Shown: one piece after another, positions 1 to 64,000 of the stretch
Layout of the letters: each line of letters begins with the position of its first letter
Position numbering within the stretch: position 1 is the stretch's first letter
From: Thermocatellispora tengchongensis
Lineage (GTDB): Bacteria > Actinomycetota > Actinomycetes > Streptosporangiales > Streptosporangiaceae
DNA: 64,000 bases
NCBI RefSeq assembly: GCF_014202315.1
Contig: NZ_JACHGN010000006.1
Coordinates: 372,001 to 436,000 of the forward strand
Direction of reading: 5' to 3'
The notes under the pieces: model-generated
Told to the model about the DNA's origin: nothing
What the model saw: the letters and a program-made list of their open reading frames with translations, nothing else
Databases searched by the model: none
Translations under genes and position numbers: made by a program

Positions 1-840
1 GCGGACGGGCGCCAGCTCCGCAGGCAGGGCGTACCGCAGGACCTCCTCCACCGCGCCCGGCAGCAGCTCCGGCCGCCGGAACAGCCGGGCGACCTGATCG
101 GGGTGGCGCAGCAGCGCCGCCACGGCGTCGGTCAGCACACCGGCGAGGTACAGGTGACCGGCCGCCGAGATGGACAGGGCCACATCGAGCAGCTCCTCCT
201 CGCCGACGCGCTCGCCCGCCTCGCCCGCCTCGCCCGTCTCGCTCACCTCGGCCGCCAGCAGGCCCGACAGCAGGTCGTCGCCCGGACGGCGGCGCTTGTC
301 GGCGATCAGATCGGCGAGCTGGTCCCGCAGCCTCGCCAACGCCTCCGGACTGCCCGAGGGCACGCCGAACGCCTGGAACGACCAGCGGCGGTAGTCGGCC
401 CGCCGCTCCTGCGGCACGCCCAGCAGCTCGCACAGTGACAGGACGGGCAGCGGCGCGGTGTAACCCAGGACGAGGTCCACCTCGCGCAGCCCGCGCATGG
501 CGTCCAGCAGCTCCACCGCGATCCGGCGCACCCGCGGGGCCAGCCACTGGCCCCGCTGGGGCGTCATGACGCCCGCGACGAGGTCGCGCAGCCGGGAGTG
601 CCGTGACGGGGTCTCGGGGGAGCCGGGCGGCGCCGGCACCAGCCCGGGATGGGCCAGGGCCTCGCGCGCCAGGTCGTAGCCCACCACCAGCCAGCCGGCG
701 GGGCCGGGGCCCGGCCCGGCGCGGTGGATCGGCCCGGCCTCGCGCAGGGCCGCATAACGGTCGCGAGGGGGCGCGGTGAGCGGCCCTTCACGCATGACCG
801 GAAGTTCCGGAGGGGCTGACGCCTGCTCGGCATAGTGCAC
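1..840 (-). CDS. cytochrome P450 (C-terminal part beyond window edge)
   Basis: Reading the minus strand from a GTG at 838-840 gives 280 codons with no stop up to base 1, so the gene is cut by the window edge before the haem-cysteine loop. GGAG lies 7 nt upstream of the GTG. P450 features seen are the C-helix region 'HSRLRDLVAGVMTPQR', a GDDLLSGLL stretch, an I-helix 'LLDVALSISAAGHLYLAG' and the K-helix ExxR motif in 'GAVEEVLRY'. The usual I-helix acid/threonine pair (AGxE/DT) is replaced by AGHLY, which is atypical for an oxygen-activating P450. It is divergent from the RiPP precursor genes, so a tailoring role in that cluster is likely but inferred. Without the Cys loop the catalytic status cannot be judged. 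Confidence 0.85.
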   Translation of the reverse strand, partial: MHYAEQASAPPELPVMREGPLTAPPRDRYAALREAGPIHRAGPGPGPAGWLVVGYDLAREALAHPGLVPAPPGSPETPSRHSRLRDLVAGVMTPQRGQWLAPRVRRIAVELLDAMRGLREVDLVLGYTAPLPVLSLCELLGVPQERRADYRRWSFQAFGVPSGSPEALARLRDQLADLIADKRRRPGDDLLSGLLAAEVSETGEAGEAGERVGEEELLDVALSISAAGHLYLAGVLTDAVAALLRHPDQVARLFRRPELLPGAVEEVLRYALPAELAPVR

Positions 841-1050
841 GTGCCATCTCCTGCCACAGGAGGGGGAGCTCATCGTGGTCAAGTGGAACAAGGTCCGAAT
901 CGACATCCGGTGGACGATCGTGTCAACAAGCATGGTCCGCCCGAGGCCCGCGTCAAGTGAAGCGGCGATGACCGGGAGCCGATCGTTCCATGTCGTTCTC
1001 CTCACAGTCGGCGAATCGCGCATTGTGAGGTTGTGGCAACCCCTGAGTCA

Positions 1051-1062
1051 GCCAATGTTGGC
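1051..1062. promoter_or_regulatory. short palindrome in the P450/precursor divergent promoter region
   Basis: GCCAA-TG-TTGGC is a 5-bp inverted repeat inside the comparatively AT-rich part (about 1010-1110) of the 468-nt gap between the divergent P450 and the first precursor gene. It may be an operator, but I could not assign convincing -35/-10 boxes. Confidence 0.3.
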
Positions 1063-1094
1063 GATATTGTCACATTCAAGCAGTGATCTTGCCT

Positions 1095-1116
1095 GCCCGA
1101 TCATCTTCAATCGGGC
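1095..1116. promoter_or_regulatory. hairpin or operator upstream of the precursor genes
   Basis: GCCCGAT (1095-1101) and ATCGGGC (1110-1116) form a perfect 7-bp inverted repeat with an 8-nt loop, about 190 nt before the first precursor ATG. It could be an operator or a 5' UTR hairpin. The rest of 841-1308 holds no supported gene. Confidence 0.3.
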
Positions 1117-1308
1117 GTGCCGGAAATCGGCGGGCGGCTTCGCGAGAAGGCGAAGCCGGACGCGGCGGCCCCGCGACGGGGCGGCCACGTTCACCGGTGC
1201 CGCCGTCCGGCGGGCACCCGGCGCCGGCCGCTCATGGTCGCGCCCGCACGTACCCACTCTCCGGCCTGCCCTGCCGGTTCGTTCGTGTGTCCGGAAAGGG
1301 GGTGAACC

Positions 1309-1491
1309 ATGTCCAAGAACCTGGCGCTGGATCTGGCCGACATCGACGTCGAGCAGATCGCCCCGTACGGCGCTCCCGGCGAGGCGTCGCTCGAATCGCT
1401 GATGAGCGGTCACGGAATGCCGGAAATGGCGGCTTCGATCCTGCCGGTCGGCTGCTGCAGCTGCTGCCTTCCGTGCTGCTGCTGTTGCTGA
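1309..1491 (+). CDS. RiPP precursor peptide 1 (thiopeptide-type leader, poly-Cys core)
   Basis: This 60-aa peptide has the strong ribosome site GAAAGGGGG upstream. The N-terminal leader has the acidic/hydrophobic box LALDLADIDVEQ, probably the recognition element for the RRE protein. The distal leader SLESLMSGHGMPEMAA closely resembles the GE2270/thiomuracin leader ending ESLTAGHGMPEVGA. By analogy cleavage after Ala-Ala gives the core SILPVGCCSCCLPCCCCC, with nine cysteines, one Ser at position 1 and one at position 9. It ends in a free C-terminal Cys. Known thiopeptide cores alternate Cys with other residues, so a terminal run of five cysteines is unusual. It is first of five tandem paralogues. 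Confidence 0.93.
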   Translation: MSKNLALDLADIDVEQIAPYGAPGEASLESLMSGHGMPEMAASILPVGCCSCCLPCCCCC

Positions 1492-1536
1492 CGCGCGTCA
1501 CCGCCGTCGCGTTCTCCGGGCACGAAAGGAGGTCTC

Positions 1537-1725
1537 ATGACACCCGGACGCACGCTCGCGCTCGACCTGGACGGCGTCGATGTCCAGCCTCTGGCGATCG
1601 TCCCCGCCGAGGGCGCCGCGTCGCTGGAGTCGCTGCTCGGCGCGAACGCCATGACCGAGGTCGCGGCGTCCTGCTCGCCCACCTGCAGCTGCTGCGTCGC
1701 CTGTTGCTGCTGCTGCTGCGGCTGA
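1537..1725 (+). CDS. RiPP precursor peptide 2 (poly-Cys core)
   Basis: This 62-aa paralogue sits 45 nt after precursor 1 with a near-ideal AAAGGAGG site. The leader keeps LALDLDGVDVQP and SLESL, but the GHGMPE motif is changed to GANAMTE before VAA. The predicted core is SCSPTCSCCVACCCCCCG: ten cysteines, six of them consecutive, followed by a terminal Gly. Ser residues lie at core positions 1, 3 and 7. The shared tail VACCCCCCG recalls precursors 4 and 5. Function is inferred from the leader and the adjacent azole-forming enzymes. Confidence 0.92.
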   Translation: MTPGRTLALDLDGVDVQPLAIVPAEGAASLESLLGANAMTEVAASCSPTCSCCVACCCCCCG

Positions 1726-1774
1726 CCGAGTTCATCACCGATTCCCCTAGTCAATCCCGAGAAAGGAACGACCC

Positions 1775-1954
1775 ATGTCCCAGTCGTTCAAGCTGGACCT
1801 CGACGACTTCGACGTCGAGCCGCTCCACGCCGGCGACAGCCCGGCGGGCATCAGCCTGGAGTCGCTGACCCGCGGGCACGGCATGAGCGAGGTCGCGGCC
1901 TCGGTCGTCGGCGCCTGCCCGATCCTGCTCTGCAGCTGCTGCTGCTGCTGCTAG
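1775..1954 (+). CDS. RiPP precursor peptide 3 (poly-Cys core)
   Basis: This 59-aa peptide is preceded by GAGAAAGGAA. The leader carries FKLDLDDFDVEP and SLESLTRGHGMSEVAA, the closest match of the five to known thiopeptide leaders. The predicted core SVVGACPILLCSCCCCC has seven cysteines and only two serines, at positions 1 and 12. That spacing is the one here that best fits a normal thiopeptide macrocycle (usually Ser1 with a Ser near positions 10-13). Like precursor 1 it ends in a free C-terminal Cys, a possible substrate for the HFCD flavoprotein of this cluster. Confidence 0.92.
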   Translation: MSQSFKLDLDDFDVEPLHAGDSPAGISLESLTRGHGMSEVAASVVGACPILLCSCCCCC

Positions 1955-1968
1955 GAAGCGCGCCCATC

Positions 1969-2151
1969 ATGGCCACCAATCTCCTGCTCGACCTGCGCGG
2001 GATCGACACCGAGCCGGTGACCCCGGCCGAGTACGGCTCCAGCCCTTCGCTGGAGTCGCTCATGGGCGGCATGGCGATGGCCGAGACCGCCGCGTCGTGC
2101 AGCGCCTGCAGCTGCTGCGTCGTGTGCTGTTGCTGCTGCTGCAGCGGCTGA
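1969..2151 (+). CDS. RiPP precursor peptide 4 (poly-Cys core)
   Basis: This 60-aa paralogue begins only 14 nt after the stop of precursor 3. Its only ribosome site is the weak AGGAAG overlapping that stop, so translational coupling is likely. The leader has LLLDLRGIDTEP and SLESL, with the usual GHGM changed to GMAM. The predicted core SCSACSCCVVCCCCCCSG contains ten cysteines, six consecutive, and ends Ser-Gly. Ser1 and Ser6 flank a very short interval for a pyridine-forming pair. Confidence 0.91.
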   Translation: MATNLLLDLRGIDTEPVTPAEYGSSPSLESLMGGMAMAETAASCSACSCCVVCCCCCCSG

Positions 2152-2211
2152 GCGGCAGGCCCGCCCGCCCCTGCGATCGCCCCTGCGAGAAAGGGAAAGG
2201 AGGTATGGCAC

Positions 2212-2397
2212 ATGTCGCGTCTCGCCCTTGACCTGGAGGAGCTCGACACCGAGCGGCTCCAGCCCGTCGGCGTCGGCAACATGCAGTTGGCGACGATCGG
2301 CAGCGGTCACGGCATGACCGAGGTCGCCGCCTCGGCGTCCTCGTCGTGCTGCAGCGCGAGCTGCTGCCTTGCCTGTTGCTGCTGCTGCTGCGGCTAG
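2212..2397 (+). CDS. RiPP precursor peptide 5 (poly-Cys core)
   Basis: This 61-aa peptide follows a strong AAAGGAGG site. It keeps LALDLEELDTER and GSGHGMTEVAA but has lost the SLESL segment, which is replaced by NMQLATI. The predicted core is SASSSCCSASCCLA followed by six cysteines and Gly. It has ten cysteines and five serines, the most serine-rich of the set, and Ser1/Ser10 has the spacing of a 26-membered thiopeptide ring. It is the last precursor before the biosynthetic genes. Confidence 0.91.
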   Translation: MSRLALDLEELDTERLQPVGVGNMQLATIGSGHGMTEVAASASSSCCSASCCLACCCCCCG

Positions 2398-2424
2398 CAG
2401 CGAGCCAAGCCCGACCGTGAAACA

Positions 2425-2483
2425 GCGCGGCACGCGTCTACCGCCGCGCGCACCCGGCCAGGTCGAGACGGACCGGCCGGTCC
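2425..2483 (+). terminator. possible attenuator between precursors and biosynthetic genes
   Basis: GCGCGG (2425-2430) can pair with CCGCGC (2444-2449), and GGACCGGCCGGTCC (2470-2483) is a perfect 14-bp palindrome. Both lie in the 156-nt gap before the ThiF-like gene. No T-run follows, so partial termination or RNA stabilisation, giving excess precursor transcript, is only a suggestion. Confidence 0.3.
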
Positions 2484-2553
2484 GGCCTGTCGCCGCGAGC
2501 ACGGCCGACCGCCTCCGTCAGCCCGCCTGTGCCCCGACGCGAAGGACACCCGC

Positions 2554-4638
2554 ATGGAATCCGCGCACGACTCGATCCGGCCCAAGCTCAAGCCCGATGT
2601 CTACTGGGTCCCGCACCCCGACGGGGCGGTGTTCGTCCACTCCAGCGCCCATCTCACCGTACGGGGCAAGAGCGCGCTCGCCCTCATGGACCGCCTCGCC
2701 CCCCACCTCGACGGTGCCGTCACCCTCGGCGAGCTGGTCACCGGCCTGCCCGACGGCAAGCGTGAGATGGTCACCACGCTGGTGTCCTCGCTGCTCACCG
2801 CGGGCCTGATCAAGGACGTCTCCGGCGACGAGCCGCACGGCCTGACGGCCGCGGAGCTGGAGCTGTACGCGGCCGAGATCGCCTACATCGACTACTACCT
2901 CGACTCGGCGGCCCGCCGGTTCGAGGTCTACCGCAACACCCCCATCGCGTGCGTCGGCTCCGGGCTGACCCTCACCGCCCTCGCGCACGCCTGCCTGGCC
3001 GCCGGGGCCCGCGACGTGCGCGTGCTGGTGACCGGCGAGAGCCCCACCTCCGCCGAGAGGCTGGACGACTACGCCCGCCTGGCCGCCGAACGCGATCCCG
3101 CGCAGCGCCTCACCCACGGCCCCCTCTCCGGCTCGCTCGCCGCGGCGATCGGCGACGCCGGCGTCGTGCTGCACGTCTCCGACCGGCCGATGGCCGCCCG
3201 CGCCGCCGAACTGGACCGCATCTGCCAGGAGCGGGGCCTCCCGCTGGTGCAGGGCGTCATGGCCGGCGACGAGGCGTGGACCGGCCCGGTCAGCGGCTCC
3301 ACCGGCATGCTGTGGACCGCCGCCTGGCTGCGCCGCGCCGCCAACCTGGGCCTGCACCCCGACCCGTTCACCGGCACCAGTAGCGACGGCACCGGCGGCG
3401 ACGGCGCTGGCACCGACGGCACCGGCGCCGAAGGCGCGGAGCCGAGCCCGTTCCTGGCCGGGCCGACCGCGGCGATCGTCGCCAACCGCGTCAGCTTCAC
3501 CGCCTTCCGCCACATCACCGGCATCGCCGACGCCGACCCGCACAGCGCCGACCCCGCCAAGGCGGGCCGCGCCGCCGTCAGCGTGGTGAACCTGGAGACG
3601 CTGAACACCGGCGAGTACCGCTTCCACCCCCACCCCGCCGCCCAGCGCGCCGCCTCCGAGTCCGCCGACGCCTTCGCCGAGCGCTACCGCGCCTTCCTCG
3701 CCGCGACCCGGCTCGACGACGAGACGTTCTCGGCCCGCGCCGCGAGTTGCTTCGACCCCCGGCTCGGCCTGTTCGCCGAGATGGACGAGGGCGAGCTGCA
3801 GCAGCTCCCCCTGTACGCCGCCCGCGCCCGCGTCTCCGACCCGTTCGGGCACGCCGGCACCGGGGACGGCCGGGAGCGACCGCAGGTCACCGGCGCCGGC
3901 GTCACCCAGGCGCAGGCCCGGCACGAGACCGGGATCGCCGCGCTGGCCGCGTACGCCGCGCTCGCCGTGGACCGGCGCCGCCTGACCTCCGACGGCCAGG
4001 CGTACGCGCACAACCTGGTGCTGGAGAAGGACGAGCCGGTCCCGGCCGAGCTCCTGTACCCCGTGCTGCGCGCCGAGCCCGGCCCCTTCCGCGTGCCGGT
4101 CGGCCTGGTCGCCGGCCCCGACGCCGGCACCGCGCTCGCCGACGGCCTGCTCGCGCACATCGTCGCCCTGACCGCCGCCGCGGCCGTGACGTCCGGCACC
4201 CCCTTCCCGCGGGTGGACCTGGACGCCGCCGCGCTGCCGGACACCCCCGCCCGCTACCTGGAGATGCTGCGGGTCGCGCGCGTGCCGCTCACGGCCTACG
4301 ACGTGACCGGCCCCCTGGGCGTGCCGGTCTACGCCCTGTGCGTGGAGGACCGCACCATCGCCTACGCCGCCGCGCCGCGCCTGGCCGCCGGCCTGGCCCG
4401 GGTGCTGCTGGACTACCAGGGCGTCCCCACCCACCTGGACGGCGACGCGCCCGCGCTGCCCGAGCCGCTGCGCGGCACCGACACCGCCGCCTGGCGGGAG
4501 GCGCCCGAGCCGGACTGGCGGGCCCTGACCCGGACCCTGCACGAGCACGGTTACCAGGCGCACGCCGCCCCCGCCGGGCACGACCCGGTGATCGCCCGCG
4601 TCCTGCCCACCCTGGTCCAGGTGACCGTCCATGGCTGA
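2554..4638 (+). CDS. ocin-ThiF-like leader-binding protein of the azoline cyclodehydratase
   Basis: This 694-aa protein has GAAGGA before its ATG. Residues about 13-90 look like a PqqD-like RRE winged helix (DVYWVPHPDGAVFVHSS.., ending LLTAGLIKD). An E1/ThiF-like Rossmann region follows ('PIACVGSGLTLTALAHACLAAGA', roughly 130-260). In thiomuracin-type clusters this family (TbtF) binds the leader and presents the core to the YcaO enzyme. A Gly/Thr/Asp-rich stretch at about 273-296 interrupts the fold and is probably a linker. The C-terminal third is poorly recognisable. Its end overlaps the next start by 8 nt (ATGGCTGA), so the two are translationally coupled. Confidence 0.85.
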   Translation: MESAHDSIRPKLKPDVYWVPHPDGAVFVHSSAHLTVRGKSALALMDRLAPHLDGAVTLGELVTGLPDGKREMVTTLVSSLLTAGLIKDVSGDEPHGLTAAELELYAAEIAYIDYYLDSAARRFEVYRNTPIACVGSGLTLTALAHACLAAGARDVRVLVTGESPTSAERLDDYARLAAERDPAQRLTHGPLSGSLAAAIGDAGVVLHVSDRPMAARAAELDRICQERGLPLVQGVMAGDEAWTGPVSGSTGMLWTAAWLRRAANLGLHPDPFTGTSSDGTGGDGAGTDGTGAEGAEPSPFLAGPTAAIVANRVSFTAFRHITGIADADPHSADPAKAGRAAVSVVNLETLNTGEYRFHPHPAAQRAASESADAFAERYRAFLAATRLDDETFSARAASCFDPRLGLFAEMDEGELQQLPLYAARARVSDPFGHAGTGDGRERPQVTGAGVTQAQARHETGIAALAAYAALAVDRRRLTSDGQAYAHNLVLEKDEPVPAELLYPVLRAEPGPFRVPVGLVAGPDAGTALADGLLAHIVALTAAAAVTSGTPFPRVDLDAAALPDTPARYLEMLRVARVPLTAYDVTGPLGVPVYALCVEDRTIAYAAAPRLAAGLARVLLDYQGVPTHLDGDAPALPEPLRGTDTAAWREAPEPDWRALTRTLHEHGYQAHAAPAGHDPVIARVLPTLVQVTVHG

Positions 4639-6622
4639 GCCCACCCTCGCCGCAGCCCCGCCGCGCGTGAGCGTGCTCGGCGCCGGCGCCCTCGGCTCCG
4701 CGCTCGCCGAGCGGCTGCGCCCGTACGCCCCCGGCCCCGATGAGGCGCCCGACCTGCTGGTCGTGGCCGGCGACGAGCCCGGCGAGCGCCCGGAGAAGAC
4801 GCCCTGGCTCCCGGTCGGCGTGGAGCTCGGCACCGTCGTGATCGGCCCCGCCGCCCTGCCGGGCGAGCCCGGCTGCCCGGTCTGCGCGCGCTCCCGGGCC
4901 GGCAAGGCCCGCGCCGACGAGGCCGAGCGGCGGCGCGCCCGCGACAGGTTCCCCGACCGCTACCACGCCGACGACGTGCGGCTGACCCGGTTCGGGCTGG
5001 CCGTGGTCGCCGACCTCGTCGAGGACGAGCTGGCCCGCCTGCACCGGGGCGAGGCCGCCCGCACCCGCCGCGGCGTCATCCGCGTACGGCTGGACACCCT
5101 GGCCACCAGCGTGCACACCTTCCTGCCGGAGCCGCACTGCCCGCAGTGCGGGGAGCTGCCGGAGGACACCGAGGAGGCGGCCCGGATCACGCTGCTCCCG
5201 CGCCCCAAGCTCTCCAGGGACGTCTACCGGGTCGGCGACCTGCACGCCCGCGCCGACGAGCTGGTCAGCACGTACGTGGACGCCGAGACCGGCCTGATCC
5301 GCGGCCTGTACCGCACCGTCTTCGGCACCTACCCCACGGCCTCGGCGCCCATGGGCCTGGCGCCCGGAGCGGAGGACGTCGAGATGGGCTTCGGCCGGGA
5401 CCTGGACTTCGCCACCGCCCAGCTCACGGCGATAGCCGAGGCGGTGGAACGGCACGGCGGCATGCGGCCGGGCGGCAAGCGCACGGTCGTGCGCGGCAGC
5501 TACCGGCAACTGGCCGAGCGCGCCCTGGACCCCAAGACCCTGGGCCTGTACCCCGCCCACTGGCACGACCGGCCCGGCTTCTACTACCAGCGCTACCACG
5601 ACGACCTGGAGATGAACTGGGTCTGGGGCCACTCCTTCGCCAGGAACGAGCCGATCCTGGTCCCGGAGACCTACGCCTATTACCGCATGCACGCCCCGGG
5701 CCACGGCCACGGACACGGGCACGGCGACGAGATGCCCCTGTCGGGCCCGCGCCCGCCCGTGGACCGCCCCTTCGTCTACGAGATCTCCAACGGCTGCGCC
5801 CTCGGCGGCTGCCTGGAGGAGGCGATCCTGCACGGCATCCTGGAGGTCGCCGAGCGCGACGCGTTCCTGCTCACCTGGTACGCCCGCCTCCCCGTGCGCC
5901 GCCTGGACCTCGACACCGCCGCCGACCGCCGCATCCCGCTCATGGCCGAGCGGCTGCGCCACGACCTCGGCTACGACGTGCACGCCTTCGACACCACTAC
6001 CGAGCACGGCATCCCCAGCGTGTGGGTCATGGCCGTGCACCCCAGCGACCACGACGACGTGCCCAAGATGCTGTGCTCGGCCGGCTCGTCGTTCTCACCC
6101 GAGCGGGCGGTGGCCAACGCGCTGCTGGAACTGGCCCCCCTGGTGCAGTGGCGGCAGGACAGCATGATCGAGGAGCGCGAGCGCATCCTCGCCATGCTCG
6201 ACGACCCCGACCAGGTGATCAGCATGCACGACCACTCCCTGGTCAACGCCCACCACGCCGCGTTCCCCCGGCTGGAGTTCCTGTTCCGGGACCCGGGCGC
6301 CGTGCCCATCGCCGAGTCCTTCGCCGGCACGTTCCGGCCGCGCAACGAGGACCTCACCGCCGACCTGCGCGCGACCGTGGACCGCTACCTGGAGCGGGGC
6401 CAGGACGTGGTGGTGGTGGACCAGACCACCCCCGAGCACGCCGCGGGCGGCTTCACCTGCGTCAAGGTCATCATCCCCGGCCTGCTGCCGATGACCTTCG
6501 GCCACCGGCTGCGCCGGGTCGAGGGCCTGCCCCGCCTGTACGAGGTGCCCCGCATGCTCGGCTACGCCGACGCCCCGGCACGCCCGGAGGACATCAACCC
6601 GCATCCCCACCCCTTCCCGTAG
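4631..6622 (+). CDS. E1-YcaO azoline cyclodehydratase
   Basis: This 663-aa protein is a SagC/SagD-like fusion. The N-terminal E1-like part has VLGAGALGSALAERL and the Zn-binding pairs CPVC and CPQC (about residues 80 and 173). The YcaO domain from about 210 carries ATP-site motifs 'AIAEAVERHG', 'GCLEEAILHGILEVAERDAF' and 'LAPLVQWRQ'. The extreme C-terminus PHPHPFP is the proline-rich end typical of cyclodehydratase YcaOs. It would turn core Cys (and perhaps Ser) into azolines using ATP, with the preceding ThiF-like protein as partner. A His-Gly repeat at about 356-367 is an odd insertion. Confidence 0.93.
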   Translation: MAEPTLAAAPPRVSVLGAGALGSALAERLRPYAPGPDEAPDLLVVAGDEPGERPEKTPWLPVGVELGTVVIGPAALPGEPGCPVCARSRAGKARADEAERRRARDRFPDRYHADDVRLTRFGLAVVADLVEDELARLHRGEAARTRRGVIRVRLDTLATSVHTFLPEPHCPQCGELPEDTEEAARITLLPRPKLSRDVYRVGDLHARADELVSTYVDAETGLIRGLYRTVFGTYPTASAPMGLAPGAEDVEMGFGRDLDFATAQLTAIAEAVERHGGMRPGGKRTVVRGSYRQLAERALDPKTLGLYPAHWHDRPGFYYQRYHDDLEMNWVWGHSFARNEPILVPETYAYYRMHAPGHGHGHGHGDEMPLSGPRPPVDRPFVYEISNGCALGGCLEEAILHGILEVAERDAFLLTWYARLPVRRLDLDTAADRRIPLMAERLRHDLGYDVHAFDTTTEHGIPSVWVMAVHPSDHDDVPKMLCSAGSSFSPERAVANALLELAPLVQWRQDSMIEERERILAMLDDPDQVISMHDHSLVNAHHAAFPRLEFLFRDPGAVPIAESFAGTFRPRNEDLTADLRATVDRYLERGQDVVVVDQTTPEHAAGGFTCVKVIIPGLLPMTFGHRLRRVEGLPRLYEVPRMLGYADAPARPEDINPHPHPFP

Positions 6623-6626
6623 ATCG

Positions 6627-8240
6627 GTGCACGCGAGCATGGGCAACCTCGACGTCGCCGTCGCCGACGGCTATTGGCACTCCACCTTCTTCGACACCGC
6701 CGCCCTGCTGATGGAGAGCGCCGGGGCCGAAGGCGGACCGGACGAGCCACCGAAGTTCAAGAGATACCTCGACCGGCCCCGGCTGGCCCTGCCGCAGCAG
6801 GTGCCGCTGCGGCTCGGGCCGCTGGACCGGGTGCTGGCCGGCGACCCCGCGCCGCCGCCCGCCCCGCTGCGGGCCGGGGACCCGGCGCACCCCGACACCC
6901 TCGGCGCCCTGCTGTACTACGGCTACGGCTTCTCCCGCCAGGACGTCGGCCCCACCGCGGGCTGGCCCTACCACCGCCTGGTGCCCTCCGCGCGCTGCTT
7001 CTACCCGACGGAGCTGTACCTGTGCCTGCCGGGCGGCGGCGACCTGCCCGCCGGCGTCTACCACTACGACCAGCTCCACCACGCCCTGGTGGAGCTGCGG
7101 CCCGGCGACCACACCGAATTCCTGGCCGCCGCGGCCGGGGCCGGGTTCGACGGGGCCGCCGCGGTCGCGGTGCTGACCTCCCACTTCTGGAAGACCGCCT
7201 TCCGCTACCGCCACTACGCCTACCGGCTGTGCACGCAGGAGGCGGGCATGGTCGCCGGCAACCTGCTGCTGGTGGCGGCGGCGCTCGGCCTGGCCGCGCA
7301 CACGCACTACCAGTTCCTGGACGAGGCCGTGGACCGCCTCCTCGGGCTCACGCCGGGGGAGGAGCGCACCATGGCGGTGCTGCCGCTGTACCCGGCGGAC
7401 GCCGCGCCCGCCGCCGTACGCCCCGCGCCCGGGGCCACCGCGGCCGGGCTGTGCGCCCGCATCCCGCCCCTGCACGCGCCCTACGAGGACGTGCCCAAGG
7501 ACCTGTCGGCCGCCGCCCGCCTGTACGACCTGGACCGCCACTCGGTGCTGGAGGACACCGCCGGGTTCGCCCCGCCGCGCCCGCCCGCCGCTCCGCCCAC
7601 ACCCGGTCACGGGCTCGGGAACGGGCACGTGAACGGGAACGGGCACGGGAACGGGCACGGCCCCGACCTGGCCGTCACGCTGCGCGAGCGCAACTCGGGC
7701 GGGACGCTGTTCCGGCCGGTCGGCACGCCCATCGGCGCCGCCGACCTGGACCGGGTGGTGCGCCACGCCCTCGACCCCTCGCCCACCGACCTCGGCGCCC
7801 CGCTCAGCGCGGTCCACGTCGTGGTCCAGCACGTCACCGGGGTGCCCGCCGGGATCTACCGGGTGGACGGCGGCGAGCTGCGGCGGGCGGGCGACCTGCC
7901 CGAGGGCCGCCTGGACCGCCAGCTCGCCTTCGGGCCGCCCGTGATGGACATGACCGCGGTCAACGCCGTGTGCTACCTGGTCGCCGACCGCGACGAGGCC
8001 ACCCGGTGGCTGGGCAACCGGGGATACCGCATCGCCGGCATGGACGCCGGAGCCCCCGCCCAGCGCATCTGCGTGCTCGCCGCCGCCGCGGGCCTGGCCG
8101 CCCGCCCCGTGAACAGCTACTCCGTGCCTCAGGTACGCGAGCTGCTCGGCATCGAGCGGGACTCGGCCGTCCCCATGTTCCAGATCGCCCTGGGACGGCG
8201 CAGCCCGAGCCCGCAGTACGAGCTGCCCATCCTGTTCTGA
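6627..8240 (+). CDS. SagB-type FMN azoline dehydrogenase 1 (double nitroreductase fold)
   Basis: This 537-aa protein contains two nitroreductase-like halves. The first has 'RLVPSARCFYPTELYLCLPGG', 'GVYHYDQLHHALVEL' and 'YRLCTQEAGMVAGNLLLVAAALGL', and the second has 'GVPAGIYRVDGGEL' and 'RICVLAAAAGLAARPVNSYSVPQVRELLGI'. They are joined by an Asn/Gly/His repeat linker at about 326-346. The family oxidises thiazolines and oxazolines to azoles (TbtE-like). It begins 4 nt after the cyclodehydratase stop with GTG; an ATG at 6639 is an alternative, and neither has a clear ribosome site. It is one of two such dehydrogenases in the cluster. Confidence 0.88.
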   Translation: MHASMGNLDVAVADGYWHSTFFDTAALLMESAGAEGGPDEPPKFKRYLDRPRLALPQQVPLRLGPLDRVLAGDPAPPPAPLRAGDPAHPDTLGALLYYGYGFSRQDVGPTAGWPYHRLVPSARCFYPTELYLCLPGGGDLPAGVYHYDQLHHALVELRPGDHTEFLAAAAGAGFDGAAAVAVLTSHFWKTAFRYRHYAYRLCTQEAGMVAGNLLLVAAALGLAAHTHYQFLDEAVDRLLGLTPGEERTMAVLPLYPADAAPAAVRPAPGATAAGLCARIPPLHAPYEDVPKDLSAAARLYDLDRHSVLEDTAGFAPPRPPAAPPTPGHGLGNGHVNGNGHGNGHGPDLAVTLRERNSGGTLFRPVGTPIGAADLDRVVRHALDPSPTDLGAPLSAVHVVVQHVTGVPAGIYRVDGGELRRAGDLPEGRLDRQLAFGPPVMDMTAVNAVCYLVADRDEATRWLGNRGYRIAGMDAGAPAQRICVLAAAAGLAARPVNSYSVPQVRELLGIERDSAVPMFQIALGRRSPSPQYELPILF

Positions 8241-8284
8241 TCCCTTCTCCTCCGTCGCCGACCCCAAAGGAAGGGAGTCCCGAC

Positions 8285-10918
8285 ATGCGTGTCGGTATCA
8301 GAGTGGCCAGTCTGCCGGTGACCGCCGTCGGCCAACTGCGCTCCGACAAGAGCTGGGCCGCCATCGCCGACGCCGTCGCGACCGGACGCTGGCTGAGGGA
8401 GGAGGGCGCGCGGCTGTCGGATGAGCTGTACGAGCTGATCGGACGGCCCGAGACGGCCCCGGTGAAGCCCCGCGCCGTCGCGCTGCGGCGGGCGGTCTTC
8501 ACCGGGCGCAGGCTGGGCTCCCGGTTGTGGAACCCCGAGATCCGCGCGGTGCTCCCCGAGGAGCTGGCCGCCCGGATCGACGCCTGGGACCGGCGCTACC
8601 GGGAGCGCGACGCGATCGTCGCCGACCTGCCGGACCTGATGGCCGGCGAGCTCGCCGAGGTCAACCGGCTGCTGCGCGAGACGCTGCGCGCCCCGGCCTT
8701 CCAGTACGGCCTGGTCACCGGCAGCCCGGACCTGTTCGAGGAGCTGACCAAGTGGCTCGGCGGCCCGCGCGACGCGCAGCCCTCCCGCCAGACCCTGCTG
8801 CGGCTCACCAAGTACCTGCTGCGGGTCGTCACCAAGACCAGCCCCTACAGCACGTTCACCATCAGCGGCATGACCGGCGTCGTGCCCGGCCACGACGCCG
8901 TCCGCTTCACCGGCGACTTCGAGTGGAAGAGCGTGGTGGAGCTGAACATCTGGCTGGTCCGCCGGCTCGCGGTCGCCGCCGTACGCCACCCCGCCCTGCG
9001 CGCCACCCAGGTGCTGCGGCCCAACCCCAGCCTCGTCGCCGACGGCGACACCCTCACCTTCCTGGCCGGCGGGCCCGCGGCCGCGCTGGTCAGGCTCCGG
9101 CGCAGCCCGGCGCTTGAGGAGAGCCTGCGCCATCTTCAGGAGCATCCCGGCGCCACGTTCACCGGGCTCTGCCGCCACCTGCGCGAGATCGACCCGAAGC
9201 TCGACGAGCGCGAAGTGGCGCAGTACGTCGCCAAGCTCGCCGACGCCGGGGTGCTCAACGCCCTGCCGCCGTACGCCGAGCAGGACGAGGACCACCTCGC
9301 CACCCTGGCCGCCTGGCTGGGCGGCGGCGGCGCCCCCGAGCTGGACCACCTCGCCGGCGAGGCCCGGCGGCTGCACGCCGACCTGCTGGACTACGCCGGC
9401 CTGGCCGATCCGGCCCAGCGGCGCGAACGCAACCGGGTCATCGTCGGACGCCTGGGCGGCATGCTGGAGGCGGCCGACCGCGTCTCCGGCCTCCCCGACG
9501 GCGAGCCGCTGCCCCGCAAGAACCTCTTCCACGAGAACGCCGTCTTCCTGTCCCCGGTCGCCGAGCTGGGCCGGGACGCCTGGGAGCCGGTCCTGGCCGA
9601 CCTGCACGCCCTGCGTCCCGTCCTCGGCATGTTCGATCCGGGCAGGCCCGCCCGCCTCGCGCTCACCCGGGTGTTCACGGCCACGTACGGCGAGGGCGGC
9701 ACGGCCCCGTGGCTGGACTTCTACCAGACGATCAACCGGCTGATCGGCGGCGGGCACAAGGCGAGCATCGGCGGCGTGGACGGCGCCACCGCCCGCGCCC
9801 TGTGCAACGGGCCGTCCACCACGCCCCCCGACGTGTGGCGGGCCCTGCCCTTCGCCCGAGAGCAGTCCGAGCTGACCGACACCGTCGGCAAGGCCATCCG
9901 GTTCCGCCCCGCCGACCCGGACGGCGTCGTCCGGCTCAGCCCGGCCGAGCTGGACGCCCTGACCCGCCCCTACGGCCAGTCGGTGGCCGACCCGCTCACC
10001 TGCTACGTCCAGCTCGTCGAGTCCGAGGGCCCGCTGCGGATCGTGCTCAACACGGTCTCGGTCGGCGTCGGCCGCGGCCACACCCGGCTGGCCCGCATGC
10101 TGCGCCGGGCGGGCGCGCGCGGGTACGACGAGCCGGCCGTGGCCGAGGAGGCGCCCGACGGGTCGCTGCTGGTGGAGAGCGGCGCCGGCTTCGACAGCAA
10201 CCTCAACCTGCGCACGCCGGGCACCCGCTACGAGCTGGACTACCCCTTCACCGCGCCCGGCCGCCCGGAGGCGTACCGCATCCCCGTCAACGACCTGCTC
10301 GTCGCCCACGACTCTGGCACCGACGCCCTGACGCTGCGCTCGCGGCGGCTCGGCCGCCCGCTGCGGCCCGTACACGGCGGCCTGATGGCGGAGATGTGGC
10401 TCCCGCCGCCGCTCCGGCACCTCATCGAGATCTTCGGCGCGCCGCCGACGCTGATGCACGCCAGCCTGCCGCTGTTCCTGCCCCGCGACCACGACCCGCG
10501 CGAGCTCGGGCTGCGCGTGCTGCCGCGCCTGGAGGTCGGCCGGATCGTGCTGAGCCGCCGCTGCTGGGCGTTCCCGGCCAAGGAGATGCCGCTGCGCGCC
10601 AAGGGCGAGAGCGACGCGGGCTACTGGCTGCGCCTGGCCGAGTGGTTCGCCGAGCAGGACATGCCGGAGCGCTTCTACGTCCGCGTCGTGGCCGTCTCGC
10701 ACACCACGTGGCGGCCCGACCTGAAGTCCCGCAAGCCCATGTACGTCGATGTGGCCATGTGGTACTCGATCGCGCTGCTGGAGCGCGCCATCGCCGACCC
10801 CGGCGACCTGGTCATCGTCACCGAGGCGCTGCCCGATCTGGACGCGGCCCCGCGCTACGGCGCCGCCGGGCACGTCACCGAGCTGACCGTCGAGGTCGGC
10901 GGCGAGGAGGACCGATGA
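8285..10918 (+). CDS. lantibiotic/thiopeptide dehydratase, glutamylation subunit
   Basis: This 877-aa protein starts at an ATG with AAGGAAGGGA upstream. It matches the Lant_dehydr_N family, which transfers glutamate from glutamyl-tRNA to core Ser/Thr: a 'KTSPYSTFTISG' motif (about 185), 'KNLFHENAVFL' (about 412) and the family-like C-terminal 'RPVHGGLMAEMWLPP' and 'RCWAFPAKEMP' stretches. Its size fits the split thiopeptide dehydratases (TbtB-type), in which glutamate elimination is done by a separate small protein. An ATGA overlap couples it to the next gene. It should convert Ser residues of the five cores to Dha. Confidence 0.9.
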   Translation: MRVGIRVASLPVTAVGQLRSDKSWAAIADAVATGRWLREEGARLSDELYELIGRPETAPVKPRAVALRRAVFTGRRLGSRLWNPEIRAVLPEELAARIDAWDRRYRERDAIVADLPDLMAGELAEVNRLLRETLRAPAFQYGLVTGSPDLFEELTKWLGGPRDAQPSRQTLLRLTKYLLRVVTKTSPYSTFTISGMTGVVPGHDAVRFTGDFEWKSVVELNIWLVRRLAVAAVRHPALRATQVLRPNPSLVADGDTLTFLAGGPAAALVRLRRSPALEESLRHLQEHPGATFTGLCRHLREIDPKLDEREVAQYVAKLADAGVLNALPPYAEQDEDHLATLAAWLGGGGAPELDHLAGEARRLHADLLDYAGLADPAQRRERNRVIVGRLGGMLEAADRVSGLPDGEPLPRKNLFHENAVFLSPVAELGRDAWEPVLADLHALRPVLGMFDPGRPARLALTRVFTATYGEGGTAPWLDFYQTINRLIGGGHKASIGGVDGATARALCNGPSTTPPDVWRALPFAREQSELTDTVGKAIRFRPADPDGVVRLSPAELDALTRPYGQSVADPLTCYVQLVESEGPLRIVLNTVSVGVGRGHTRLARMLRRAGARGYDEPAVAEEAPDGSLLVESGAGFDSNLNLRTPGTRYELDYPFTAPGRPEAYRIPVNDLLVAHDSGTDALTLRSRRLGRPLRPVHGGLMAEMWLPPPLRHLIEIFGAPPTLMHASLPLFLPRDHDPRELGLRVLPRLEVGRIVLSRRCWAFPAKEMPLRAKGESDAGYWLRLAEWFAEQDMPERFYVRVVAVSHTTWRPDLKSRKPMYVDVAMWYSIALLERAIADPGDLVIVTEALPDLDAAPRYGAAGHVTELTVEVGGEEDR

Positions 10919-11925
10919 GCTGGGTGAGCGTGCACGCCTTCCACCAGGGAGACCTGGACGCCCTGCTCACCGCCGGGGTCGTGCCCCTCGCCGAGCGCCT
11001 GGCCGGCGACGGCCTGGCCGTGCGGTGGTTCTTCCTGCGCTACTGGGACGGCGGCCCGCACCTGCGCGTACGCGTGCTGGCCGCCGAAGGGCAGGAGGCG
11101 CGCGTGGAGCGGGAGCTGGTGGACGGGCTCGGCGCCTACCTGCGCGCCCACCCCTCCGGCACGCTCGACGCCGACGCCTACCGGCGCATGGCCGCGGAAC
11201 TGGCCCGGATGGAGGGCATGGCCGCGCACGAGGCCGAGCCGCGGCCCAACGACACCGCCCAGCCGGTGCCGTACGTGCCCGAGCGCCACGTCTACGGCGA
11301 GCGGGAGGCGCTGGCCGCCGCCGAGCGGCACTTCGCGGAGTCCAGCCGCATCGCCGCGGGCGTGGTGGCGGCGGGCACGCCGCAGGGCCGGCGCCGCGGG
11401 CTGGCGCTGTCGGCCGCCCTGCTGGCCCTGGCCGTGGCCGAACCCGACCTGGACGACGTGGCCGCCCGTTTCGCCGCCGGCGCGCAGGCCGCCATCACCG
11501 CCGCGCGCGACGCGGGCATGCCGGATCTGTCGGCCTCCTACCTGCCGCAGCGCGAGCGGCTGCTCGCCCACGCCCGCGACCTGTGGCGGCTCGCCGCCAC
11601 CGGCCCCCAGCAGGACGACGACGAGGACGACGCCCACATCGCCTGGCTGCGCAGCGTACGGGCGCTGCGGCAGCGGCTGGAGGCGGCCCGCGCGGCCGGA
11701 GACCTCGACGTCGAGCCCCCGCGCTCGCCGTTCACCTGGCAGACGGCGCACCTGCCCGGCGGGCCCCCCGCCGCGGTGCGCGGCGTGCTGCTGCGCGCCG
11801 CCCACCTGTTCAACAACCGCCTCGGCGTCCCGATCAGCGAGGAGATCCACATCAACTACCTGATCGGCAGAACCCTCGCCGACCTTGCACCGAACCGAGA
11901 ACCCACGACTGTGAGGACACCGTGA
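10915..11925 (+). CDS. thiopeptide-type Lant_dehydr_C protein A (elimination or pyridine synthase)
   Basis: This 336-aa protein begins 'MSWVSVHAFHQGDLDALL' with the family motif 'WFFLRYWDGGPHLRVRV' and ends 'LFNNRLGVPISEEIHINYLIG', resembling the xNRLGI/E end of glutamate-elimination domains. The superfamily includes both the elimination subunit (TbtC-like) and the [4+2] pyridine synthase (TbtD-like). Two different members lie next to each other here, as in true thiopeptide clusters, so one is probably each. I cannot decide which from sequence alone. Its stop overlaps the GTG of the next gene (GTGA). Confidence 0.82.
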   Translation: MSWVSVHAFHQGDLDALLTAGVVPLAERLAGDGLAVRWFFLRYWDGGPHLRVRVLAAEGQEARVERELVDGLGAYLRAHPSGTLDADAYRRMAAELARMEGMAAHEAEPRPNDTAQPVPYVPERHVYGEREALAAAERHFAESSRIAAGVVAAGTPQGRRRGLALSAALLALAVAEPDLDDVAARFAAGAQAAITAARDAGMPDLSASYLPQRERLLAHARDLWRLAATGPQQDDDEDDAHIAWLRSVRALRQRLEAARAAGDLDVEPPRSPFTWQTAHLPGGPPAAVRGVLLRAAHLFNNRLGVPISEEIHINYLIGRTLADLAPNREPTTVRTP

Positions 11926-13079
11926 CCGAGACGACGCGGCAGTGGCACAGCGCGCACATCTACTACTACGACGGGAACGGCGCCGACGCGCTGCTCCTGG
12001 ACGGGGTCCGGCCACTGATCGCGGCGCTCGGCGAGCGCGGCATGCCGGACGCCTACTTCGTCCGCCACTGGCTGCGCGGCCCCCATGTCCGGGTGCACGT
12101 CCACACCGACCCCGCGACCTGGGAGAACGTCGCCAAGCCGCTGATCGAGGACATCGCGGGCGGCTACCTGCGCGAGCACCCGTCCACGCACGTCCCGGAC
12201 ATGGAGCAGGAGGAGCGCGTCCACACCTGGCTGGCCGAGCTGGAACGCGAGCAGGGGCCGCTGACCCCCTGGTTCCCCGACAACTCCATCCAGTACCTGC
12301 CGTACGACCGGCGCCTGCACGTGCTCGGCACCGTGGAGGCCGCCGACAACCTCGCCGCGTTCCACGTCGAGACCACCCCGCTCGCCTTCCGCATCCTTCA
12401 GGACCACCCCACCAAGTCGGGCAGGCTCGGCGCGCTGCTGTCGCTGATGCTGGCCAGCGCGCAGATCGGCTGCCCGCCCATCACCAAGGGCTACCTGTCC
12501 TACCGCTCGCACGCCGAGGGGTTCTTCGCCAACTGCGCCGACCCGCAGCGGATGCGCACCACGTACGAGAACCTGTACCAGGCCAACCGGGAGCCGCTGG
12601 CCCGGCGGCTGCGCGCGGTGCTGGCGCTGCTGGACCCCGATGCCCCCGCCGCCGACGTGGACGAGGACGGGTACGAGGAGGCGACCCGCTACCTCGCCGA
12701 GTGGGCGCCCATCGCGCGCCGCGTCATCGAGCGCTCGGAGGACCTGGAGGCCCGCGGGCTGCTCGACATGCCGTCCTTCTTCGTGGACGACCCCGACTCC
12801 CGGCGCGGCATGGGCTGGGAGAACGTCAGCGACTTCCACAAGGCCCTCATCGGCAACGAGCACGTGCGCGACGAGCTGGCCTCGGCGACGTGGTTCACCG
12901 TCTACCGGGTCCTGCTCAACTTCCAGTACCTGCTGTTCAGCAGGCTGGGCCTGACCCCGTCGGAGCGGTTCCTGCTGTGCCACCTCGCCGCGCGCGCGGT
13001 GGAGGACGCCCACGACATGGGCCTGGACAAGGTCATCGAGCTGCTGCAGGCCGAGCCCACCGCCTGGGGGCCGAGGTGA
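11922..13079 (+). CDS. thiopeptide-type Lant_dehydr_C protein B (pyridine synthase or elimination)
   Basis: This 385-aa protein starts at GTG inside the previous stop. It opens 'QWHSAHIYYYDGNGADALLL' with 'YFVRHWLRGPHVRVHVHT', the same superfamily as its upstream neighbour but clearly divergent and longer, with a central 'YLSYRSHAEGFFANCADPQRMR' block and a C-terminal 'LLFSRLGLTPSERFLLCHLAARAVED'. Together with protein A it makes the elimination/pyridine-synthase pair expected of a thiopeptide pathway. If it is the pyridine synthase it would also release the leader during aromatisation, consistent with the lack of a peptidase gene. Assignment within the pair is open. Confidence 0.82.
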   Translation: MTETTRQWHSAHIYYYDGNGADALLLDGVRPLIAALGERGMPDAYFVRHWLRGPHVRVHVHTDPATWENVAKPLIEDIAGGYLREHPSTHVPDMEQEERVHTWLAELEREQGPLTPWFPDNSIQYLPYDRRLHVLGTVEAADNLAAFHVETTPLAFRILQDHPTKSGRLGALLSLMLASAQIGCPPITKGYLSYRSHAEGFFANCADPQRMRTTYENLYQANREPLARRLRAVLALLDPDAPAADVDEDGYEEATRYLAEWAPIARRVIERSEDLEARGLLDMPSFFVDDPDSRRGMGWENVSDFHKALIGNEHVRDELASATWFTVYRVLLNFQYLLFSRLGLTPSERFLLCHLAARAVEDAHDMGLDKVIELLQAEPTAWGPR

Positions 13080-14593
13080 CGCACGCGCGGGAGGCCGCGG
13101 CGGCGCGCCGCTACCTGAGCGAGGGGGAGCGCCTGCAGCCGGGCAACCTGGCCCGGGTGGACTGGGGCCGGAAGCTGCCCGCGGTCAAGCGCTACCCGCC
13201 CCGGGCCGCCGTGCGCCCGGCGGACCCGCTGCCCGCGCTGCTGCGCGACGCCTACGGCTGGACCCGCTACCAGTGGGACGACTGGGGGCAGGCCACATCG
13301 TTGCCCGGCATGGCCAACCTCGCCCTCGGCCGCCCGCTGCGCGCGGTGCCGTCGGGCGGCGGCCTGTCGTCCTCCGAGCTGTACCCGGTCGGCGAGGTGC
13401 CCGGCCTGCCCTCCGGGGCCTACCACTACGACGGCGCCGCCGAGGCGCTCGACCCGGTGCGCGCCAACGTCACCCCGGCCGACCTGGGCCTGGACGACAC
13501 GCCCCTGGCGTTGCTGATCACCAGCGTGTTCGGCAGGGTGTCCTTCAAGTACGGCGAGTTCGGCTACCGGCTGCAGTGCCTGGACGCCGGCCTGCTCGCC
13601 GGGCAGATCCTCGCCGTCCTGGACGCCGCCGGGCTCGGCGGCCGGCTGCACACCCGCTTCCACGACGAGGCGGCGGAGGAACGGCTCGGCCTGACCCCCA
13701 CCGCCGAACGCCCGCTCGTCGCGGTCGCCGTCCGCGGCCTGCCCCCCGCGGCTCCTGCGGCTCCCGGGGCGGTGCCGCTCGCCGCCCCGGCCCTGCCGAC
13801 GGAGCACACCCGGCCGCCGCAGGTGCTGGACACCATGCCGCACACCCGTACGCTGTGCGCGGCCAGCCGGGACGGCACCGGGCCCGGCGCTCCGCTCCCG
13901 CCGCCGCTCGTGCCCGGCCCCGCGTGGCCGGGCGACGCCGTCGCGCTCCCGCCGCCGGACGCCGACCCGCTGCGGCCGGACGCGCTCGCGGTGGCCCGGC
14001 GCGAGCGCCGCAGCCTGGACGGCCGTTTCGGCGTCGGCCCCATCACCCTCGCCCAGGCCGCCACCGTGATCGCCGCCGCCCGGCACACCTGGGAGGGCGA
14101 CGTCGGCTCCCGGCACGTCCTGCTGTACTGCCTGGTCAACGACGTCACCGGCGTCCCGCGCGGCGCGTACGTCTACGACCCGGCCGGCCACCGGCTGCTC
14201 CGCACCCGCGAGGGCGACCTGCGCGAGGAGATGTGGCTGCCGCCGCCGCAGCGCTGGCTGCTCGGCGACCAGCGCTGCGCCATGGCCGTGTACCCGGCGG
14301 GCGACTACGCCGCGGGCTTCGCGGCCTGCGGCGACCGCTGGTACCAGATGCAGAACATCGCCGCGGGCGCCGTGGCGCAGCGCGTCCTGCTCGCCGCCGC
14401 CGGTGCCGGGCTCAGCAGCCGCATCATGTGCGCCGCCGCCCCCGCCGACGTCGCGAAACTGCTCGCCCTCCCGCCCGCCCACCGCCCCCTGTGCGAGATC
14501 CTGATCGGCCCGCGGGGGCACAACGTCGCCTACGCCCAGCCGCTGTCCGCCGGCGACACCTGGCCCGCCCGCACTCCCGAGGTGACCCCATGA
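13076..14593 (+). CDS. SagB-type azoline dehydrogenase 2
   Basis: This 505-aa double nitroreductase-fold protein uses a GTG overlapping the previous TGA. Motifs are 'RAVPSGGGLSSSELYPVGEVPGLPSGAYHYD', 'YRLQCLDAGLLAGQILAVLDAAGLG' and, in the second half, 'GVPRGAYVYDPAGHRLLR' and 'WYQMQNIAAGAVAQRVLLAAAGAGL'. A Pro/Ala-rich linker separates the halves. It is only distantly similar to the first dehydrogenase. A second copy may act on different azolines of the crowded poly-Cys core or form a heteromer with the first; both ideas are inference. It is coupled by ATGA to the second YcaO. Confidence 0.85.
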   Translation: MTHAREAAAARRYLSEGERLQPGNLARVDWGRKLPAVKRYPPRAAVRPADPLPALLRDAYGWTRYQWDDWGQATSLPGMANLALGRPLRAVPSGGGLSSSELYPVGEVPGLPSGAYHYDGAAEALDPVRANVTPADLGLDDTPLALLITSVFGRVSFKYGEFGYRLQCLDAGLLAGQILAVLDAAGLGGRLHTRFHDEAAEERLGLTPTAERPLVAVAVRGLPPAAPAAPGAVPLAAPALPTEHTRPPQVLDTMPHTRTLCAASRDGTGPGAPLPPPLVPGPAWPGDAVALPPPDADPLRPDALAVARRERRSLDGRFGVGPITLAQAATVIAAARHTWEGDVGSRHVLLYCLVNDVTGVPRGAYVYDPAGHRLLRTREGDLREEMWLPPPQRWLLGDQRCAMAVYPAGDYAAGFAACGDRWYQMQNIAAGAVAQRVLLAAAGAGLSSRIMCAAAPADVAKLLALPPAHRPLCEILIGPRGHNVAYAQPLSAGDTWPARTPEVTP

Positions 14594-15945
14594 AGCTGCG
14601 CAGCCGAGTCCCCAAGCACCACAAGACGGGCACCCACCGCGAGGTCCCCGCCACGACCACCCTGGAACGCATCCGCCCGCACCTGCGCACCATCGGCGTC
14701 ACCAGGATCGCCGACATCACCGGCCTGGACCGGGTGGGCATCCCCGTCTACAACGCGATCATGCCGCGCTCGCAGGAGCGGCTGTCCATCTACAACGGCA
14801 AGGGCCCGACCCCCGCCGACGCGATGGCCTCGGCCGTCATGGAGGCCGTGGAACGCTTCTGCGCCTGGCAGCCGATGCGGGCCACCGCCATCGCCTCCTA
14901 CGCCGACCTCGCCGCCGCCGGGCGCCCGGTCATGGACCCGGCGGCGTACAACCTGGAGCAGGACCGCCGCTACCACCCTGACCTGCCGATCTCCTGGGTG
15001 GAGGGGTTCGACCTGATCGCCGGGGAGCCCGTGCTCGTGCCGCAGTGCCTGGGCGGGTACTACCACCGCTTCCACGAGATCCCCACGCACAAGATCACCA
15101 CCGCGAACGGCATCGCCTCCGGCAACACCCTGGAGGAGGCCGTCTGCCACGGGCTGGCCGAGGTCATCGAGCGCGACGACTGGACCATGGCCGAGCTGGT
15201 CGGCAACCGCCTGCGCCAGGTGATCCGGCAGCGGCTGGGCCAGAACGCCCCGCCCGGGGCCGACGAGTGGCTGACCGAGCGCAACCCGAGCATCGACCTG
15301 GGCACCCTGCCCGCCTCCGCGCAGCGTTACGTCGAGGCGTTCGAGCAGGCGGGCGTACGCATCGTGCTGAAGTACACCGGAGGCGACAGCACGGTCCCCA
15401 GCGTGGCCGCGATGGCGCTGGAGGACAGCGGCGGCGCCTTCTCCGCCGCGCACGCCGGCTACGGCGCCCACCCCGACGCCGAGACCGCGCTGCTGCGGGC
15501 GCTCACCGAGGTCGCGCAGAGCCGTGCCGTGGACATCCAGGGCATGCGCGAGGACCTGAGCCAGGCCGGCGACGAGATCCCCGACTGGGACCGCCACGCC
15601 GCCAGGAGCGCCAGTGTGGACCCCACGTCCTGGCCCTTCAACGACTCCCCGGCCCCGGTCAAGTTCGCCGACCTGCCCAGCACGCCCAGCGACGACATCG
15701 CGGCCGACCTCGCCGTGATGCTCGCCGAATGCCGGCGGCGCGGCCTGGACCGGGTCATCGCCCTGGACCGCACCGCCCCCGGCCTGCCCGTCGCGGTGGC
15801 CCGGGTGCTGGTGCCCGGCGCCGAGTCCTGGGGCGTGGACCAGAGCAAGCTCGGCCCCCGGGCGGGCGCCCGGTGGGACGCGGAGCTCAAGGAACTGATC
15901 CGCCGGCGCGACGAAGGCGCCGCCGGCGGGGGAGAGGAGTCCTGA
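14590..15945 (+). CDS. TfuA-associated YcaO (candidate thioamide-forming)
   Basis: This 451-aa stand-alone YcaO has the nucleotide-binding motifs SAVMEAVER (Sx3ExxER), 'LEEAVCHGLAEVIERDDW' and EVAQSR (ExxQxR). It lacks both an E1-like domain and the proline-rich C-terminus of cyclodehydratases, ending in a charged tail. The next gene, overlapping by one base (TGATG), is TfuA. YcaO-TfuA pairs install backbone thioamides, as in thioviridamide-type peptides, in thiopeptin/saalfelduracin-type thiopeptides and in methyl-CoM reductase. Here the likely product is a thioamidated form of the poly-Cys peptides. The target residue cannot be read from the sequence. Confidence 0.9.
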   Translation: MKLRSRVPKHHKTGTHREVPATTTLERIRPHLRTIGVTRIADITGLDRVGIPVYNAIMPRSQERLSIYNGKGPTPADAMASAVMEAVERFCAWQPMRATAIASYADLAAAGRPVMDPAAYNLEQDRRYHPDLPISWVEGFDLIAGEPVLVPQCLGGYYHRFHEIPTHKITTANGIASGNTLEEAVCHGLAEVIERDDWTMAELVGNRLRQVIRQRLGQNAPPGADEWLTERNPSIDLGTLPASAQRYVEAFEQAGVRIVLKYTGGDSTVPSVAAMALEDSGGAFSAAHAGYGAHPDAETALLRALTEVAQSRAVDIQGMREDLSQAGDEIPDWDRHAARSASVDPTSWPFNDSPAPVKFADLPSTPSDDIAADLAVMLAECRRRGLDRVIALDRTAPGLPVAVARVLVPGAESWGVDQSKLGPRAGARWDAELKELIRRRDEGAAGGGEES

Positions 15946-16619
15946 TGCGCGCGGTGGTCTTCGTCGGCCCGAGCGTCCCGCCCGAGACCGTGCGCCAGAT
16001 GGTGGACGGCCGGGCCGAGGTGCTCCCGCCCGTACGCCGGGGCGACATCCACGCCCTGTACCGCGACGGCGCGGCCAAGCCCACCCACATCGGCGTCATC
16101 GACGGCCAGTTCTTCCAGGGCCTGTCGATCTCGCCCAAGGAGATCCTGGCCGTCATGGACGACCACGGGGCCAAGGTCTACGGCGCGGCCAGCATCGGCG
16201 CGCTGCGCGCCGCGGAGCTGCACACCTGGGGGATGACCGGCATCGGCGAGATCTTCGAGATGTACCGCGACGGCCGGGTGGACGGCGACGACGAGGTGGC
16301 CATCACCTACGACGAGGACACCCTGCGCCCGCTGTGCGAGCCCATGGTCAACATGCGCGTGGCCTTCGACGCGGCCCGCGAGCGCGGCATCGTCTCCGCC
16401 GACGTGGCCGAGCGCGCGGTGGAGGCGGCCAAGGCCCTCTACTTCCCGGACCGGACCTACCGCCGGGTGCTCGACGAGCTGGCCGGGACGATCCCGGCCG
16501 GCGACCACGCCCGCCTGGCCGCCTTCCTGGAGGGAGAGGAGGCGCCCGACGCCAAGCGCGCCGACGGCATCGCGCTGCTGGAGCGGATGCTGGCCGACGC
16601 CTCCTCCAGCGCCTCGTAG
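15945..16619 (+). CDS. TfuA-like partner of YcaO
   Basis: This 224-aa protein has GGAGAGGAG before its ATG, inside the YcaO stop. Family motifs seen are 'VFVGPSVPPETVR' at the N-terminus, 'GVIDGQFFQGLSISPKEILAVMD' and 'VYGAASIGALRAAELHTWGMTGIGEIFEMYRDG'. TfuA proteins are thought to deliver sulfide to, or act as allosteric partner of, thioamidating YcaOs. It is the last plus-strand gene of the cluster and is followed by tandem repeats and a hairpin shared with the convergent flavoprotein gene. Confidence 0.92.
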   Translation: MRAVVFVGPSVPPETVRQMVDGRAEVLPPVRRGDIHALYRDGAAKPTHIGVIDGQFFQGLSISPKEILAVMDDHGAKVYGAASIGALRAAELHTWGMTGIGEIFEMYRDGRVDGDDEVAITYDEDTLRPLCEPMVNMRVAFDAARERGIVSADVAERAVEAAKALYFPDRTYRRVLDELAGTIPAGDHARLAAFLEGEEAPDAKRADGIALLERMLADASSSAS

Positions 16620-16683
16620 CGCAGGCGCCTCCGCCGGCGGCTCGTGGCCCCGTCCCGCCACCGCGCCGCGATCCGGTTAGCGC

Positions 16684-16787
16684 GCGGTCCGGTTAGCGCG
16701 CGAGCGCGCGGTCCGGTCAGCGTGCGGTCCGGTCAGCGTGCGGTCCGGTCAGCGTGCGGTCCGGTCAGCGTGCGGTCCGGTCAGCGC
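16684..16787. repeat. 16-bp tandem repeat array
   Basis: The unit GCGGTCCGGTCAGCGT occurs five times head to tail at 16708-16787, the last with one terminal change. A degenerate copy (GCGGTCCGGTTAGC) lies at 16684-16697. It sits between the convergent TfuA and HFCD genes and has no coding explanation. Confidence 0.85.
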
Positions 16788-16823
16788 GCCGTCCCGCTGG
16801 CGAGGGCGTCGCGCTCCCGGGGC

Positions 16824-16890
16824 CGTCGCGGTAGCAGGGGCGTCGCGGTAGCAGGGGCGTCGCGGTAGCAGGGCCGTCCCGGTAGCAGGG
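16824..16890. repeat. 17-bp tandem repeat array
   Basis: CGTCGCGGTAGCAGGGG repeats at 16824, 16841 and 16858, with a variant CGTCCCGGTAGCAGGG at 16875-16890. This second array is unrelated in sequence to the adjacent 16-bp array. Its last copy forms the left arm of the terminator hairpin. Confidence 0.8.
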
Positions 16891-16906
16891 CCCTCCCGCT
16901 ACCGGG
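16878..16906. terminator. bidirectional terminator hairpin between TfuA and HFCD genes
   Basis: CCCGGTAGC (16878-16886) pairs perfectly with GCTACCGGG (16898-16906) around an 11-nt loop. The right arm overlaps the stop codon of the minus-strand flavoprotein gene. No T-run follows, as is common in high-GC actinomycetes. Confidence 0.6.
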
Positions 16907-17537
16907 CCGCCGCGCCGCCCGCCCGCTCCCCGTCCGCCTCGGCGGTGCGGGCGGCGACCAGCGACCGCAGGGCGACGCATATCTCCTCGGGGGTCGGCAG
17001 CACCGGGGCGTCCACCATTTCCCCGGTGCCCACCTCCAGCGCCTTGCGGATCGGCGGGCGCACCACCACGTGCCCGTCCTTCTGCAACGCCGCCAGATTC
17101 CTTTTCAGCGCCGGATTCGACCACATGCTCTGGTTCATGTTCGGAAAGAACACCACACCGGGCGGAGCGGCCATGATCGTGGCGGTGAGCAGATTGGGCG
17201 CCAGGCCGTTGGCGGCCATTCCGATGGTGTTCGCGCTCGCGGGCAGCACCACGAAGAGCGAGGCCCACTGCGCCAGTTCCACATGCGCCGCCGAGCGGGG
17301 GCCGTCCGGCCCGCCCGATACGACCTCGTCGCAGTACAGCGCGATCGTCGAGGCCGGCACGATCCGCTCCGCGGCCTCGGTGGTGACCACCCGGATCTCC
17401 CTGGCCGGCAGCGAGCGCAGCACGACCAGGTAGGAGGCGATGTTGATCACCCCTACCGACCCGGACACCCCCACGAGCAGCCGCTCCACGACATCGGGAG
17501 CGGCCTGCCGCGGCACCGTGCCGGTTGAAACGCCCAT
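16899..17537 (-). CDS. HFCD-family flavoprotein (LanD/EpiD-like cysteine decarboxylase)
   Basis: This 212-aa protein starts at the ATG preceded by AAGGGGA; an upstream in-frame extension lacks a ribosome site. The HFCD hallmarks are present: 'LLVGVSGSVGVINIASYL' at the N-terminus, a catalytic-type His in 'AAHVELAQW', the PASANT motif and PNMNQSMW (PxMNxxMW). The family includes EpiD, CypD and TvaF, which decarboxylate a C-terminal Cys to a reactive enethiol, and phosphopantothenoylcysteine decarboxylase. Its position beside YcaO-TfuA mirrors thioviridamide clusters. Precursors 1 and 3 end in Cys and could be direct substrates; the others would need trimming. It is transcribed convergently to the main operon. 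Confidence 0.85.
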   Translation of the reverse strand: MGVSTGTVPRQAAPDVVERLLVGVSGSVGVINIASYLVVLRSLPAREIRVVTTEAAERIVPASTIALYCDEVVSGGPDGPRSAAHVELAQWASLFVVLPASANTIGMAANGLAPNLLTATIMAAPPGVVFFPNMNQSMWSNPALKRNLAALQKDGHVVVRPPIRKALEVGTGEMVDAPVLPTPEEICVALRSLVAARTAEADGERAGGAAAR

Positions 17538-17685
17538 GTGAAATCCCCTTGTCCGCGTGCTTCGCCCAAACGAGGGCCTCGGCGCATATTGAAACGGCTT
17601 TCGGAAGAATCCCCGGCAAGCGAAGGGAGAATTCAGGCAGAGCATTCCGGAAACTTTTGTCAGGCCGGGTTCATGAATGGCTCGG

Positions 17686-17835
17686 TCATTTTCTGCTGTG
17701 CGATTCACCGGCGATCGTGTGAAATGTCGCCCGCTCGTGTGCGCGGGCCTCGATCGCCTGCTTCATCTCCTCCGCGCCGCGCTCGACCCGGGCACGCACG
17801 CCGGGCCCGGCCTCGTGCGGCAGCACGTCTCTCAT
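17686..17835 (-). CDS. possible 49-aa small protein (weak)
   Basis: An uninterrupted minus-strand frame begins MRDVLPHEAGPGVRAR and ends GESHSRK, charged and probably helical. It lies upstream of and co-directional with the HFCD gene. No clear ribosome site precedes the ATG and I recognise no family. The rest of 17538-17877 is relatively AT-rich, includes the palindrome TTCCGGAA (17645-17652), and probably carries the promoter of the flavoprotein gene. Confidence 0.25.
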   Translation of the reverse strand: MRDVLPHEAGPGVRARVERGAEEMKQAIEARAHERATFHTIAGESHSRK

Positions 17836-17877
17836 GCGGGCACGGGACCGCCCGACTCTACACGCCGCCCCGGGGCC

Positions 17878-18198
17878 TCAGTCCGGCCGCTGCTCGTTCC
17901 CCCCGAGCGCCCGGCGCAGAAGGTGGTAGAACAGCAGCCCGAGCATGCCGAGCACCACCAGGCGGCGCAGGCCGTGGCGGGCGCGGGCGGCGAGCGAGGG
18001 CGGGCCGCCGTCGCCGGTCTGCGCGAAGGGGACCTCCGGGTACGCGGCGCGGGCGCCCCGCCGGGCCTCCTCCGCGCTGTGATAGTCGGTATTGCTCAGC
18101 CGCACGGCCCGGCCGCCGTCCGCCGCCGGCCCGACGTACCGCCAGCGCCACCGGCCGGCGTGCGCCGGCCGGACCTCCAGGTGTTCACTGCCGTCCAC
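17878..18198 (-). CDS. hypothetical protein with C-terminal membrane segment
   Basis: This 106-aa protein probably starts at GTG 18198; an ATG at 18276 would run into the divergent kinase gene. The N-terminal part 'HLEVRPAHAGRWRWRYVGPAADGGRAVRLSNTDYHSAEEARRGARAAYP' resembles small YegP/DUF1508-like domains. A single membrane helix follows (LRRLVVLGMLGLLFYHLL), with a short charged tail. No function can be given. It is divergent from the P-loop kinase, with about 70 nt between them. Confidence 0.6.
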   Translation of the reverse strand: MDGSEHLEVRPAHAGRWRWRYVGPAADGGRAVRLSNTDYHSAEEARRGARAAYPEVPFAQTGDGGPPSLAARARHGLRRLVVLGMLGLLFYHLLRRALGGNEQRPD

Positions 18199-18267
18199 GC
18201 CGGATCTCTGCCCCGGGGACGCCCCGGTAACGGCGTGCTTCGCCGGGCCGTACGCCAGGATGGCCCC

Positions 18268-18885
18268 ATGACCCATGACGATCACGCCGTCGCGCCGGTG
18301 GTCCTGCTCTCCGGACCGCCCGGCGCCGGCAAGTCGACCGTGGCCCGCCTGGTCGCCGACGCGGTGGCGCCGAGCGTGCACCTGCACACCGACGACTTCT
18401 ACCACGCGATCCGCCAGGGGTACGTGGCCCCGTTCCTGCCGGAGTCGCGGCGGCAGAACGAGACCGTCATGAAGGTGATCGCCGCCTGCGCCTTCACCTA
18501 CGCCGCCGGCGGCTACCACGTGGTCGCCGACGGCGTCGTCGGGCCCTGGTTCGCCGGGCCGTTCCGGGACGAGGCCGCGGCCAGGTCGATCCCGCTGCAC
18601 TACGTCGTGCTCCTGCCCGACCTGGACACCACCCTGGCCCGCGCGGTCGCCCGCGGCCCCGACGCCCTCACCGACCCGGGGCCGGTCCGGCTCATGCACG
18701 AGCAGTTCGCCGACCTCGGTCCCTACGCCCGCCACGCGCTCGACTCCACCGGCCTCACCCCGGCCCGGACGGCCGAGGCCGTCCGGCGCGGGATCGCGGA
18801 GGGGCGCTTCCTCCTGCCGCCCGGCGCAGAGGCGGCACCTGCCGCGCCCCCGACCACGGGCCCGGGGCCGGCACGGCCCCGGTGA
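18268..18885 (+). CDS. P-loop kinase / AAA_33-type ATPase
   Basis: This 205-aa protein has a Walker A motif GPPGAGKST at residues 14-22, 'HLHTDDFYHAIRQGYVAPFLPESRRQNETV' and 'HYVVLLPDLDTTLARAVARG'. It resembles small kinases of the chloramphenicol-phosphotransferase/zeta-toxin-like/shikimate-kinase type; the substrate is unknown. The low-complexity tail PGAEAAPAAPPTTGPGPARPR overlaps the 3' end of the convergent SARP gene by 131 bp, so one of the two C-termini may be non-essential sequence. Confidence 0.75.
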   Translation: MTHDDHAVAPVVLLSGPPGAGKSTVARLVADAVAPSVHLHTDDFYHAIRQGYVAPFLPESRRQNETVMKVIAACAFTYAAGGYHVVADGVVGPWFAGPFRDEAAARSIPLHYVVLLPDLDTTLARAVARGPDALTDPGPVRLMHEQFADLGPYARHALDSTGLTPARTAEAVRRGIAEGRFLLPPGAEAAPAAPPTTGPGPARPR

Positions 18886-20734
18886 GGTCCGCGTGGGCGT
18901 GGCCCCGGGCGAACGTCCACAGCGGGGGCTGGTAGAGGTAGCGCTCCGGGCCGCCGGGCTCCAGCAGGTGGGCGTCCACGAGCGATTCCAGCAGGATCTC
19001 GGTGTCCTGGCGCGGCAGGTCCAGCGCGGCCGCGGCGGCGGTGAGAGAGAACTCGGGGGTCTCCAGCGTCGCGAGCAGCCGGAACGCCCGCGTCTGGGCG
19101 GGGGAGAGCTGCTCCAGCAGCGACTCGTACGGCTGCTCGATGGCCCGGCACTCGGGCGGGAACACCGGTGAGGCCGGATCGGGGCGGCCGATGCGCCGCA
19201 TGGCCTCGGCGAGGGTCCACCCGGGACGGGAGGCGATGCGGGCGCCGAGGGCCAGGAGCACGTGCGGCATGCCGCCCGTGCGCCGGACCAGCTCGCGGGC
19301 CGCCGCCTCCTCCTCGCGCAGCCGCCCGCCGCCGATCAGGGTCTCCAGCAGCGCGAGCGAGTCGTCCTCGCGCAGGCCGCCCAGCTTCAGCCAGTGCGCG
19401 TGCGCCAGGTCGTAGAGCCGCCGCCGGGCCGTGATCACCACCGCCGGCCCGCCGGAGCCGGGCAGCAGCGGACGCACCTGGGCGGCGTCGCGGGCGTCGT
19501 CCAGCACGACGAGGAGCCGGCGGCCGGAGGTGAGCGTGCGCCACAGCGCCGCCCGCTCGCTGAACGACTCGGGCAGCCCGGCATCGGGGACGCCGACGCC
19601 GCGCAGCAGCTCGGCCAGCGGATCGCCGGTAGCGCCGAGGTCCACGAAGAGCTGGCCGTCGGGGAAGCGCGCGGCCACCGCGTGCCCGACGTGTACGGCC
19701 AGGGCGGTCTTCCCCACGGCGGCCAGCCCCTCGATCCCGGCCACGGGCACGGCCGCGGCGGAGGGGACCAGGGCGCCCGCGATGCGCGCACCCTCCTCGG
19801 CGCGCCCGGCGAACTCCGGCACGTCGGGAGGAAGCTGCGCGGGCACCCGCCCCGGCACGGCCACGGGCACAGCGGACGCGTTGGCCACTGCGGACGCGTT
19901 GGCCACTGCGGACGCGTTGACCACGGCGGACGCGGGGGTGGACACGGCGGGCACTGGCGGTTCTGCGGGCGCGACGGGCGCGGCCAGCGCCGGGTCGGAG
20001 GCGAGGATGCGCCGCTGCATCTCGCGCAGCTCGGGCCCGGGGTACAGGCCCAGCTCGGCGGCGAGCAGCCCCTGGATCTCGGCGAACACGGCCAGCGCGT
20101 CGGCCTGCCGGCCCGACCGGTACAGCGCCAGCATCAGCAGCTCGCGCGGGCGCTCGCGCAGCGGCTGCTCGGCGATCACCCGGGCCAGTTCCTCGACGGC
20201 CTCGGCGTGCCGGCCGGACTCGATGTCGGCCGCCGCCAGGTCCTCGATCGCCGTGAGCCGGAGCTGCTCCAGCCGGGTGCGCTCGAACTCGGCGTACTCG
20301 CCGTTGACGCCGGCGAGCGGGGCGCCGCGCCACAGGCCGAGCGCGGCCCGCAGCGCGTCCGCCGCCGCGGGCGCGTCGCCGGCGCGGCGGGCCTGCCTGG
20401 CCGTGCCGAGCAGGCGCTCGAACTCGATCAGGTCGAGGTCGCGGGTGCGCAGGGCGTACCCGCCGCCGACCGACTCGATCACCGCGGCCGGGTCGCCGGG
20501 TTCGAGCACGCGGCGCAGCCGGGAGACGTACGAGCGGACCACGCCGACCGCCGCCCGGGGGGCGGCCTCGCCCCAGATGGCGGAGATGAGCCGGTCAGGG
20601 GATGCCGGCGTGCCCGCCTGGAGGAGCAGCACGGCCAGGATCGCCCGCTGCTGCGGCGGGCCCAGCTCGACCTCCTCATCGCCGCGCCAGGCGCGCACGG
20701 GGCCGAGAACCTGGAACCGCAGCCGTTCGCCCAC
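18755..20734 (-). CDS. SARP-family regulator with BTAD and NB-ARC domains
   Basis: This 659-aa AfsR/DnrI-type activator starts at GTG 20734, with GGAGAGGA 6 nt upstream; a TTG further up would translate that ribosome site. Domains in order are an OmpR-like winged helix ('QVLGPVRAWRGDEEVELGPPQQRAILAVLLLQ..VRSYVSRLRRVLEP'), a BTAD helical domain (about 95-245, 'YAEFERTRLEQLRLTAIEDL'), an Ala/Val/Asn repeat linker (NASAVA three times), then an NB-ARC ATPase (P-loop 'GIEGLAAVGKTALAVHVGHA', Walker B-like LLVVLDDA) and a winged-helix tail. Such regulators commonly activate secondary-metabolite clusters; control of the RiPP cluster 1.2 kb away is possible but unproven. Confidence 0.88.
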   Translation of the reverse strand: MGERLRFQVLGPVRAWRGDEEVELGPPQQRAILAVLLLQAGTPASPDRLISAIWGEAAPRAAVGVVRSYVSRLRRVLEPGDPAAVIESVGGGYALRTRDLDLIEFERLLGTARQARRAGDAPAAADALRAALGLWRGAPLAGVNGEYAEFERTRLEQLRLTAIEDLAAADIESGRHAEAVEELARVIAEQPLRERPRELLMLALYRSGRQADALAVFAEIQGLLAAELGLYPGPELREMQRRILASDPALAAPVAPAEPPVPAVSTPASAVVNASAVANASAVANASAVPVAVPGRVPAQLPPDVPEFAGRAEEGARIAGALVPSAAAVPVAGIEGLAAVGKTALAVHVGHAVAARFPDGQLFVDLGATGDPLAELLRGVGVPDAGLPESFSERAALWRTLTSGRRLLVVLDDARDAAQVRPLLPGSGGPAVVITARRRLYDLAHAHWLKLGGLREDDSLALLETLIGGGRLREEEAAARELVRRTGGMPHVLLALGARIASRPGWTLAEAMRRIGRPDPASPVFPPECRAIEQPYESLLEQLSPAQTRAFRLLATLETPEFSLTAAAAALDLPRQDTEILLESLVDAHLLEPGGPERYLYQPPLWTFARGHAHADLTGAVPAPGPWSGARQVPPLRRAAGGSAPPRSRAGRPRPSGPG

Positions 20735-20914
20735 GTGGAATCCTCTCCGCAACGTCCAGATCGCGCAACGGCCGGTGCCCGGCCGCTATTTCCGATCATC
20801 GCGCATCGCGGGCGGGTGGAGCGGCGGCGCGCGCACGACCGCCCCATCAGACGGACGCCCTCGGCGAGATGCCGTCGGCGCTCGTGGTGCAGACCCCACC
20901 TGGACGAATCGAGG

Positions 20915-21664
20915 TCAGTAGGCGAGTTCTCCGATGCCGCCATCGACGCGCAGGACGGTGCCGGCGGTGTAGGCGGACTCGTCAGAGGCCAGGTAGACGG
21001 CCGCCTTCGCCAGTTCGGTGGCGGTGCCGATGCGATGCAGGGGCACGGTCCGCCGGAGTTCGTCGTAGATGGCGGCCTGTCGCTCGGGGCCGAGCGAGTT
21101 GAACGTGCCCGTGAGGGTCGGCCCCGGGCTCAGCCCGTTGACCCGGATGCCCCGGTCCTTCAGCTCATAGGTCAGCCCGCGGGAAAAGGACAGCAGGCCC
21201 GCCTTGGCGGCACCGTAGACCGCCGCGTTCTCGTGCCCGATGAAAGCCGAGACGGAGCCGACGAGGATGACCGACGCTTGCCGTGACAACAGCGGCAGCA
21301 AGGCCTTGATCAGGAAGAACGGCCCCTTGAGATTGGTGGCGACGAGCCTGTCGAATGCCTCCTCGGTCCATTCCTCGATCGGAAGATGGGTGACGTCGGC
21401 CGCGTTGCTCATCACGATGTCGAGCCGCGGCCACTCCTCCTGCAGCCGCGCCGCGAGTGCCGCCTGGCCGGGCACGTCGCCGGCGTCGCTGACGATGGGC
21501 AGCAGCGGGCCGTCCAACTGCCGGGCGGCCTCCTCCAGCCGTTCCCGCGAGCGGCCGGTGATCGCGACTGCCGCTCCTTCGGCGAGGAACTCGCGGGCGG
21601 TCTCCAGCCCGATGCCGCTCGTCCCGCCCGTGATCAGTGCGTGCTTTCCCGTAAGACGACCCAT
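20915..21664 (-). CDS. SDR-family oxidoreductase
   Basis: This protein of about 249 aa begins MGRLTGKHALITGGTSGIGLETAR, the TGxxxGIG dinucleotide-binding motif. It has NAADVTH (NNAG variant), Ser and the YxxxK motif in 'VYGAAKAGLLSFSRGL', and the C-terminal 'GTVLRVDGGIGELAY'. It is a classical NAD(P)(H) short-chain dehydrogenase of unknown substrate. It lies immediately behind a second SDR on the same strand, 146 nt downstream, perhaps as part of a detoxification pair under the adjacent TetR. Confidence 0.88.
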   Translation of the reverse strand: MGRLTGKHALITGGTSGIGLETAREFLAEGAAVAITGRSRERLEEAARQLDGPLLPIVSDAGDVPGQAALAARLQEEWPRLDIVMSNAADVTHLPIEEWTEEAFDRLVATNLKGPFFLIKALLPLLSRQASVILVGSVSAFIGHENAAVYGAAKAGLLSFSRGLTYELKDRGIRVNGLSPGPTLTGTFNSLGPERQAAIYDELRRTVPLHRIGTATELAKAAVYLASDESAYTAGTVLRVDGGIGELAY

Positions 21665-21810
21665 TGAACTCATTTCCTCACTCGCGCCGAGGCACGTGGT
21701 TCCGGTGACGATGGTTCTGGCAACGATGACGGGCCATCCCCGCCATCACGGGACACCCCCCAGAGGCCGGCTTGCTCGCTGCGGATGTGGCCTGGCCGGC
21801 GGGTTCGGGA

Positions 21811-22551
21811 TCAGATGGCGGTACGGCCTCCGTCGGCGGCCACGACGGCACCGGTGACGTAGCTTGCCCGGTCGCCGGCGATGAAGGCGATGACCTGGGC
21901 GACCTCGGCGGGGTCGGCGGCGCGCTTGAGCGCGGTCGTCAGTCCCATGCCGCCGAGGTCCGGGCCCATGGCCGCCACCACCTTGGAGGTGGTCATCGGG
22001 CCGGGCGCCACGGCGTTGACGCGCACGTTCGAGGCGGCGAACTCGGCCGCCCAGGTGCGGGTCAGGGATTCGAGCGCCGCCTTGGTGGCACCGTAGACCG
22101 CCATCTGCGGCATGCCCAGGCCGGCGGCGGTGGAGCTGACGTTGACGATGCTGCCGCCCCCGCCGGCGGCCATCTTCGGTGCGAGCCGGGCGACCAGGAC
22201 GAACGGCGCGCGCACGTTGACCGCGAAGGCGGCGTCGTAGGCGGCGAGGTCCTGCTCGGCGGTCGCGCTGAACGGGACGACGCCCGCGTTGTTGACGAGG
22301 ATGTCCACCGCCCCGGCGTCCTCGGCCAGCCGCTGCACGGCCTGCGGGTCGGCCAGGTCGGCGGGAATGAAGCGCACGGTGCCGGTCGCGCTCCCCCGCA
22401 CGTCGTCCACGACCCGGGCGCCGCGGTCCGGGTCGGTGCCGGTGATGATCACGTTGGCCCCGCCGGCGGCGAGGACCCTCGCCGTCGCGTGCCCGAGGCC
22501 GCCGATGGCGCCCGATCCGGTGATCAGCGCCGTCTTTCCCTCGAAGTCCAT
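21811..22551 (-). CDS. SDR-family oxidoreductase (divergent from TetR)
   Basis: This 246-aa classical SDR has 'ALITGSGAIGGLGHATARVL', NNAG in 'DILVNNAGVVPF', a Ser in 'IVNVSST' and 'VYGATKAALESL' (YxxxK), with the usual 'VTGAVVAADGG' end. The ATG was chosen because MDFEGK directly precedes the nucleotide-binding strand. It is divergent from a TetR gene with repeat operators between them, so it is probably the regulator's main target. Substrate unknown. Confidence 0.88.
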   Translation of the reverse strand: MDFEGKTALITGSGAIGGLGHATARVLAAGGANVIITGTDPDRGARVVDDVRGSATGTVRFIPADLADPQAVQRLAEDAGAVDILVNNAGVVPFSATAEQDLAAYDAAFAVNVRAPFVLVARLAPKMAAGGGGSIVNVSSTAAGLGMPQMAVYGATKAALESLTRTWAAEFAASNVRVNAVAPGPMTTSKVVAAMGPDLGGMGLTTALKRAADPAEVAQVIAFIAGDRASYVTGAVVAADGGRTAI

Positions 22552-22603
22552 GTGGTCCTGCCTCTCGTCCTCCGGCGCGCTCGCGCGCCGCCGACTTCTG
22601 TGT

Positions 22604-22665
22604 GATCGTTCAATAAGTCGGCCGGCCCTCACCGTACGGCTTTTTGTGCGAGCGGTCAAAAAGTC
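22604..22665. promoter_or_regulatory. repeated TetR operator candidate in SDR/TetR divergent promoter
   Basis: GATCGTTCAATAAGTC (22604-22619) and GAGCGGTCAAAAAGTC (22650-22665) are 16-bp direct repeats with three mismatches, 46 bp apart. Both lie in the 127-bp gap between the divergent genes. A further GACTT at 22593 makes an inverted pair with AAGTC at 22615. Confidence 0.5.
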
Positions 22666-22678
22666 CTAACCTTGGGAC

Positions 22679-23278
22679 GTGGCACGGACAGGACGCCCCC
22701 GCGCATTCGACAAGGACCAGGCCCTGGAGCGCGCGCTCCTGCTGTTCTGGTCCCGGGGCTACGGAGCGACCTCCATTCAGGACCTCGTCGAGGCGCTGGC
22801 CCTGGAGCGGGGCAGCCTGTACGGCGCTTTCGGCGACAAGCGGAACTTCTACCTGGCGGCGGTCCAGTTGTACTGGGACACCTACGAGCGCCGGCTGGTC
22901 GCGGCACTGGAGGCCGGGCCGGTGCTGCCGGCGCTGCGCGAGGTGCTCGCCACTCCGGCCCGGACGCAGGAGTACGCCTCCGACCTCGGCAGCCCGCAAG
23001 GGTGCATGATCGGCAACACCACCGCCGAACTCGTTCCGCAGGATGCCGAGGCCCGCGAGATCGTCGCCCGCGCGCACGCCCGGTTCACCCGGATCGTCGC
23101 CGACGCCCTGCGGCGCGGGCAGGCCGACGGCGAGGTCACCCAGAGCGCCACCCCCGAGGCCCAGGCGCAGCTCCTGCTGTTCACCGTCCAGGGCCTTTCC
23201 CTGGTCTCCCGCGCAGGACTCGACACGGCCGCCGCGCTCGCCGCCGTCGATGCCCTGATCGACGCCCTTCGCGCTTGA
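22679..23278 (+). CDS. TetR/AcrR-family repressor
   Basis: This 199-aa protein has a GTG start. The N-terminal helix-turn-helix reads 'FDKDQALERALLLFWSRGYGATSIQDLVEALALERGSLYGAFGDKRNFYLAAV', characteristic of the NemR/YxaF-like subgroup that responds to electrophiles. The ligand domain includes 'GCMIGNTTAELVPQD', a pattern with an exposed Cys seen in that subgroup. It probably represses the divergent SDR, and perhaps the second SDR. Confidence 0.88.
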   Translation: MARTGRPRAFDKDQALERALLLFWSRGYGATSIQDLVEALALERGSLYGAFGDKRNFYLAAVQLYWDTYERRLVAALEAGPVLPALREVLATPARTQEYASDLGSPQGCMIGNTTAELVPQDAEAREIVARAHARFTRIVADALRRGQADGEVTQSATPEAQAQLLLFTVQGLSLVSRAGLDTAAALAAVDALIDALRA

Positions 23279-23360
23279 AGCGCATTCTGCCCGCGAGCGA
23301 TCGGCGGCTCGTTGGTCAGCGGGAACCTCCTCAACGCCCGACGCCGTTTCACGTCGGCGT

Positions 23361-23374
23361 TGTGAACGCTAACA
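23361..23374. promoter_or_regulatory. degenerate copy of the TGTTAGCGCTAACA operator
   Basis: TGTGAACGCTAACA matches the reverse of the 23637 palindrome with two mismatches. It lies 276 bp upstream, in the same 440-nt intergenic region before the GH43 gene. It may be an auxiliary LacI-family site. Confidence 0.4.
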
Positions 23375-23636
23375 CGAGCATCGTCAAGTGACGGGCCCGT
23401 CTCGGCGAAGGCTTCCGCTTCGGGCGGCGGAGAGGGTGGCGTGGTTCCGCGGGTGGGTGCGCGCGGCGGTGAATCCGACCGAGCTGAAACCTCATCTGAC
23501 ATGCTGTTTCGGTCGATGCGTCCGGGGTGCGGCCTGCAGTCCGGCGAGAATTCCCTCTTGACGGTCGGCGCGTTTGCGTTGACGCTTGGCACACATCTCC
23601 CCGCGCACTGGTGAAGCGCCGGAAACAGCACAGAAA

Positions 23637-23650
23637 TGTTAGCGCTAACA
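23637..23650. promoter_or_regulatory. LacI-family operator TGTTAGCGCTAACA
   Basis: This is a perfect 14-bp palindrome centred on CG, typical of LacI/GalR operators, 70 bp before the first GH43 start. Near-identical sites occur at 60018 (before the arabinoside ABC operon) and 61450 (before the LamG gene), suggesting one arabinan-related regulon. Confidence 0.7.
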
Positions 23651-23719
23651 AGACAAGGAGGAGAGAAGCCCCGTGAACGCTCGGCTCCAACCGCTCGGCG
23701 TCCCAAGCGAGAGGCATCG

Positions 23720-25129
23720 ATGAACACGAACCCCCACTTCACTCCGCGCGGCCGGGTCCGCGGTGCGCTGGTGCTGATGATCGCCGCGGTGCTGGCCCTG
23801 GGCCAATCCGTCCTGCCCGCGTCCCCGGCCGCCGCCGCGGCTCCCTATGACGCCTACGTGATGGGCTACTTCACCGAAACGCCCGGCGGGCAGGGCGCCG
23901 ACTACGGCCTGCACCTGGCCGTCAGCTCCGACGGCCTCGACTGGACGCCGCTCAACCAGAACAATCCCGTGGTCACCCCCACCGCCGGCACCGGTGGCCT
24001 GCGCGACCCGTTCATCCTGCGCAAGCAGGACGGCACCTTCGTGGTGCTGGCCACCGACCTCAAAGGCACCGACTTCAGTCAGAACAATCAGTACATCCAC
24101 GTCTGGGACTCACGCGACCTGACCGGTTTCACCGGCTACCGCCGGATCAGGCTGCACTCGATGCCCACCCACACCTGGGCGCCGGAAGCGTTCTGGGACC
24201 CCGCCCGCGGCCAGTACGGCATCGTCTACTCGGCCCACAACGGCACCCGCGACGTGTTCATGGTCAACTACACCGGCGACTTCGTGAACGTCAGCGCGCC
24301 GCAGGTGTTCTTCGACCCCGGCCACAACGTGCTGGACGCAACCGTGCTGGTCGAGGGCGGAACGGCCTACCTGTACTACAAGAACCTGAACGACGGGAAT
24401 CTCTACGGCGCCCGCTCCGGCAGCCTGGCCCCGGGCAGCTTCACCACCTACACCGGCCCGCTGCGCCAGGGGAACGCCATCGAGGCCCCGATCGTGGTCA
24501 AGTCCAACACGAGCAGCACCGCCTACCTGTGGGGCGACTCCTTCTCCCCGGTCAACGGCGAGTTCTACGCCTGGTCGGCGCCCAGCCTCGGCAGCGGGTC
24601 CTGGAGCGTGCTGAGCCAGCGGGCCTACACCCAGCCGCTCAACGCCAAGCACGCGACGATCGCCCCCATCACCGCCGCCGAGCAGTCGCGGCTGCTCGGC
24701 CGCTGGGGCGCGCCGGCCTGGAACCGGCTGAAGTCCTACAACTACCCCGACCGGTACGTGCGGCACCAGAACCACCTCGCCCGCATCGACCCGTATCCGT
24801 TCGACCCGTACACCGACCAGCAGTGGCGGCTGGTCCCCGGCCTGGCCGACCCGGCCGGGGTGTCCTTCCAGTCCGTCTCCGACCCCGGCCGATACCTGCG
24901 GCACTACGACTACGCCGTGCGCCTCGACCCGGACGACGGATCGGCGCAGTTCCGGGCCGACGCGACGTTCCACCGCACGCCGGGACTGGCCGACGCCGGT
25001 TGGACGTCGTTCCGGTCCCACAACTTCCCCGACCGCTACCTGCGGCACAGCGGCTATCTGCTGCGCATCGACCCGGACGACGGCTCGGCCGGGTTCCGGC
25101 AGGACGCCACCTTCAGGGTCGGCTCCTGA
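23720..25129 (+). CDS. secreted GH43 glycosidase with AbfB (CBM42) domain
   Basis: This 469-aa protein has a signal peptide ending near residue 41 (ASPAAAAA). A five-blade GH43 domain (about 45-325) has the three carboxylates expected of the family: Asp in GGLRDPFIL (about 95), Asp in NVLDATVL (about 205) and Glu in NAIEAPIV (about 255). The C-terminal region (about 335-465) is an AbfB arabinose-binding beta-trefoil with repeated 'SYNYPDRYVRHQNHLARIDP' and 'SHNFPDRYLRHSGYLLRIDP' units. It is probably an extracellular alpha-L-arabinofuranosidase or arabinanase. It is followed 21 nt later by another GH43 gene, probably in one transcript, under a LacI-type operator. Confidence 0.9.
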   Translation: MNTNPHFTPRGRVRGALVLMIAAVLALGQSVLPASPAAAAAPYDAYVMGYFTETPGGQGADYGLHLAVSSDGLDWTPLNQNNPVVTPTAGTGGLRDPFILRKQDGTFVVLATDLKGTDFSQNNQYIHVWDSRDLTGFTGYRRIRLHSMPTHTWAPEAFWDPARGQYGIVYSAHNGTRDVFMVNYTGDFVNVSAPQVFFDPGHNVLDATVLVEGGTAYLYYKNLNDGNLYGARSGSLAPGSFTTYTGPLRQGNAIEAPIVVKSNTSSTAYLWGDSFSPVNGEFYAWSAPSLGSGSWSVLSQRAYTQPLNAKHATIAPITAAEQSRLLGRWGAPAWNRLKSYNYPDRYVRHQNHLARIDPYPFDPYTDQQWRLVPGLADPAGVSFQSVSDPGRYLRHYDYAVRLDPDDGSAQFRADATFHRTPGLADAGWTSFRSHNFPDRYLRHSGYLLRIDPDDGSAGFRQDATFRVGS

Positions 25130-25150
25130 CTCACCCCCCAAGGAGTGCTC

Positions 25151-26617
25151 ATGTCGTTCACCGTCCTGCCGGGCACGGCGCGACGGGTCCTCACGCTCGC
25201 CGCCGCCCTCGTCGTCATGATCGCCATGTCGGTCGTCGTCACGGCCGGACGCGCCGCCGCGGCGCCCGGCCCGTCCTTCACCAACCCCGTCGTCCCGGTC
25301 CCCAACAGCGCCGACCCCACCCTCGTCTTCCACAACGGCGCGTACTACTACGTCGCCACGACCTGGACCTCCGACGTGGTCATGCGCCGCTCCACCACGA
25401 TCGCGGGCCTGCGCAGCGCTCCTGAGCAGCTCGTCCTGCGGACCGGCGGGACGACGATGTGGGCCCCGCACCTCGAAATGATCGGCGACCGCTGGTACCT
25501 GTACTACTCGGTCGAGCAGTGCTGCGCGCCCCGCCGTACCCACGTCGCCGAGAGCGCCGGGTCCGACCCGCTCGGCCCGTACACCTATCGCGGGGTGCTC
25601 AACCTGATGCCCGACAACGGCTGGGCGATCGACGCCGCGCCGATCCGGCTCAACGGCGCCCTCTACATGACGTTCTCCGCCTTCGCGCCCGAGGACGGCC
25701 TGCAGTCGCTCTACATCGCCCCGATGGCGAACCCGACGACGGCCGCCGCGTACGGCCGGCGCATCTCCGCCCCGACCCTGGCGTGGGAGCGCCAGGACGG
25801 CGCGGTCAACGAGGGCCCCTTCGCGCTGCAGCGCGGCGGGCGCACGTTCCTGACGTACTCGGCCAGCCACTGCAACGGCCCCAACTACAAGCTCGGCATG
25901 CTCGAACACCGCGGCGGCGACCCCCTCGCCGCCTCCTCCTGGACCAAGTTCCCCAACCCGATCTTCCAGCGCAACGACGCCAACGGCGTGTTCGGGCCCG
26001 GCCACCACTCCTTCTTCACCTCGCCCGACGGCAGCGAGACGTGGATCGCCTACCACGCCAACTCCTCACCGAGCCAGGGTTGCGGCACCACCCGCACCAC
26101 CCGGGTGCAGAAGATCTCCTGGAACGCCGACGGCACCCCGAACCTCGGAGTCCCGGTCTCGACCTCGACCGTGCTGGAGGGCCCGTCGGGCGAGGTGGCG
26201 CCCACCTATTCCAGGATCCGCAACCGGCACAGCGGCCTGTGCCTGGACGACTACGAGTGGGTGACCACCCCCGGCGCGGAGGTGCACCAGTGGACCTGTA
26301 ACGGCGCCGCCGTCCAGGACTGGATCCTGACCCCCGTCGGCGACGGCTACCACACGATCGTCAACCGGCACAGCGGCCTGTGCCTGGACAACCGCGACTG
26401 GGCCACCGCACCCGGCTCACCCGTCCAGCAGTGGACCTGCAACGGCCTGGCCGTGCAGCAGTGGCGGATCACCTCGGTCGGCGGCGGCTACTCCACCCTG
26501 ACCAACCGGCACAGCGGTCTGTGCCTGGACGACTACAACTGGGGCACGGCCGCCGGCTCCGAAGTGCGGCAGTGGACCTGCAACGGCCTGGCCGTCCAGC
26601 AGTGGACCATCGCCTGA
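25151..26617 (+). CDS. secreted GH43 exo-arabinofuranosidase/arabinanase with CBM13
   Basis: This 488-aa protein has AAGGAG 7 nt before the ATG and a signal peptide to about residue 38. The GH43 domain carries Asp in SADPTLV, Asp in WAIDAAPI and Glu in VNEGPF, with 'SASHCNGPNYKLGML' as seen in exo-1,5-alpha-L-arabinofuranosidases. The C-terminus is a ricin-type beta-trefoil of three repeats, each with NRHSGLCLD and a QWTCNG/VQxW pair. Cysteines are conserved in each repeat. With its upstream partner it should release arabinose from arabinan side chains outside the cell. Confidence 0.9.
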   Translation: MSFTVLPGTARRVLTLAAALVVMIAMSVVVTAGRAAAAPGPSFTNPVVPVPNSADPTLVFHNGAYYYVATTWTSDVVMRRSTTIAGLRSAPEQLVLRTGGTTMWAPHLEMIGDRWYLYYSVEQCCAPRRTHVAESAGSDPLGPYTYRGVLNLMPDNGWAIDAAPIRLNGALYMTFSAFAPEDGLQSLYIAPMANPTTAAAYGRRISAPTLAWERQDGAVNEGPFALQRGGRTFLTYSASHCNGPNYKLGMLEHRGGDPLAASSWTKFPNPIFQRNDANGVFGPGHHSFFTSPDGSETWIAYHANSSPSQGCGTTRTTRVQKISWNADGTPNLGVPVSTSTVLEGPSGEVAPTYSRIRNRHSGLCLDDYEWVTTPGAEVHQWTCNGAAVQDWILTPVGDGYHTIVNRHSGLCLDNRDWATAPGSPVQQWTCNGLAVQQWRITSVGGGYSTLTNRHSGLCLDDYNWGTAAGSEVRQWTCNGLAVQQWTIA

Positions 26618-26654
26618 AGGGCGGCATGAATCCGCCTGAAGGGCGGCTTGAATC
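26611..26654. repeat. 22-bp tandem duplication at the GH43 stop
   Basis: CGCCTGAAGGGCGGC(A/T)TGAATC occurs twice head to tail, at 26611-26632 and 26633-26654, with one mismatch. The first copy contains the GH43 stop codon, so the duplication extends into the 3' untranslated region. Confidence 0.7.
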
Positions 26655-26679
26655 GCGTGCGCCGTCCTGGCGCCCCGGC

Positions 26680-26706
26680 GCGGGCGCGGCAATGCGCCGC
26701 GCCCGC
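26680..26706 (+). terminator. terminator hairpin after the GH43 pair
   Basis: GCGGGCGCGGC (26680-26690) pairs perfectly with GCCGCGCCCGC (26696-26706) around a 5-nt loop, 60 nt after the GH43 stop. Confidence 0.6.
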
Positions 26707-26768
26707 CCGTCGCGGACGCATGGGCCCGAACCATCCCCCAGGAGGAGCTGGTTCGGCCGGCGTCGTTC

Positions 26769-26781
26769 CGAAAGAGTTTCG
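26769..26781. promoter_or_regulatory. operator candidate CGAAA-N3-TTTCG before the ABC/GH3 operon
   Basis: CGAAAGAGTTTCG is a 5+3+5 palindrome 167 bp before the binding-protein start. The same architecture (CGAAAACCTTTCG) precedes the GH93-like gene at 35974. It recalls the CGAA-type sites of BxlR and xylanase genes in Streptomyces. The local LacI gene at 32342-33379 is the likely regulator. Confidence 0.5.
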
Positions 26782-26947
26782 TAACGGCTGAACGGCAACT
26801 CCTTGTCGCCCTGCGCAGCCGCATGTCAGTGTGCCGGTTCAGCAGGCGCCGCAGATCGCGGGCGCGAACGGCTTCTGGAGCCGGGCCACGCAGATCGCGG
26901 ACCTTGCCGATGCCGCGCACCCATGCAAAAGGACGGAAGGGCGCCTC

Positions 26948-28252
26948 ATGATGCGTACACCTCTCACAGCCTGCGCCCGGCGGCTGGCGGCCGCCATCGC
27001 CACGATGTCGGCCGCCATCACCCTGACGGCCTGCGGGACCTCCGGTCCCGCGAGCCCCGGGCCGTCAGGAGGGCTGACGATGTGGGCGTTGTCGGACCAG
27101 ACGATCCTGAAGGACTCGGTCGAGGCCTACAACAAGGATCATCCGGACAAGAAGATCACTCTGCAGTTGTTCGCCAACGACGACTACAAGCAGAAGCTCC
27201 GGGTGGCCTTCGGCGCGGGCCAGGCTCCCGACATCTTCTTCAACTGGGGAGGCGGCGCGCTCAACGACTACGTCAAGGCCGGCAAGGTCGCCGAGATCAC
27301 CTCCGCCGACGTGGACCACGGCCGGTTCACGCCGAGCGTGCTGAAGACCGCCACCTTCGACGGCAAGGTGTACGGCGTGCCGTGCAACGGGCTCGCGCCC
27401 GTGGTCCTCTACTACAACAAGAAGGTGCTCGGCCAGGCCGGGCTGCAGCCGCCCAAGACGTGGGACGACCTGCTGGCGGCCGTCAAGACGCTCAAGGCCG
27501 AGGGCGTCACGCCCCTGTCGCTCGCGGCCAACTCCAAGTGGCCCACGCTCATGTACACCGAGTACCTGCTCGACCGCATCGGCGGCGCGCAGGTGTTCGC
27601 CAGGATCGCGGCCGGTGACGCCTCCGGATGGAACGATCCCGCCGTCACCAAGGCGACCAAGGCGCTGCAGGACCTCGTGGACGCGGGCGCCTTCGGTGAC
27701 AGCGCCTCCTCGATGAACTACGACCAGGGAGCCTCGACCGCCCTGGTCTACACGGGCAAGGCGGCCATGACCCTCATGGGCACCTGGGAGTACGCCAACT
27801 TCGTCAAGGCCGCCCCGGACTTCGTCTCCGGCGGGGACCTGGGCTACACCGTCTTCCCCACGATCCCCGGGGGCGTGGGCGACCCCGGCGCCATCGTCGG
27901 CAACCCCTCGAACTTCCTGTCGGTGAACGCCGCCGCCGGGGACAAGGCCGTCGCGATGACGTACCTGAAGGAGTACGTGCTCAACGCGGCCCAGGTGGAC
28001 GCCTACCTCAAGGCCGGCAGCGTGCCGCCGGTGAACGGGCTGGAGGCCGAGCTGGCCGCCCTGACCACGGCCGACAGGCCATGGCTGGAGTTCGTCTACG
28101 GCCTGGTGAAGAAGGCGCCCACCTTCCAGCTCTCCTGGGACCAGGACCTGCCGTCGGAGCAGGCCGATCCGCTGCTGACCAACATCGACAAGTCCTTCCT
28201 CAAGCAGATCACCCCCGAGGAGTTCGGGCAGAACATGAGCAAGGCGGCATGA
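26948..28252 (+). CDS. ABC sugar transporter substrate-binding lipoprotein (BxlE-like)
   Basis: This 434-aa family 1 extracellular solute-binding protein has a lipoprotein signal with lipobox LTAC (Cys about 29) and a Thr/Ser/Pro linker. The mature part has 'LTMWALSDQTILKDSVEAYNKDHPDKKITLQLF', 'GQAPDIFFNWGG' and 'YYNKKVLGQAGLQPPKTWDDLLAAVKTLKA'. GGAAGGG precedes the first of two Met codons. It is the first gene of a four-gene operon with two permeases and a GH3 enzyme, the layout of the Streptomyces bxlEFGA xylo-oligosaccharide operon. No ATPase is encoded; a shared MsiK-type ATPase elsewhere is expected. Confidence 0.9.
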   Translation: MMRTPLTACARRLAAAIATMSAAITLTACGTSGPASPGPSGGLTMWALSDQTILKDSVEAYNKDHPDKKITLQLFANDDYKQKLRVAFGAGQAPDIFFNWGGGALNDYVKAGKVAEITSADVDHGRFTPSVLKTATFDGKVYGVPCNGLAPVVLYYNKKVLGQAGLQPPKTWDDLLAAVKTLKAEGVTPLSLAANSKWPTLMYTEYLLDRIGGAQVFARIAAGDASGWNDPAVTKATKALQDLVDAGAFGDSASSMNYDQGASTALVYTGKAAMTLMGTWEYANFVKAAPDFVSGGDLGYTVFPTIPGGVGDPGAIVGNPSNFLSVNAAAGDKAVAMTYLKEYVLNAAQVDAYLKAGSVPPVNGLEAELAALTTADRPWLEFVYGLVKKAPTFQLSWDQDLPSEQADPLLTNIDKSFLKQITPEEFGQNMSKAA

Positions 28253-29148
28253 GCCCCTCCACGGCAGATGGCCGGCGCCGGATGACCGGCGCCGTCATGG
28301 CGGCCCCCGCGCTCGTCCTGTTCGTCCTGTTCGGTGTCGTCCCGCTGGCCGGGGTGCTCGTGCTGAGCCTGGCGGACTGGGACGGGCTGGGCCCGCTCGG
28401 CTGGGCCGGCCTCGTCAACTGGCGAGACGTCCTGGCGGACGGCGCGACGTGGGACGCGCTGTGGCTGACCGTCAAGGTGATGGCGCTGAGCTGGCTGATC
28501 CAGACGCCGATCGCGCTGGCGCTGGGTCTCTTCCAGGCCCCGCGCGGGCGGGGGCGCGCGTTCTTCGCGGTGCTGTGGGTCCTGCCGCTGCTGCTGTCGG
28601 CGGTGGCGATCGGGCTGACCTGGCAGGCGCTGCTGGATCCGTCCTTCGGCATCGGCTCCGCGCCCGGCCTGGGCCGGCTGGCCCGTCCGCTGCTGGGGTC
28701 GCCGGAACTGGCGCTGTACGTGGTCATCTTCGTCATCGCCTGGCAGTTCGTCCCGTTCCACGCGCTGCTCTACCAGGCCGGCATCCGGCAGATCCCCGCC
28801 ACCCTGTACGAGGCCGCCGCGCTCGACGGCGCGGGCCGCAAGGACCGCTTCCTGCGGATCACCTTGCCGCAGTTGCGCTACACGATCGTGACCTCCAGCA
28901 CGCTGATGCTCGTCGGCTCCCTCACCTACTTCGACCTGATCTTCGTCCTGTCGGGCGGCACCGGCGGCCCCGGGACGGCCACCCGCGTGCTGCCGCTCGC
29001 CATGTACATCACCGGTTTCCAGTCCCATGACATGGGCGCCGCCAGCGTCATCGCCACAGTCCTGGTGGTGACCGGCCTGGTACTGTCGCTGATCACCACG
29101 CGCCTGTCGGGCTTCACCCGCATGGACAGCCGGCAGGAGGGCCTGTGA
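28249..29148 (+). CDS. ABC sugar transporter permease 1 (BxlF-like)
   Basis: This 299-aa membrane protein has about six helices, beginning 'AAPALVLFVLFGVVPLAGVLVLSLADWDG'. The EAA loop reads 'EAAALDGAGRKDRFLRITLPQL', where the ATPase docks. The start overlaps the upstream stop (ATGA), so it is coupled to the binding protein. It forms the heterodimeric channel with the next permease. Confidence 0.9.
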   Translation: MSPSTADGRRRMTGAVMAAPALVLFVLFGVVPLAGVLVLSLADWDGLGPLGWAGLVNWRDVLADGATWDALWLTVKVMALSWLIQTPIALALGLFQAPRGRGRAFFAVLWVLPLLLSAVAIGLTWQALLDPSFGIGSAPGLGRLARPLLGSPELALYVVIFVIAWQFVPFHALLYQAGIRQIPATLYEAAALDGAGRKDRFLRITLPQLRYTIVTSSTLMLVGSLTYFDLIFVLSGGTGGPGTATRVLPLAMYITGFQSHDMGAASVIATVLVVTGLVLSLITTRLSGFTRMDSRQEGL

Positions 29149-29972
29149 CCACCGTCCGCGCGTTGCACCGTGCGGTCTCCGGCGGAGCCGCACTGGTGTG
29201 GACGGCGATCGTCGTCGTCCCGATCTACTGGGTGGTCGTGACGAGCCTGCGCGAGCGCGCCGAGTTCGTCACGTCGAGCCCGCTCGCGTTGCCGGGCGAC
29301 CCGACGTTGGCCAACTATCAGACGGTGCTGTCCGGCGGGTTCGCCGGATACCTGCTCAACAGCGTGATCGTCACCGCCGCCACCGTGGCGGTCACCATCG
29401 TGGTGTCGCTGATGGCCGCGTTCGTCATCGTGCGGCACGGCTCACGGTGGTCCCGGCTGTACTTCCGGTTGTTCCTGCTCGGCCTGGCGATCCCGCTGCA
29501 GGCGGTGATCATCCCGGTGTACCTGCTCATCATCCGGATGAGCCTGTACGACAGCCTGCTCGCGATCATCCTGCCGTCGGCGGCGTTCGCCGTGCCCGTC
29601 ACCGTGATGATCCTGGTGAGCTTCCTGCGGGACGTCCCCCGATCGCTGTTCGAGGCGATGGTCGTGGACGGCGCGACCGAATGGCGGCTGCTGCTCGACC
29701 TGGCGGCGCCGCTGGCCCGCCCGGCGCTGATCACCGTGGCGGTCTACGACGGGTTGCAGGTCTGGAACGGATTCCTGTTCCCGCTGATCCTCACCCAGAG
29801 CGACGAGCGGGCGGTCCTGCCGCTCGCGCTCACGCTCTACCGCGGCCAGTTCGGCATCGACGTGCCCGCCACGATGGCCGCGGTGGTGCTGTCCACGCTG
29901 CCGATGCTGGCGGTGTTCGTCCTCGCGCGCCGCCACCTCGTCGCCGGGCTGACCGCGGGTTTCTCCAAATAG
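29145..29972 (+). CDS. ABC sugar transporter permease 2 (BxlG-like)
   Basis: This 275-aa protein starts at GTG overlapping the previous stop. It has 'VWTAIVVVPIYWVVVTSLRERAEF' as first helix, 'PLQAVIIPVYLLIIRMSLYDSLLAIILPSAAFAVPV' and an EAA loop 'EAMVVDGATEWRLLLDLAAPL'. It is the MalG-type partner of permease 1 for import of plant oligosaccharides. Confidence 0.9.
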   Translation: MTTVRALHRAVSGGAALVWTAIVVVPIYWVVVTSLRERAEFVTSSPLALPGDPTLANYQTVLSGGFAGYLLNSVIVTAATVAVTIVVSLMAAFVIVRHGSRWSRLYFRLFLLGLAIPLQAVIIPVYLLIIRMSLYDSLLAIILPSAAFAVPVTVMILVSFLRDVPRSLFEAMVVDGATEWRLLLDLAAPLARPALITVAVYDGLQVWNGFLFPLILTQSDERAVLPLALTLYRGQFGIDVPATMAAVVLSTLPMLAVFVLARRHLVAGLTAGFSK

Positions 29973-29986
29973 CTCAAGGAGTTCGC

Positions 29987-32317
29987 ATGACCACCACTTC
30001 GACCGGCCAGGCGACCGGCCCCGGCCTGCTTCTCGCGGAACGGGTGGAGGCCCTGCTGGCCAGGCTCACCCTGCCCGAGAAGGTCGCCCAGCTCTGCAGC
30101 GCCTGGGAGGACGTCGAACCGGCCGGGCCCGAGGTCGCGCCCGGCATGAACCTGCTCGGCCGGGTCGGCGACCTCGACGAGACCGCCCGGCACGGCCTCG
30201 GCCAGCTCACCCGCCCGTACGGCACCGTCGCGCGGCCCGCGATCGAGCACGCCCGGATGCTCGCCGCCCGCCAGGAACAGGTCATGGCCCAGAACCGGCA
30301 CGGCATCCCCGCGATGGCGCACGACGAGTGCCTGACCGGGTTCACCGCGTTCGGCGCGACGATCTACCCGACGTCGCTGGGCATGGCGGCGACGTTCGAC
30401 CCCGCCCTGATCGGCCGCGTCGGGGCCGCGATCGGCGCTGACATGGCCGAGGCCGGCGTCCACCAGGGCCTGGCCCCGGTCGTGGACGTGATCCGCGACT
30501 ACCGCTGGGGCCGCTGCGAGGAGACCTTCGGCGAGGACCCGTACCTGGTCGGCGAGATGGCCGAGGCATACGTGCGCGGGCTGCAGGGGGCGGGGGTGTA
30601 CGCCACCGTCAAGCACTTCGCCGGCTACTCCGCCTCCATGGGCGGGCGCAACCACGCCCCGGCGCGCGTGGGACCCAGAGAGCTGTGGGATGTGCTGCTG
30701 CCGCCGTTCGAGCGGCTGGTCGCGGCCGGGGTCGAGTCGGTGATGAACTCCTACGCCGAGATCGACGGCGAGGCGCCCGCCGCGAGCCGGTGGCTGCTGA
30801 CCTCGCTGCTGCGCGACCGGTGGGGTTTCGAGGGGACCGTCGTCTCCGACTACTGGTCCATCCCGTTCCTGGTGAGCGCGCACCAGGTTGCCGCGGACCT
30901 GCCCGGCGCCGGGGTGCTGGCCCTGCGCGCCGGGATGGACGTCGAGCTGCCCGACCAGCGTGGCTTCGGCCGCCCGCTCGTCGAGGCCGTGGAACGGGGC
31001 GAGCTGGACGAGGCCGAGGTCGATCGGGCCGTGCGGCGCGTGCTGCGCCACAAGATCGCGCTCGGGCTGTGCGACCCCGGCTGGGATCCGCGGCCGCCCG
31101 CCCTGCGCGCCGGGCACCTCGACCTGGACAAACCGGAGAACCGCCGGGTCGCGCACGCCGTCGCGCAGGGCGCCGCCGTGCTCCTGTCCAACGACGGCGC
31201 CCTGCCGCTCCCCGCGACCGGCCGGATCGCCCTGATCGGCCCCTGCGCCGACGACGTGCGCACCATGTTCGGCTGCTACAGCTTCCCCAACCACGTGCTG
31301 TCCGGCCGCCCGGAGCTCGGCATCGGCGTCGAGGCGCTCTCCCTGCGCGAAGCCCTGGCCGCCGAGCTGCCCGGCGTGAGCTGGGAGTACGCGCAGGGCT
31401 GCCCCGTCCGGGACGACGACCGGTCCGGTTTCCCGGCCGCGGTCGCCGCATGCCGGGGGGCGGACCTCGTCGTGCTGGTGGTGGGGGACAAGCCCGGCAT
31501 GTTCGGCATCGGCACGTCGGGCGAGGGCTGCGACGTGGAGGACCTGCGGCTGCCCGGCGTGCAGGAGCACCTGGTCGAGGCCGTGCTCGCCGCCGGCACG
31601 CCGACCGTGCTGATCGTCAACAGCGGCAGGCCGTACGCCGTCGGCGGGTTCGCCTCCGCCGCCGCGGCCATGGTGCAGGTGTTCCTGCCCGGGGAGGAGG
31701 GCGGCAGAGCGGTGGCGGAGCTGCTGTCCGGCCGGGTCGACTTCAGCGGCAAGCTGCCGGTCCAGATCCCGGCCACGCCCGGCGGGCAGCCGTACACGTA
31801 TCTGCACCCGCCGCTGGCCGACCGGCAGAGCGCGCTGTCCAACCTCGACCCCACGCCCGCCTTCCCGTTCGGGCACGGACTGTCCTACACCACCTTCCAC
31901 ATCGGCCCGCTCGTCGCCGACCGCGAGCAGGTGCCGACCGACGGCGCCTTCACCGCGTCGGTGCCGGTGCGCAACACGGGCGCGCGGCGCGGCGCCGAGG
32001 TGGTACAGCTCTACGCCGCCGACCCGGTGGCGCAGGTCACCCGTCCCGTCCGATGGCTGCTCGGCTTCGCCAAGGTGGAGCTCGACCCCGGAGAGCAGGC
32101 CGAGGTCCGCTTCGACGTGCACACCGACCGGCTGGCCTTCACCGGGCTCGACGGCCGCCGCATCGTCGAGCCCGGCGAGATCCACCTGTACGCGGGACCG
32201 TCCAGCGCCGACACCCCGGCCCATGCGGTCGTCGAACTCACCGGCGGCGTGCGGACGGCCGAGGTGCTGCGCCGCCATCGCGTTCCGGTGACCGTCGGCC
32301 GGGCCCGGCCCGTCTGA
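29987..32317 (+). CDS. GH3 beta-glycosidase (beta-xylosidase/beta-glucosidase, BxlA-like)
   Basis: This 776-aa protein has CAAGGAG before the ATG and no signal peptide, so it acts on imported oligosaccharides in the cytoplasm. The TIM-barrel has 'GLAPVVDVIRDYRWGRCEETFGEDPYLVGEMAEAYVRGLQ' and 'VKHFAGYSA'. The nucleophile Asp lies in 'GTVVSDYWSI' (about residue 288). An alpha/beta sandwich and a C-terminal fibronectin III-like domain ('GAEVVQLYAAD..VRWLLGFAKVELDPGEQAEV') complete the usual GH3 architecture. It is the last gene of the transporter operon, 14 nt after permease 2. Confidence 0.92.
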   Translation: MTTTSTGQATGPGLLLAERVEALLARLTLPEKVAQLCSAWEDVEPAGPEVAPGMNLLGRVGDLDETARHGLGQLTRPYGTVARPAIEHARMLAARQEQVMAQNRHGIPAMAHDECLTGFTAFGATIYPTSLGMAATFDPALIGRVGAAIGADMAEAGVHQGLAPVVDVIRDYRWGRCEETFGEDPYLVGEMAEAYVRGLQGAGVYATVKHFAGYSASMGGRNHAPARVGPRELWDVLLPPFERLVAAGVESVMNSYAEIDGEAPAASRWLLTSLLRDRWGFEGTVVSDYWSIPFLVSAHQVAADLPGAGVLALRAGMDVELPDQRGFGRPLVEAVERGELDEAEVDRAVRRVLRHKIALGLCDPGWDPRPPALRAGHLDLDKPENRRVAHAVAQGAAVLLSNDGALPLPATGRIALIGPCADDVRTMFGCYSFPNHVLSGRPELGIGVEALSLREALAAELPGVSWEYAQGCPVRDDDRSGFPAAVAACRGADLVVLVVGDKPGMFGIGTSGEGCDVEDLRLPGVQEHLVEAVLAAGTPTVLIVNSGRPYAVGGFASAAAAMVQVFLPGEEGGRAVAELLSGRVDFSGKLPVQIPATPGGQPYTYLHPPLADRQSALSNLDPTPAFPFGHGLSYTTFHIGPLVADREQVPTDGAFTASVPVRNTGARRGAEVVQLYAADPVAQVTRPVRWLLGFAKVELDPGEQAEVRFDVHTDRLAFTGLDGRRIVEPGEIHLYAGPSSADTPAHAVVELTGGVRTAEVLRRHRVPVTVGRARPV

Positions 32318-32341
32318 GCGCACGCGACAGGGCGCCTTCTC

Positions 32342-33379
32342 TCACGCCTGTGCCGCGTTCCTCGGCGCGGTGGAGGTGCGCAGGACCAGCTCCGTGGCGA
32401 GCTCGATCCGCGGCGAGGCGGGCGCCCTGCCGTCGGCGAGCCGCATCAGCACCCGCATGGCCTCGTGCCCGAGTCGCTGGAATGGCTGCCGTACGGCGGT
32501 CAGCGGCGGGCAGGCCATGGCCGCCACCAGGGTGTCGTCGAAGGATATGACGGACAGTTCGCCGGGAACCGCGACTCCGTGCTGCCTGGCCGCCTCCAGG
32601 ACGCCCAGGGCCTGCGCGTCGCTGGCCGCGAAGACGGCCGTCGGCGGCTCGCGGTCGCGGAGGATCTGCCGCGTCGCGGTCAGCGCCTCGCCGAAGTCGA
32701 AGTCGGTCGCCCGTACGATCGCCGGGTCGTAGGCGATGCCGGCCTCGGTGAGCGCGGCGCGGTAGCCGTGAAGGCGTGCGGCCCCGGCGGGCGAATGGGA
32801 TCGGCCGGCCACCATGCCGATCCGCGTGTGCCCGAGGTCGAGGAGATGCCGGACCGCCATCCTGGCGCCGTTCCGGTTCGTCACGCCGATGCTCGGGATG
32901 TTCGGCGACGGCGCGCTGAGCGGATCGACGAGCACCACGGGCAGCCCCTGCTCGACGATGCGGTGCTGGTCCTGCTCGGTCAGCATCGAGATGACGATGA
33001 TCACCCCTCGGGCGCCGGCCTCCACGCACTCCTCCAGCCATCCCGAGATCGAACGCTTGCTCGTCGTTCCCACGATGACCTCGACGCCCATGTCCCCGGC
33101 GGCCTCCACGATGCCGCGCGTGATCTCCAGCGTGTACGGGCCGGACAGGTCGCGGAAGACCGCGAGTATCTGGCGCGGCGCCTGCCGGTCGCCCTCCCAG
33201 GGGCGGACGTAGCCGTGCCGTTCCAGCAGCGCCTCGATACGCGCCCGGGTCGCCTCGCCGACGTCGCGCCGCCGGTGCACCACCTTCGACACCGTGCCGA
33301 GCGACACCCCGGCCTCACCGGCGATGGCAGTCAGCAACCCGTACTGCGTGTCGCGGCGTTCCTTCGCGCGATCTGCCAT
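32342..33379 (-). CDS. LacI-family regulator (BxlR-like)
   Basis: This 345-aa repressor has the helix-turn-helix 'LLTAIAGEAGVSLGTVSKVVHRRRDVGEATRARIEALLERHGY', then a periplasmic-binding-like effector domain with 'LAVFRDLSGPYTLEITRGIVEAA', 'GVIIVISMLTEQDQHRIVEQGLPVVLVDPL' and 'TAVFAASDAQALGVLEAARQHG'. It lies convergent to the GH3 operon and next to the GH93-like gene; both are preceded by CGAAA-N3-TTTCG palindromes. A sugar-responsive repressor of these two units is the natural reading, but binding is inferred. Confidence 0.88.
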   Translation of the reverse strand: MADRAKERRDTQYGLLTAIAGEAGVSLGTVSKVVHRRRDVGEATRARIEALLERHGYVRPWEGDRQAPRQILAVFRDLSGPYTLEITRGIVEAAGDMGVEVIVGTTSKRSISGWLEECVEAGARGVIIVISMLTEQDQHRIVEQGLPVVLVDPLSAPSPNIPSIGVTNRNGARMAVRHLLDLGHTRIGMVAGRSHSPAGAARLHGYRAALTEAGIAYDPAIVRATDFDFGEALTATRQILRDREPPTAVFAASDAQALGVLEAARQHGVAVPGELSVISFDDTLVAAMACPPLTAVRQPFQRLGHEAMRVLMRLADGRAPASPRIELATELVLRTSTAPRNAAQA

Positions 33380-33478
33380 TCCCTGGCCTGACCCTCCCCA
33401 GCCGCGCAGGCAGGCTGCTTCATCCGAAAACCGGTGCGGAAAACTAGCCCGCAGGAGCGCTCACGCGCAAGCCTCCGG

Positions 33479-33550
33479 CGACCGAGGCGACCGAGGCGAC
33501 CGAGGCGACCGAGGCGACGGACGCGACGGACGCTACGGAGGCGACGACGC
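33479..33550. repeat. 9-bp tandem repeat between LacI gene and GH93-like gene
   Basis: CGACCGAGG repeats exactly four times from 33479 to 33514, then decays through CGACGGACG twice, CTACGGAGG and CGACGACG. The array lies in the 252-nt gap between the LacI start and the end of the GH93-like gene and has no supported coding role. The CGAAAA half-site at 33425 is the only operator-like sequence noticed in this gap. Confidence 0.75.
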
Positions 33551-33631
33551 TGTGTAGGCGACGGCGCCACGGAGCGGCGGCCGCGAGAAAGGGCGCTCCT
33601 CACTCGCGGCCGCGCCTCCCCCGTACGGCGG

Positions 33632-35836
33632 TTACGCCCGGCTCCACCTCTGGGTGGCGTTGCCGAGAGCCGTCCACAGTTGCACCGGCGATCCGTTCGC
33701 CGTCGCCCAGCCACTGACGTCGATGGCCAGGCCGTTGGAGCGGTTGACGATGGATCCGTCGAGGCGGAACCACCACTTCTGGCTCGTCTTCCCGTTGCAC
33801 GGCCACAGGATCAGGCGCGTACCGGGGGTGGCGCCGTCACCCGCCGCGGCGAGGCAGTGGCCCGCGACGCGGAGCTCGCCCGAGGCCGTCGCCGTCACCC
33901 GCTGGTTCTGGTTCCCGGTGCAGTCCCAGATCTGCACTTGCACGTCCACCCGGCCGTCCGGCACGTCCAGGCAGCGGCCGGAGTGACCGCCCCGCAACGT
34001 GAAGGTGACATCCGTCGCCGGCGGGTCCTGGACGAGCAGCCACTCCTGCGAGTCGTCCGCCGACGGGTTCTCGGAGGCGTTGATCGGCTCTCTGAGCTCG
34101 ACGGCGGCGTCCCGGGCCGCGCCGGTGACGAACAGCCCCGGGTTGCGGACCGACCGGATCTTGTAGTGCCCGTCCGCCGAGGGAACGAGGGTCCACAGCT
34201 TGTCGGTGGCTCCGTCGTCCACCCACTGGGCGAGGCGCCGGCCGGCCGTCGCGTCGCCGGTCCAGATGGCGACCGCGCGGCCACCGGCCTTGTTGAGCAG
34301 AGTCACGTCGCCGCCCTTGGCCGTCAGATGCCAGCGCTGCGCGTCGGCTGCGGCATCCCGCGTTCGCAGGACCAGGTCGGGGACGTCCCCGGTGAGGTTC
34401 GCGTCCTGCGTCTTGCCGGCGTCGGGGCTGAGGGCCTGACCGGTCAGGCGGTTGACCAGCGTGTGGTAGGCGCCCTCGGACCGGCCGAGGTCCACCTCGG
34501 CGTAGCGCACGGGGCCGATGCTCCCGCCGCTCCACGAGGCCTGGAGGATCAGGACGCGCCCCGTGCCTTCGACGTACTGCAGATTGCGGCTGTAACCCGC
34601 GGCGATCGTCGTCTGGTACTCCTTCCAGGCGCCGTTGCTCAGCCCCGACTCGTTCACCCAGACGCTGCCGCTGCCGCCGGCGTTGAAGGCGACTCGCCCG
34701 TCGGGCATCGCCAGGAGCACCGGGCTGCCGCCCGTCGCCAGGGGCCGCGCCCCCGCGGGCACCGGCAACGCGGTGATCGCCGCGTCACCGGAGGCGAAGA
34801 ACCGCAGCGGGTCATCGGCGATCTTGTATCGGACGTTCGGCCCACCGCCGAAGTACTCGTAGGTGAGGAACCACTTGCCGTCCGTGGCCGGGGCGACGGT
34901 CGCCATGCCGGGGCGTCCGCCGCCGATCTGCCTCTTGCCGTCACCCCGGTCCACGGTGAGACCGGCGACGTCCACGACCGGATCACTCCAGGACGCGCTG
35001 CGACCGTCCCACGTCTTGTGCACGAGGATCTGGCCGTGCGAGTCCGGCGCCGTGTCGTTCGCGGGGTCGAGGATCGGCACCCCGGTGGCGGGGTCGAAGC
35101 CGAGATAGTCGTTCTCGTCGGAGTAGTAGGCGACGAGCCGGTTGCCCCGGGCGATGAGGTGCGGTTCCCAGAGCGGATCGACCTGCGCGTACGTGTTGGC
35201 CCTGGAGACGCGCCCGATCGCTCCCGCGCTTCCGCCCTGCCAGCCGCCGGTGGCGATGATGTTCACGAAGCTCCAGGTCGCGCCCTGGTCGGTGCTGGAG
35301 TACAACGCGAGCGCCAGGTCCCGGCGGTCGCCGTCGCCGGACGGCGTCCAGGCGGGATCGGCGGCCTTCTGCTCGCGGTGGTAGAGGTCGTCCCCCGACA
35401 CGACGCTCGCGAGAAGCAGCGTCCCGGCGCTCAGGGCTCCCACGTCCTGCGGGAGCACGTAGAGATACGGGTTGGTCCAGTTGCTGGTGTACTTCGCGTG
35501 CCGGGGGTCGCCGGACAGGTAGGCGGGAGCCTTGACATCGGCCAGCTTCTGCCAGGTCGTGCCGCGGTCGTCGCTCTTGTGAATGGGGATCGTCTGTCCC
35601 ACCACGGCGCTTTGACTGTTCTCGAACGCCGCCACGATCCGGCCGCCGGAAAGCTGGGCCGACTTCGGGTAGAGAACGCACGGCCTCTTGTTGCACGCGG
35701 CCGGGTTCTCCGCCACGTACAAGTCGGCAGGGCTCGGCTGGTACGCCAGCGCGCTCGTCGCCGGGACGATGGCGCACGCGATGCCGATGCCGACCGCCGC
35801 CATAAGCGTGGTGATGCGTCTCACCAAGGTCAACAT
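33632..35836 (-). CDS. secreted GH93-like exo-arabinanase (sialidase fold) with ricin-type CBM13
   Basis: This 734-aa protein has GAGGAAG before the ATG and a signal peptide ending about residue 31 (ATSALA). The first half has two Asp boxes (SDDRGTTW and STDQGATW) of a six-blade propeller. Patterns recalled from GH93 exo-1,5-alpha-L-arabinanases are also present: 'CVLYPKSAQLSGGRIVAAFEN', 'DPLWEPHLIARGNRLVAYYSDENDY', 'QILVHKTW', 'GGRPGMATV' and 'WFLTYEYFGG'. The second half holds beta-trefoil lectin-like repeats, with 'GHSGRCLDVPDGRVDVQVQIWDC' and 'QKWWFRLDGSIVNRSNGLAIDVSG'. A plain exo-sialidase is the alternative, but the arabinan context favours GH93. Confidence 0.82.
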   Translation of the reverse strand: MLTLVRRITTLMAAVGIGIACAIVPATSALAYQPSPADLYVAENPAACNKRPCVLYPKSAQLSGGRIVAAFENSQSAVVGQTIPIHKSDDRGTTWQKLADVKAPAYLSGDPRHAKYTSNWTNPYLYVLPQDVGALSAGTLLLASVVSGDDLYHREQKAADPAWTPSGDGDRRDLALALYSSTDQGATWSFVNIIATGGWQGGSAGAIGRVSRANTYAQVDPLWEPHLIARGNRLVAYYSDENDYLGFDPATGVPILDPANDTAPDSHGQILVHKTWDGRSASWSDPVVDVAGLTVDRGDGKRQIGGGRPGMATVAPATDGKWFLTYEYFGGGPNVRYKIADDPLRFFASGDAAITALPVPAGARPLATGGSPVLLAMPDGRVAFNAGGSGSVWVNESGLSNGAWKEYQTTIAAGYSRNLQYVEGTGRVLILQASWSGGSIGPVRYAEVDLGRSEGAYHTLVNRLTGQALSPDAGKTQDANLTGDVPDLVLRTRDAAADAQRWHLTAKGGDVTLLNKAGGRAVAIWTGDATAGRRLAQWVDDGATDKLWTLVPSADGHYKIRSVRNPGLFVTGAARDAAVELREPINASENPSADDSQEWLLVQDPPATDVTFTLRGGHSGRCLDVPDGRVDVQVQIWDCTGNQNQRVTATASGELRVAGHCLAAAGDGATPGTRLILWPCNGKTSQKWWFRLDGSIVNRSNGLAIDVSGWATANGSPVQLWTALGNATQRWSRA

Positions 35837-35972
35837 GGTGTCTTCCTCGCTTCGCTGTGGCACCAGGGCCGCGGACACCCGGTGCGCGGGTCGGCGCCCG
35901 CCGCGCGAGATCCAGATCACGGAGCGCCATTGCCGGAAGTCTGGGACATCGGGGAACGCGGTCTCAAGGCTT

Positions 35973-35987
35973 ACGAAAACCTTTCGT
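35973..35987. promoter_or_regulatory. operator candidate ACGAAA-N3-TTTCGT before the GH93-like gene
   Basis: ACGAAA-ACC-TTTCGT is a perfect 6+3+6 palindrome about 137 bp upstream of the GH93-like start. It has the same half-sites and spacing as the palindrome at 26769 before the ABC/GH3 operon. Confidence 0.55.
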
Positions 35988-36110
35988 TGCGCACGCGTTT
36001 CCCGCGATCGCCGGCCGCTGCCCGAGCCCGGCGGCCTCCCGGCGCTCGCGCTCGGCCGGCACCGGGTGGAGCACGACCTCGATCGACCCGGCCTTGCGCC
36101 TGGGCGGCGG

Positions 36111-37055
36111 TCACCCCAGGTCCGCGAACCTGTCCCGGTTGGCGGCCAGCCAGGTGGCGAAGTCCTGGAGGCGCGGGTTCAGCTTGCGCACCTCGGCGGG
36201 GTCGCGGACGCCGGCGAACGCCTCCTCGTGCTCGGCGTAGAAGTAGAACATGTTCGCCAGATCGTCCGCGCCGGGGAACGGCATGGCGCGCAGGGCGTCC
36301 ACCGTCATCGGCCGGTAGGCGACGTGCCGGCCCAGCTCCTTGCTCAGCGCGGCGGCGTACTCCTCCCCGGTCAGGTTCTCCCCGGAGATGCTGATCGTCC
36401 GGCCGGCCTGCTCAGGGCCGCGTGCGAAGACGCCCAGAGCGGTGCGGCCGATGTCCTCCGCGGCGATTCCGGGCAGCTTGCGGTCGCCCATCGGCAGCCG
36501 GAGCGCCAGCGCGCCGTCCTCGTCGGGCACGGGCCGGAAGAAGTCCAGGAACGCCTCGAAGTAGAACGTGGTGGACAGGAACGTGGTCGGCACGCCGGCC
36601 TCGGTGAAGAACGCCTCGGCCTCGGCCTTGCCGTCGAAGTGCGGGACCTTGTAGCGGCCGGCCAGCGTGGGCACGCTGTCGCCGGTGAGGTGCCGGCGGG
36701 TGTCGGGCAGCGTCGACCAGATGGCGTGCTGGACGCCGGTGGCCTTGGCGGCGGATGCCATCGCCCTGGCCTGGGCCTGCTCGCGCTCGACGGAGTTGTG
36801 CTCCCAGAACGCGGTGACGAAGAACGCGCCGTACGCGCCGCGCAGCGCCTCGGTCAGGCTCGCCTCGTCGTCGGCGTCGGCGGCCACGACCTCGGCGCCG
36901 CGCGCGGCGAGCGCCCTGGCGGCCTCGGAGCCGGGGTTCCGGGTGAGCGCGCGGACGGCGAACGGGCCCGCCGGGTCGTCCAGGATGGCGCGGGCGAGGC
37001 CGCCGCCCTGCTGCCCGGTGGCGCCTGCCACGGCGATGATCTTCTTGTCGGTCAT
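36111..37055 (-). CDS. NmrA-family NAD(P)-binding protein
   Basis: This 314-aa atypical SDR has the Rossmann motif 'IIAVAGATGQQGGGLARAIL' and the family blocks 'VRALTRNPGSEAARALAARGAEVVAADADD', 'GAFFVTAFWEH' and 'FYFEAFLDFF'. GGGAG lies 9 nt before the chosen ATG, so the in-frame ATG at 37064 is less likely. NmrA/HSCARG proteins are redox-sensing or quinone-reductase-like proteins; the substrate is unknown. It runs in the same direction as the IclR gene, 104 nt downstream of it. Confidence 0.85.
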   Translation of the reverse strand: MTDKKIIAVAGATGQQGGGLARAILDDPAGPFAVRALTRNPGSEAARALAARGAEVVAADADDEASLTEALRGAYGAFFVTAFWEHNSVEREQAQARAMASAAKATGVQHAIWSTLPDTRRHLTGDSVPTLAGRYKVPHFDGKAEAEAFFTEAGVPTTFLSTTFYFEAFLDFFRPVPDEDGALALRLPMGDRKLPGIAAEDIGRTALGVFARGPEQAGRTISISGENLTGEEYAAALSKELGRHVAYRPMTVDALRAMPFPGADDLANMFYFYAEHEEAFAGVRDPAEVRKLNPRLQDFATWLAANRDRFADLG

Positions 37056-37159
37056 CGGGTCCATCTCCCTCTGGGGTGCCGGATGTCTTGCGTCTCCGAG
37101 CCAACCCCTCCGGGATTGACGGCTCGTGCACGTCCGCATCATGCGGCGTGCACGCGTCG

Positions 37160-37948
37160 TCATGGGGTACGGACGTCGAGCGCGCGGCTGAGCGCCATCC
37201 CCGACAGTTGCAGCGGCTGGACCAGCGACCAGGCGTGCCGGTCGTTGGGCACCACCAGGCCGAGCGCCGCGATCACCTGGCCGGACCCGCGCACCGGCAC
37301 GGCGATGCCGGTGGCGTCGGGGTGGATGTGCCCCGCGCACAGGGCGATGCCGCGGCGGCGGACGTCGGCGAGGGCGGCGCGCAGGGCGCGCGGGTCGGTG
37401 ATCGTGTGCGGGGTGAAGGCGGGCAGCGGCCCGGACAGCACGCGGTCGCGTACCTCGGCGGGGGCGTGGGCGAGCAGGACCAGGCCCGCGGAGGAGGCGT
37501 GCAGCGGCAGCCGGCCGCCGACCTCGGTGAAGGTGACGACCGCGCCCGGCGCGACCAGCCGTTCCACGAACAGCACCTCGTCGCCGTCGAGGATGCCGAG
37601 CTGGGTGGAGTGGCCGACCACGTGCTGAAGGTCGTCCATGAACTGCAGCGCGGCCTCGCGCAGGGCCCGCACCGGGGAGGCGCGCTGGGCCAGCTCCCAC
37701 ATCCGGTTGCCGATGCGCACCCGACGCCGCTCGTCGCGGGCCAGCAGCCCGTGCCGGGTCAGCTCCTCCACCAGGCGGACCGTCGTGGCGATGGGCAGGC
37801 CGGCGCGGCGGCTGAGCTGGCTGACGGTGAGCACCGGCTCCTCGGCGCTGAAGGCCGACAGGATGCGCACCGCGCGCGTGAGCACCGATTCGCCGCTGGA
37901 TGACCTGGCCACGCCCACATCATCGCCGCTCGTCCCCGGTGCCGGCAC
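37160..37948 (-). CDS. IclR-family transcriptional regulator
   Basis: This 262-aa protein has the N-terminal winged helix 'LTRAVRILSAFSAEEPVLTVSQLSRRAGLPIATTVRLVEELTRHGLL' and the IclR effector domain, with 'LQHVVGHSTQLGILDGDEVLFVERL', 'PLHASSAGLVLLAH' and 'ALGLVVPNDRHAWSL'. IclR proteins often control aromatic acid catabolism. It is divergent from the AAHS-type transporter, with a perfect palindrome between them, and so probably controls the transporter-reductase-P450 operon. Confidence 0.9.
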   Translation of the reverse strand: MPAPGTSGDDVGVARSSSGESVLTRAVRILSAFSAEEPVLTVSQLSRRAGLPIATTVRLVEELTRHGLLARDERRRVRIGNRMWELAQRASPVRALREAALQFMDDLQHVVGHSTQLGILDGDEVLFVERLVAPGAVVTFTEVGGRLPLHASSAGLVLLAHAPAEVRDRVLSGPLPAFTPHTITDPRALRAALADVRRRGIALCAGHIHPDATGIAVPVRGSGQVIAALGLVVPNDRHAWSLVQPLQLSGMALSRALDVRTP

Positions 37949-37956
37949 CCCGGGTC

Positions 37957-37971
37957 ATCCATTGAATGGAT
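37957..37971. promoter_or_regulatory. palindrome ATCCATT-G-AATGGAT in IclR/MFS promoter
   Basis: This is a perfect 7+1+7 inverted repeat in the 92-bp gap between the divergent IclR and MFS genes, of the size expected for an IclR box. A second inverted pair, TAACCGGC (37992-37999) and GCCGGTTA (38032-38039), flanks the MFS ribosome site. Confidence 0.55.
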
Positions 37972-38040
37972 CGGCTGTGGTTCCGCGTGCGTAACCGGCT
38001 CATCATCGACTGCTAACCCACCCCCGAGGAGGCCGGTTAG

Positions 38041-39393
38041 ATGCGCTCGTATCCCGCGGAGCTGCGCGCCCGCATGGACGACGGTCCGATGTCCCGCCTG
38101 CAGTGGTCGGCGATAGCCGTGTGCGTGCTGCTGAACGTGCTGGACGGTTTCGACGTGCTGGTCATGTCCTTCACCTCCGCGGCCGTGTCGGCCGAGTGGG
38201 GCCTGTCGGGCTCGCAGCTCGGGCTGCTGCTGAGCGCGGGGCTGGTCGGGATGGCGCTGGGGTCGCTGTTCCTGGCGCCGCTGGCCGACCGGATCGGGCG
38301 GCGCGCGCTGATCCTGGTCTGCCTGACGGTGGCGGCGGCGGGCATGCTGCTGTCGGCCGCGAGCCGGGACGCCGTACAGCTCGGGCTGCTGCGGGTGCTC
38401 ACCGGCGTCGGCATCGGCGGCATCCTGGCCGCCAGCAACGTCATCGCCGCCGAGTACGCCAACCGGCGCTGGCGCGGCCTGGCCGTGAGCCTGAACTCCA
38501 CCGGCTACGCCGTCGGCGCCACCGCCGGCGGGGTGATCGCGGTCGCGCTGCAGGGCTCGTACGGCTGGCGCTCGGTGTTCGCCGTCGGCGGCGTCGCCAC
38601 CGCGCTGCTCGTCGGCGCCGTGCTGTGGCGGCTGCCGGAGTCGCTGGACTTCCTGCTCACCCAGCGCTCGCCGCGTGCCCTGGACCGGCTCAACGCGCTG
38701 CTGGCCGCGATGGGCCGGCCCCCGCTGGACTCGCCGCCCGGGGCGCCCGAGGCGCCGGCGGCCGAGCCCGCGCCCCGCCTCCGGCAGATCCTCTCGCCCG
38801 CCCACCGCCGCAACACCCTGCTCACCTGGGCCGGCTTCTTCGCCGTCATGTTCGGCTTCTACTTCGTCACGAGCTGGACCCCCAAGCTGCTGGTCGAGGC
38901 CGGGATGTCGGCCGGGCAGGGCATCACCGGCGGGGTGCTGCTCAACCTCGGCGGCATCTTCGGCGCGACGCTGCTCGGCCTGCTGGCCGCCCGCTTCGCG
39001 CTCAAGCGCGTGCTGGTCGGCTACACCCTGGCCACGGCGGCGCTGCTGACCGTGTTCGTCCCCGCCACCTCGGTGTACGGGCTGGTGTTCGCGCTCGGCG
39101 CGCTGATCGGGGTGTTCGTCAACGGCTGCGTCGCCGGCCTGTACGCGCTCACGCCGTCGATCTACCCGCCCGAGGTGCGGGCCACCGGCGTCGGCTGGGG
39201 CATCGGCGTGGGCCGAATCGGCGCGATCGTGTCCCCGCTGGTGGCCGGATGGCTCCTGGACGCCGGGTGGGGGCCTGGCCGGCTCTACCTGCTGGTGGCG
39301 GCGGTCCTGGTCGCCGGCGGGCTGGCCGTGCACGCCTTCCGGATTCCCGCCGCCGCCGCGCCCGCCGCCGTCGCCGCCGGGGAGGGCCGATGA
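38041..39393 (+). CDS. MFS transporter, aromatic acid:H+ symporter (AAHS) type
   Basis: This 450-aa protein has twelve predicted helices and a CGAGGAGG site. AAHS signatures are 'VLLNVLDGFDVLVMSFT' in helix 1 (DGFD motif), 'GSLFLAPLADRIGRRALIL' between helices 2 and 3, and 'LPESLDFLL' mid-protein. Family members import benzoate, 4-hydroxybenzoate, vanillate or protocatechuate. It is coupled by ATGA to a ferredoxin reductase, with a CYP199A-like P450 behind, so a methoxylated or para-substituted benzoate is the expected cargo. Confidence 0.9.
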   Translation: MRSYPAELRARMDDGPMSRLQWSAIAVCVLLNVLDGFDVLVMSFTSAAVSAEWGLSGSQLGLLLSAGLVGMALGSLFLAPLADRIGRRALILVCLTVAAAGMLLSAASRDAVQLGLLRVLTGVGIGGILAASNVIAAEYANRRWRGLAVSLNSTGYAVGATAGGVIAVALQGSYGWRSVFAVGGVATALLVGAVLWRLPESLDFLLTQRSPRALDRLNALLAAMGRPPLDSPPGAPEAPAAEPAPRLRQILSPAHRRNTLLTWAGFFAVMFGFYFVTSWTPKLLVEAGMSAGQGITGGVLLNLGGIFGATLLGLLAARFALKRVLVGYTLATAALLTVFVPATSVYGLVFALGALIGVFVNGCVAGLYALTPSIYPPEVRATGVGWGIGVGRIGAIVSPLVAGWLLDAGWGPGRLYLLVAAVLVAGGLAVHAFRIPAAAAPAAVAAGEGR

Positions 39394-40322
39394 CCGCGCT
39401 GGACCTGCGGGTGAGGAGCAAGACCCGGGTGGCCGACGGCGTGGTGGCCCTCACGCTGGAGCACCCGTCCGGCGGCCGGCTGCCGGACTGGACGCCCGGC
39501 GCGCACATCGACCTGATCCTGCCGAACGGGCTGACCCGGCAGTACTCGCTGTGCGGCGACCGCTGGGACCCGCACGCCTACCGGATCGGGGTGCTGCGCG
39601 AGCCGGACGGCCGGGGCGGGTCGGCGTACGTGCACGACGTGCTGGCCGAGGGCGGCACCGTGGCGATCGGCGGGCCGCGCAACAACTTCCCCCTCGCGCC
39701 GTCCGAGCGCTACCTGTTCATCGCCGGCGGGATCGGCATCACCCCGCTGCTGCCCATGATCCACCAGGCCGAGCTGCTGGGCGCGGACTGGCGCCTGCTG
39801 TACGGAGGCCGGACGCGGGCGTCGATGGCGTTCACCGGCGAGCTGGCCCGCTACGGCGAGAAGGTGACCTTCGTCCCGCAGGACGAGGTCGGCCTGCTCG
39901 ACCTGCCCGAGCAGCCGCCACCGGATGCCAAGGTGTACTGTTGCGGCCCCGCCGGGCTGCTGGAGGCCATGGAGCGGCGCGCCGCGGGCTGGCCCGCCGG
40001 AACGCTGCGCACCGAGCGGTTCGCGGCCAAGGACACGGGCACCCCCGCCCGCGACGAGCCGTTCGTGGTGGAGCTGCGCCGCTCGGGGCTCTCGGTGACG
40101 GTCGCCCCCGGCCGGTCCGTCCTGGACGCGATCAACGACGCCGGGATCGGGGTGCTGTCCTCCTGCCGCCAGGGCCTGTGCGGCACCTGCGAGACCGGCG
40201 TGCTGGAGGGCGAGCCGGACCACCGTGACGCGCTGCTGGACGACGCCGAGCGGGCGGCCGGGGACTGCATGTTCGTCTGCGTCTCCCGATCCCGCTCCGG
40301 CCGTCTCGTCCTCGACCTGTGA
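39390..40322 (+). CDS. PDR/VanB-type ferredoxin reductase with C-terminal 2Fe-2S
   Basis: This 310-aa protein has, in order, an FMN/FAD-binding barrel ('GAHIDLILPNGLTRQYSLCGD'), an NAD-binding domain ('YLFIAGGIGITPLLPMIHQAELLG', 'VYCCGPAGLLEAME') and a plant-type [2Fe-2S] domain with 'CRQGLCGTCETGVLEG' and a further Cys in 'DCMFVCVS'. Such one-piece reductases feed electrons to a Rieske oxygenase (as VanB) or, here, more probably to the adjacent P450. It overlaps the transporter stop. Confidence 0.92.
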   Translation: MTALDLRVRSKTRVADGVVALTLEHPSGGRLPDWTPGAHIDLILPNGLTRQYSLCGDRWDPHAYRIGVLREPDGRGGSAYVHDVLAEGGTVAIGGPRNNFPLAPSERYLFIAGGIGITPLLPMIHQAELLGADWRLLYGGRTRASMAFTGELARYGEKVTFVPQDEVGLLDLPEQPPPDAKVYCCGPAGLLEAMERRAAGWPAGTLRTERFAAKDTGTPARDEPFVVELRRSGLSVTVAPGRSVLDAINDAGIGVLSSCRQGLCGTCETGVLEGEPDHRDALLDDAERAAGDCMFVCVSRSRSGRLVLDL

Positions 40323-40403
40323 CCCCGGTACCGAGCCGCGACGAACCGCGACGAACCGTGACGACCTCTGAGGAGCTGTGACCCGCCGGTGAAAGGCCCC
40401 GCC

Positions 40404-41606
40404 ATGACCATCCCCGCGCTCGACGCCGACCCGTTCGCCCCCGACGTGCTGGAAGACCCCGCGCCGCTGCACGCCGCGCTGCTGGCGGCGGGGCCGGTGG
40501 TCCACCTGCCCCGCTACGACGTCTACGCCCTGGCCCGATACGAGCACGTGCACGCCGCGCTCACCGACTGGCAGAGCTTCCCGTCGGGGGCCGGCGTGGG
40601 CCTGAGCGACTTCCGCCGCGAGAAGCCGTGGCGCCCGCCCAGCCTGCTGCTGGAGGCCGACCCGCCCCGGCACGACGCCCCGCGCGCCGTCCTGTCCAGG
40701 ATCCTCGGCCCGCGGGCGCTGCGCCGCCTGCGCCCGGCCTGGTTCGCCGAGGCCGAGACGCTGGTGGAGCGGGTGCTGGCCGAGCCGGAGTTCGACGCCG
40801 TCGCCGAGCTGGCGCAGGCGTTCCCGCTGCGGGTCTTCCCCGACGCGGTCGGCCTCCCGCCGGAGGGCCGCGAGCACCTGCTCCCGTACGGCGACCACGC
40901 CTTCAACGCCTTCGGCCCCCCGAACGACCTGGTGGAGAAGGGCCGGCCCCGCGTGGCGGAGCTGTCGGCGTGGGTGGATTCCCGGTGCCGGCGCGAGGCG
41001 CTGGCCCCCGACGGCTTCGGGGCGCGGATCTGGGCCGCCGCCGACCACGGCGACATCACCCACGCGCAGGCCCCACTGGTGGTCCGCTCGCTGCTCACGG
41101 CCGGCGTGGACACCACCGTGCACGGTCTGGCCGCCGCCCTGTACGCCTTCGCCACCCACCCGGACCAGTGGCGGCGGCTGCGCGAGGACCCCGGCCTGGC
41201 CCGGGTGGCCTTCGAGGAGGCGGTGCGCTGGCAGTCGCCGGTGCAGACCTTCTTCCGCACCGCCGACCGGGACGTGGAGACCGGCGGCGTGGTCATCCCG
41301 GAGGGCAGGAAGATCCTGATGTTCCTCGGCGCGGCGAACCGCGACCCGCGCCGCTGGGCGAACCCCGACGCCTTCGACCTGTCCCGCGACCCCTCCGGGC
41401 ACGTCGGCTTCGGCATGGGCCTGCACCAGTGCGTCGGCCAGCACGTCGCCCGCCTGGAGGCCGAGGCCCTGCTGACCGCGCTCGCCCGCCGCGTGGAGCG
41501 CATCGAGCTCGCCGGCACCCCGCGCCGCCACCACAACAACACCCTGCGCGCCTGGGAGTCGCTGCCGGTGCGCGTCACCCTCGGTCCCGCCCGCGCCGAC
41601 GGCTAA
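40404..41606 (+). CDS. CYP199A-like cytochrome P450 (para-substituted benzoate oxidation/O-demethylation)
   Basis: This 400-aa protein has AAAGG before the ATG. The I-helix has the normal acid/Thr pair (LTAGVDTTVHG), ExxR lies in FEEAVRW, and the haem loop is HVGFGMGLHQCVGQ. 'FPDAVGLPPEGREHLLPYGDHAFNAFGPPNDL', 'QTFFRTADRDVE' and 'NNTLRAWESLPVRV' match what I recall of CYP199A enzymes, which demethylate 4-methoxybenzoate and veratrate. The preceding reductase is the likely electron donor, an arrangement unlike the separate ferredoxin system of Rhodopseudomonas. Its stop overlaps the convergent LysR stop by 4 nt. Confidence 0.9.
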   Translation: MTIPALDADPFAPDVLEDPAPLHAALLAAGPVVHLPRYDVYALARYEHVHAALTDWQSFPSGAGVGLSDFRREKPWRPPSLLLEADPPRHDAPRAVLSRILGPRALRRLRPAWFAEAETLVERVLAEPEFDAVAELAQAFPLRVFPDAVGLPPEGREHLLPYGDHAFNAFGPPNDLVEKGRPRVAELSAWVDSRCRREALAPDGFGARIWAAADHGDITHAQAPLVVRSLLTAGVDTTVHGLAAALYAFATHPDQWRRLREDPGLARVAFEEAVRWQSPVQTFFRTADRDVETGGVVIPEGRKILMFLGAANRDPRRWANPDAFDLSRDPSGHVGFGMGLHQCVGQHVARLEAEALLTALARRVERIELAGTPRRHHNNTLRAWESLPVRVTLGPARADG

Positions 41607-42547
41607 GGCCGGTCGCCGCCCGGGTCGCCGCCTGGCCGGTCGCCCGGCTCGTCGTCCGGGGCCGCCAGTTCGGCGGCCACGCGGGCCGCGGTCTCGCGCA
41701 GCCAGATGTGGGCGGCGTCGTGGGTGTGCACCGGGTGCCACCACAGCGCCTCCTGGAGCGGCACGGCCTCGAACGGGCAGGGCAGCGTGCGCACCGGGGC
41801 GACGCCGTGCAGCATGCGGGCCAGGCGGCGCTGGACCAGGGCGATCCGGCGGGTGCCGGCCACCAGGCTGGGCAGGAGCTGGAAGCTCTGCACCGAGACG
41901 TCCACGTACGGCTCCAGGCCCAGCATGGAGAGCTGGCGGGCGACCGGCGCGTCGAAGGGCCGCTGGTAGACCACCCACGGCAGCCGGGCCAGGTCGTCCA
42001 TGGTGATGCGCTCGCCGACCTCGGGATGATCGGCGGCGACCAGGATCACCCACTCGTCGCGGTACAGCTCCACGGCCGGCAGGTGGCCGATCACGCCGTG
42101 CGGCATCAGCATGCCGTCCACGCCGCTGAGGATCGCGTCGGCGTTCTCCACGATGCCCGGCGGCACGTGCCGGAAGTGCAACCGGACCCCGGGCGCCTCG
42201 GCGTGCAGGGCGCGGGCGAGGTGGGCGCCGAAGACGGCGATCGCGTAGTCGGAGGACAGCACGGTGAACTCGTGCCGCTCGGTGGCCGGGTCGAAGTCCG
42301 CGCGGCTGGAGAACAGCCGCTCCAGCATGGCGTACGCGGTGGCGGCGGGCTCGCGCAGGGCGGTGCCGAGCGGGGTCAGCTCGTACCGGTTGCCCTGCCT
42401 GACCAGCAGCTCGTCGGAGAAGTGGTGCCGCAGCCTGGCCAGCGCGGCGCTCATCGCCGGCTGGCTCAGCCCGATCCGTGCGCCGGCCCGGGTCACGTTG
42501 CGCTCCTCCAGCAGGGCGCGCAGGGCGACCAGGAGGTTGAGGTCCAT
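41603..42547 (-). CDS. LysR-family transcriptional regulator
   Basis: This 314-aa protein starts MDLNLLVALRALLEERNVTRAGARIGLSQPAMSAALARLRHHFSDELLVRQG, the classic LysR winged helix of the NodD-like subgroup. The effector domain follows, with 'VLSSDYAIAVFGAHLARALHAEAPGVRLHF'. A GTG five codons upstream (42562) is an alternative start. It is divergent from an SDR gene and surrounded by aromatic-catabolism genes, so an aromatic co-inducer is likely. Confidence 0.88.
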   Translation of the reverse strand: MDLNLLVALRALLEERNVTRAGARIGLSQPAMSAALARLRHHFSDELLVRQGNRYELTPLGTALREPAATAYAMLERLFSSRADFDPATERHEFTVLSSDYAIAVFGAHLARALHAEAPGVRLHFRHVPPGIVENADAILSGVDGMLMPHGVIGHLPAVELYRDEWVILVAADHPEVGERITMDDLARLPWVVYQRPFDAPVARQLSMLGLEPYVDVSVQSFQLLPSLVAGTRRIALVQRRLARMLHGVAPVRTLPCPFEAVPLQEALWWHPVHTHDAAHIWLRETAARVAAELAAPDDEPGDRPGGDPGGDRP

Positions 42548-42602
42548 GCTGGCGAGGTTCACGGACGTCCATGCTATCCGTCCCCTGGATGGGCCGCATC
42601 GG

Positions 42603-42617
42603 GGGAATCGATTTCCC
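42603..42617. promoter_or_regulatory. inverted repeat in LysR/SDR divergent promoter
   Basis: GGGAA-TCGAT-TTCCC is a 5-bp inverted repeat within the 143-bp gap between the LysR start and the SDR start. It is a reasonable but unproven LysR box. Confidence 0.35.
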
Positions 42618-42690
42618 AGATCGCGCGGCCTGCTCCAGGGTTGGGGGCACGCACCGCAGGAACACGTACCGGAAGGAACGGAGGGATCCT

Positions 42691-43485
42691 ATGGACCCCG
42701 ACCACGGCAGGGTCCACGGCAAGGTCGTCGTGGTCACCGGCGCGGCGCGCGGCCAGGGTGCCGCCGAGGCCGCGGCTCTGGCCCGCGAGGGCGCGCTGGT
42801 CGTCGCCGCCGACGTCGCCGAGCCCGAGCGGCCGTACGGGCCCGGCGTGACCGCCCGCCGCCTGGACGTGACCGACGCCGCCTCCTGGGCCGAGCTGGCC
42901 GGATGGCTGCGCGAGACCCACGGCCGGGTGGACGGCCTGGTCAACAACGCCGGGATCACCTGGCGGGCCCGGCTGGACGAGGTGACGCAGGCCGACCTGG
43001 CCCGGGTCCACGCGGTCAACGTCACCGGCCCGCTGCTGGGCATCCAGCACCTGTCGCCGCTGATGCCGCCGGGCTCCTCGATCGTCAACGTGGGCTCCGC
43101 CGCCGCGCTCACCGCGCACTACCCGGTGGCGTACACCACCAGCAAGTGGGCGCTGCGCGGCCTGTCGGCCGCGGCGAGCCTGGAGCTGGGCCCGCGCGGC
43201 ATCCGGGTCAACACCGTCCACCCCGGGTTCATCGAGACCCCGATGACCGCCTCGGCCGCGCCCGCCTTCCGCGCCGCCACCCTGGCCGAGACCCCGCTCG
43301 GCCGCGCCGGCACCGTCGAGGACGTCGCGCCCCTGGTCGTCTTCCTCATCTCCGGCGAGTCCTCCTACATCACCGGCGCGGAGATCCCGGTGGACGGCGG
43401 GTACACCGCGCACGGCGGCGCCAAGTCCGTCTCCGACGCCCTGCGCGGGACCGGCCCGCTCAGCGCGGGACGATCGGCAGGGTGA
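42691..43485 (+). CDS. SDR-family oxidoreductase
   Basis: This 264-aa classical SDR is preceded by GGAAGGAACGGAGG. It has 'VVVVTGAARGQGAAEAAALAREGA', NNAG in LVNNAGITW, YxxxK in 'AYTTSKWALRGLSAA' and 'GAEIPVDGGYTAHGG' near the end. It is similar to 3-alpha/20-beta-hydroxysteroid or dihydrodiol dehydrogenase-like SDRs; the substrate is unknown. Divergent from LysR, it is probably its target. The 3' end overlaps the convergent hydrolase gene by 26 bp. Confidence 0.88.
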   Translation: MDPDHGRVHGKVVVVTGAARGQGAAEAAALAREGALVVAADVAEPERPYGPGVTARRLDVTDAASWAELAGWLRETHGRVDGLVNNAGITWRARLDEVTQADLARVHAVNVTGPLLGIQHLSPLMPPGSSIVNVGSAAALTAHYPVAYTTSKWALRGLSAAASLELGPRGIRVNTVHPGFIETPMTASAAPAFRAATLAETPLGRAGTVEDVAPLVVFLISGESSYITGAEIPVDGGYTAHGGAKSVSDALRGTGPLSAGRSAG

Positions 43486-45058
43486 TGTAGGAGCCCGGGA
43501 AGACCTTCTGGTGCTGCACGACCAGGTCGGCCTCGGTGGCCTCGGCGGCGGGGCGGCCGGTGCCGGGGTTGCGGTCGAAGCGGGGGAAGTTGGAGCTGGA
43601 GATCTGCACCCGGATGCGGTGGCCGGCCTTGAAGACCTGGCTGGTCGCGACCAGGTCCACGGTGAACGTCCCCGCGGGCGCGGTGGTGCGGACGATCCCG
43701 TCGATCACGCTCATCGCCCGGCCGTCGGGGTGGACGTCCACCAGCTTGGCGGTCCAGTCGGTGGCGGTGGCCGAGGTCTCGGCGCGCAGGGTCACCGAGA
43801 GCGGGCCGGTCACCTCGACATCCGCGTCGAGCACGCCGGTGGTGTAGCAGAGCACGTCGGGCCGCAGCTCCACGTCGCGCTGGTCCTGCGGGCCGACGTT
43901 GGTGGGGTCGGCCAGCAGGGTCGGCCCGCCGGTCGTGGGGACCGGGTCGCGCGGGTCGAAGGTGAACGTCGCCGGCTCGTCCGAGGCCGGCGGTTCGGGG
44001 CTGAGCAGCCCGCCGGTGTGCAGGTGGTAGCGGGTCTCGACGGCGCGGGCGAGCGGCCAGGACTCCTCGTCGCGCCAGACGTCGTCGCCCATGACGAAGA
44101 TCTTCACGGCGGGGCCGGTGTCCTCGCCCTTCAGGAAGGCGAGCTGCCGCCGTTCGAGCCCGATCGCCTGCGCCGAGGCCGCCGGCCCGAAGTCCAGCCG
44201 TCCGGTGCCCGAGCCGCCCGGCGTCAGGTGGGACCAGGGGCCGATGACCAGGGGGCCGCCCAGGCGGCGGTGGTTCTCCAGCACGCCGGGCAGGAACAGG
44301 TCGAACCAGCCCGCGATGTGCATCACCGGCACCTCGATCCGGTCGTGCCGCAGGGTCTCGGCCAGGCCCTCCCAGTACGCGTCGCGCTCCGGGTGCGAGG
44401 TCCACTCGCGCCACCACGGGATGCCGGGGATGGAGCCGACGGGCAGGGTGCGCGCCGCCGCGGCCTGGTCGCCCAGCACCGGCAGGAGCGCCGCGAACCC
44501 GGCGCCGGTGTCCTCCCCCGCCTCCTCGGCGTGCTGCAACCCGAGCATCGCCTGCATCGCGCCCCAGTTCAGCGCCGAGCCCAGCGCGAACGCCCCGCCG
44601 TGGTACTTCAGCCCGTCGTGGAAGTCGTGCGGGGTCATCGAGGCGACCACGGCCTTCAGCCCCGGCGGGCGCGTCGCCGCCGCCTGGAGCGCGCACCCGG
44701 CCAGGTAGGACATCCCGCTCATCACCACCTCGCCGTTGGACCAGGGCTGGGAGGTGATCCAGGCGATCGTGTCGTGGCCGTCGGCGCCCTCGTCCAGCCA
44801 GGGCCGGAACTCGCCGTCGCTGCTCCCGCGCCCCCGGCAGTGCTGGAGCACCACCGCGAACCCGGCCTCCAGGGCGGGGATCACCGGGATCATCCGGAAC
44901 GTGCCCTCCCCGTACGGCGTGCGCACGAGCAGCGCCGGGAACGGCCCGCCCTCCTCCGGCCGGTGCACCGAGCCGCGCAGGATCGTGCCGTCGCGCATCG
45001 GCATGGGGGAGTCGTGCTCGACGATGACGCGCAGCGGGGGCCGGTTCAGCGTGGGCAT
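43460..45058 (-). CDS. CocE/NonD-family acyl hydrolase
   Basis: This 532-aa protein has AGGAG before the ATG. The X-Pro dipeptidyl-peptidase/CocE fold has 'MPMRDGTILRGSVHRPEEGGPFPALLVRTPYG', the oxyanion-type 'VLQHCRGRGSSDGEFRPW', the nucleophile Ser in 'SGMSYLAGCALQAA' and 'IGPWSHLTPGG' with the catalytic His. A C-terminal jelly-roll follows ('GPLSVTLRAETSATATDWTAKLVDVHPDG', 'QISSSNFPRFDRNPGTG'). CocE members hydrolyse esters or amides, for example cocaine. Here it may cleave an aromatic ester upstream of the oxygenases. Confidence 0.9.
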   Translation of the reverse strand: MPTLNRPPLRVIVEHDSPMPMRDGTILRGSVHRPEEGGPFPALLVRTPYGEGTFRMIPVIPALEAGFAVVLQHCRGRGSSDGEFRPWLDEGADGHDTIAWITSQPWSNGEVVMSGMSYLAGCALQAAATRPPGLKAVVASMTPHDFHDGLKYHGGAFALGSALNWGAMQAMLGLQHAEEAGEDTGAGFAALLPVLGDQAAAARTLPVGSIPGIPWWREWTSHPERDAYWEGLAETLRHDRIEVPVMHIAGWFDLFLPGVLENHRRLGGPLVIGPWSHLTPGGSGTGRLDFGPAASAQAIGLERRQLAFLKGEDTGPAVKIFVMGDDVWRDEESWPLARAVETRYHLHTGGLLSPEPPASDEPATFTFDPRDPVPTTGGPTLLADPTNVGPQDQRDVELRPDVLCYTTGVLDADVEVTGPLSVTLRAETSATATDWTAKLVDVHPDGRAMSVIDGIVRTTAPAGTFTVDLVATSQVFKAGHRIRVQISSSNFPRFDRNPGTGRPAAEATEADLVVQHQKVFPGSYITLPIVPR

Positions 45059-45090
45059 CCTGGGCTCCTGTGGGGGGCGGGGGCGGCCGG

Positions 45091-45540
45091 TCAGGTCACG
45101 GCGTAGGCGTCGTAGCGGACGGCGGTGGCGGTGCGCGCCCCGGAGGCCACCGCCAGCGTGCGGTTGAGCCACAGGTAGCGCGGGTCGCCGGTCTCGAAGC
45201 GGCAGAACAGCCGGAAGTAGTACTCCGACGGGTCCACCTCCTCGCCGCGGGCGAGGCGGCCGAGCACCTCCGGCGGCCCGTGCCGCACCCCGCTGGTGGA
45301 GATGTACAGGTGGGCGCCGTCGTGGGTGCGCAGCGTGTAGCGGGTGTCGATGCTGGCCATGCCGTCGGGGTGCAGGATCTGCCAGTCGGCGCCGCCCGGC
45401 AGCACGGTCCCCGACAGGCGCGGGCCCTCGAACGTGCCGCCCACGATGTTGATCACGCGGCGGCGGCCCCACTGCGACTCGCCCAGGTCGAGGATGGGGT
45501 CGAGCTCCACATGGAAGGCGGCGAGCGGGACGAGGTTCAC
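45091..45540 (-). CDS. DUF3237 family protein
   Basis: This 149-aa protein begins 'LVPLAAFHVELDPILDLGESQWGRRRVINIVGGTFEGPRLSGTVLPGGADWQ' and contains 'DTRYTLRTHDGAHLYISTSGVRHGP', a compact beta-barrel pattern typical of DUF3237. The biochemical role of the family is not established; members are frequent beside aromatic oxygenases. Its GTG start overlaps the stop of the upstream FAD monooxygenase by 4 nt (GTGA), so they are one transcript. Confidence 0.82.
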   Translation of the reverse strand: MNLVPLAAFHVELDPILDLGESQWGRRRVINIVGGTFEGPRLSGTVLPGGADWQILHPDGMASIDTRYTLRTHDGAHLYISTSGVRHGPPEVLGRLARGEEVDPSEYYFRLFCRFETGDPRYLWLNRTLAVASGARTATAVRYDAYAVT

Positions 45541-46736
45541 AGCGCGGTGCTCCGGTTCGGCTCGGGACGGCGGGCGACGCTCCAGGAGGGGCGCTCGTTG
45601 AGCGAGGCGGCGTCGAAGCCGGCCGTCTTCTTGTAGGAGGCGGCGATCCCGGCCCGCTCGTCGTACGGGATGACCTTCTCGATGTCGTCGAAGCCGCCGG
45701 GGGCCCGCTCGTGGGCGAGCTTCATCACGATCTCGGGGCCCATCCGCCGGTTGGACAGTTGCAGCGCCGTGGTGGCGGGCCGCCGCTCCGCCTCGTAGGC
45801 GTCCAGGTCGCCGTGGGCGAGGGCGTACGCCAGCACCCGGGCGTCGATGATCGCCTGGGAGGCGCCGTTGGAGCCGATGGGGTACATGGCGTGGGCCGCG
45901 TCCCCGAGCAGCGTGACATTGCCGAACGTCCAGCGCGGCAGGGGGTCGCGGTCCACCATCGGGTACTCGTACGCGGCCTCCGCCCCGGCGATGATCCCCG
46001 GCACGTCCAGCCAGTCGAAGCGCCAGCCGGCGAAGTGGGCGCCGATCTCGGCCAGGTCGGCGGGGCGGTTCCAGTTCCCCCGGTCGGGCGCCTCGCCCTC
46101 CAGGGGCCGCTCCGCGATCCAGTTGATCAGGGTGCGCCCGCCCGTCTCGATCGGGTAGGCGACGAACTTCTGCGTCCCGTCACCCGCCATGATCATGGAC
46201 CGGCCGGTCAGGAACGGCTCGCCGTACGTGGTGCCGCGCCACAGGACCAGGCCGTTCCACGGGGGCGGGCCCTCGCCCGGGTACAGGTGCGCCCGCACGG
46301 CCGAGTGGATGCCGTCCGCGCCGACCAGCAGGTCCTCCGAGCCGGGGCCGGTGATCCGGCTCCCGGTGCGCACCGCGCCGGGGCCGAGGCGTTCGACCAC
46401 CGCCTCCAGCAGGAGCATCTGCAGGCGGCCCCGGTGCACCGAGTACTGCGGCCAGGCGTAGCCCGCGGCGAGCCCGCGGGGCTCGGACCAGATCGGCTCG
46501 CCGTACCGGTTGAAGTAGGCCAGCTCGGCCGTCGCGACGCCGATCCGGTCGAGCCGGTCGGCCAGGCCCAGCTCGGTCAGCTCGCGCACGGCGTGGGGGA
46601 GGAGGTTGATGCCGACGCCCAGGGGGCGGATCTCGGGGGCCGCCTCGTGCACCGTCACGTCCTCGAACCCGGCGGCGTGCAGGCTGAGCGCGGCGGTCAG
46701 CCCGCCGATCCCGGCTCCGGCGATGACGATGCGCAC
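45537..46736 (-). CDS. FAD-dependent aromatic monooxygenase (PhzS/salicylate hydroxylase-like)
   Basis: This 399-aa class A flavoprotein has the dinucleotide fold 'RIVIAGAGIGGLTAALSLHAAGF', the DG motif 'LLVGADGIHSAVRAHLYPGEG' and the GD motif 'VTLLGDAAHAMYPIGSNGASQAIIDARVLAYAL'. The GTG at 46736 is preferred because CGGAG lies 7 nt upstream; a longer start at 46754 would translate it. It should hydroxylate an aromatic ring using NAD(P)H and O2. It heads a minus-strand operon with the DUF3237 protein and the hydrolase, and is divergent from a MarR gene. Confidence 0.9.
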   Translation of the reverse strand: MRIVIAGAGIGGLTAALSLHAAGFEDVTVHEAAPEIRPLGVGINLLPHAVRELTELGLADRLDRIGVATAELAYFNRYGEPIWSEPRGLAAGYAWPQYSVHRGRLQMLLLEAVVERLGPGAVRTGSRITGPGSEDLLVGADGIHSAVRAHLYPGEGPPPWNGLVLWRGTTYGEPFLTGRSMIMAGDGTQKFVAYPIETGGRTLINWIAERPLEGEAPDRGNWNRPADLAEIGAHFAGWRFDWLDVPGIIAGAEAAYEYPMVDRDPLPRWTFGNVTLLGDAAHAMYPIGSNGASQAIIDARVLAYALAHGDLDAYEAERRPATTALQLSNRRMGPEIVMKLAHERAPGGFDDIEKVIPYDERAGIAASYKKTAGFDAASLNERPSWSVARRPEPNRSTAL

Positions 46737-46761
46737 GAGCTGTCTCCGATCCACCGCGAGG

Positions 46762-46779
46762 TTGTTATGGCCGAAACAA
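46762..46779. promoter_or_regulatory. MarR operator candidate TTGTT-N8-AACAA
   Basis: TTGTT (46762-46766) and AACAA (46775-46779) form an inverted repeat in the 81-bp gap between the divergent FAD monooxygenase and MarR genes. Spacing and position fit a MarR-family operator covering both promoters. Confidence 0.5.
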
Positions 46780-46817
46780 TATTCACGACCAGGTTACGGG
46801 TACGCAAGACTTGACCG

Positions 46818-47378
46818 GTGAGCGGAGCCGGAACCGGAGCGGACGACCCCGGGCGCCTGTGGGCCGATGCCCCGGGCGAGCCCGCGGACCTGCGCTACGC
46901 CGCGTACGCGCGAGAGCGCCTGGCCGCCATGCCGCCCCCGGCCGATCCCGAGGCGTTCGCGCTGGCCTACCACCTCCTCCAGCTCGCCTACCTGCTCGTC
47001 ACCGACCTGGAGACCCGCATCCACCGCCCGCGCGGCTGGACCCTCCCCGGGTTCCGGCTGATGTTCAAGCTGTGGCTGCTCGGCCCCACCCAGCCGGTAC
47101 GCCTCGCCGGGATCGCCGCGATGTCCCGCTCCGCGGTGACCAACGCGGTCAACACCCTGGAGCGCGCCGGCCTGGTCGAACGCCGCCCGGTGCCCGGCGA
47201 CGGCCGCGCCGTCGTGGTCGCGCTGACCGCGGCGGGCGAGAAGGCCGTGCGCGAGGCGTTCGCCGAGCAGACCCTCAGGGAGCGGGAGTGGTTCGCCGCC
47301 CTGGCCCCGGCCGAGCGCGAGCACATGACCGAGCTGCTCGCCCGCATCCTCCGGTCCCGCCCGCCCGGCGTCCCCTGA
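46818..47378 (+). CDS. MarR-family transcriptional regulator
   Basis: This 186-aa protein starts at GTG with no clear ribosome site. The winged helix reads 'RLMFKLWLLGPTQPVRLAGIAAMSRSAVTNAVNTLERAGLVERRPVPGDGRAVVVALTAAGEKAV', with the usual wing 'DGRAVVVALT'. MarR proteins often sense phenolic ligands. It is divergent from the FAD monooxygenase operon and probably represses it. Confidence 0.88.
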   Translation: MSGAGTGADDPGRLWADAPGEPADLRYAAYARERLAAMPPPADPEAFALAYHLLQLAYLLVTDLETRIHRPRGWTLPGFRLMFKLWLLGPTQPVRLAGIAAMSRSAVTNAVNTLERAGLVERRPVPGDGRAVVVALTAAGEKAVREAFAEQTLREREWFAALAPAEREHMTELLARILRSRPPGVP

Positions 47379-47553
47379 CGGCCGCGTGCCACAACGCTGA
47401 GCCGGCGGGCGGCCGCTCCCCGACCGGCCCGTCACCCCCCGGTCACGGGCCGTTCCGCCGCGCCCGGCGAGATCCGCGCGCGCCGCGCGTGCGTTGCCCG
47501 GGTCCGTGGGTACGGGGGGTGGGATGCGGAGAACTGGGGGGTGAATCCACCTG

Positions 47554-47940
47554 ATGCCTGATCAAGTGTTTCTGGGGGAGATGCGGCAGGCGCTGGACGA
47601 GGTGTACCGCGATCACGACCGTGCCGCGGTGCGTGAGGTCTACGCCCGCGCCTCCGCCCACGTCCGCCTGACCGCGGACATGCTCGCCCATCTGAACGAG
47701 ATCCCCGAGGGCGGCTACACCCGGCGGGAGATGGTCGAGGCGATCAACACGGTCATCCGGCGCCGGGGCGAGCAGGACAGCCTCGGCCTGCTGGAGACGC
47801 CGGAGCGGATCGAGGCCGTGGAGGACACGGCGGAGGCGGAGCGCGCGGTGCTCGACGACACGCCGCTCGACGCGCTGAACCCGCCGCCGGCCGGCCGGCG
47901 CGGCGACATACCGGATTTCCGGGCGCCCGGCCCGTCCTGA
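47554..47940 (+). CDS. hypothetical protein upstream of ClpC-like gene
   Basis: This 128-aa protein is acidic, Arg/Glu-rich and probably helical ('MRQALDEVYRDHDRAAVREVYARASAHVRLTADMLAHLNEIPEGGYTRREMVEAINTVIRRRGEQ'), with a flexible C-terminal third. No family recognised. It lies 22 nt before the Clp ATPase gene and is probably co-transcribed, so it might be an adaptor or regulator of that unfoldase; this is speculation. The 174 nt between the MarR stop and this gene shows nothing notable. Confidence 0.75.
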   Translation: MPDQVFLGEMRQALDEVYRDHDRAAVREVYARASAHVRLTADMLAHLNEIPEGGYTRREMVEAINTVIRRRGEQDSLGLLETPERIEAVEDTAEAERAVLDDTPLDALNPPPAGRRGDIPDFRAPGPS

Positions 47941-47962
47941 CCGCGACGAGGGAGGATCAGCC

Positions 47963-50521
<2,559 letters not shown>

Positions 50522-50586
50522 CGGGCTTCTGACCGGCGGTTGACCGGCTGCCGGCCGGCGGCCTCGGCGCGGCCGGGCCGCTCGAC

Positions 50587-53016
50587 TTGACCGAGCACGG
50601 CCCGAGGGCGCTTCATGATGTCGTGGATGATCTCGGCCGCCCCGTCCCAGAGGCGGAAGGGGCGGGGGACCTCGTGCTGTCCTGGCCTCGGCCCGCGTCG
50701 AGCTGGTCCGAGGCGGCGCCCGTCGGCAACGGGCGCCTCGGCGCCATGGTGTTCGGCGGGGCGCGCCGCGCCCGCCTCCAGCTCAACGACGCCACGGTCT
50801 GGTCCGGCTACCCGCAGGGCCCGGCGCGGGCGCTGGAGGAGGTCCTGGCCACGGGCGCGGGCCCCGGCCGGCTCGCCGAGGCGCGGCGGGCGCTGCGCGA
50901 GGGCGACCACCGCCGCGCCGAGGCACTGCTGCTGTCCTTCGAGGGGAGGTACGGCCAGGAGTACCTGCCGTACGCCGACCTGTGGCTGGACCTCCCCGAG
51001 GCCGACGGCGCCGCCGCCTTCCGGGGCCGGACCCTGAACCTGGACGACGGCGTGGCCGGCGAGGAGATCGGCCTCGGCGGCGGGCGCACCGTGCGCCGCC
51101 TGACCTGGGCAAGCCATCCGGCGCGGGCCGTGTGCGTCGCGGTCGCCGTGCGGGGCGGCACCACCGGCATGCGGGTGGAGCTGACCTCGCCGCTGCGCGT
51201 CGTCCACCGGGAGGCCGGGGCGTCCGGGCTCGCGCTCGGCGTCGAGATCCCCGTCGACGGCGCGCCCGCGCACGAGCCGGACGTGCCCGAACCCCTCCGG
51301 TACGCCGCCCCCGCCCCCGGCGGGCACGACCCGTTCGGGGCGCTCGCCGTCCGCGTCGCGACCGACGGCGAGGTGTCGATCACCGGGGACGCCTGGACCG
51401 TGCGCGGCATGACGTACGCGCTGCTGGTGCTGGCCAGCTCCACCGCCGCGGCCCGCTTCTGGACCGGCCGCGAGCCTCTGACCCGCGAGGAGCACCTGCG
51501 GCTGGCCGCCCGCGACGCCGAGTCCGCCGCGGCGGCGGGCGCCGGGGAGCTGCTGCGCGCGCACCGCCGCGACCTGCGCGCCCTGCTGGGCACCACCACG
51601 CTGGTGATCGGGGACCGGCGGGCGGGCACGTACGACGTGGCGCGCGACATCCTCGCCGGCCCCGACGACGGGCTGCGCGCCACGGTCATGTTCCAGCTCG
51701 GCAGGTACCTGCTCGCCTCGGCCTCGCGCCCCGGCGCGCCGCCCGCCAATTTGCAGGGCCTGTGGAACCAGGACCTGCGCCCCGCCTGGTCCTCCAACTA
51801 CACCCTCAACATCAACACCCAGATGAACTACTGGCCCGCCGAGCCCGCGGGCCTGCCCGGATGCCACGAGCCGCTGTTCGAGCTGATCGACCGGCTCAGC
51901 CGAACCGGCGCCGAGGTGGCCCGGCGGCTGTACGGCGCGCGCGGCTGGGTCGCGCACCACAACACCGACATGTGGGGCTGGGCGCTGCCGGTGGGCATGG
52001 GCCGCGGCGACCCGTCGTGGGCGATCTGGATGATGGGCGGCGTCTGGCTGGCCCGGCACCTGTGGGACCACTACGACTTCGGCCGCGACCCGGTCTTCCT
52101 GCGCGAGCGCGCCTGGCCGGTGCTGCGCGGCTGCGCCGAGTTCTGCCTGGACTGGCTGGTCGAGGCCCCCGACGGCCGCCTGGACACCATCCCGTCCACC
52201 TCGCCGGAGAACCTGTTCCTGTCCCACCGCCGCGAACCGGAGTCGCTGACGTACTCCGCCGCCCTGGACATGGCGCTGATCCGGGACCTGTTCGGCACCT
52301 GCCTGGAGGCGATGCGGGTCCTGGGCCTGGACGACCCCATCGGGGCCCGCATCGCCGCGGCCCTGCCCCGGCTGCGCGACCCCGGCGTCGCGCCCGACGG
52401 GCGGCTGCGCGAATGGGCCGAGGACCATCCCGAGCACGACCCGCACCACCGCCACCTGTCCCACCTCGCCGCCGTCCACCCGCTCGGCCTGATCGACCCC
52501 GAGCGCACCCCCGGCCTCGCCGCGGCGGCAGCCCGGTCGCTGGACGCCCGGGGCCCTGCCGCCATGGGCTGGTCCCTGGCCTGGAAGATCGCCCTGCGCG
52601 CCCGGCTCCGCGACGGCGACGCGGCCCGCGAGCTGTTCCTCCACGCGACCTGCCCATACGACGCCGGCCCCGCCTCCGGCGGCCTGCTGCCCAACCTGTT
52701 CAGCACCCACCCGCCGTTCCAGATCGACGGCAACCACGGGCTCACCGCGGCCCTGCTGGAACTGGTGGTGCAGAGCCACGGCGGGGCCATCCGGCTCCTC
52801 CCCGCCCTGCCCGCCGCCTGGCCCGACGGCTCCGCCGACGGTGTACGCTGCCGCGGCGGCTGGACCGCCGGCCTCGCCTGGCGCGACGGCACGCTCACCC
52901 GGGCCACCGTACGCAACGACCTGCCGGGCCCGCCCCGCCCCGTCCGCGTCCACCACGCCGGCACCACCACCGACGCCCTGGTCCCCTCCGGCGAGCAGAT
53001 CCACCTCAGCCCCTGA
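50587..53016 (+). CDS. GH95-family glycosidase (alpha-L-fucosidase/galactosidase type)
   Basis: About 809 aa if the TTG at 50587 is used; a GTG at 50674 (just before LSWPRPASSW) gives 780 aa and may be the real start. The N-terminal super-sandwich domain has 'EAAPVGNGRLGAMVFGGARRARLQLNDATVWSG'. The (alpha/alpha)6 barrel has 'NLQGLWNQDLRPAWSSNYTLNINTQMNYWPAEPAGLPGCHEPLFELIDRLS', 'WVAHHNTDMWGWALP', 'TSPENLF', 'HRHLSHLAAVHPLGLI' and 'FQIDGNHGLTAALLELVVQS', all classic GH95 blocks. No signal peptide is visible, so it is probably intracellular. It removes terminal alpha-linked L-fucose or L-galactose from plant glycans. Confidence 0.88.
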   Translation: MTEHGPRALHDVVDDLGRPVPEAEGAGDLVLSWPRPASSWSEAAPVGNGRLGAMVFGGARRARLQLNDATVWSGYPQGPARALEEVLATGAGPGRLAEARRALREGDHRRAEALLLSFEGRYGQEYLPYADLWLDLPEADGAAAFRGRTLNLDDGVAGEEIGLGGGRTVRRLTWASHPARAVCVAVAVRGGTTGMRVELTSPLRVVHREAGASGLALGVEIPVDGAPAHEPDVPEPLRYAAPAPGGHDPFGALAVRVATDGEVSITGDAWTVRGMTYALLVLASSTAAARFWTGREPLTREEHLRLAARDAESAAAAGAGELLRAHRRDLRALLGTTTLVIGDRRAGTYDVARDILAGPDDGLRATVMFQLGRYLLASASRPGAPPANLQGLWNQDLRPAWSSNYTLNINTQMNYWPAEPAGLPGCHEPLFELIDRLSRTGAEVARRLYGARGWVAHHNTDMWGWALPVGMGRGDPSWAIWMMGGVWLARHLWDHYDFGRDPVFLRERAWPVLRGCAEFCLDWLVEAPDGRLDTIPSTSPENLFLSHRREPESLTYSAALDMALIRDLFGTCLEAMRVLGLDDPIGARIAAALPRLRDPGVAPDGRLREWAEDHPEHDPHHRHLSHLAAVHPLGLIDPERTPGLAAAAARSLDARGPAAMGWSLAWKIALRARLRDGDAARELFLHATCPYDAGPASGGLLPNLFSTHPPFQIDGNHGLTAALLELVVQSHGGAIRLLPALPAAWPDGSADGVRCRGGWTAGLAWRDGTLTRATVRNDLPGPPRPVRVHHAGTTTDALVPSGEQIHLSP

Positions 53017-53148
53017 TCGACGACCACGACACCGCGTGTGTCGGGTCGACGCCGCCCCCGGCGGCCGCCTCACTCCTGATCCGGCCGGGGAACTCGACGT
53101 GCCCCCGGCCCGGCACCGCCGCGACGCGCTGTGACTGTACTGACCGGG

Positions 53149-53176
53149 CCGCGCTCCACCCGAGGGCGGAGCGCGG
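53149..53176. terminator. terminator hairpin between GH95 gene and arabinoside operon end
   Basis: CCGCGCTCC (53149-53157) pairs with GGAGCGCGG (53168-53176) around a 10-nt loop, followed by TTTC. It lies between convergent genes and may serve both. Confidence 0.6.
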
Positions 53177-53202
53177 TTTCACGGGATCGGCGGGCGTCGT
53201 GC

Positions 53203-54909
53203 TCAGGTGAGCTGGATGTAGTCCAGCTCGGCGTACCCGGTGCCGCCGGCGAAGTAGGGCGAGCCCTTGGCCAGGCGGATGACGTTGTAACCGGCTCGGA
53301 GCGTGACGGTGGTGCTGACCGTGGCGCCGAACTGCCCCCAGCCGGAGGTCGGCGGGTAGCTGACCGTGGTCCAGGGGCCGCCGTTGTAGGCCAGGCCCTG
53401 GGTCGCGGTGGCGCCGGTGCCGTTGGCGTAGCCGATGGTCATCGTGTACGTCCGCGCGGTGGGCACGTTCACCACGAAGTCGACATAGCTGTCGGTACGC
53501 GGCGTGCCCGAGTTGTCGATGCGGCCCACGTAGCCGCCGCCCGACGCGCTCGCGCTGCTCAGCCGCTCGGCGCGGAACACCGAGGCGTTCTCGGCCTCAT
53601 AGCGCTGCTGGTAGGCGGGCACTCCGGAGACCGGTTCGACGACGAGCCGGTAGGCGCTGGTGGCGGCCATGTCCGGCACGGACACGCTGAGCGCGCCGTT
53701 GCTCACCGTACGGGTGGTGGTGGAGACCGTCGTCGGGGCGGTCACGGCGGTGAAGCGTCCGCTGGACGGGGTGGACTGGAGCGTGACGCGCACACTGGCG
53801 CCGAGCGGGCCGAGGCCGGTCAGGTTGACGGTGTTGGTGCCCGCCTCGTTGCCGAACACCACGTTGACGATCCTGCGGGTGGGGTCGTAGGGGGCGAAGC
53901 CGTCCAGGCCGGTCTGCGTGCCGGGGGTCGTGGTGACCATGTTCCCGGCCATGTCGCCGTACCACTTGTACAGCCACCAGGTCCCGGTGGGCTGGTCGTT
54001 GTCGACGACCAGGCCGTTCATGGTGCCGTACTGGTACCAGAAGGCGCGGTGCGCCGACTCCACGCCGCCCCGCTCAAGCTTGGCCACGTAGCTGGCGACG
54101 CGTCCGGGGACGTCCACCTCGGCGGGCGCCGCGTACTCGTTGATGGAGATGCGGCGCGGGCTGATGCCCAGCGACGCCTCCAGGTCGCGGTAGTCGGCGA
54201 TGTCGGCGGCGATCCTGGCCGGGTTCTCCAGTTCGTGCCAGCAGATGATGTCGGGCAGCGTGCCGGTGTCCCTGGCGTGGGTCAGGAAGGAGCGCATCCA
54301 GGAACGGTTGTAGACCGCGGTGCTCGGGCCGATGATCGGGGTCAGTGAGTCCAGCGCCCGGACCGCGCGGTAGGTGCGCACCCAGCCGTCGTTGAAGGCG
54401 CCGGCGGCGGCGGTGTTCCAGGTGTAGTCGGGCTCGTTCCACAGCTCCCAGCCGACCACGTTGGTGACCGTGGTCGCCGCGAGCCGGGCGTTGACCATGG
54501 TCCGCACCTTCGCCAGCCAGTCGTCCCAGCTCACCCAGCGGTAGGGGAAGTCGGGATAGATGTCCGGCATGCGGATGATCTCTCCGGCGCCGACCCGGGT
54601 GGCCTGCGGGGCGACGAGCAGGGAGTCGCCGCCGGGCGGCTGGCCGTTGGGGCGCTGGCCGACGCCGGGGGCGGGCTGGGTCAGCGAGTTCACCTTGATG
54701 GGTAACAAGGTGGAGTCGGCGGGCCTGCCGTTCTCCGCCAGGCCGTACAGGCCGCCGGAGGCGGCGTGGGTCACCGGCCGGAACGGCTGGGCGACGTTGA
54801 CGGTCAGCGTCGCGCCGGCCGCCGCGGCCGGGGGAGCGGCGGCCATCAGGCTCGCCGCCGCGGTGATCAGCGCCGCGGCGAGGGCCGAGGCCCGGGATCT
54901 GCGCATCAT
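53203..54909 (-). CDS. secreted clan-A glycosidase (GH39-like) with C-terminal CBM35/CBM6-type domain
   Basis: This 568-aa protein has AAGGAG before two adjacent Met codons and a signal peptide to about residue 32. The TIM-barrel shows the acid/base Glu in 'VVGWELWNEPDY' (about 161) and a probable nucleophile Glu in 'RRISINEYAAP' (about 257), the clan GH-A pattern. A beta-sandwich follows (about 340-420), then a carbohydrate-binding jelly-roll beginning 'YEAENASVFRAERLSSASASGGGYVGRI' and ending 'GYAELDYIQL'. Family assignment is uncertain (GH39-like). It is last in the transporter operon with GH127, so it probably trims arabinose-containing polymers outside the cell. Confidence 0.78.
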   Translation of the reverse strand: MMRRSRASALAAALITAAASLMAAAPPAAAAGATLTVNVAQPFRPVTHAASGGLYGLAENGRPADSTLLPIKVNSLTQPAPGVGQRPNGQPPGGDSLLVAPQATRVGAGEIIRMPDIYPDFPYRWVSWDDWLAKVRTMVNARLAATTVTNVVGWELWNEPDYTWNTAAAGAFNDGWVRTYRAVRALDSLTPIIGPSTAVYNRSWMRSFLTHARDTGTLPDIICWHELENPARIAADIADYRDLEASLGISPRRISINEYAAPAEVDVPGRVASYVAKLERGGVESAHRAFWYQYGTMNGLVVDNDQPTGTWWLYKWYGDMAGNMVTTTPGTQTGLDGFAPYDPTRRIVNVVFGNEAGTNTVNLTGLGPLGASVRVTLQSTPSSGRFTAVTAPTTVSTTTRTVSNGALSVSVPDMAATSAYRLVVEPVSGVPAYQQRYEAENASVFRAERLSSASASGGGYVGRIDNSGTPRTDSYVDFVVNVPTARTYTMTIGYANGTGATATQGLAYNGGPWTTVSYPPTSGWGQFGATVSTTVTLRAGYNVIRLAKGSPYFAGGTGYAELDYIQLT

Positions 54910-55013
54910 CCTGTCTCCTTCGCTGGGGGTTCGCCGGATGAGGTGGATGAGGGGTGGAGCCGGGACCGACCCCCGAGACCTGCCTGGTCCTGGCACGGGA
55001 CGCGGACGGGGGT

Positions 55014-56936
55014 TCAGGGGCCGGACACGGGCAGCCAGACGCGCATGCCGGACGGGCCGCGCCGCGCCCAGGAGTGGTAGGGGCGCAGCGGCACGTCGAA
55101 CCACTCGCCGTCCTCGGCGGGAGCGACCGCGGGCCCGTACGGCCAGGGCCGGTCGCGGTGCGCGGGCACCCGGCCGCGCACCCGCGCGCCGCCGGAGTCC
55201 GCCCGGGGAGGCGTCCGGGGATCGATCACGAGCGCGTCGAGCGCGTCGGGGCGCGGGAGGTCGTGGGACTCGGCGCACAGGACCTCCGGGCCGCGCTCGA
55301 CGGCGACGCAGCCGCGTACGGCGTCGATGCGGGGGTCGGGCCAGGTGAAGCGGGGCTCCATCGGCAGTTCGAGGGTGATGACCTCGCCTGCCCGGAAGAC
55401 GCGCCGGATCGTGACGAGGCCCGGGGTGACCGGCCGCGCCCGTCCGTCCTCGTCGAGCGTGGCTCCGTCCGCCCAGGCGGGCACCCGCAGGGCCAGGCTC
55501 CAGGGGGCGGGCTCGTCGGCCGTGATCCGGACGCGGACGGTGCCGCCGTCGGGGTAGCGGGTCTCGACGGCCACCGCCACGCGCCGCCCGTCCGGCAGCC
55601 GCGCGTCGATGTCGCAGGGGGCGTACTGGTGGATCTGGAGGCCGTCGTCGCCGGTCGTGGCCAGGTAGCCGCCGAGGCTGGCCAGCGTGCGGGCGACGTT
55701 GGTGGGGCAGCAGGAGACGTCGAACCAGGCGGCGCGCTGGCCCGACTCGGCGCGCGGGCTCACCTCGTCCGGGTCAGAGGGCCGGCCGGGGGCGCGCTGG
55801 TGGAGCGGGTTGGCGTAGAAGAAGGCCCGGCCGTCGGCGGCGGGGGAGGCGGCGATGACGTTGTAGAGGGTGCGCTCGATCAGGTCGGTGTAGCGGACGT
55901 CGCCGGTGGCCAGGTAGAGACGCCAGGAGACCATGATCGAGGCGACTCCGGCGCAGGTCTCGCAGTAGGCGCGGTCCGGGGGCAGCTCCCAGTCCTCGCC
56001 GAACCCCTCGTCCTGGTGGCGGGAGCCCATTCCGCCGGTGATGTACGTGCGGCGGGCGACCGAGCGTTCCCACTGCCGTTCCACGGCGCGCAGCAGCTCG
56101 TCGTCGCCGCGTTCCACCGCGACGTCCACGGCCGCGGCGGCGAGGTAGAGGGCGCGTACGGCGTGGCCGCGCCACACGTCGGCCTGCCGGATCGGGATGT
56201 CGTCCTGGAAGTAGGCGCGTCCCAGGGGGATGTCCCCGAGCGTCCCGTGGCCGCGGCGGTCCAGGAACAGGCGCGCCTGCTCGATGTAGCGGTCCTCGCC
56301 CAGGGCCCGGCCGAACTCGGCCAGGCCGACCTCGATCTCCGGGTGGCCGCAGATCTTGGGCAGGCCGTCCGGGCCGAACGTCCGGCACACGTGGTCGGCC
56401 GCGCGCCGCGCGATCCGTACCAGCTCGTCCTCGCCGGAGGTGCGCAGCCGGGCCACCGCGGCCTGCAACAGGTGGCCGATGTTGTACAGCTCGTGGCCGC
56501 CTTCGAGGTCGCTGTAGCGCGGCGGCCGGCCGCGGTGCCCGAAGCAGGTGTTGAGGTATCCGTCGGGGTCCTGGGCCCGGCCGACGCGCGCCGTGAGCCG
56601 CTTGATCGCGGTCTCCGCCTCCGGATCGCCGGTGCGTGCGCTCTCCCAGGCCAGGGCCTCAAGGAGCTTGTAGACCTCCGAGTCGGAGAACGGCCAGCCG
56701 GGACGGTCGGGCGAGGTCGTCCCGTCGGCGACGCGGTCGAAGTTCGCCAGCCAGCCGAGGCGCTCCATCCACGACTCGCAGTGCGCCAGCGTCGCCGCGG
56801 CGTTCACGGCCTGGCGGGCGTGCCAGAATCCACCGGTGATGGACACCTGCGCGAGCCCGAGAGGGTGGGCCGGGCCGCGCGGGGGCAGCACGGGACAGGC
56901 GGCTCGGGTATGCGCGTCCGTCGTGCTTTCGGTCAT
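55014..56936 (-). CDS. GH127 beta-L-arabinofuranosidase (DUF1680)
   Basis: This 640-aa protein has GAAAGG 8 nt before the ATG; no signal peptide is seen. The (alpha/alpha)6 barrel contains 'FSDSEVYKLLEALAW', 'QDPDGYLNTCF', 'GHELYNIGHLLQAAVA', 'YITGGMGSRHQDEGFGEDWELP', 'YCETCAGVAS' and 'DVSCCPTNVAR'. The Glu/Cys of YCETC and the CysCys of SCCPTN correspond to the Zn-binding E338, C340, C417 and C418 of bifidobacterial HypBA1, where a Cys is the nucleophile. Length also matches (658 aa). It would cleave beta-linked L-arabinofuranosides, as on hydroxyproline-rich plant glycoproteins, after import. Confidence 0.93.
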   Translation of the reverse strand: MTESTTDAHTRAACPVLPPRGPAHPLGLAQVSITGGFWHARQAVNAAATLAHCESWMERLGWLANFDRVADGTTSPDRPGWPFSDSEVYKLLEALAWESARTGDPEAETAIKRLTARVGRAQDPDGYLNTCFGHRGRPPRYSDLEGGHELYNIGHLLQAAVARLRTSGEDELVRIARRAADHVCRTFGPDGLPKICGHPEIEVGLAEFGRALGEDRYIEQARLFLDRRGHGTLGDIPLGRAYFQDDIPIRQADVWRGHAVRALYLAAAAVDVAVERGDDELLRAVERQWERSVARRTYITGGMGSRHQDEGFGEDWELPPDRAYCETCAGVASIMVSWRLYLATGDVRYTDLIERTLYNVIAASPAADGRAFFYANPLHQRAPGRPSDPDEVSPRAESGQRAAWFDVSCCPTNVARTLASLGGYLATTGDDGLQIHQYAPCDIDARLPDGRRVAVAVETRYPDGGTVRVRITADEPAPWSLALRVPAWADGATLDEDGRARPVTPGLVTIRRVFRAGEVITLELPMEPRFTWPDPRIDAVRGCVAVERGPEVLCAESHDLPRPDALDALVIDPRTPPRADSGGARVRGRVPAHRDRPWPYGPAVAPAEDGEWFDVPLRPYHSWARRGPSGMRVWLPVSGP

Positions 56937-56964
56937 GTCGTGGGCCTTTCGGGTCACGGAGTGG

Positions 56965-57783
56965 TCAGTCCTTCACCGCGCCGGCGGTGACGCCCGCGGA
57001 GATGTAGCGCTGCGCGAGGACGAGGAGGAAGGCCGCGGGGATGGAGGCGATCACCGCCGTGGCCATGATCGAGTTCCACTGGGTGGTGTTGTTGCCGATG
57101 TAGCGGTAGATGCCGAGGGTGATCGGGATCACGTCGCTGTTGCGGTTGAGGGTCGAGGCGAAGATGAAGTCCGACCACGCCCACAGGAAGGTGAACAGCG
57201 AGACCGTGATCACCGAGTTGCGGCTCAGCGGCAGGATGATCGACCGGAACGTGCGCCAGGTGCTCGCGCCGTCGATCTGGGCCGCCGCCAGGAGCTCGCG
57301 GGGGATGCTCGCCATGAACGCCCGGAACAGCAGCACGGCGAACGGCACGGCCAGCGTCGAGTCGGCCACGATCAGCCCCCAGACGGTGTTGAGCATCCCG
57401 AGCCTGAGGTAGATCGCGTAGAAGCCCATGGCCATGACGACCGCGGGGATCATCTGCGCGACGAGCAGCAGGAAGTCGATCGTCCGGCCGCCGCGCGGGC
57501 GCAGCTTGGCCAGCGAGTAGCCCGCGGGCAGGGACAGCGCCAGCGTCAGCGCGACGGTGCCCAGGCCGATGAACAGGCTGGTGGCCAGGGCGGGCAGTTG
57601 CTGGCCGAGGGCGGCCGTGTAGCCCTCGAACGTGGGGTCCCACGGGAACCAGTGGGGCGGGTCGGCCCGCATGTCGCTCGTCTTGGTGAGCGAGACGTTG
57701 ACCATCCAGTAGACCGGGAAGAGCATCAGCCCCACCAGGACGATCCCCAGCGCGGTCTTCCACCGCGTGCCCGGCCCGGTCAT
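56965..57783 (-). CDS. ABC sugar transporter permease 2
   Basis: This 272-aa MalG-type permease begins 'WKTALGIVLVGLMLFPVYWMVNVSLTKTSDMRADPPHWFP' and has the EAA-like loop 'LLAAAQIDGASTWRTFRSIILPL'. About six helices are visible. ATGA overlap with the upstream permease couples their translation. It probably imports arabinose-containing oligosaccharides for the GH127 enzyme encoded next. Confidence 0.9.
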   Translation of the reverse strand: MTGPGTRWKTALGIVLVGLMLFPVYWMVNVSLTKTSDMRADPPHWFPWDPTFEGYTAALGQQLPALATSLFIGLGTVALTLALSLPAGYSLAKLRPRGGRTIDFLLLVAQMIPAVVMAMGFYAIYLRLGMLNTVWGLIVADSTLAVPFAVLLFRAFMASIPRELLAAAQIDGASTWRTFRSIILPLSRNSVITVSLFTFLWAWSDFIFASTLNRNSDVIPITLGIYRYIGNNTTQWNSIMATAVIASIPAAFLLVLAQRYISAGVTAGAVKD

Positions 57784-58736
57784 GGACGTCCCTCCTCGCG
57801 CCGCAGGTGCACGTGGACCAGCCCGGCCGCGAACGCGATGACGATGAGCAGGTTGCCGACGGCCGCCGCCGGGGAGAAGTCGGGCTGCCCGGTGCCGAAC
57901 GCCTCGCGGTAGGACCAGATGGCCAGCGTGGTGGAGGCGTCCGCCGGCCCGCCCCTGGTCATGATCCAGATGATGTCGACGACCTTGAGCGTGTAGATCA
58001 GGCCGAGCAGCAGTGTGATCGCCGACACCGGGCGCAGCAGGGGGAAGGTGATGCGCCGGAACCGCTGCCAGGCGTTCGCGCCGTCCAGCCCGGCGGCCTC
58101 GTACAGCTCGGCGGGGATGTTCTGCAGCCCGGCGTAGAGGATCACCAGGTTGAAGGGGATGCCGAGCCAGATGTTGGCGATGGTGACGGCGATCAGGGAG
58201 GTGTCCGGTGAGGTCAGCCAGTTGATCTGGCCGACCCCGAACGCCTCCAGGGCCGCGTTGACGATGCCGTTGTCGCTGTTGAGCATCCACGACCAGGTCG
58301 AGGCGGAGACGATCAGCGGCAGCAGCCACGGCACGAGGAACATCGCGCGCAGCACCACCGACAGGCGGAAGCCGCGGTGGAAGAAGACCGCCAGGGCCAG
58401 GCCGAGGGCGTACTGCGCGGCGATGGACACCAGGGTGAACAGGGCCGTGTTGCGCAGGGCCCGGACGAAGGTGTCGTCGGACAGGACGTCCAGGTAGTTC
58501 TCCGGCCCGGTGAACTCCGCGTCGCCTCGCACGAACGCGCGCGGCGTGTAGTCGTGCAGGCTGAGCTCGATGTTGCGGTACAGCGGGTAGGCGTAGAACA
58601 GGAGCAGGTAGACGACCAGCGGCGCCAGGAAGGCCAGGGCCGTCCACTGGGATGATCGCCGGCGCCTCGGGGCGGGCCGCGCGTGCTGCGCGGCCGGCCT
58701 GCCGTCGAGCGCCGCGATCGTGCGGGGGGCTGCCAT
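57780..58736 (-). CDS. ABC sugar transporter permease 1
   Basis: This 318-aa MalF-type permease has an Arg-rich cytoplasmic N-terminus, then 'FLAPLVVYLLLFYAYPLYRNIELSLHDYTPRAF' and the EAA loop 'YEAAGLDGANAWQRFRRITFPLL'. It begins 11 nt after the binding-protein stop. No ATPase gene accompanies the operon, as usual for MsiK-energised actinomycete sugar importers. Confidence 0.9.
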   Translation of the reverse strand: MAAPRTIAALDGRPAAQHARPAPRRRRSSQWTALAFLAPLVVYLLLFYAYPLYRNIELSLHDYTPRAFVRGDAEFTGPENYLDVLSDDTFVRALRNTALFTLVSIAAQYALGLALAVFFHRGFRLSVVLRAMFLVPWLLPLIVSASTWSWMLNSDNGIVNAALEAFGVGQINWLTSPDTSLIAVTIANIWLGIPFNLVILYAGLQNIPAELYEAAGLDGANAWQRFRRITFPLLRPVSAITLLLGLIYTLKVVDIIWIMTRGGPADASTTLAIWSYREAFGTGQPDFSPAAAVGNLLIVIAFAAGLVHVHLRREEGRP

Positions 58737-58747
58737 GGACGATCCGA

Positions 58748-60004
58748 TCAGTTACCGATCGCCTGCTTGGCCTGGGCCTGCGCTTCCCTGAGCGCGTCGG
58801 CGGGGGAGGCCGCGCCGCTCAGGGCCTTCTGCACGGCGGTCCACAGCGCCTCGGAGATCTTCGGGTAGTCGGTGCCGAGGTTGTCGCTGGTACGGCCCTT
58901 GGCCGTGCGCACGGCGTCCACCCACGGCTTGAGGCCGGCCTCCTTGGCGAGGATGGCCTGCTGCCCGTCGGCGGTGGAGGGGATGTAGTACGCGAACGTC
59001 GTGCCGGTCTCCACCAGGCCCTCGGGCGTCGTCATGCATTCGAGGATCTTCTTGGTGGTGTTGTAGCGCTGGGTGTCCTTCTGCACCGGGACGGTGATGA
59101 ACTCGCCGCCCGTCGGCGTGGGCGCGACGCCGCCGCCCTTGGCCGGGATCTGCACGATGCCGGTGGGGAACCCCGCCTTCTCGGCGCTGTTGATCTGCCA
59201 GGTGCCGTTCTCGGCGAAGGCGAACTCGCCGGTCAGGAACTCCTCCCAGGTGGTGTTCTGGGAGTTGCTGATGACGGAGTTGGGCGCGATGCCGTCCTTG
59301 ACCCAGGAGTGCCACAGCTCCAGCGCTTCGACGGCCTGCGGCGAGTCCAGTCGCGTGAGCTGCGCGCCCGCGCCCCAGAACCACGGCAGGAACTGGAACG
59401 ACCCCTCCTCGGTGCCGATGGCGGCGAAGGTGATCGGCTTCTTGCCCGCGGCCTTGACCTTCTTCAGCGCCTCGTTCAGCGAGGCCCAGTCCTTGATCGA
59501 GCCCGGATCGACGCCGGCGTCGTCGAGGATCTTCTTGTTGTAGTAGAGGGCGAGGGTGTTGGCGCCGATCGGGATGCCGTACGTCTTGCCGTCCAGTTCC
59601 CCGGCGGCGATCAGGTTCTCGTCGAAGCGCGAGGTGTCGAGGCCGAAGTCCGACATCGCGGTCAGCATGCCGGCGTCGGCCAGGGTCGAGACGGCGGGGT
59701 TGTCGAGGAGGATGACGTCGGGCGCGTTGCCCTCCTGACCGGCCAGCAGGGCCTGGTTGGTGAGCGCGGTGGTGTCGTAGGCGGTGCGCTCGATGGTGAC
59801 GCCGGCCTGCCGGCCGCAGGCGTTCACGCGCTCGGCCCATGCGGAGGACGCGTCGTGCTGCGGGTACGGGTCCCACCAGGTGTACGCGCCGCTCGTGGCG
59901 GTGGCCGTGTCACCGCCCGGCGCCGGCGCGGAGGCGCAGGCGGCCAGAGTCAGGGCCGCGGTCGCGAAGACCACCGCCCTCGCGGGAAGTGACCTACGGT
60001 TCAT
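58748..60004 (-). CDS. ABC sugar transporter substrate-binding lipoprotein
   Basis: This 418-aa protein has a lipobox LAAC (Cys about 23) and a short Pro/Thr linker. The mature domain has 'YDTTALTNQALLAGQEGNAPDVILLDNPAVSTLADAG', 'YGIPIGANTLALYYNKKILDDAGVDP' and 'WEEFLTGEFAFAENGTWQI', typical of family 1 binding proteins. It is first of a five-gene operon (binding protein, two permeases, GH127, GH-A enzyme). A LacI-type operator at 60018-60031 lies 14 nt from its start codon. Confidence 0.92.
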   Translation of the reverse strand: MNRRSLPARAVVFATAALTLAACASAPAPGGDTATATSGAYTWWDPYPQHDASSAWAERVNACGRQAGVTIERTAYDTTALTNQALLAGQEGNAPDVILLDNPAVSTLADAGMLTAMSDFGLDTSRFDENLIAAGELDGKTYGIPIGANTLALYYNKKILDDAGVDPGSIKDWASLNEALKKVKAAGKKPITFAAIGTEEGSFQFLPWFWGAGAQLTRLDSPQAVEALELWHSWVKDGIAPNSVISNSQNTTWEEFLTGEFAFAENGTWQINSAEKAGFPTGIVQIPAKGGGVAPTPTGGEFITVPVQKDTQRYNTTKKILECMTTPEGLVETGTTFAYYIPSTADGQQAILAKEAGLKPWVDAVRTAKGRTSDNLGTDYPKISEALWTAVQKALSGAASPADALREAQAQAKQAIGN

Positions 60005-60017
60005 CCGAATCCTCCAG

Positions 60018-60031
60018 TGTTAGCGCTCACA
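60018..60031. promoter_or_regulatory. LacI-family operator TGTTAGCGCTCACA
   Basis: This differs by one base from the perfect palindrome at 23637. It is placed immediately upstream of the arabinoside transporter operon, overlapping where the ribosome site and promoter must lie, so binding would block expression. Confidence 0.68.
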
Positions 60032-60073
60032 TAGAGCCTTGTCGGACGGGTGCGGGCTCGGCGCCCCGACGGG

Positions 60074-61096
60074 CTATCGGGGGCGGGGGGGTGCGGTGCT
60101 CCCGAACGAGACGAGCTCGGGAGAGATGAAGCGCACGACGAACGGCTCGTTGCGCGCCGCCGGCGACTCCACGCGGCGCACGAGCTGGCGCACCGCCATG
60201 GAGCCGAGGCGGTCGGGTGCGCTCTCGATGAAGGAGTAGGGCAGGGAGAAGGTCGCGGCGAACTCGGCGGAGTAGCGCCCGATGACCGACAGGTCCTCGG
60301 GCACCCGCAGCCCCCGCGCGTAGGTGACGGAGGGCAGCGCCGCCGCGGCCGCCTCGTTGTTGATCAGCAGGCCGGTGGCCGCGGGATAGGCGTCGAGCAG
60401 GCCGTTGAGCAGGCGCCCCACCGCGGGCTGGCGCGACTCGCCGTACACGGCGTGCAGGGTGACGCCGCGCTGCCGGGCCCGTTCGAGCGCGGCGTCGCGC
60501 AGCCGCCACACGTACGCGCCGCCGCGCTCGACCACGTGCTCGGGCTGCGAGATCAGGATGAGCTCGCGGTGGCCGAGCCGGTGGAGGTGGTCCACCATGA
60601 CCCGGCCGGCCTCCTCGAAGTCCAGGTCGAACACGTCGAGCCCGGAGCAGTCGCCCGGCAGGCCGACCAGGGCGCCCGGCTGCGGCGCGGCCCGCAGGAT
60701 GGGCAGTCGTGAGTCCTCCTGCGCGATGTTCATGAGCACGACGCCGTCCACCATCCGCGAGTCGGTGATGCGGCGCAGCGCCCGCGCGCCGTCGGCCTCG
60801 GTGACCAGCAGCGTGTCGTAGCCCAGGTCGCGGGCGGTGTCGGTGACGCCCAGGATGTACTGCATCATCGCGGGCGCGAACTCGTCTTCGTGGAACTGGG
60901 CGAGCAGACCGAGGACCTTGGTCTGGGAGGTGGCCAGCGCGCGGGCGCCCGCGTTCGGTGTGTACGCCAGCGCCTCGGCCGCCGCCAGCACGCGCCGGCG
61001 GACCTCCTCGGAGATGGGCCGCTTGCCCGACAGCGCGTACGACGCGGTGCTGCGGCTCACCCCGGCCTCCCGGGCCACGTCTCCGATCGTCGCCAC
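60074..61096 (-). CDS. LacI-family regulator of arabinoside utilisation
   Basis: This 340-aa protein starts at a GTG 4 nt after an excellent AGGAGGTGAGA site; the longer in-frame extension is therefore rejected. The helix-turn-helix is 'ATIGDVAREAGVSRSTASYALSGKRPISEEVRRRVLAAAEALAYTPNAGARALATS'. The effector domain has 'LGLLAQFHEDEFAPAMMQYILGVTDTARDLGYDTLLVT', 'DGVVLMNIA' and 'LLINNEAAAAALP'. It lies upstream of and co-directional with the transporter operon. It may bind the TGTTAGCGCTNACA sites or the GAACCGGTTC sites in its own promoter; sequence alone does not say which. Confidence 0.9.
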   Translation of the reverse strand: MATIGDVAREAGVSRSTASYALSGKRPISEEVRRRVLAAAEALAYTPNAGARALATSQTKVLGLLAQFHEDEFAPAMMQYILGVTDTARDLGYDTLLVTEADGARALRRITDSRMVDGVVLMNIAQEDSRLPILRAAPQPGALVGLPGDCSGLDVFDLDFEEAGRVMVDHLHRLGHRELILISQPEHVVERGGAYVWRLRDAALERARQRGVTLHAVYGESRQPAVGRLLNGLLDAYPAATGLLINNEAAAAALPSVTYARGLRVPEDLSVIGRYSAEFAATFSLPYSFIESAPDRLGSMAVRQLVRRVESPAARNEPFVVRFISPELVSFGSTAPPRPR

Positions 61097-61113
61097 TCTC
61101 ACCTCCTGTTGTT

Positions 61114-61123
61114 GAACCGGTTC
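61114..61123. promoter_or_regulatory. palindrome GAACCGGTTC just upstream of the LacI gene
   Basis: This perfect 10-bp palindrome sits within TTGAACCGGTTCGA, 17 bp upstream of the GTG start. An identical decamer lies at 61232. The pair is probably an autoregulatory operator. Confidence 0.6.
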
Positions 61124-61231
61124 GATAGTCGTGTCGCCGACTCCCCAGCACCGTGGACCGGATCGCATGCCGAGGCACGCCCTCACCCTGCGGTTCATGA
61201 GAGGGCTCGGCCCTCTCGCCCCGGGATCGGC

Positions 61232-61241
61232 GAACCGGTTC
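61232..61241. promoter_or_regulatory. second GAACCGGTTC palindrome in the LacI/LamG intergenic region
   Basis: The same decamer as at 61114, 118 bp away (about 11 helical turns), within CGAACCGGTTCAA. Paired sites suggest cooperative binding or looping by a LacI-type tetramer or by two dimers. Confidence 0.6.
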
Positions 61242-61449
61242 AACGATGTCGCCTGACTGTGGCTCAGTGGCCGCCCCGCGTCAACGGGCGGCGGCCCGCG
61301 GATACCGAATCGTGACATCCCGGAAACGGGCGACACGCGGATCACCGGCGCGTTCGCCTGCGCGGGCGGAGGATCTGTTGACGCGCGAGGTGCGGCTACG
61401 TAACCTACGCGAAACCCTCATCGCGTTGCCGCTCGACTCCCCGCCGACT

Positions 61450-61463
61450 TGTTAACGCTCACA
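61450..61463. promoter_or_regulatory. LacI-family operator TGTTAACGCTCACA
   Basis: Third strong member of the TGTTAGCGCTNACA family (two differences from the 23637 palindrome), ending 14 nt before the chosen LamG start. Confidence 0.58.
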
Positions 61464-61477
61464 TCATGAGGGGCGTC

Positions 61478-62419
61478 ATGACCACCCTGACAACGATCAC
61501 CACGGCCGCGCGCGCCGCGCTCCTGCCGGTCGCGCTGACCATCGCGTTGACCGCGGGCATCCCGGACGCCGCGGCCGCCGGCCCGCCCGACCCCGTCCTC
61601 GTCTACACCTTCGACGCCGACGACCTGGCCGCGGGCACCATCGCCGACTCCTCCGGCAACGGCCTGCACGGCACCCTGGTCAACGGCTCCACGGCCGTGC
61701 TCGTGGACGGCGCCGGCGGCGGCCGGGCCCTGGACCTGCCCGGCGGCGCCGCCGGCTCCAGCGGTGCCTACGTACGGCTGCCCCTGGACGCGCTCAAGGG
61801 CAAGACCGACCTGACGGTGTCGGCCCGGGTGCGGTGGGACGGCACCACCGCGCCCTGGCAGTGGATCTACGCCCTCGGCAAGGACACCACCCGCTACCTG
61901 TTCACCACCCCGTACAACGGCGACGGCCGCCTGCGCACCGCGGTCACCTCCTCGTCGGCGGGGGGCGAGGCCCAGGTCACCGGCTACACGCCGCTGCCGT
62001 CCGGCTCCTGGAAGACCTTGACCGTCACCCTGGACACCGGGGCCGGGCGCGTCACGACCTACCTCGACGGCGCCGCCGTCGCCTCGGCCGCCACCACCGT
62101 GACCGCGGCGCAGCTCATCGACGCCGCCACCACGTCCGCCGGCTACATCGGCCGCTCGTTCTACCCCGACCCCCTGTTCGACGGCGCGATCGACGACTTC
62201 CGCGTCTACGGCGCGGCACTGTCCGCCGAGCAGGTGGCCGCCGTCGCGGGCGGCGAGGTCCCCACCCCGACCGGCCTGACCCGCGCCGAGTTCGACGTGC
62301 GGACCACGGCCGGCACCCCACCGGCCCTGCCCGCCGCGGTCCGGGCCTCCTTCTCCGACGGCTACGACCGCGAAATCGACAAGATCACGATCGCGCCGTT
62401 CGCCCAACGGCGCGGCTGA
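61478..62419 (+). CDS. secreted LamG-domain protein ending in a partial Big_4-like domain
   Basis: This 313-aa protein uses the ATG at 61478 (GAGGGG upstream); the ATG at 61466 would sit almost on the operator. After a signal peptide (to about residue 34) comes a concanavalin/LamG fold: 'VLVYTFDADDLAAGTIADSSGNGLHGTLVNG', 'LTVSARVRWD', 'TYLDGAAVASA' and 'FDGAIDDFRVYGAALSAEQVAAVAGG'. The last 45 residues ('AEFDVRTTAGTPPALPAAVRASFSDGYDREID') look like the start of a Big_4 Ig-like domain but stop after about 30 residues of it. The protein may be the remnant of a longer glycosidase. It shares its operator with the arabinoside genes. Confidence 0.75.
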   Translation: MTTLTTITTAARAALLPVALTIALTAGIPDAAAAGPPDPVLVYTFDADDLAAGTIADSSGNGLHGTLVNGSTAVLVDGAGGGRALDLPGGAAGSSGAYVRLPLDALKGKTDLTVSARVRWDGTTAPWQWIYALGKDTTRYLFTTPYNGDGRLRTAVTSSSAGGEAQVTGYTPLPSGSWKTLTVTLDTGAGRVTTYLDGAAVASAATTVTAAQLIDAATTSAGYIGRSFYPDPLFDGAIDDFRVYGAALSAEQVAAVAGGEVPTPTGLTRAEFDVRTTAGTPPALPAAVRASFSDGYDREIDKITIAPFAQRRG

Positions 62420-62433
62420 CCCTACCGGCGGCC

Positions 62434-62465
62434 CGTCCGCGCCCCCCGAGCCTGGGGCGCGGACG
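62434..62465. terminator. strong bidirectional terminator between LamG and TetR genes
   Basis: CGTCCGCGCCCC (62434-62445) pairs perfectly with GGGGCGCGGACG (62454-62465) around an 8-nt loop, between convergent genes. Confidence 0.7.
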
Positions 62466-62499
62466 CACGCCGGGAAGACGCGGCGCGGGGCCCCGCCCG

Positions 62500-63171
62500 T
62501 CACCTCACGGCGAGGCCGTTGATCAGCAGGTTCAGGCCGTGGGCGAACTGGGCGGCGAAGTCGGTGCTGGTGATCGTGGCCGCGGCGTCGGAGAGGTTGG
62601 GGTAGCGGCGGCGGTCCAGGGCCGCGTGCAGGGCGTCAAGCGCGGCGGGCAGCCCGGAGTCGATGAGCTCGGCGGCGGCCTGTTCCTCCAGCGTGTGGCC
62701 GAGGGTGAAATGGACGATCGCGAACGCCGTGCGGGTGGCGGCCTGGGTGGGCAGGCCGGCGGCGCGCAGCACGCCGACGAGGGTGTCGGTGTAGGACAGG
62801 GTGTTCGGGCCGACAGCGTGGGTGCCGGCGTAGACGCGGGCCCCGTCGCGGTGGCGCAGCAGGGCCGCGCGCAGCCGGCCGGCCAGCTCGGTGACCTGCT
62901 CCTGCCAGGTGGTCCCCTCCGGCAGCGGGCCGGCGCAGCCGGCCAGCATCTCCTCGGCCATGGCGGCGAGCAGGTCCTGCTTGGTGGCGAAGTGCCGGTA
63001 GAGCGTGCCGACCTGGACGTCGAGCGCGGTCGCCAGGCGGCGCATGGTCAGCGCGTCGAGACCTTCCTCATCCAGCAGGCGCAGGGCGGTGGCGACCGCT
63101 CCGGGCGCGGCCATCTTGGGCGGACGGCCCCGGGGGCGCTGCGGGGACGGCGAGGTTGACGGGGTTCCCAT
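62500..63171 (-). CDS. TetR-family repressor (TetR_C type)
   Basis: This 223-aa protein starts at the ATG at 63171, ahead of a Pro/Arg-rich segment. The helix-turn-helix reads 'APGAVATALRLLDEEGLDALTMRRLATALDVQVGTLYRHFATKQDLLAAMAEEML', close to the tetracycline-repressor subgroup. The C-terminal domain has 'VHFTLGHTLEEQAAAEL', like TetR_C. It is divergent from an FAD monooxygenase gene, a pairing common for drug- or aromatic-inactivating monooxygenases, which it probably represses. Confidence 0.88.
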   Translation of the reverse strand: MGTPSTSPSPQRPRGRPPKMAAPGAVATALRLLDEEGLDALTMRRLATALDVQVGTLYRHFATKQDLLAAMAEEMLAGCAGPLPEGTTWQEQVTELAGRLRAALLRHRDGARVYAGTHAVGPNTLSYTDTLVGVLRAAGLPTQAATRTAFAIVHFTLGHTLEEQAAAELIDSGLPAALDALHAALDRRRYPNLSDAAATITSTDFAAQFAHGLNLLINGLAVR

Positions 63172-63198
63172 GCAGGGTGATACTAGTGACCCTCTTTT

Positions 63199-63213
63199 AT
63201 GAACGATGTTCAT
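63199..63213. promoter_or_regulatory. TetR operator candidate ATGAAC-GAT-GTTCAT
   Basis: This is a perfect 6+3+6 palindrome in the 59-bp gap between the divergent TetR and FAD monooxygenase genes. It is followed at once by the monooxygenase ribosome site (TAGGAGGG). Confidence 0.65.
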
Positions 63214-63230
63214 TTAATAGGAGGGCACAC

Positions 63231-64000
63231 GTGCACACCGATGTGATCGTGGTCGGCGCCGGGCCCACCGGCCTGATGCTGGCCGCGGAGCTGGCCCTGG
63301 CCGGCGTACGGGTCCGCGTCCTGGAACGGCGCGAGTCGCCCACCAGGGAGTCGCGGGCCCTCACCCTGCACCCGCGCAGCATCGAGATCATGGACCTGCG
63401 CGGCATCGCCGGCCGCTTCCTCTCCCGCGGCCGTACCGTGCCCGGCTGGCACTTCGCCGGCCTGGACACCCGCCTGGACTTCACCGCGCTCGACACCCGC
63501 CACGGCTACACCCTGTTCCTGGAGCAGGCCCGTACCGAGGAGATCCTGGAGGGACGGGTCCGGGAGCTGGGCGTCGAGATCGCGCGCGGCCGCGAGGTCA
63601 CCGCCGTGCGGCAGGAGCCGGACGCCGTCGTCGTCGAGACCGCCCCGGGGGAGCCGCTGCGCGCCGCCTACGTCGTGGGCTGCGACGGCGGGCGCAGCCT
63701 GGTCCGGCAGGCGGCCGGCATCTCCTTCGACGGCAGCGACGAGACCTTGACCGGCATGCTCGGCGACTTCGCCGCCACCGACCCGGACGCCGTGCGGGCG
63801 GCCGAGGCCCACGGCGTGCTCGCCGTACCGCTGGAAGGCGGCCTGACCCGGTTCGTGGTCGTGGACCCGGAGCGGATGCGGGTGCCGGCCGCCGAGCCGG
63901 TGACGTTCGAGGAGTTCCGGCAGGCCCTGACGCGCATCGCCGGGACGGACTTCGGGGTCGCCGATCCGCGGTGGCTGTCCCGCTTCGGCAACGCCACCCG
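63231..64000 (+). CDS. FAD-dependent monooxygenase (PHBH fold, C-terminus beyond window)
   Basis: GTG start with GGAGGG 5 nt upstream; 256 residues are visible before the window ends. The N-terminal dinucleotide motif is 'VIVVGAGPTGLMLAAELALAGVRVRVLERRESPTRESRALTLHPRSIEIMDLRG', and the DG motif 'YVVGCDGGRSLVRQAAGISFDG' follows, as in aromatic polyketide hydroxylases, rifampicin monooxygenase and pentachlorophenol-type hydroxylases. The GD motif lies beyond the edge. Regulation by the divergent TetR is likely. The substrate cannot be deduced. Confidence 0.88.
   Translation, partial: MHTDVIVVGAGPTGLMLAAELALAGVRVRVLERRESPTRESRALTLHPRSIEIMDLRGIAGRFLSRGRTVPGWHFAGLDTRLDFTALDTRHGYTLFLEQARTEEILEGRVRELGVEIARGREVTAVRQEPDAVVVETAPGEPLRAAYVVGCDGGRSLVRQAAGISFDGSDETLTGMLGDFAATDPDAVRAAEAHGVLAVPLEGGLTRFVVVDPERMRVPAAEPVTFEEFRQALTRIAGTDFGVADPRWLSRFGNAT

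Follow-up and report, generated by a model that had tools for sequence, protein, structure and literature searches.

A thiopeptide-class gene cluster with five cysteine-run precursors and a predicted ladder of macrocycle sizes in Thermocatellispora tengchongensis

The window analyzed here is a 64-kb stretch of the Thermocatellispora tengchongensis genome (positions 372001-436000 of contig 6; the genome measures 11.65 Mb and gives nine YcaO matches, eight of them above cut-off). Near its start, between 1309 and 2397, five open reading frames lie in tandem on the forward strand, each encoding a peptide of 59-62 amino acids that ends with a run of five or six cysteines (5, 6, 5, 6, and 6 for precursors 1-5) and each with a purine-rich stretch directly before its ATG, weaker at precursor 4. 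When the core is taken to start at the Ser that follows the leader end (Ala-Ala), the cores of precursors 1-5 hold 9, 10, 7, 10, and 10 Cys, and beyond the five precursor runs no run of four or more Cys was found in any of the six frames of the 64-kb window. These counts confirm the preliminary description, which had reported five tandem precursors with 7-10 Cys per core and such terminal runs. The shared leader proposed there is real but less uniform than claimed, with GHGM in three of the five precursors and GANAM and GGMAM in its place in the remaining two, and with the SLESL motif present in four of five. A C-terminal Cys is found in precursors 1 and 3 only. Against NF033399, the NCBI model for precursors of the thiomuracin/GE37468 family (cut-off 29), precursor 3 scores 41.1 bits, precursor 1 26.0 bits, and precursor 5 16.7 bits; precursors 2 and 4 give no match at E <= 0.1.

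Table 1. Features of the cluster (positions within the window)
Feature	Position	Strand	Remarks
Cytochrome P450, N-terminal part, running off the window; uncertain accessory	1..1023	-	
Precursor 1	1309..1491	+	Core SILPVGCCSCCLPCCCCC; Ser1/Ser9; predicted 23-membered ring; orthologues in L048 and L050
Precursor 2	1537..1725	+	Core SCSPTCSCCVACCCCCCG; Ser1/Ser7; predicted 17-membered ring
Precursor 3	1775..1954	+	Core SVVGACPILLCSCCCCC; Ser1/Ser12; predicted 32-membered ring; passes NCBIfam NF033399
Precursor 4	1969..2151	+	Core SCSACSCCVVCCCCCCSG; Ser1/Ser6; predicted 14-membered ring
Precursor 5	2212..2397	+	Core SASSSCCSASCCLACCCCCCG; Ser1/Ser10; predicted 26-membered ring
ThiF-like TOMM F protein, likely leader-binding partner	2554..4638	+	TIGR03693, E 1.7e-44, 152 bits, below cut-off 562; orthologues 52% and 49% identical
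Azoline-forming cyclodehydratase, fusion of YcaO and leader-binding domain	4631..6622	+	TIGR03604, 346 bits (cut-off 219)
SagB-type azoline dehydrogenase 1	6627..8240	+	TIGR03605, 137 bits (cut-off 78)
LanB N-terminal (glutamyl transfer) half of split dehydratase	8285..10918	+	PF04738, 117 bits over containing ORF
LanB C-terminal half, predicted glutamate elimination	10915..11925	+	His in key column; groups with thiomuracin- and GE2270-type partner proteins
Pyridine synthase ([4+2] macrocyclase)	11922..13079	+	NF045556, 421.7 bits (cut-off 325); Tyr in key column
SagB-type dehydrogenase 2	13076..14593	+	TIGR03605, 115.8 bits (cut-off 78)
Second YcaO, TfuA-associated, predicted thioamidation	14590..15945	+	TIGR03266, 245.8 bits, below cut-off 365
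TfuA-like partner of second YcaO	15945..16619	+	PF07812, 133 bits (cut-off 30) over containing ORF
MrsD/EpiD-type flavin-dependent cysteine decarboxylase, probable accessory	16899..17537	-	Best solved relative MrsD, E 9e-44

The genes that follow the precursors (Table 1) are all on the same strand from the F protein to TfuA and overlap at six of their eight junctions. The leader-binding domain of the cyclodehydratase scores 137 bits on TIGR03882 (cut-off 37), and its C terminus reads PHPHPFP, the proline-rich ending typical of azoline-forming YcaO proteins; the second YcaO ends otherwise. For the YcaO-TfuA pair, domain cut-offs are passed (199 bits on TIGR00702 for the YcaO domain, cut-off 76), but the equivalog models for McrA thioamidation remain below theirs, NF033432 included (213.9 bits for the TfuA-like protein, cut-off 235). 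An ABC transporter ATPase and a histidine kinase are encoded directly upstream of the window and have orthologues downstream of TfuA in two related genomes, G209 and G294. A P450 gene, also found at the G209 locus, runs into the window; its in-window part has no Pfam match, and the whole frame, in L057, matches PF00067 at 32.4 bits (cut-off 22.8). Because a pyridine synthase, a split LanB, an F protein, a YcaO cyclodehydratase, and SagB are present, the cluster is, as judged from its genes, of the thiopeptide class, as had been proposed. The narrower placement with GE2270 and thiomuracin agrees with the leader and the pyridine synthase; on the other hand, only one of the five precursors passes NF033399, and the predicted ring sizes differ from the 29-membered ring of that group.

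Of the two SpaB_C proteins, the second one matches the TbtD structure 5wa3 at E 6.3e-50, TbtD and PbtD being its nearest solved relatives, whereas the first reaches only 90 bits on the TbtD/PbtD equivalog model NF045556 (cut-off 325) and, when compared with solved structures, gave nothing beyond chance matches. An 87-bit TbtD-like match from a scan of untrimmed ORFs, in which neighbors were mixed, belongs to this elimination half and was set aside. A key role in catalysis has been described for Tyr319 of TbtD (PMC12018205); in the alignment with TbtD, and with an assumed offset of three in the chain numbering, this residue would be the Tyr within TYLHL. Among the 43 rows used for the tree below, the corresponding key column is Tyr on the synthase side in 22 of 23 cases, the exception being the distant L112, and His in all 20 elimination-side rows. 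In a tree of 43 of the 52 SpaB_C rows (six repeats and three partial or overlapping ORFs left out), whose bootstrap is not fully settled, the synthase and elimination sides separate at 100/100, and the proteins of the window, G209, and G294 form one clade on each side (100/99 and 99/98). A second pyridine-synthase-like gene occurs elsewhere in the same genome (L109, G000:C41:9530-10318; 42% identical over 267 residues) and hints at another thiopeptide-type cluster; three adjacent YcaO genes with a TfuA-like match (L010, G000:C9:377697-381317) appear to be a separate RiPP locus in that genome.

The five-precursor arrangement is not confined to this strain. A profile of the five peptides retrieves 35 proteins at E <= 0.01 among 5.8 billion, so the shared precursor family is not due to chance. 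Four are the window's own, and the other 31, counted by eye, comprise 24 with five- or six-Cys runs, two with runs of four (P0014 and P0030), and five without a run; the matches include proteins of Thermopolyspora sp. NPDC052614 and Rhizohabitans arisaemae. In G209 and G294, which represent two other genera, all five precursor types occur in the same order as in the window, the type 3 precursor of G294 having been missed by the profile searches and found by reading frames. Types 1, 2, 4, and 5 keep the spacing of the core Ser pair unchanged, whereas the type 3 cores of G209 and G294 have it one residue shorter than in the window. The order F protein, cyclodehydratase, SagB1, LanB, elimination half, synthase, SagB2, YcaO, TfuA is likewise the same in all three genera, at 42-61% identity. 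The set is therefore old and kept, rather than a recent burst of copies, and the earlier suggestion of several products from one operon gains substance from it.

Of 341 genomes in the family, at least 42 gave a match to the five-peptide profile (E <= 0.01) and at least 31 to a wider profile (E <= 1e-4), these whole-genome searches having scored 16-18 candidates at most in nearly every genome, so that absences are soft. Among 30 loci inspected, runs of four or more Cys occur in the strain's own genome, G209, G294, and five genomes of genus g35; four loci have no precursor by the pattern used, and the remainder have precursors with shorter runs. Among the matches listed, a phylum sample of 396 gave the own genome only, and in a class sample of 394 it was joined by three genomes of the same family; two class-sample matches, G061 and G126, showed no long Cys run, and a scan of viral contigs confirmed no relative. 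The genus g35 clusters would represent a second Cys-rich thiopeptide type: five loci (L041-L044 and L046) carry two or three near-identical precursors ending CCSCCSCCPCCCCS, and two of the clusters (G096 and G107) were seen to encode a pyridine synthase together with two SagB, TfuA being absent. Two Streptomyces loci (L016 and L017), where the F protein, the cyclodehydratase, and both SagB matched but LanB did not and no precursor was recognized, and a weak 26% match in Priestia (L018) were not used. Among the titles and abstract openings listed from an open-licence collection of the literature, which leaves subscription papers largely outside, no description of such precursors was found.

Comparison of the clusters also sheds light on the accessory enzymes. 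Two SagB regions are present in all five fetched clusters with runs of at least four Cys (G000, G209, G294, G096, and G107) and one in all five without such runs (G061, G126, G008, G173, and G160), whereas TfuA is found in three of the five with a Cys run and none of the five without; these are related clusters, not independent events, and the run-less ones were seen in shorter stretches (16-20 kb versus 30-50 kb). The MrsD-like protein is 62% identical to the product of a gene beside the G061 thiopeptide cluster, whose core SDCGCWCCSCC has a C-terminal Cys, and at most 37% identical to any other match in ten genomes. At that locus (L118), an extra LanB N-terminal match and the MrsD-like decarboxylase lie beside a short precursor (2152-4761, 4904-5383, and 5812-5970). 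The stretches examined around the G209 and G294 clusters contained no MrsD-like gene. Because precursors 2, 4, and 5 lack a C-terminal Cys, the decarboxylase cannot act on their unprocessed C termini, and because precursors 1 and 3 alone end in Cys and the gene was not found around G209 and G294, decarboxylation would be an optional late step at most.

All 36 distinct related cores have a pair of serines, Ser1 and another one ahead of the Cys tail, the Cys after the second Ser being built in because the script requires it. The set derives from 39 rows (38 of alignment A2 and one G294 peptide) minus three duplicates; P0001-P0004 are the window's own and were entered from the window instead, P0014 was omitted for its odd long N terminus and run of four, P0030-P0035 for having no run of five or six, and the Cys-rich cores of genus g35 and the cores of G061 and G126 are outside the count. 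Cys precedes the second Ser in 32 of the 36 cores, precursor 5 having none at that position. In 20 of them, precursor 1 included, no further Ser lies between the pair, which is therefore hardly a choice; precursors 2, 4, and 5 have an extra Ser or Thr within the predicted ring, and precursor 4 also a C-terminal Ser, so for these three the reacting Ser is assumed. Spacings of 6, 7, 8, 9, 10, 11, and 12 occur in 8, 6, 2, 12, 5, 2, and 1 cores. With ring atoms counted as 3(n-1)-1 for a spacing of n, this predicts seven pyridine macrocycle sizes across the family, of 14, 17, 20, 23, 26, 29, and 32 atoms. The tail reads C-[CS]-x-x and then five or six Cys in 33 of the 36 cores, and three type 3 cores have four or five Cys directly after the second Ser. 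Across the family, it is the predicted ring that changes in size, and the tail stays nearly the same. The same formula applied to the cores of known thiopeptides returns 26, 29, and 35, the ring sizes given for the class (PMC3917276), and it also matches pyritides A1 and A2, whose Ser1/Ser6 and Ser1/Ser7 pairs form 14- and 17-membered rings (PMC9247985).

On the reading we favor, to which we assign a probability of about 0.6, this is a thiopeptide-class cluster whose five precursors become pyridine-closed macrocycles with a likely polythiazole tail and a ring size set by Ser spacing. Azole conversion, ring closure, thioamidation, and decarboxylation are here predictions from the genes. The F protein and YcaO cyclodehydratase would turn Cys into thiazolines, which the two SagB proteins would oxidize, SagB2 probably being required for the long run. 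The split LanB pair would dehydrate Ser1 and the Ser before the tail, and the synthase would join both dehydroalanines, expel the leader, and close the ring. The YcaO-TfuA pair would install a thioamide, and the MrsD-like enzyme may act as a decarboxylase on the Cys that ends precursors 1 and 3. Recognition at two sites, leader and constant Cys tail, could allow one synthase to make several ring sizes, as has been described for pyritide enzymes. These recognize the leader and a C-terminal tripeptide and yield rings of 14-68 members, failing at 8 and 11, of which 14 and 17 are natural and those up to 68 engineered; even so, the tolerant pyritide enzyme closed only 44 of 56 variants in which the ring sequence had been altered (PMC9247985). 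The constancy of the leader end and the tail in the present family fits, by analogy, such two-site recognition. Against it, we found no thiopeptide precedent for a single synthase that closes rings of 14 to 32 members within one strain.

Several other readings of the same genes deserve consideration. The pyridine macrocycles might form while the Cys run is converted only in part, leaving thiazolines, thiols, or cross-links in a tail that serves as a metal or thiol ligand. Free thiols or thiazolines in a run would be expected to bind soft metals strongly, the sulfide link of cyclothiazomycin is an example of cross-linked Cys, and the Cys-ending precursors 1 and 3 are accompanied by an MrsD-like decarboxylase, a class that needs a free thiol; moreover, processivity along a six-residue run is an assumption. 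The second SagB, which accompanies long runs in all five clusters, suggests more oxidation than this, and we consider partial conversion rather unlikely. Much the same weight can be given to cyclization of only some precursors, such as type 1 to a 23-membered and type 5 to a 26-membered ring, the short-spaced types 2 and 4 being linear azole peptides or decoys. A 14-membered ring with two thiazoles should be strained, no thiopeptide ring of that size appears in the accessible text of PMC3917276, and 12 of 56 variants were not closed by the pyritide enzyme (PMC9247985), but types 2 and 4 hold their Ser spacings of 7 and 6 across three genera, and the rings of pyritides A1 and A2 are of exactly 14 and 17 members (PMC9247985). 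It is far less probable that the products are linear azole peptides with dehydroalanines resembling goadsporin, with the second SpaB_C in another role. The goadsporin group also combines a split LanB with azole enzymes (PMC4603692), but the canonical [4+2] protein is, according to the accessible part of the same source, absent from goadsporin, whereas the second SpaB_C here passes the equivalog cut-off for pyridine synthases and keeps the Tyr; a linear product was dropped because of this full-score match to NF045556.

The cluster might, finally, be a silent relic whose Cys runs arose by slippage of TGC repeats, since the runs are mostly TGC and their lengths differ by one between orthologues. 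However, the operons have no visible breaks in three genera, and the cores of types 1, 2, and 4 are kept while the leaders have diverged: per pair of orthologues, 1-5 codons of about 18 in the core differ non-synonymously and 3-8 synonymously, and just 4-16 of the last 30 leader residues match. Exactly one TGT occurs in 12 of the 15 runs of the window, L048, and L050, and two in none, a pattern with a chance of about 0.004 given 12 TGT in 79 codons; three further TGT lie outside the runs, in the cores of G209 and G294, and in the window's nine enzymes from F to TfuA all 38 Cys codons are TGC. In these 15 related runs the single TGT looks like a codon choice against slippage, in which case the length of the run would matter, and we give the relic reading hardly any credence.

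With pyridine-closed macrocycles bearing a polythiazole tail as the preferred product, a bolder proposal can be put forward, tentatively and with rather more doubt than confidence. The locus may be a natural combinatorial system in which one synthase, reading the leader and the poly-Cys tail but not the ring, produces a ladder of rings from 14 to 32 members, five of them in one strain. The fixed (thiazole)5-6 rod would then be the shared active part and the rings separately selected heads, with the Cys-ending precursors trimmed by a lanthipeptide-type decarboxylase that would be new to thiopeptides. This would be the inverse of known thiopeptides, where the ring is the conserved, target-binding part, and it raises the question of what kind of target would keep the tail constant and let the ring vary. 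If true, a "one macrocyclase, many ring sizes" system like those now engineered from pyritide enzymes would already exist in nature, along with enzymes that install five or six adjacent thiazoles in a rigid scaffold that is hard to synthesize. Five natural substrates of one enzyme would then allow a test of whether thiopeptide macrocyclases gauge the ring itself or the recognition sites on either side of it. The preliminary description had overlooked the Ser pair and the variable ring on a constant tail and, among the enzymes, a second dehydrogenase, YcaO with TfuA, and the MrsD-like decarboxylase.

Within the known thiopeptide class, the cluster is new in its Cys-run tail, in its predicted set of five rings, and in its additional enzymes. 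With the thiomuracin and GE2270 systems (Tbt and Pbt), the cluster shares the leader ending, F protein, YcaO cyclodehydratase, SagB, split LanB, TbtD/PbtD-type synthase, Ser1, and a Cys-Ser-Cys second site. Those systems have one precursor and a 29-membered ring, whereas here there are five precursors with five predicted ring sizes and Cys-run tails, together with two SagB, a YcaO-TfuA pair, and an MrsD-like gene. Cyclothiazomycin, compared here at the level of its core, has a single precursor, a shorter run broken by Ser, and a second, sulfide-linked ring. Contiguous azoles are known from plantazolicin, but the products of this and the cytolysin type are linear, come from mixed Cys/Ser/Thr runs, and are not known to involve a pyridine synthase. 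To our knowledge, neither a Cys-run tail nor a five-precursor set occurs with the thioamidated thiopeptides saalfelduracin and thiopeptin. They share with the present locus a TfuA-YcaO pair within a thiopeptide cluster (PMC8120280). Cyclothiazomycin, previously named as the nearest case, does share a thiopeptide core with a Cys-rich end (PMC3917276), but that choice was too narrow, contiguous heterocyclizable residues being typical of cytolysin-type precursors as well (PMC4603692). Pyritides (Mro) share a TbtD-like macrocyclase and recognition of the leader and a C-terminal motif, and their two precursors yield 14- and 17-membered rings, sizes that are also predicted here (PMC9247985). As described in that source, pyritides lack Cys and azole genes, whereas the present cluster has both, and its constant C-terminal part would be a polythiazole.
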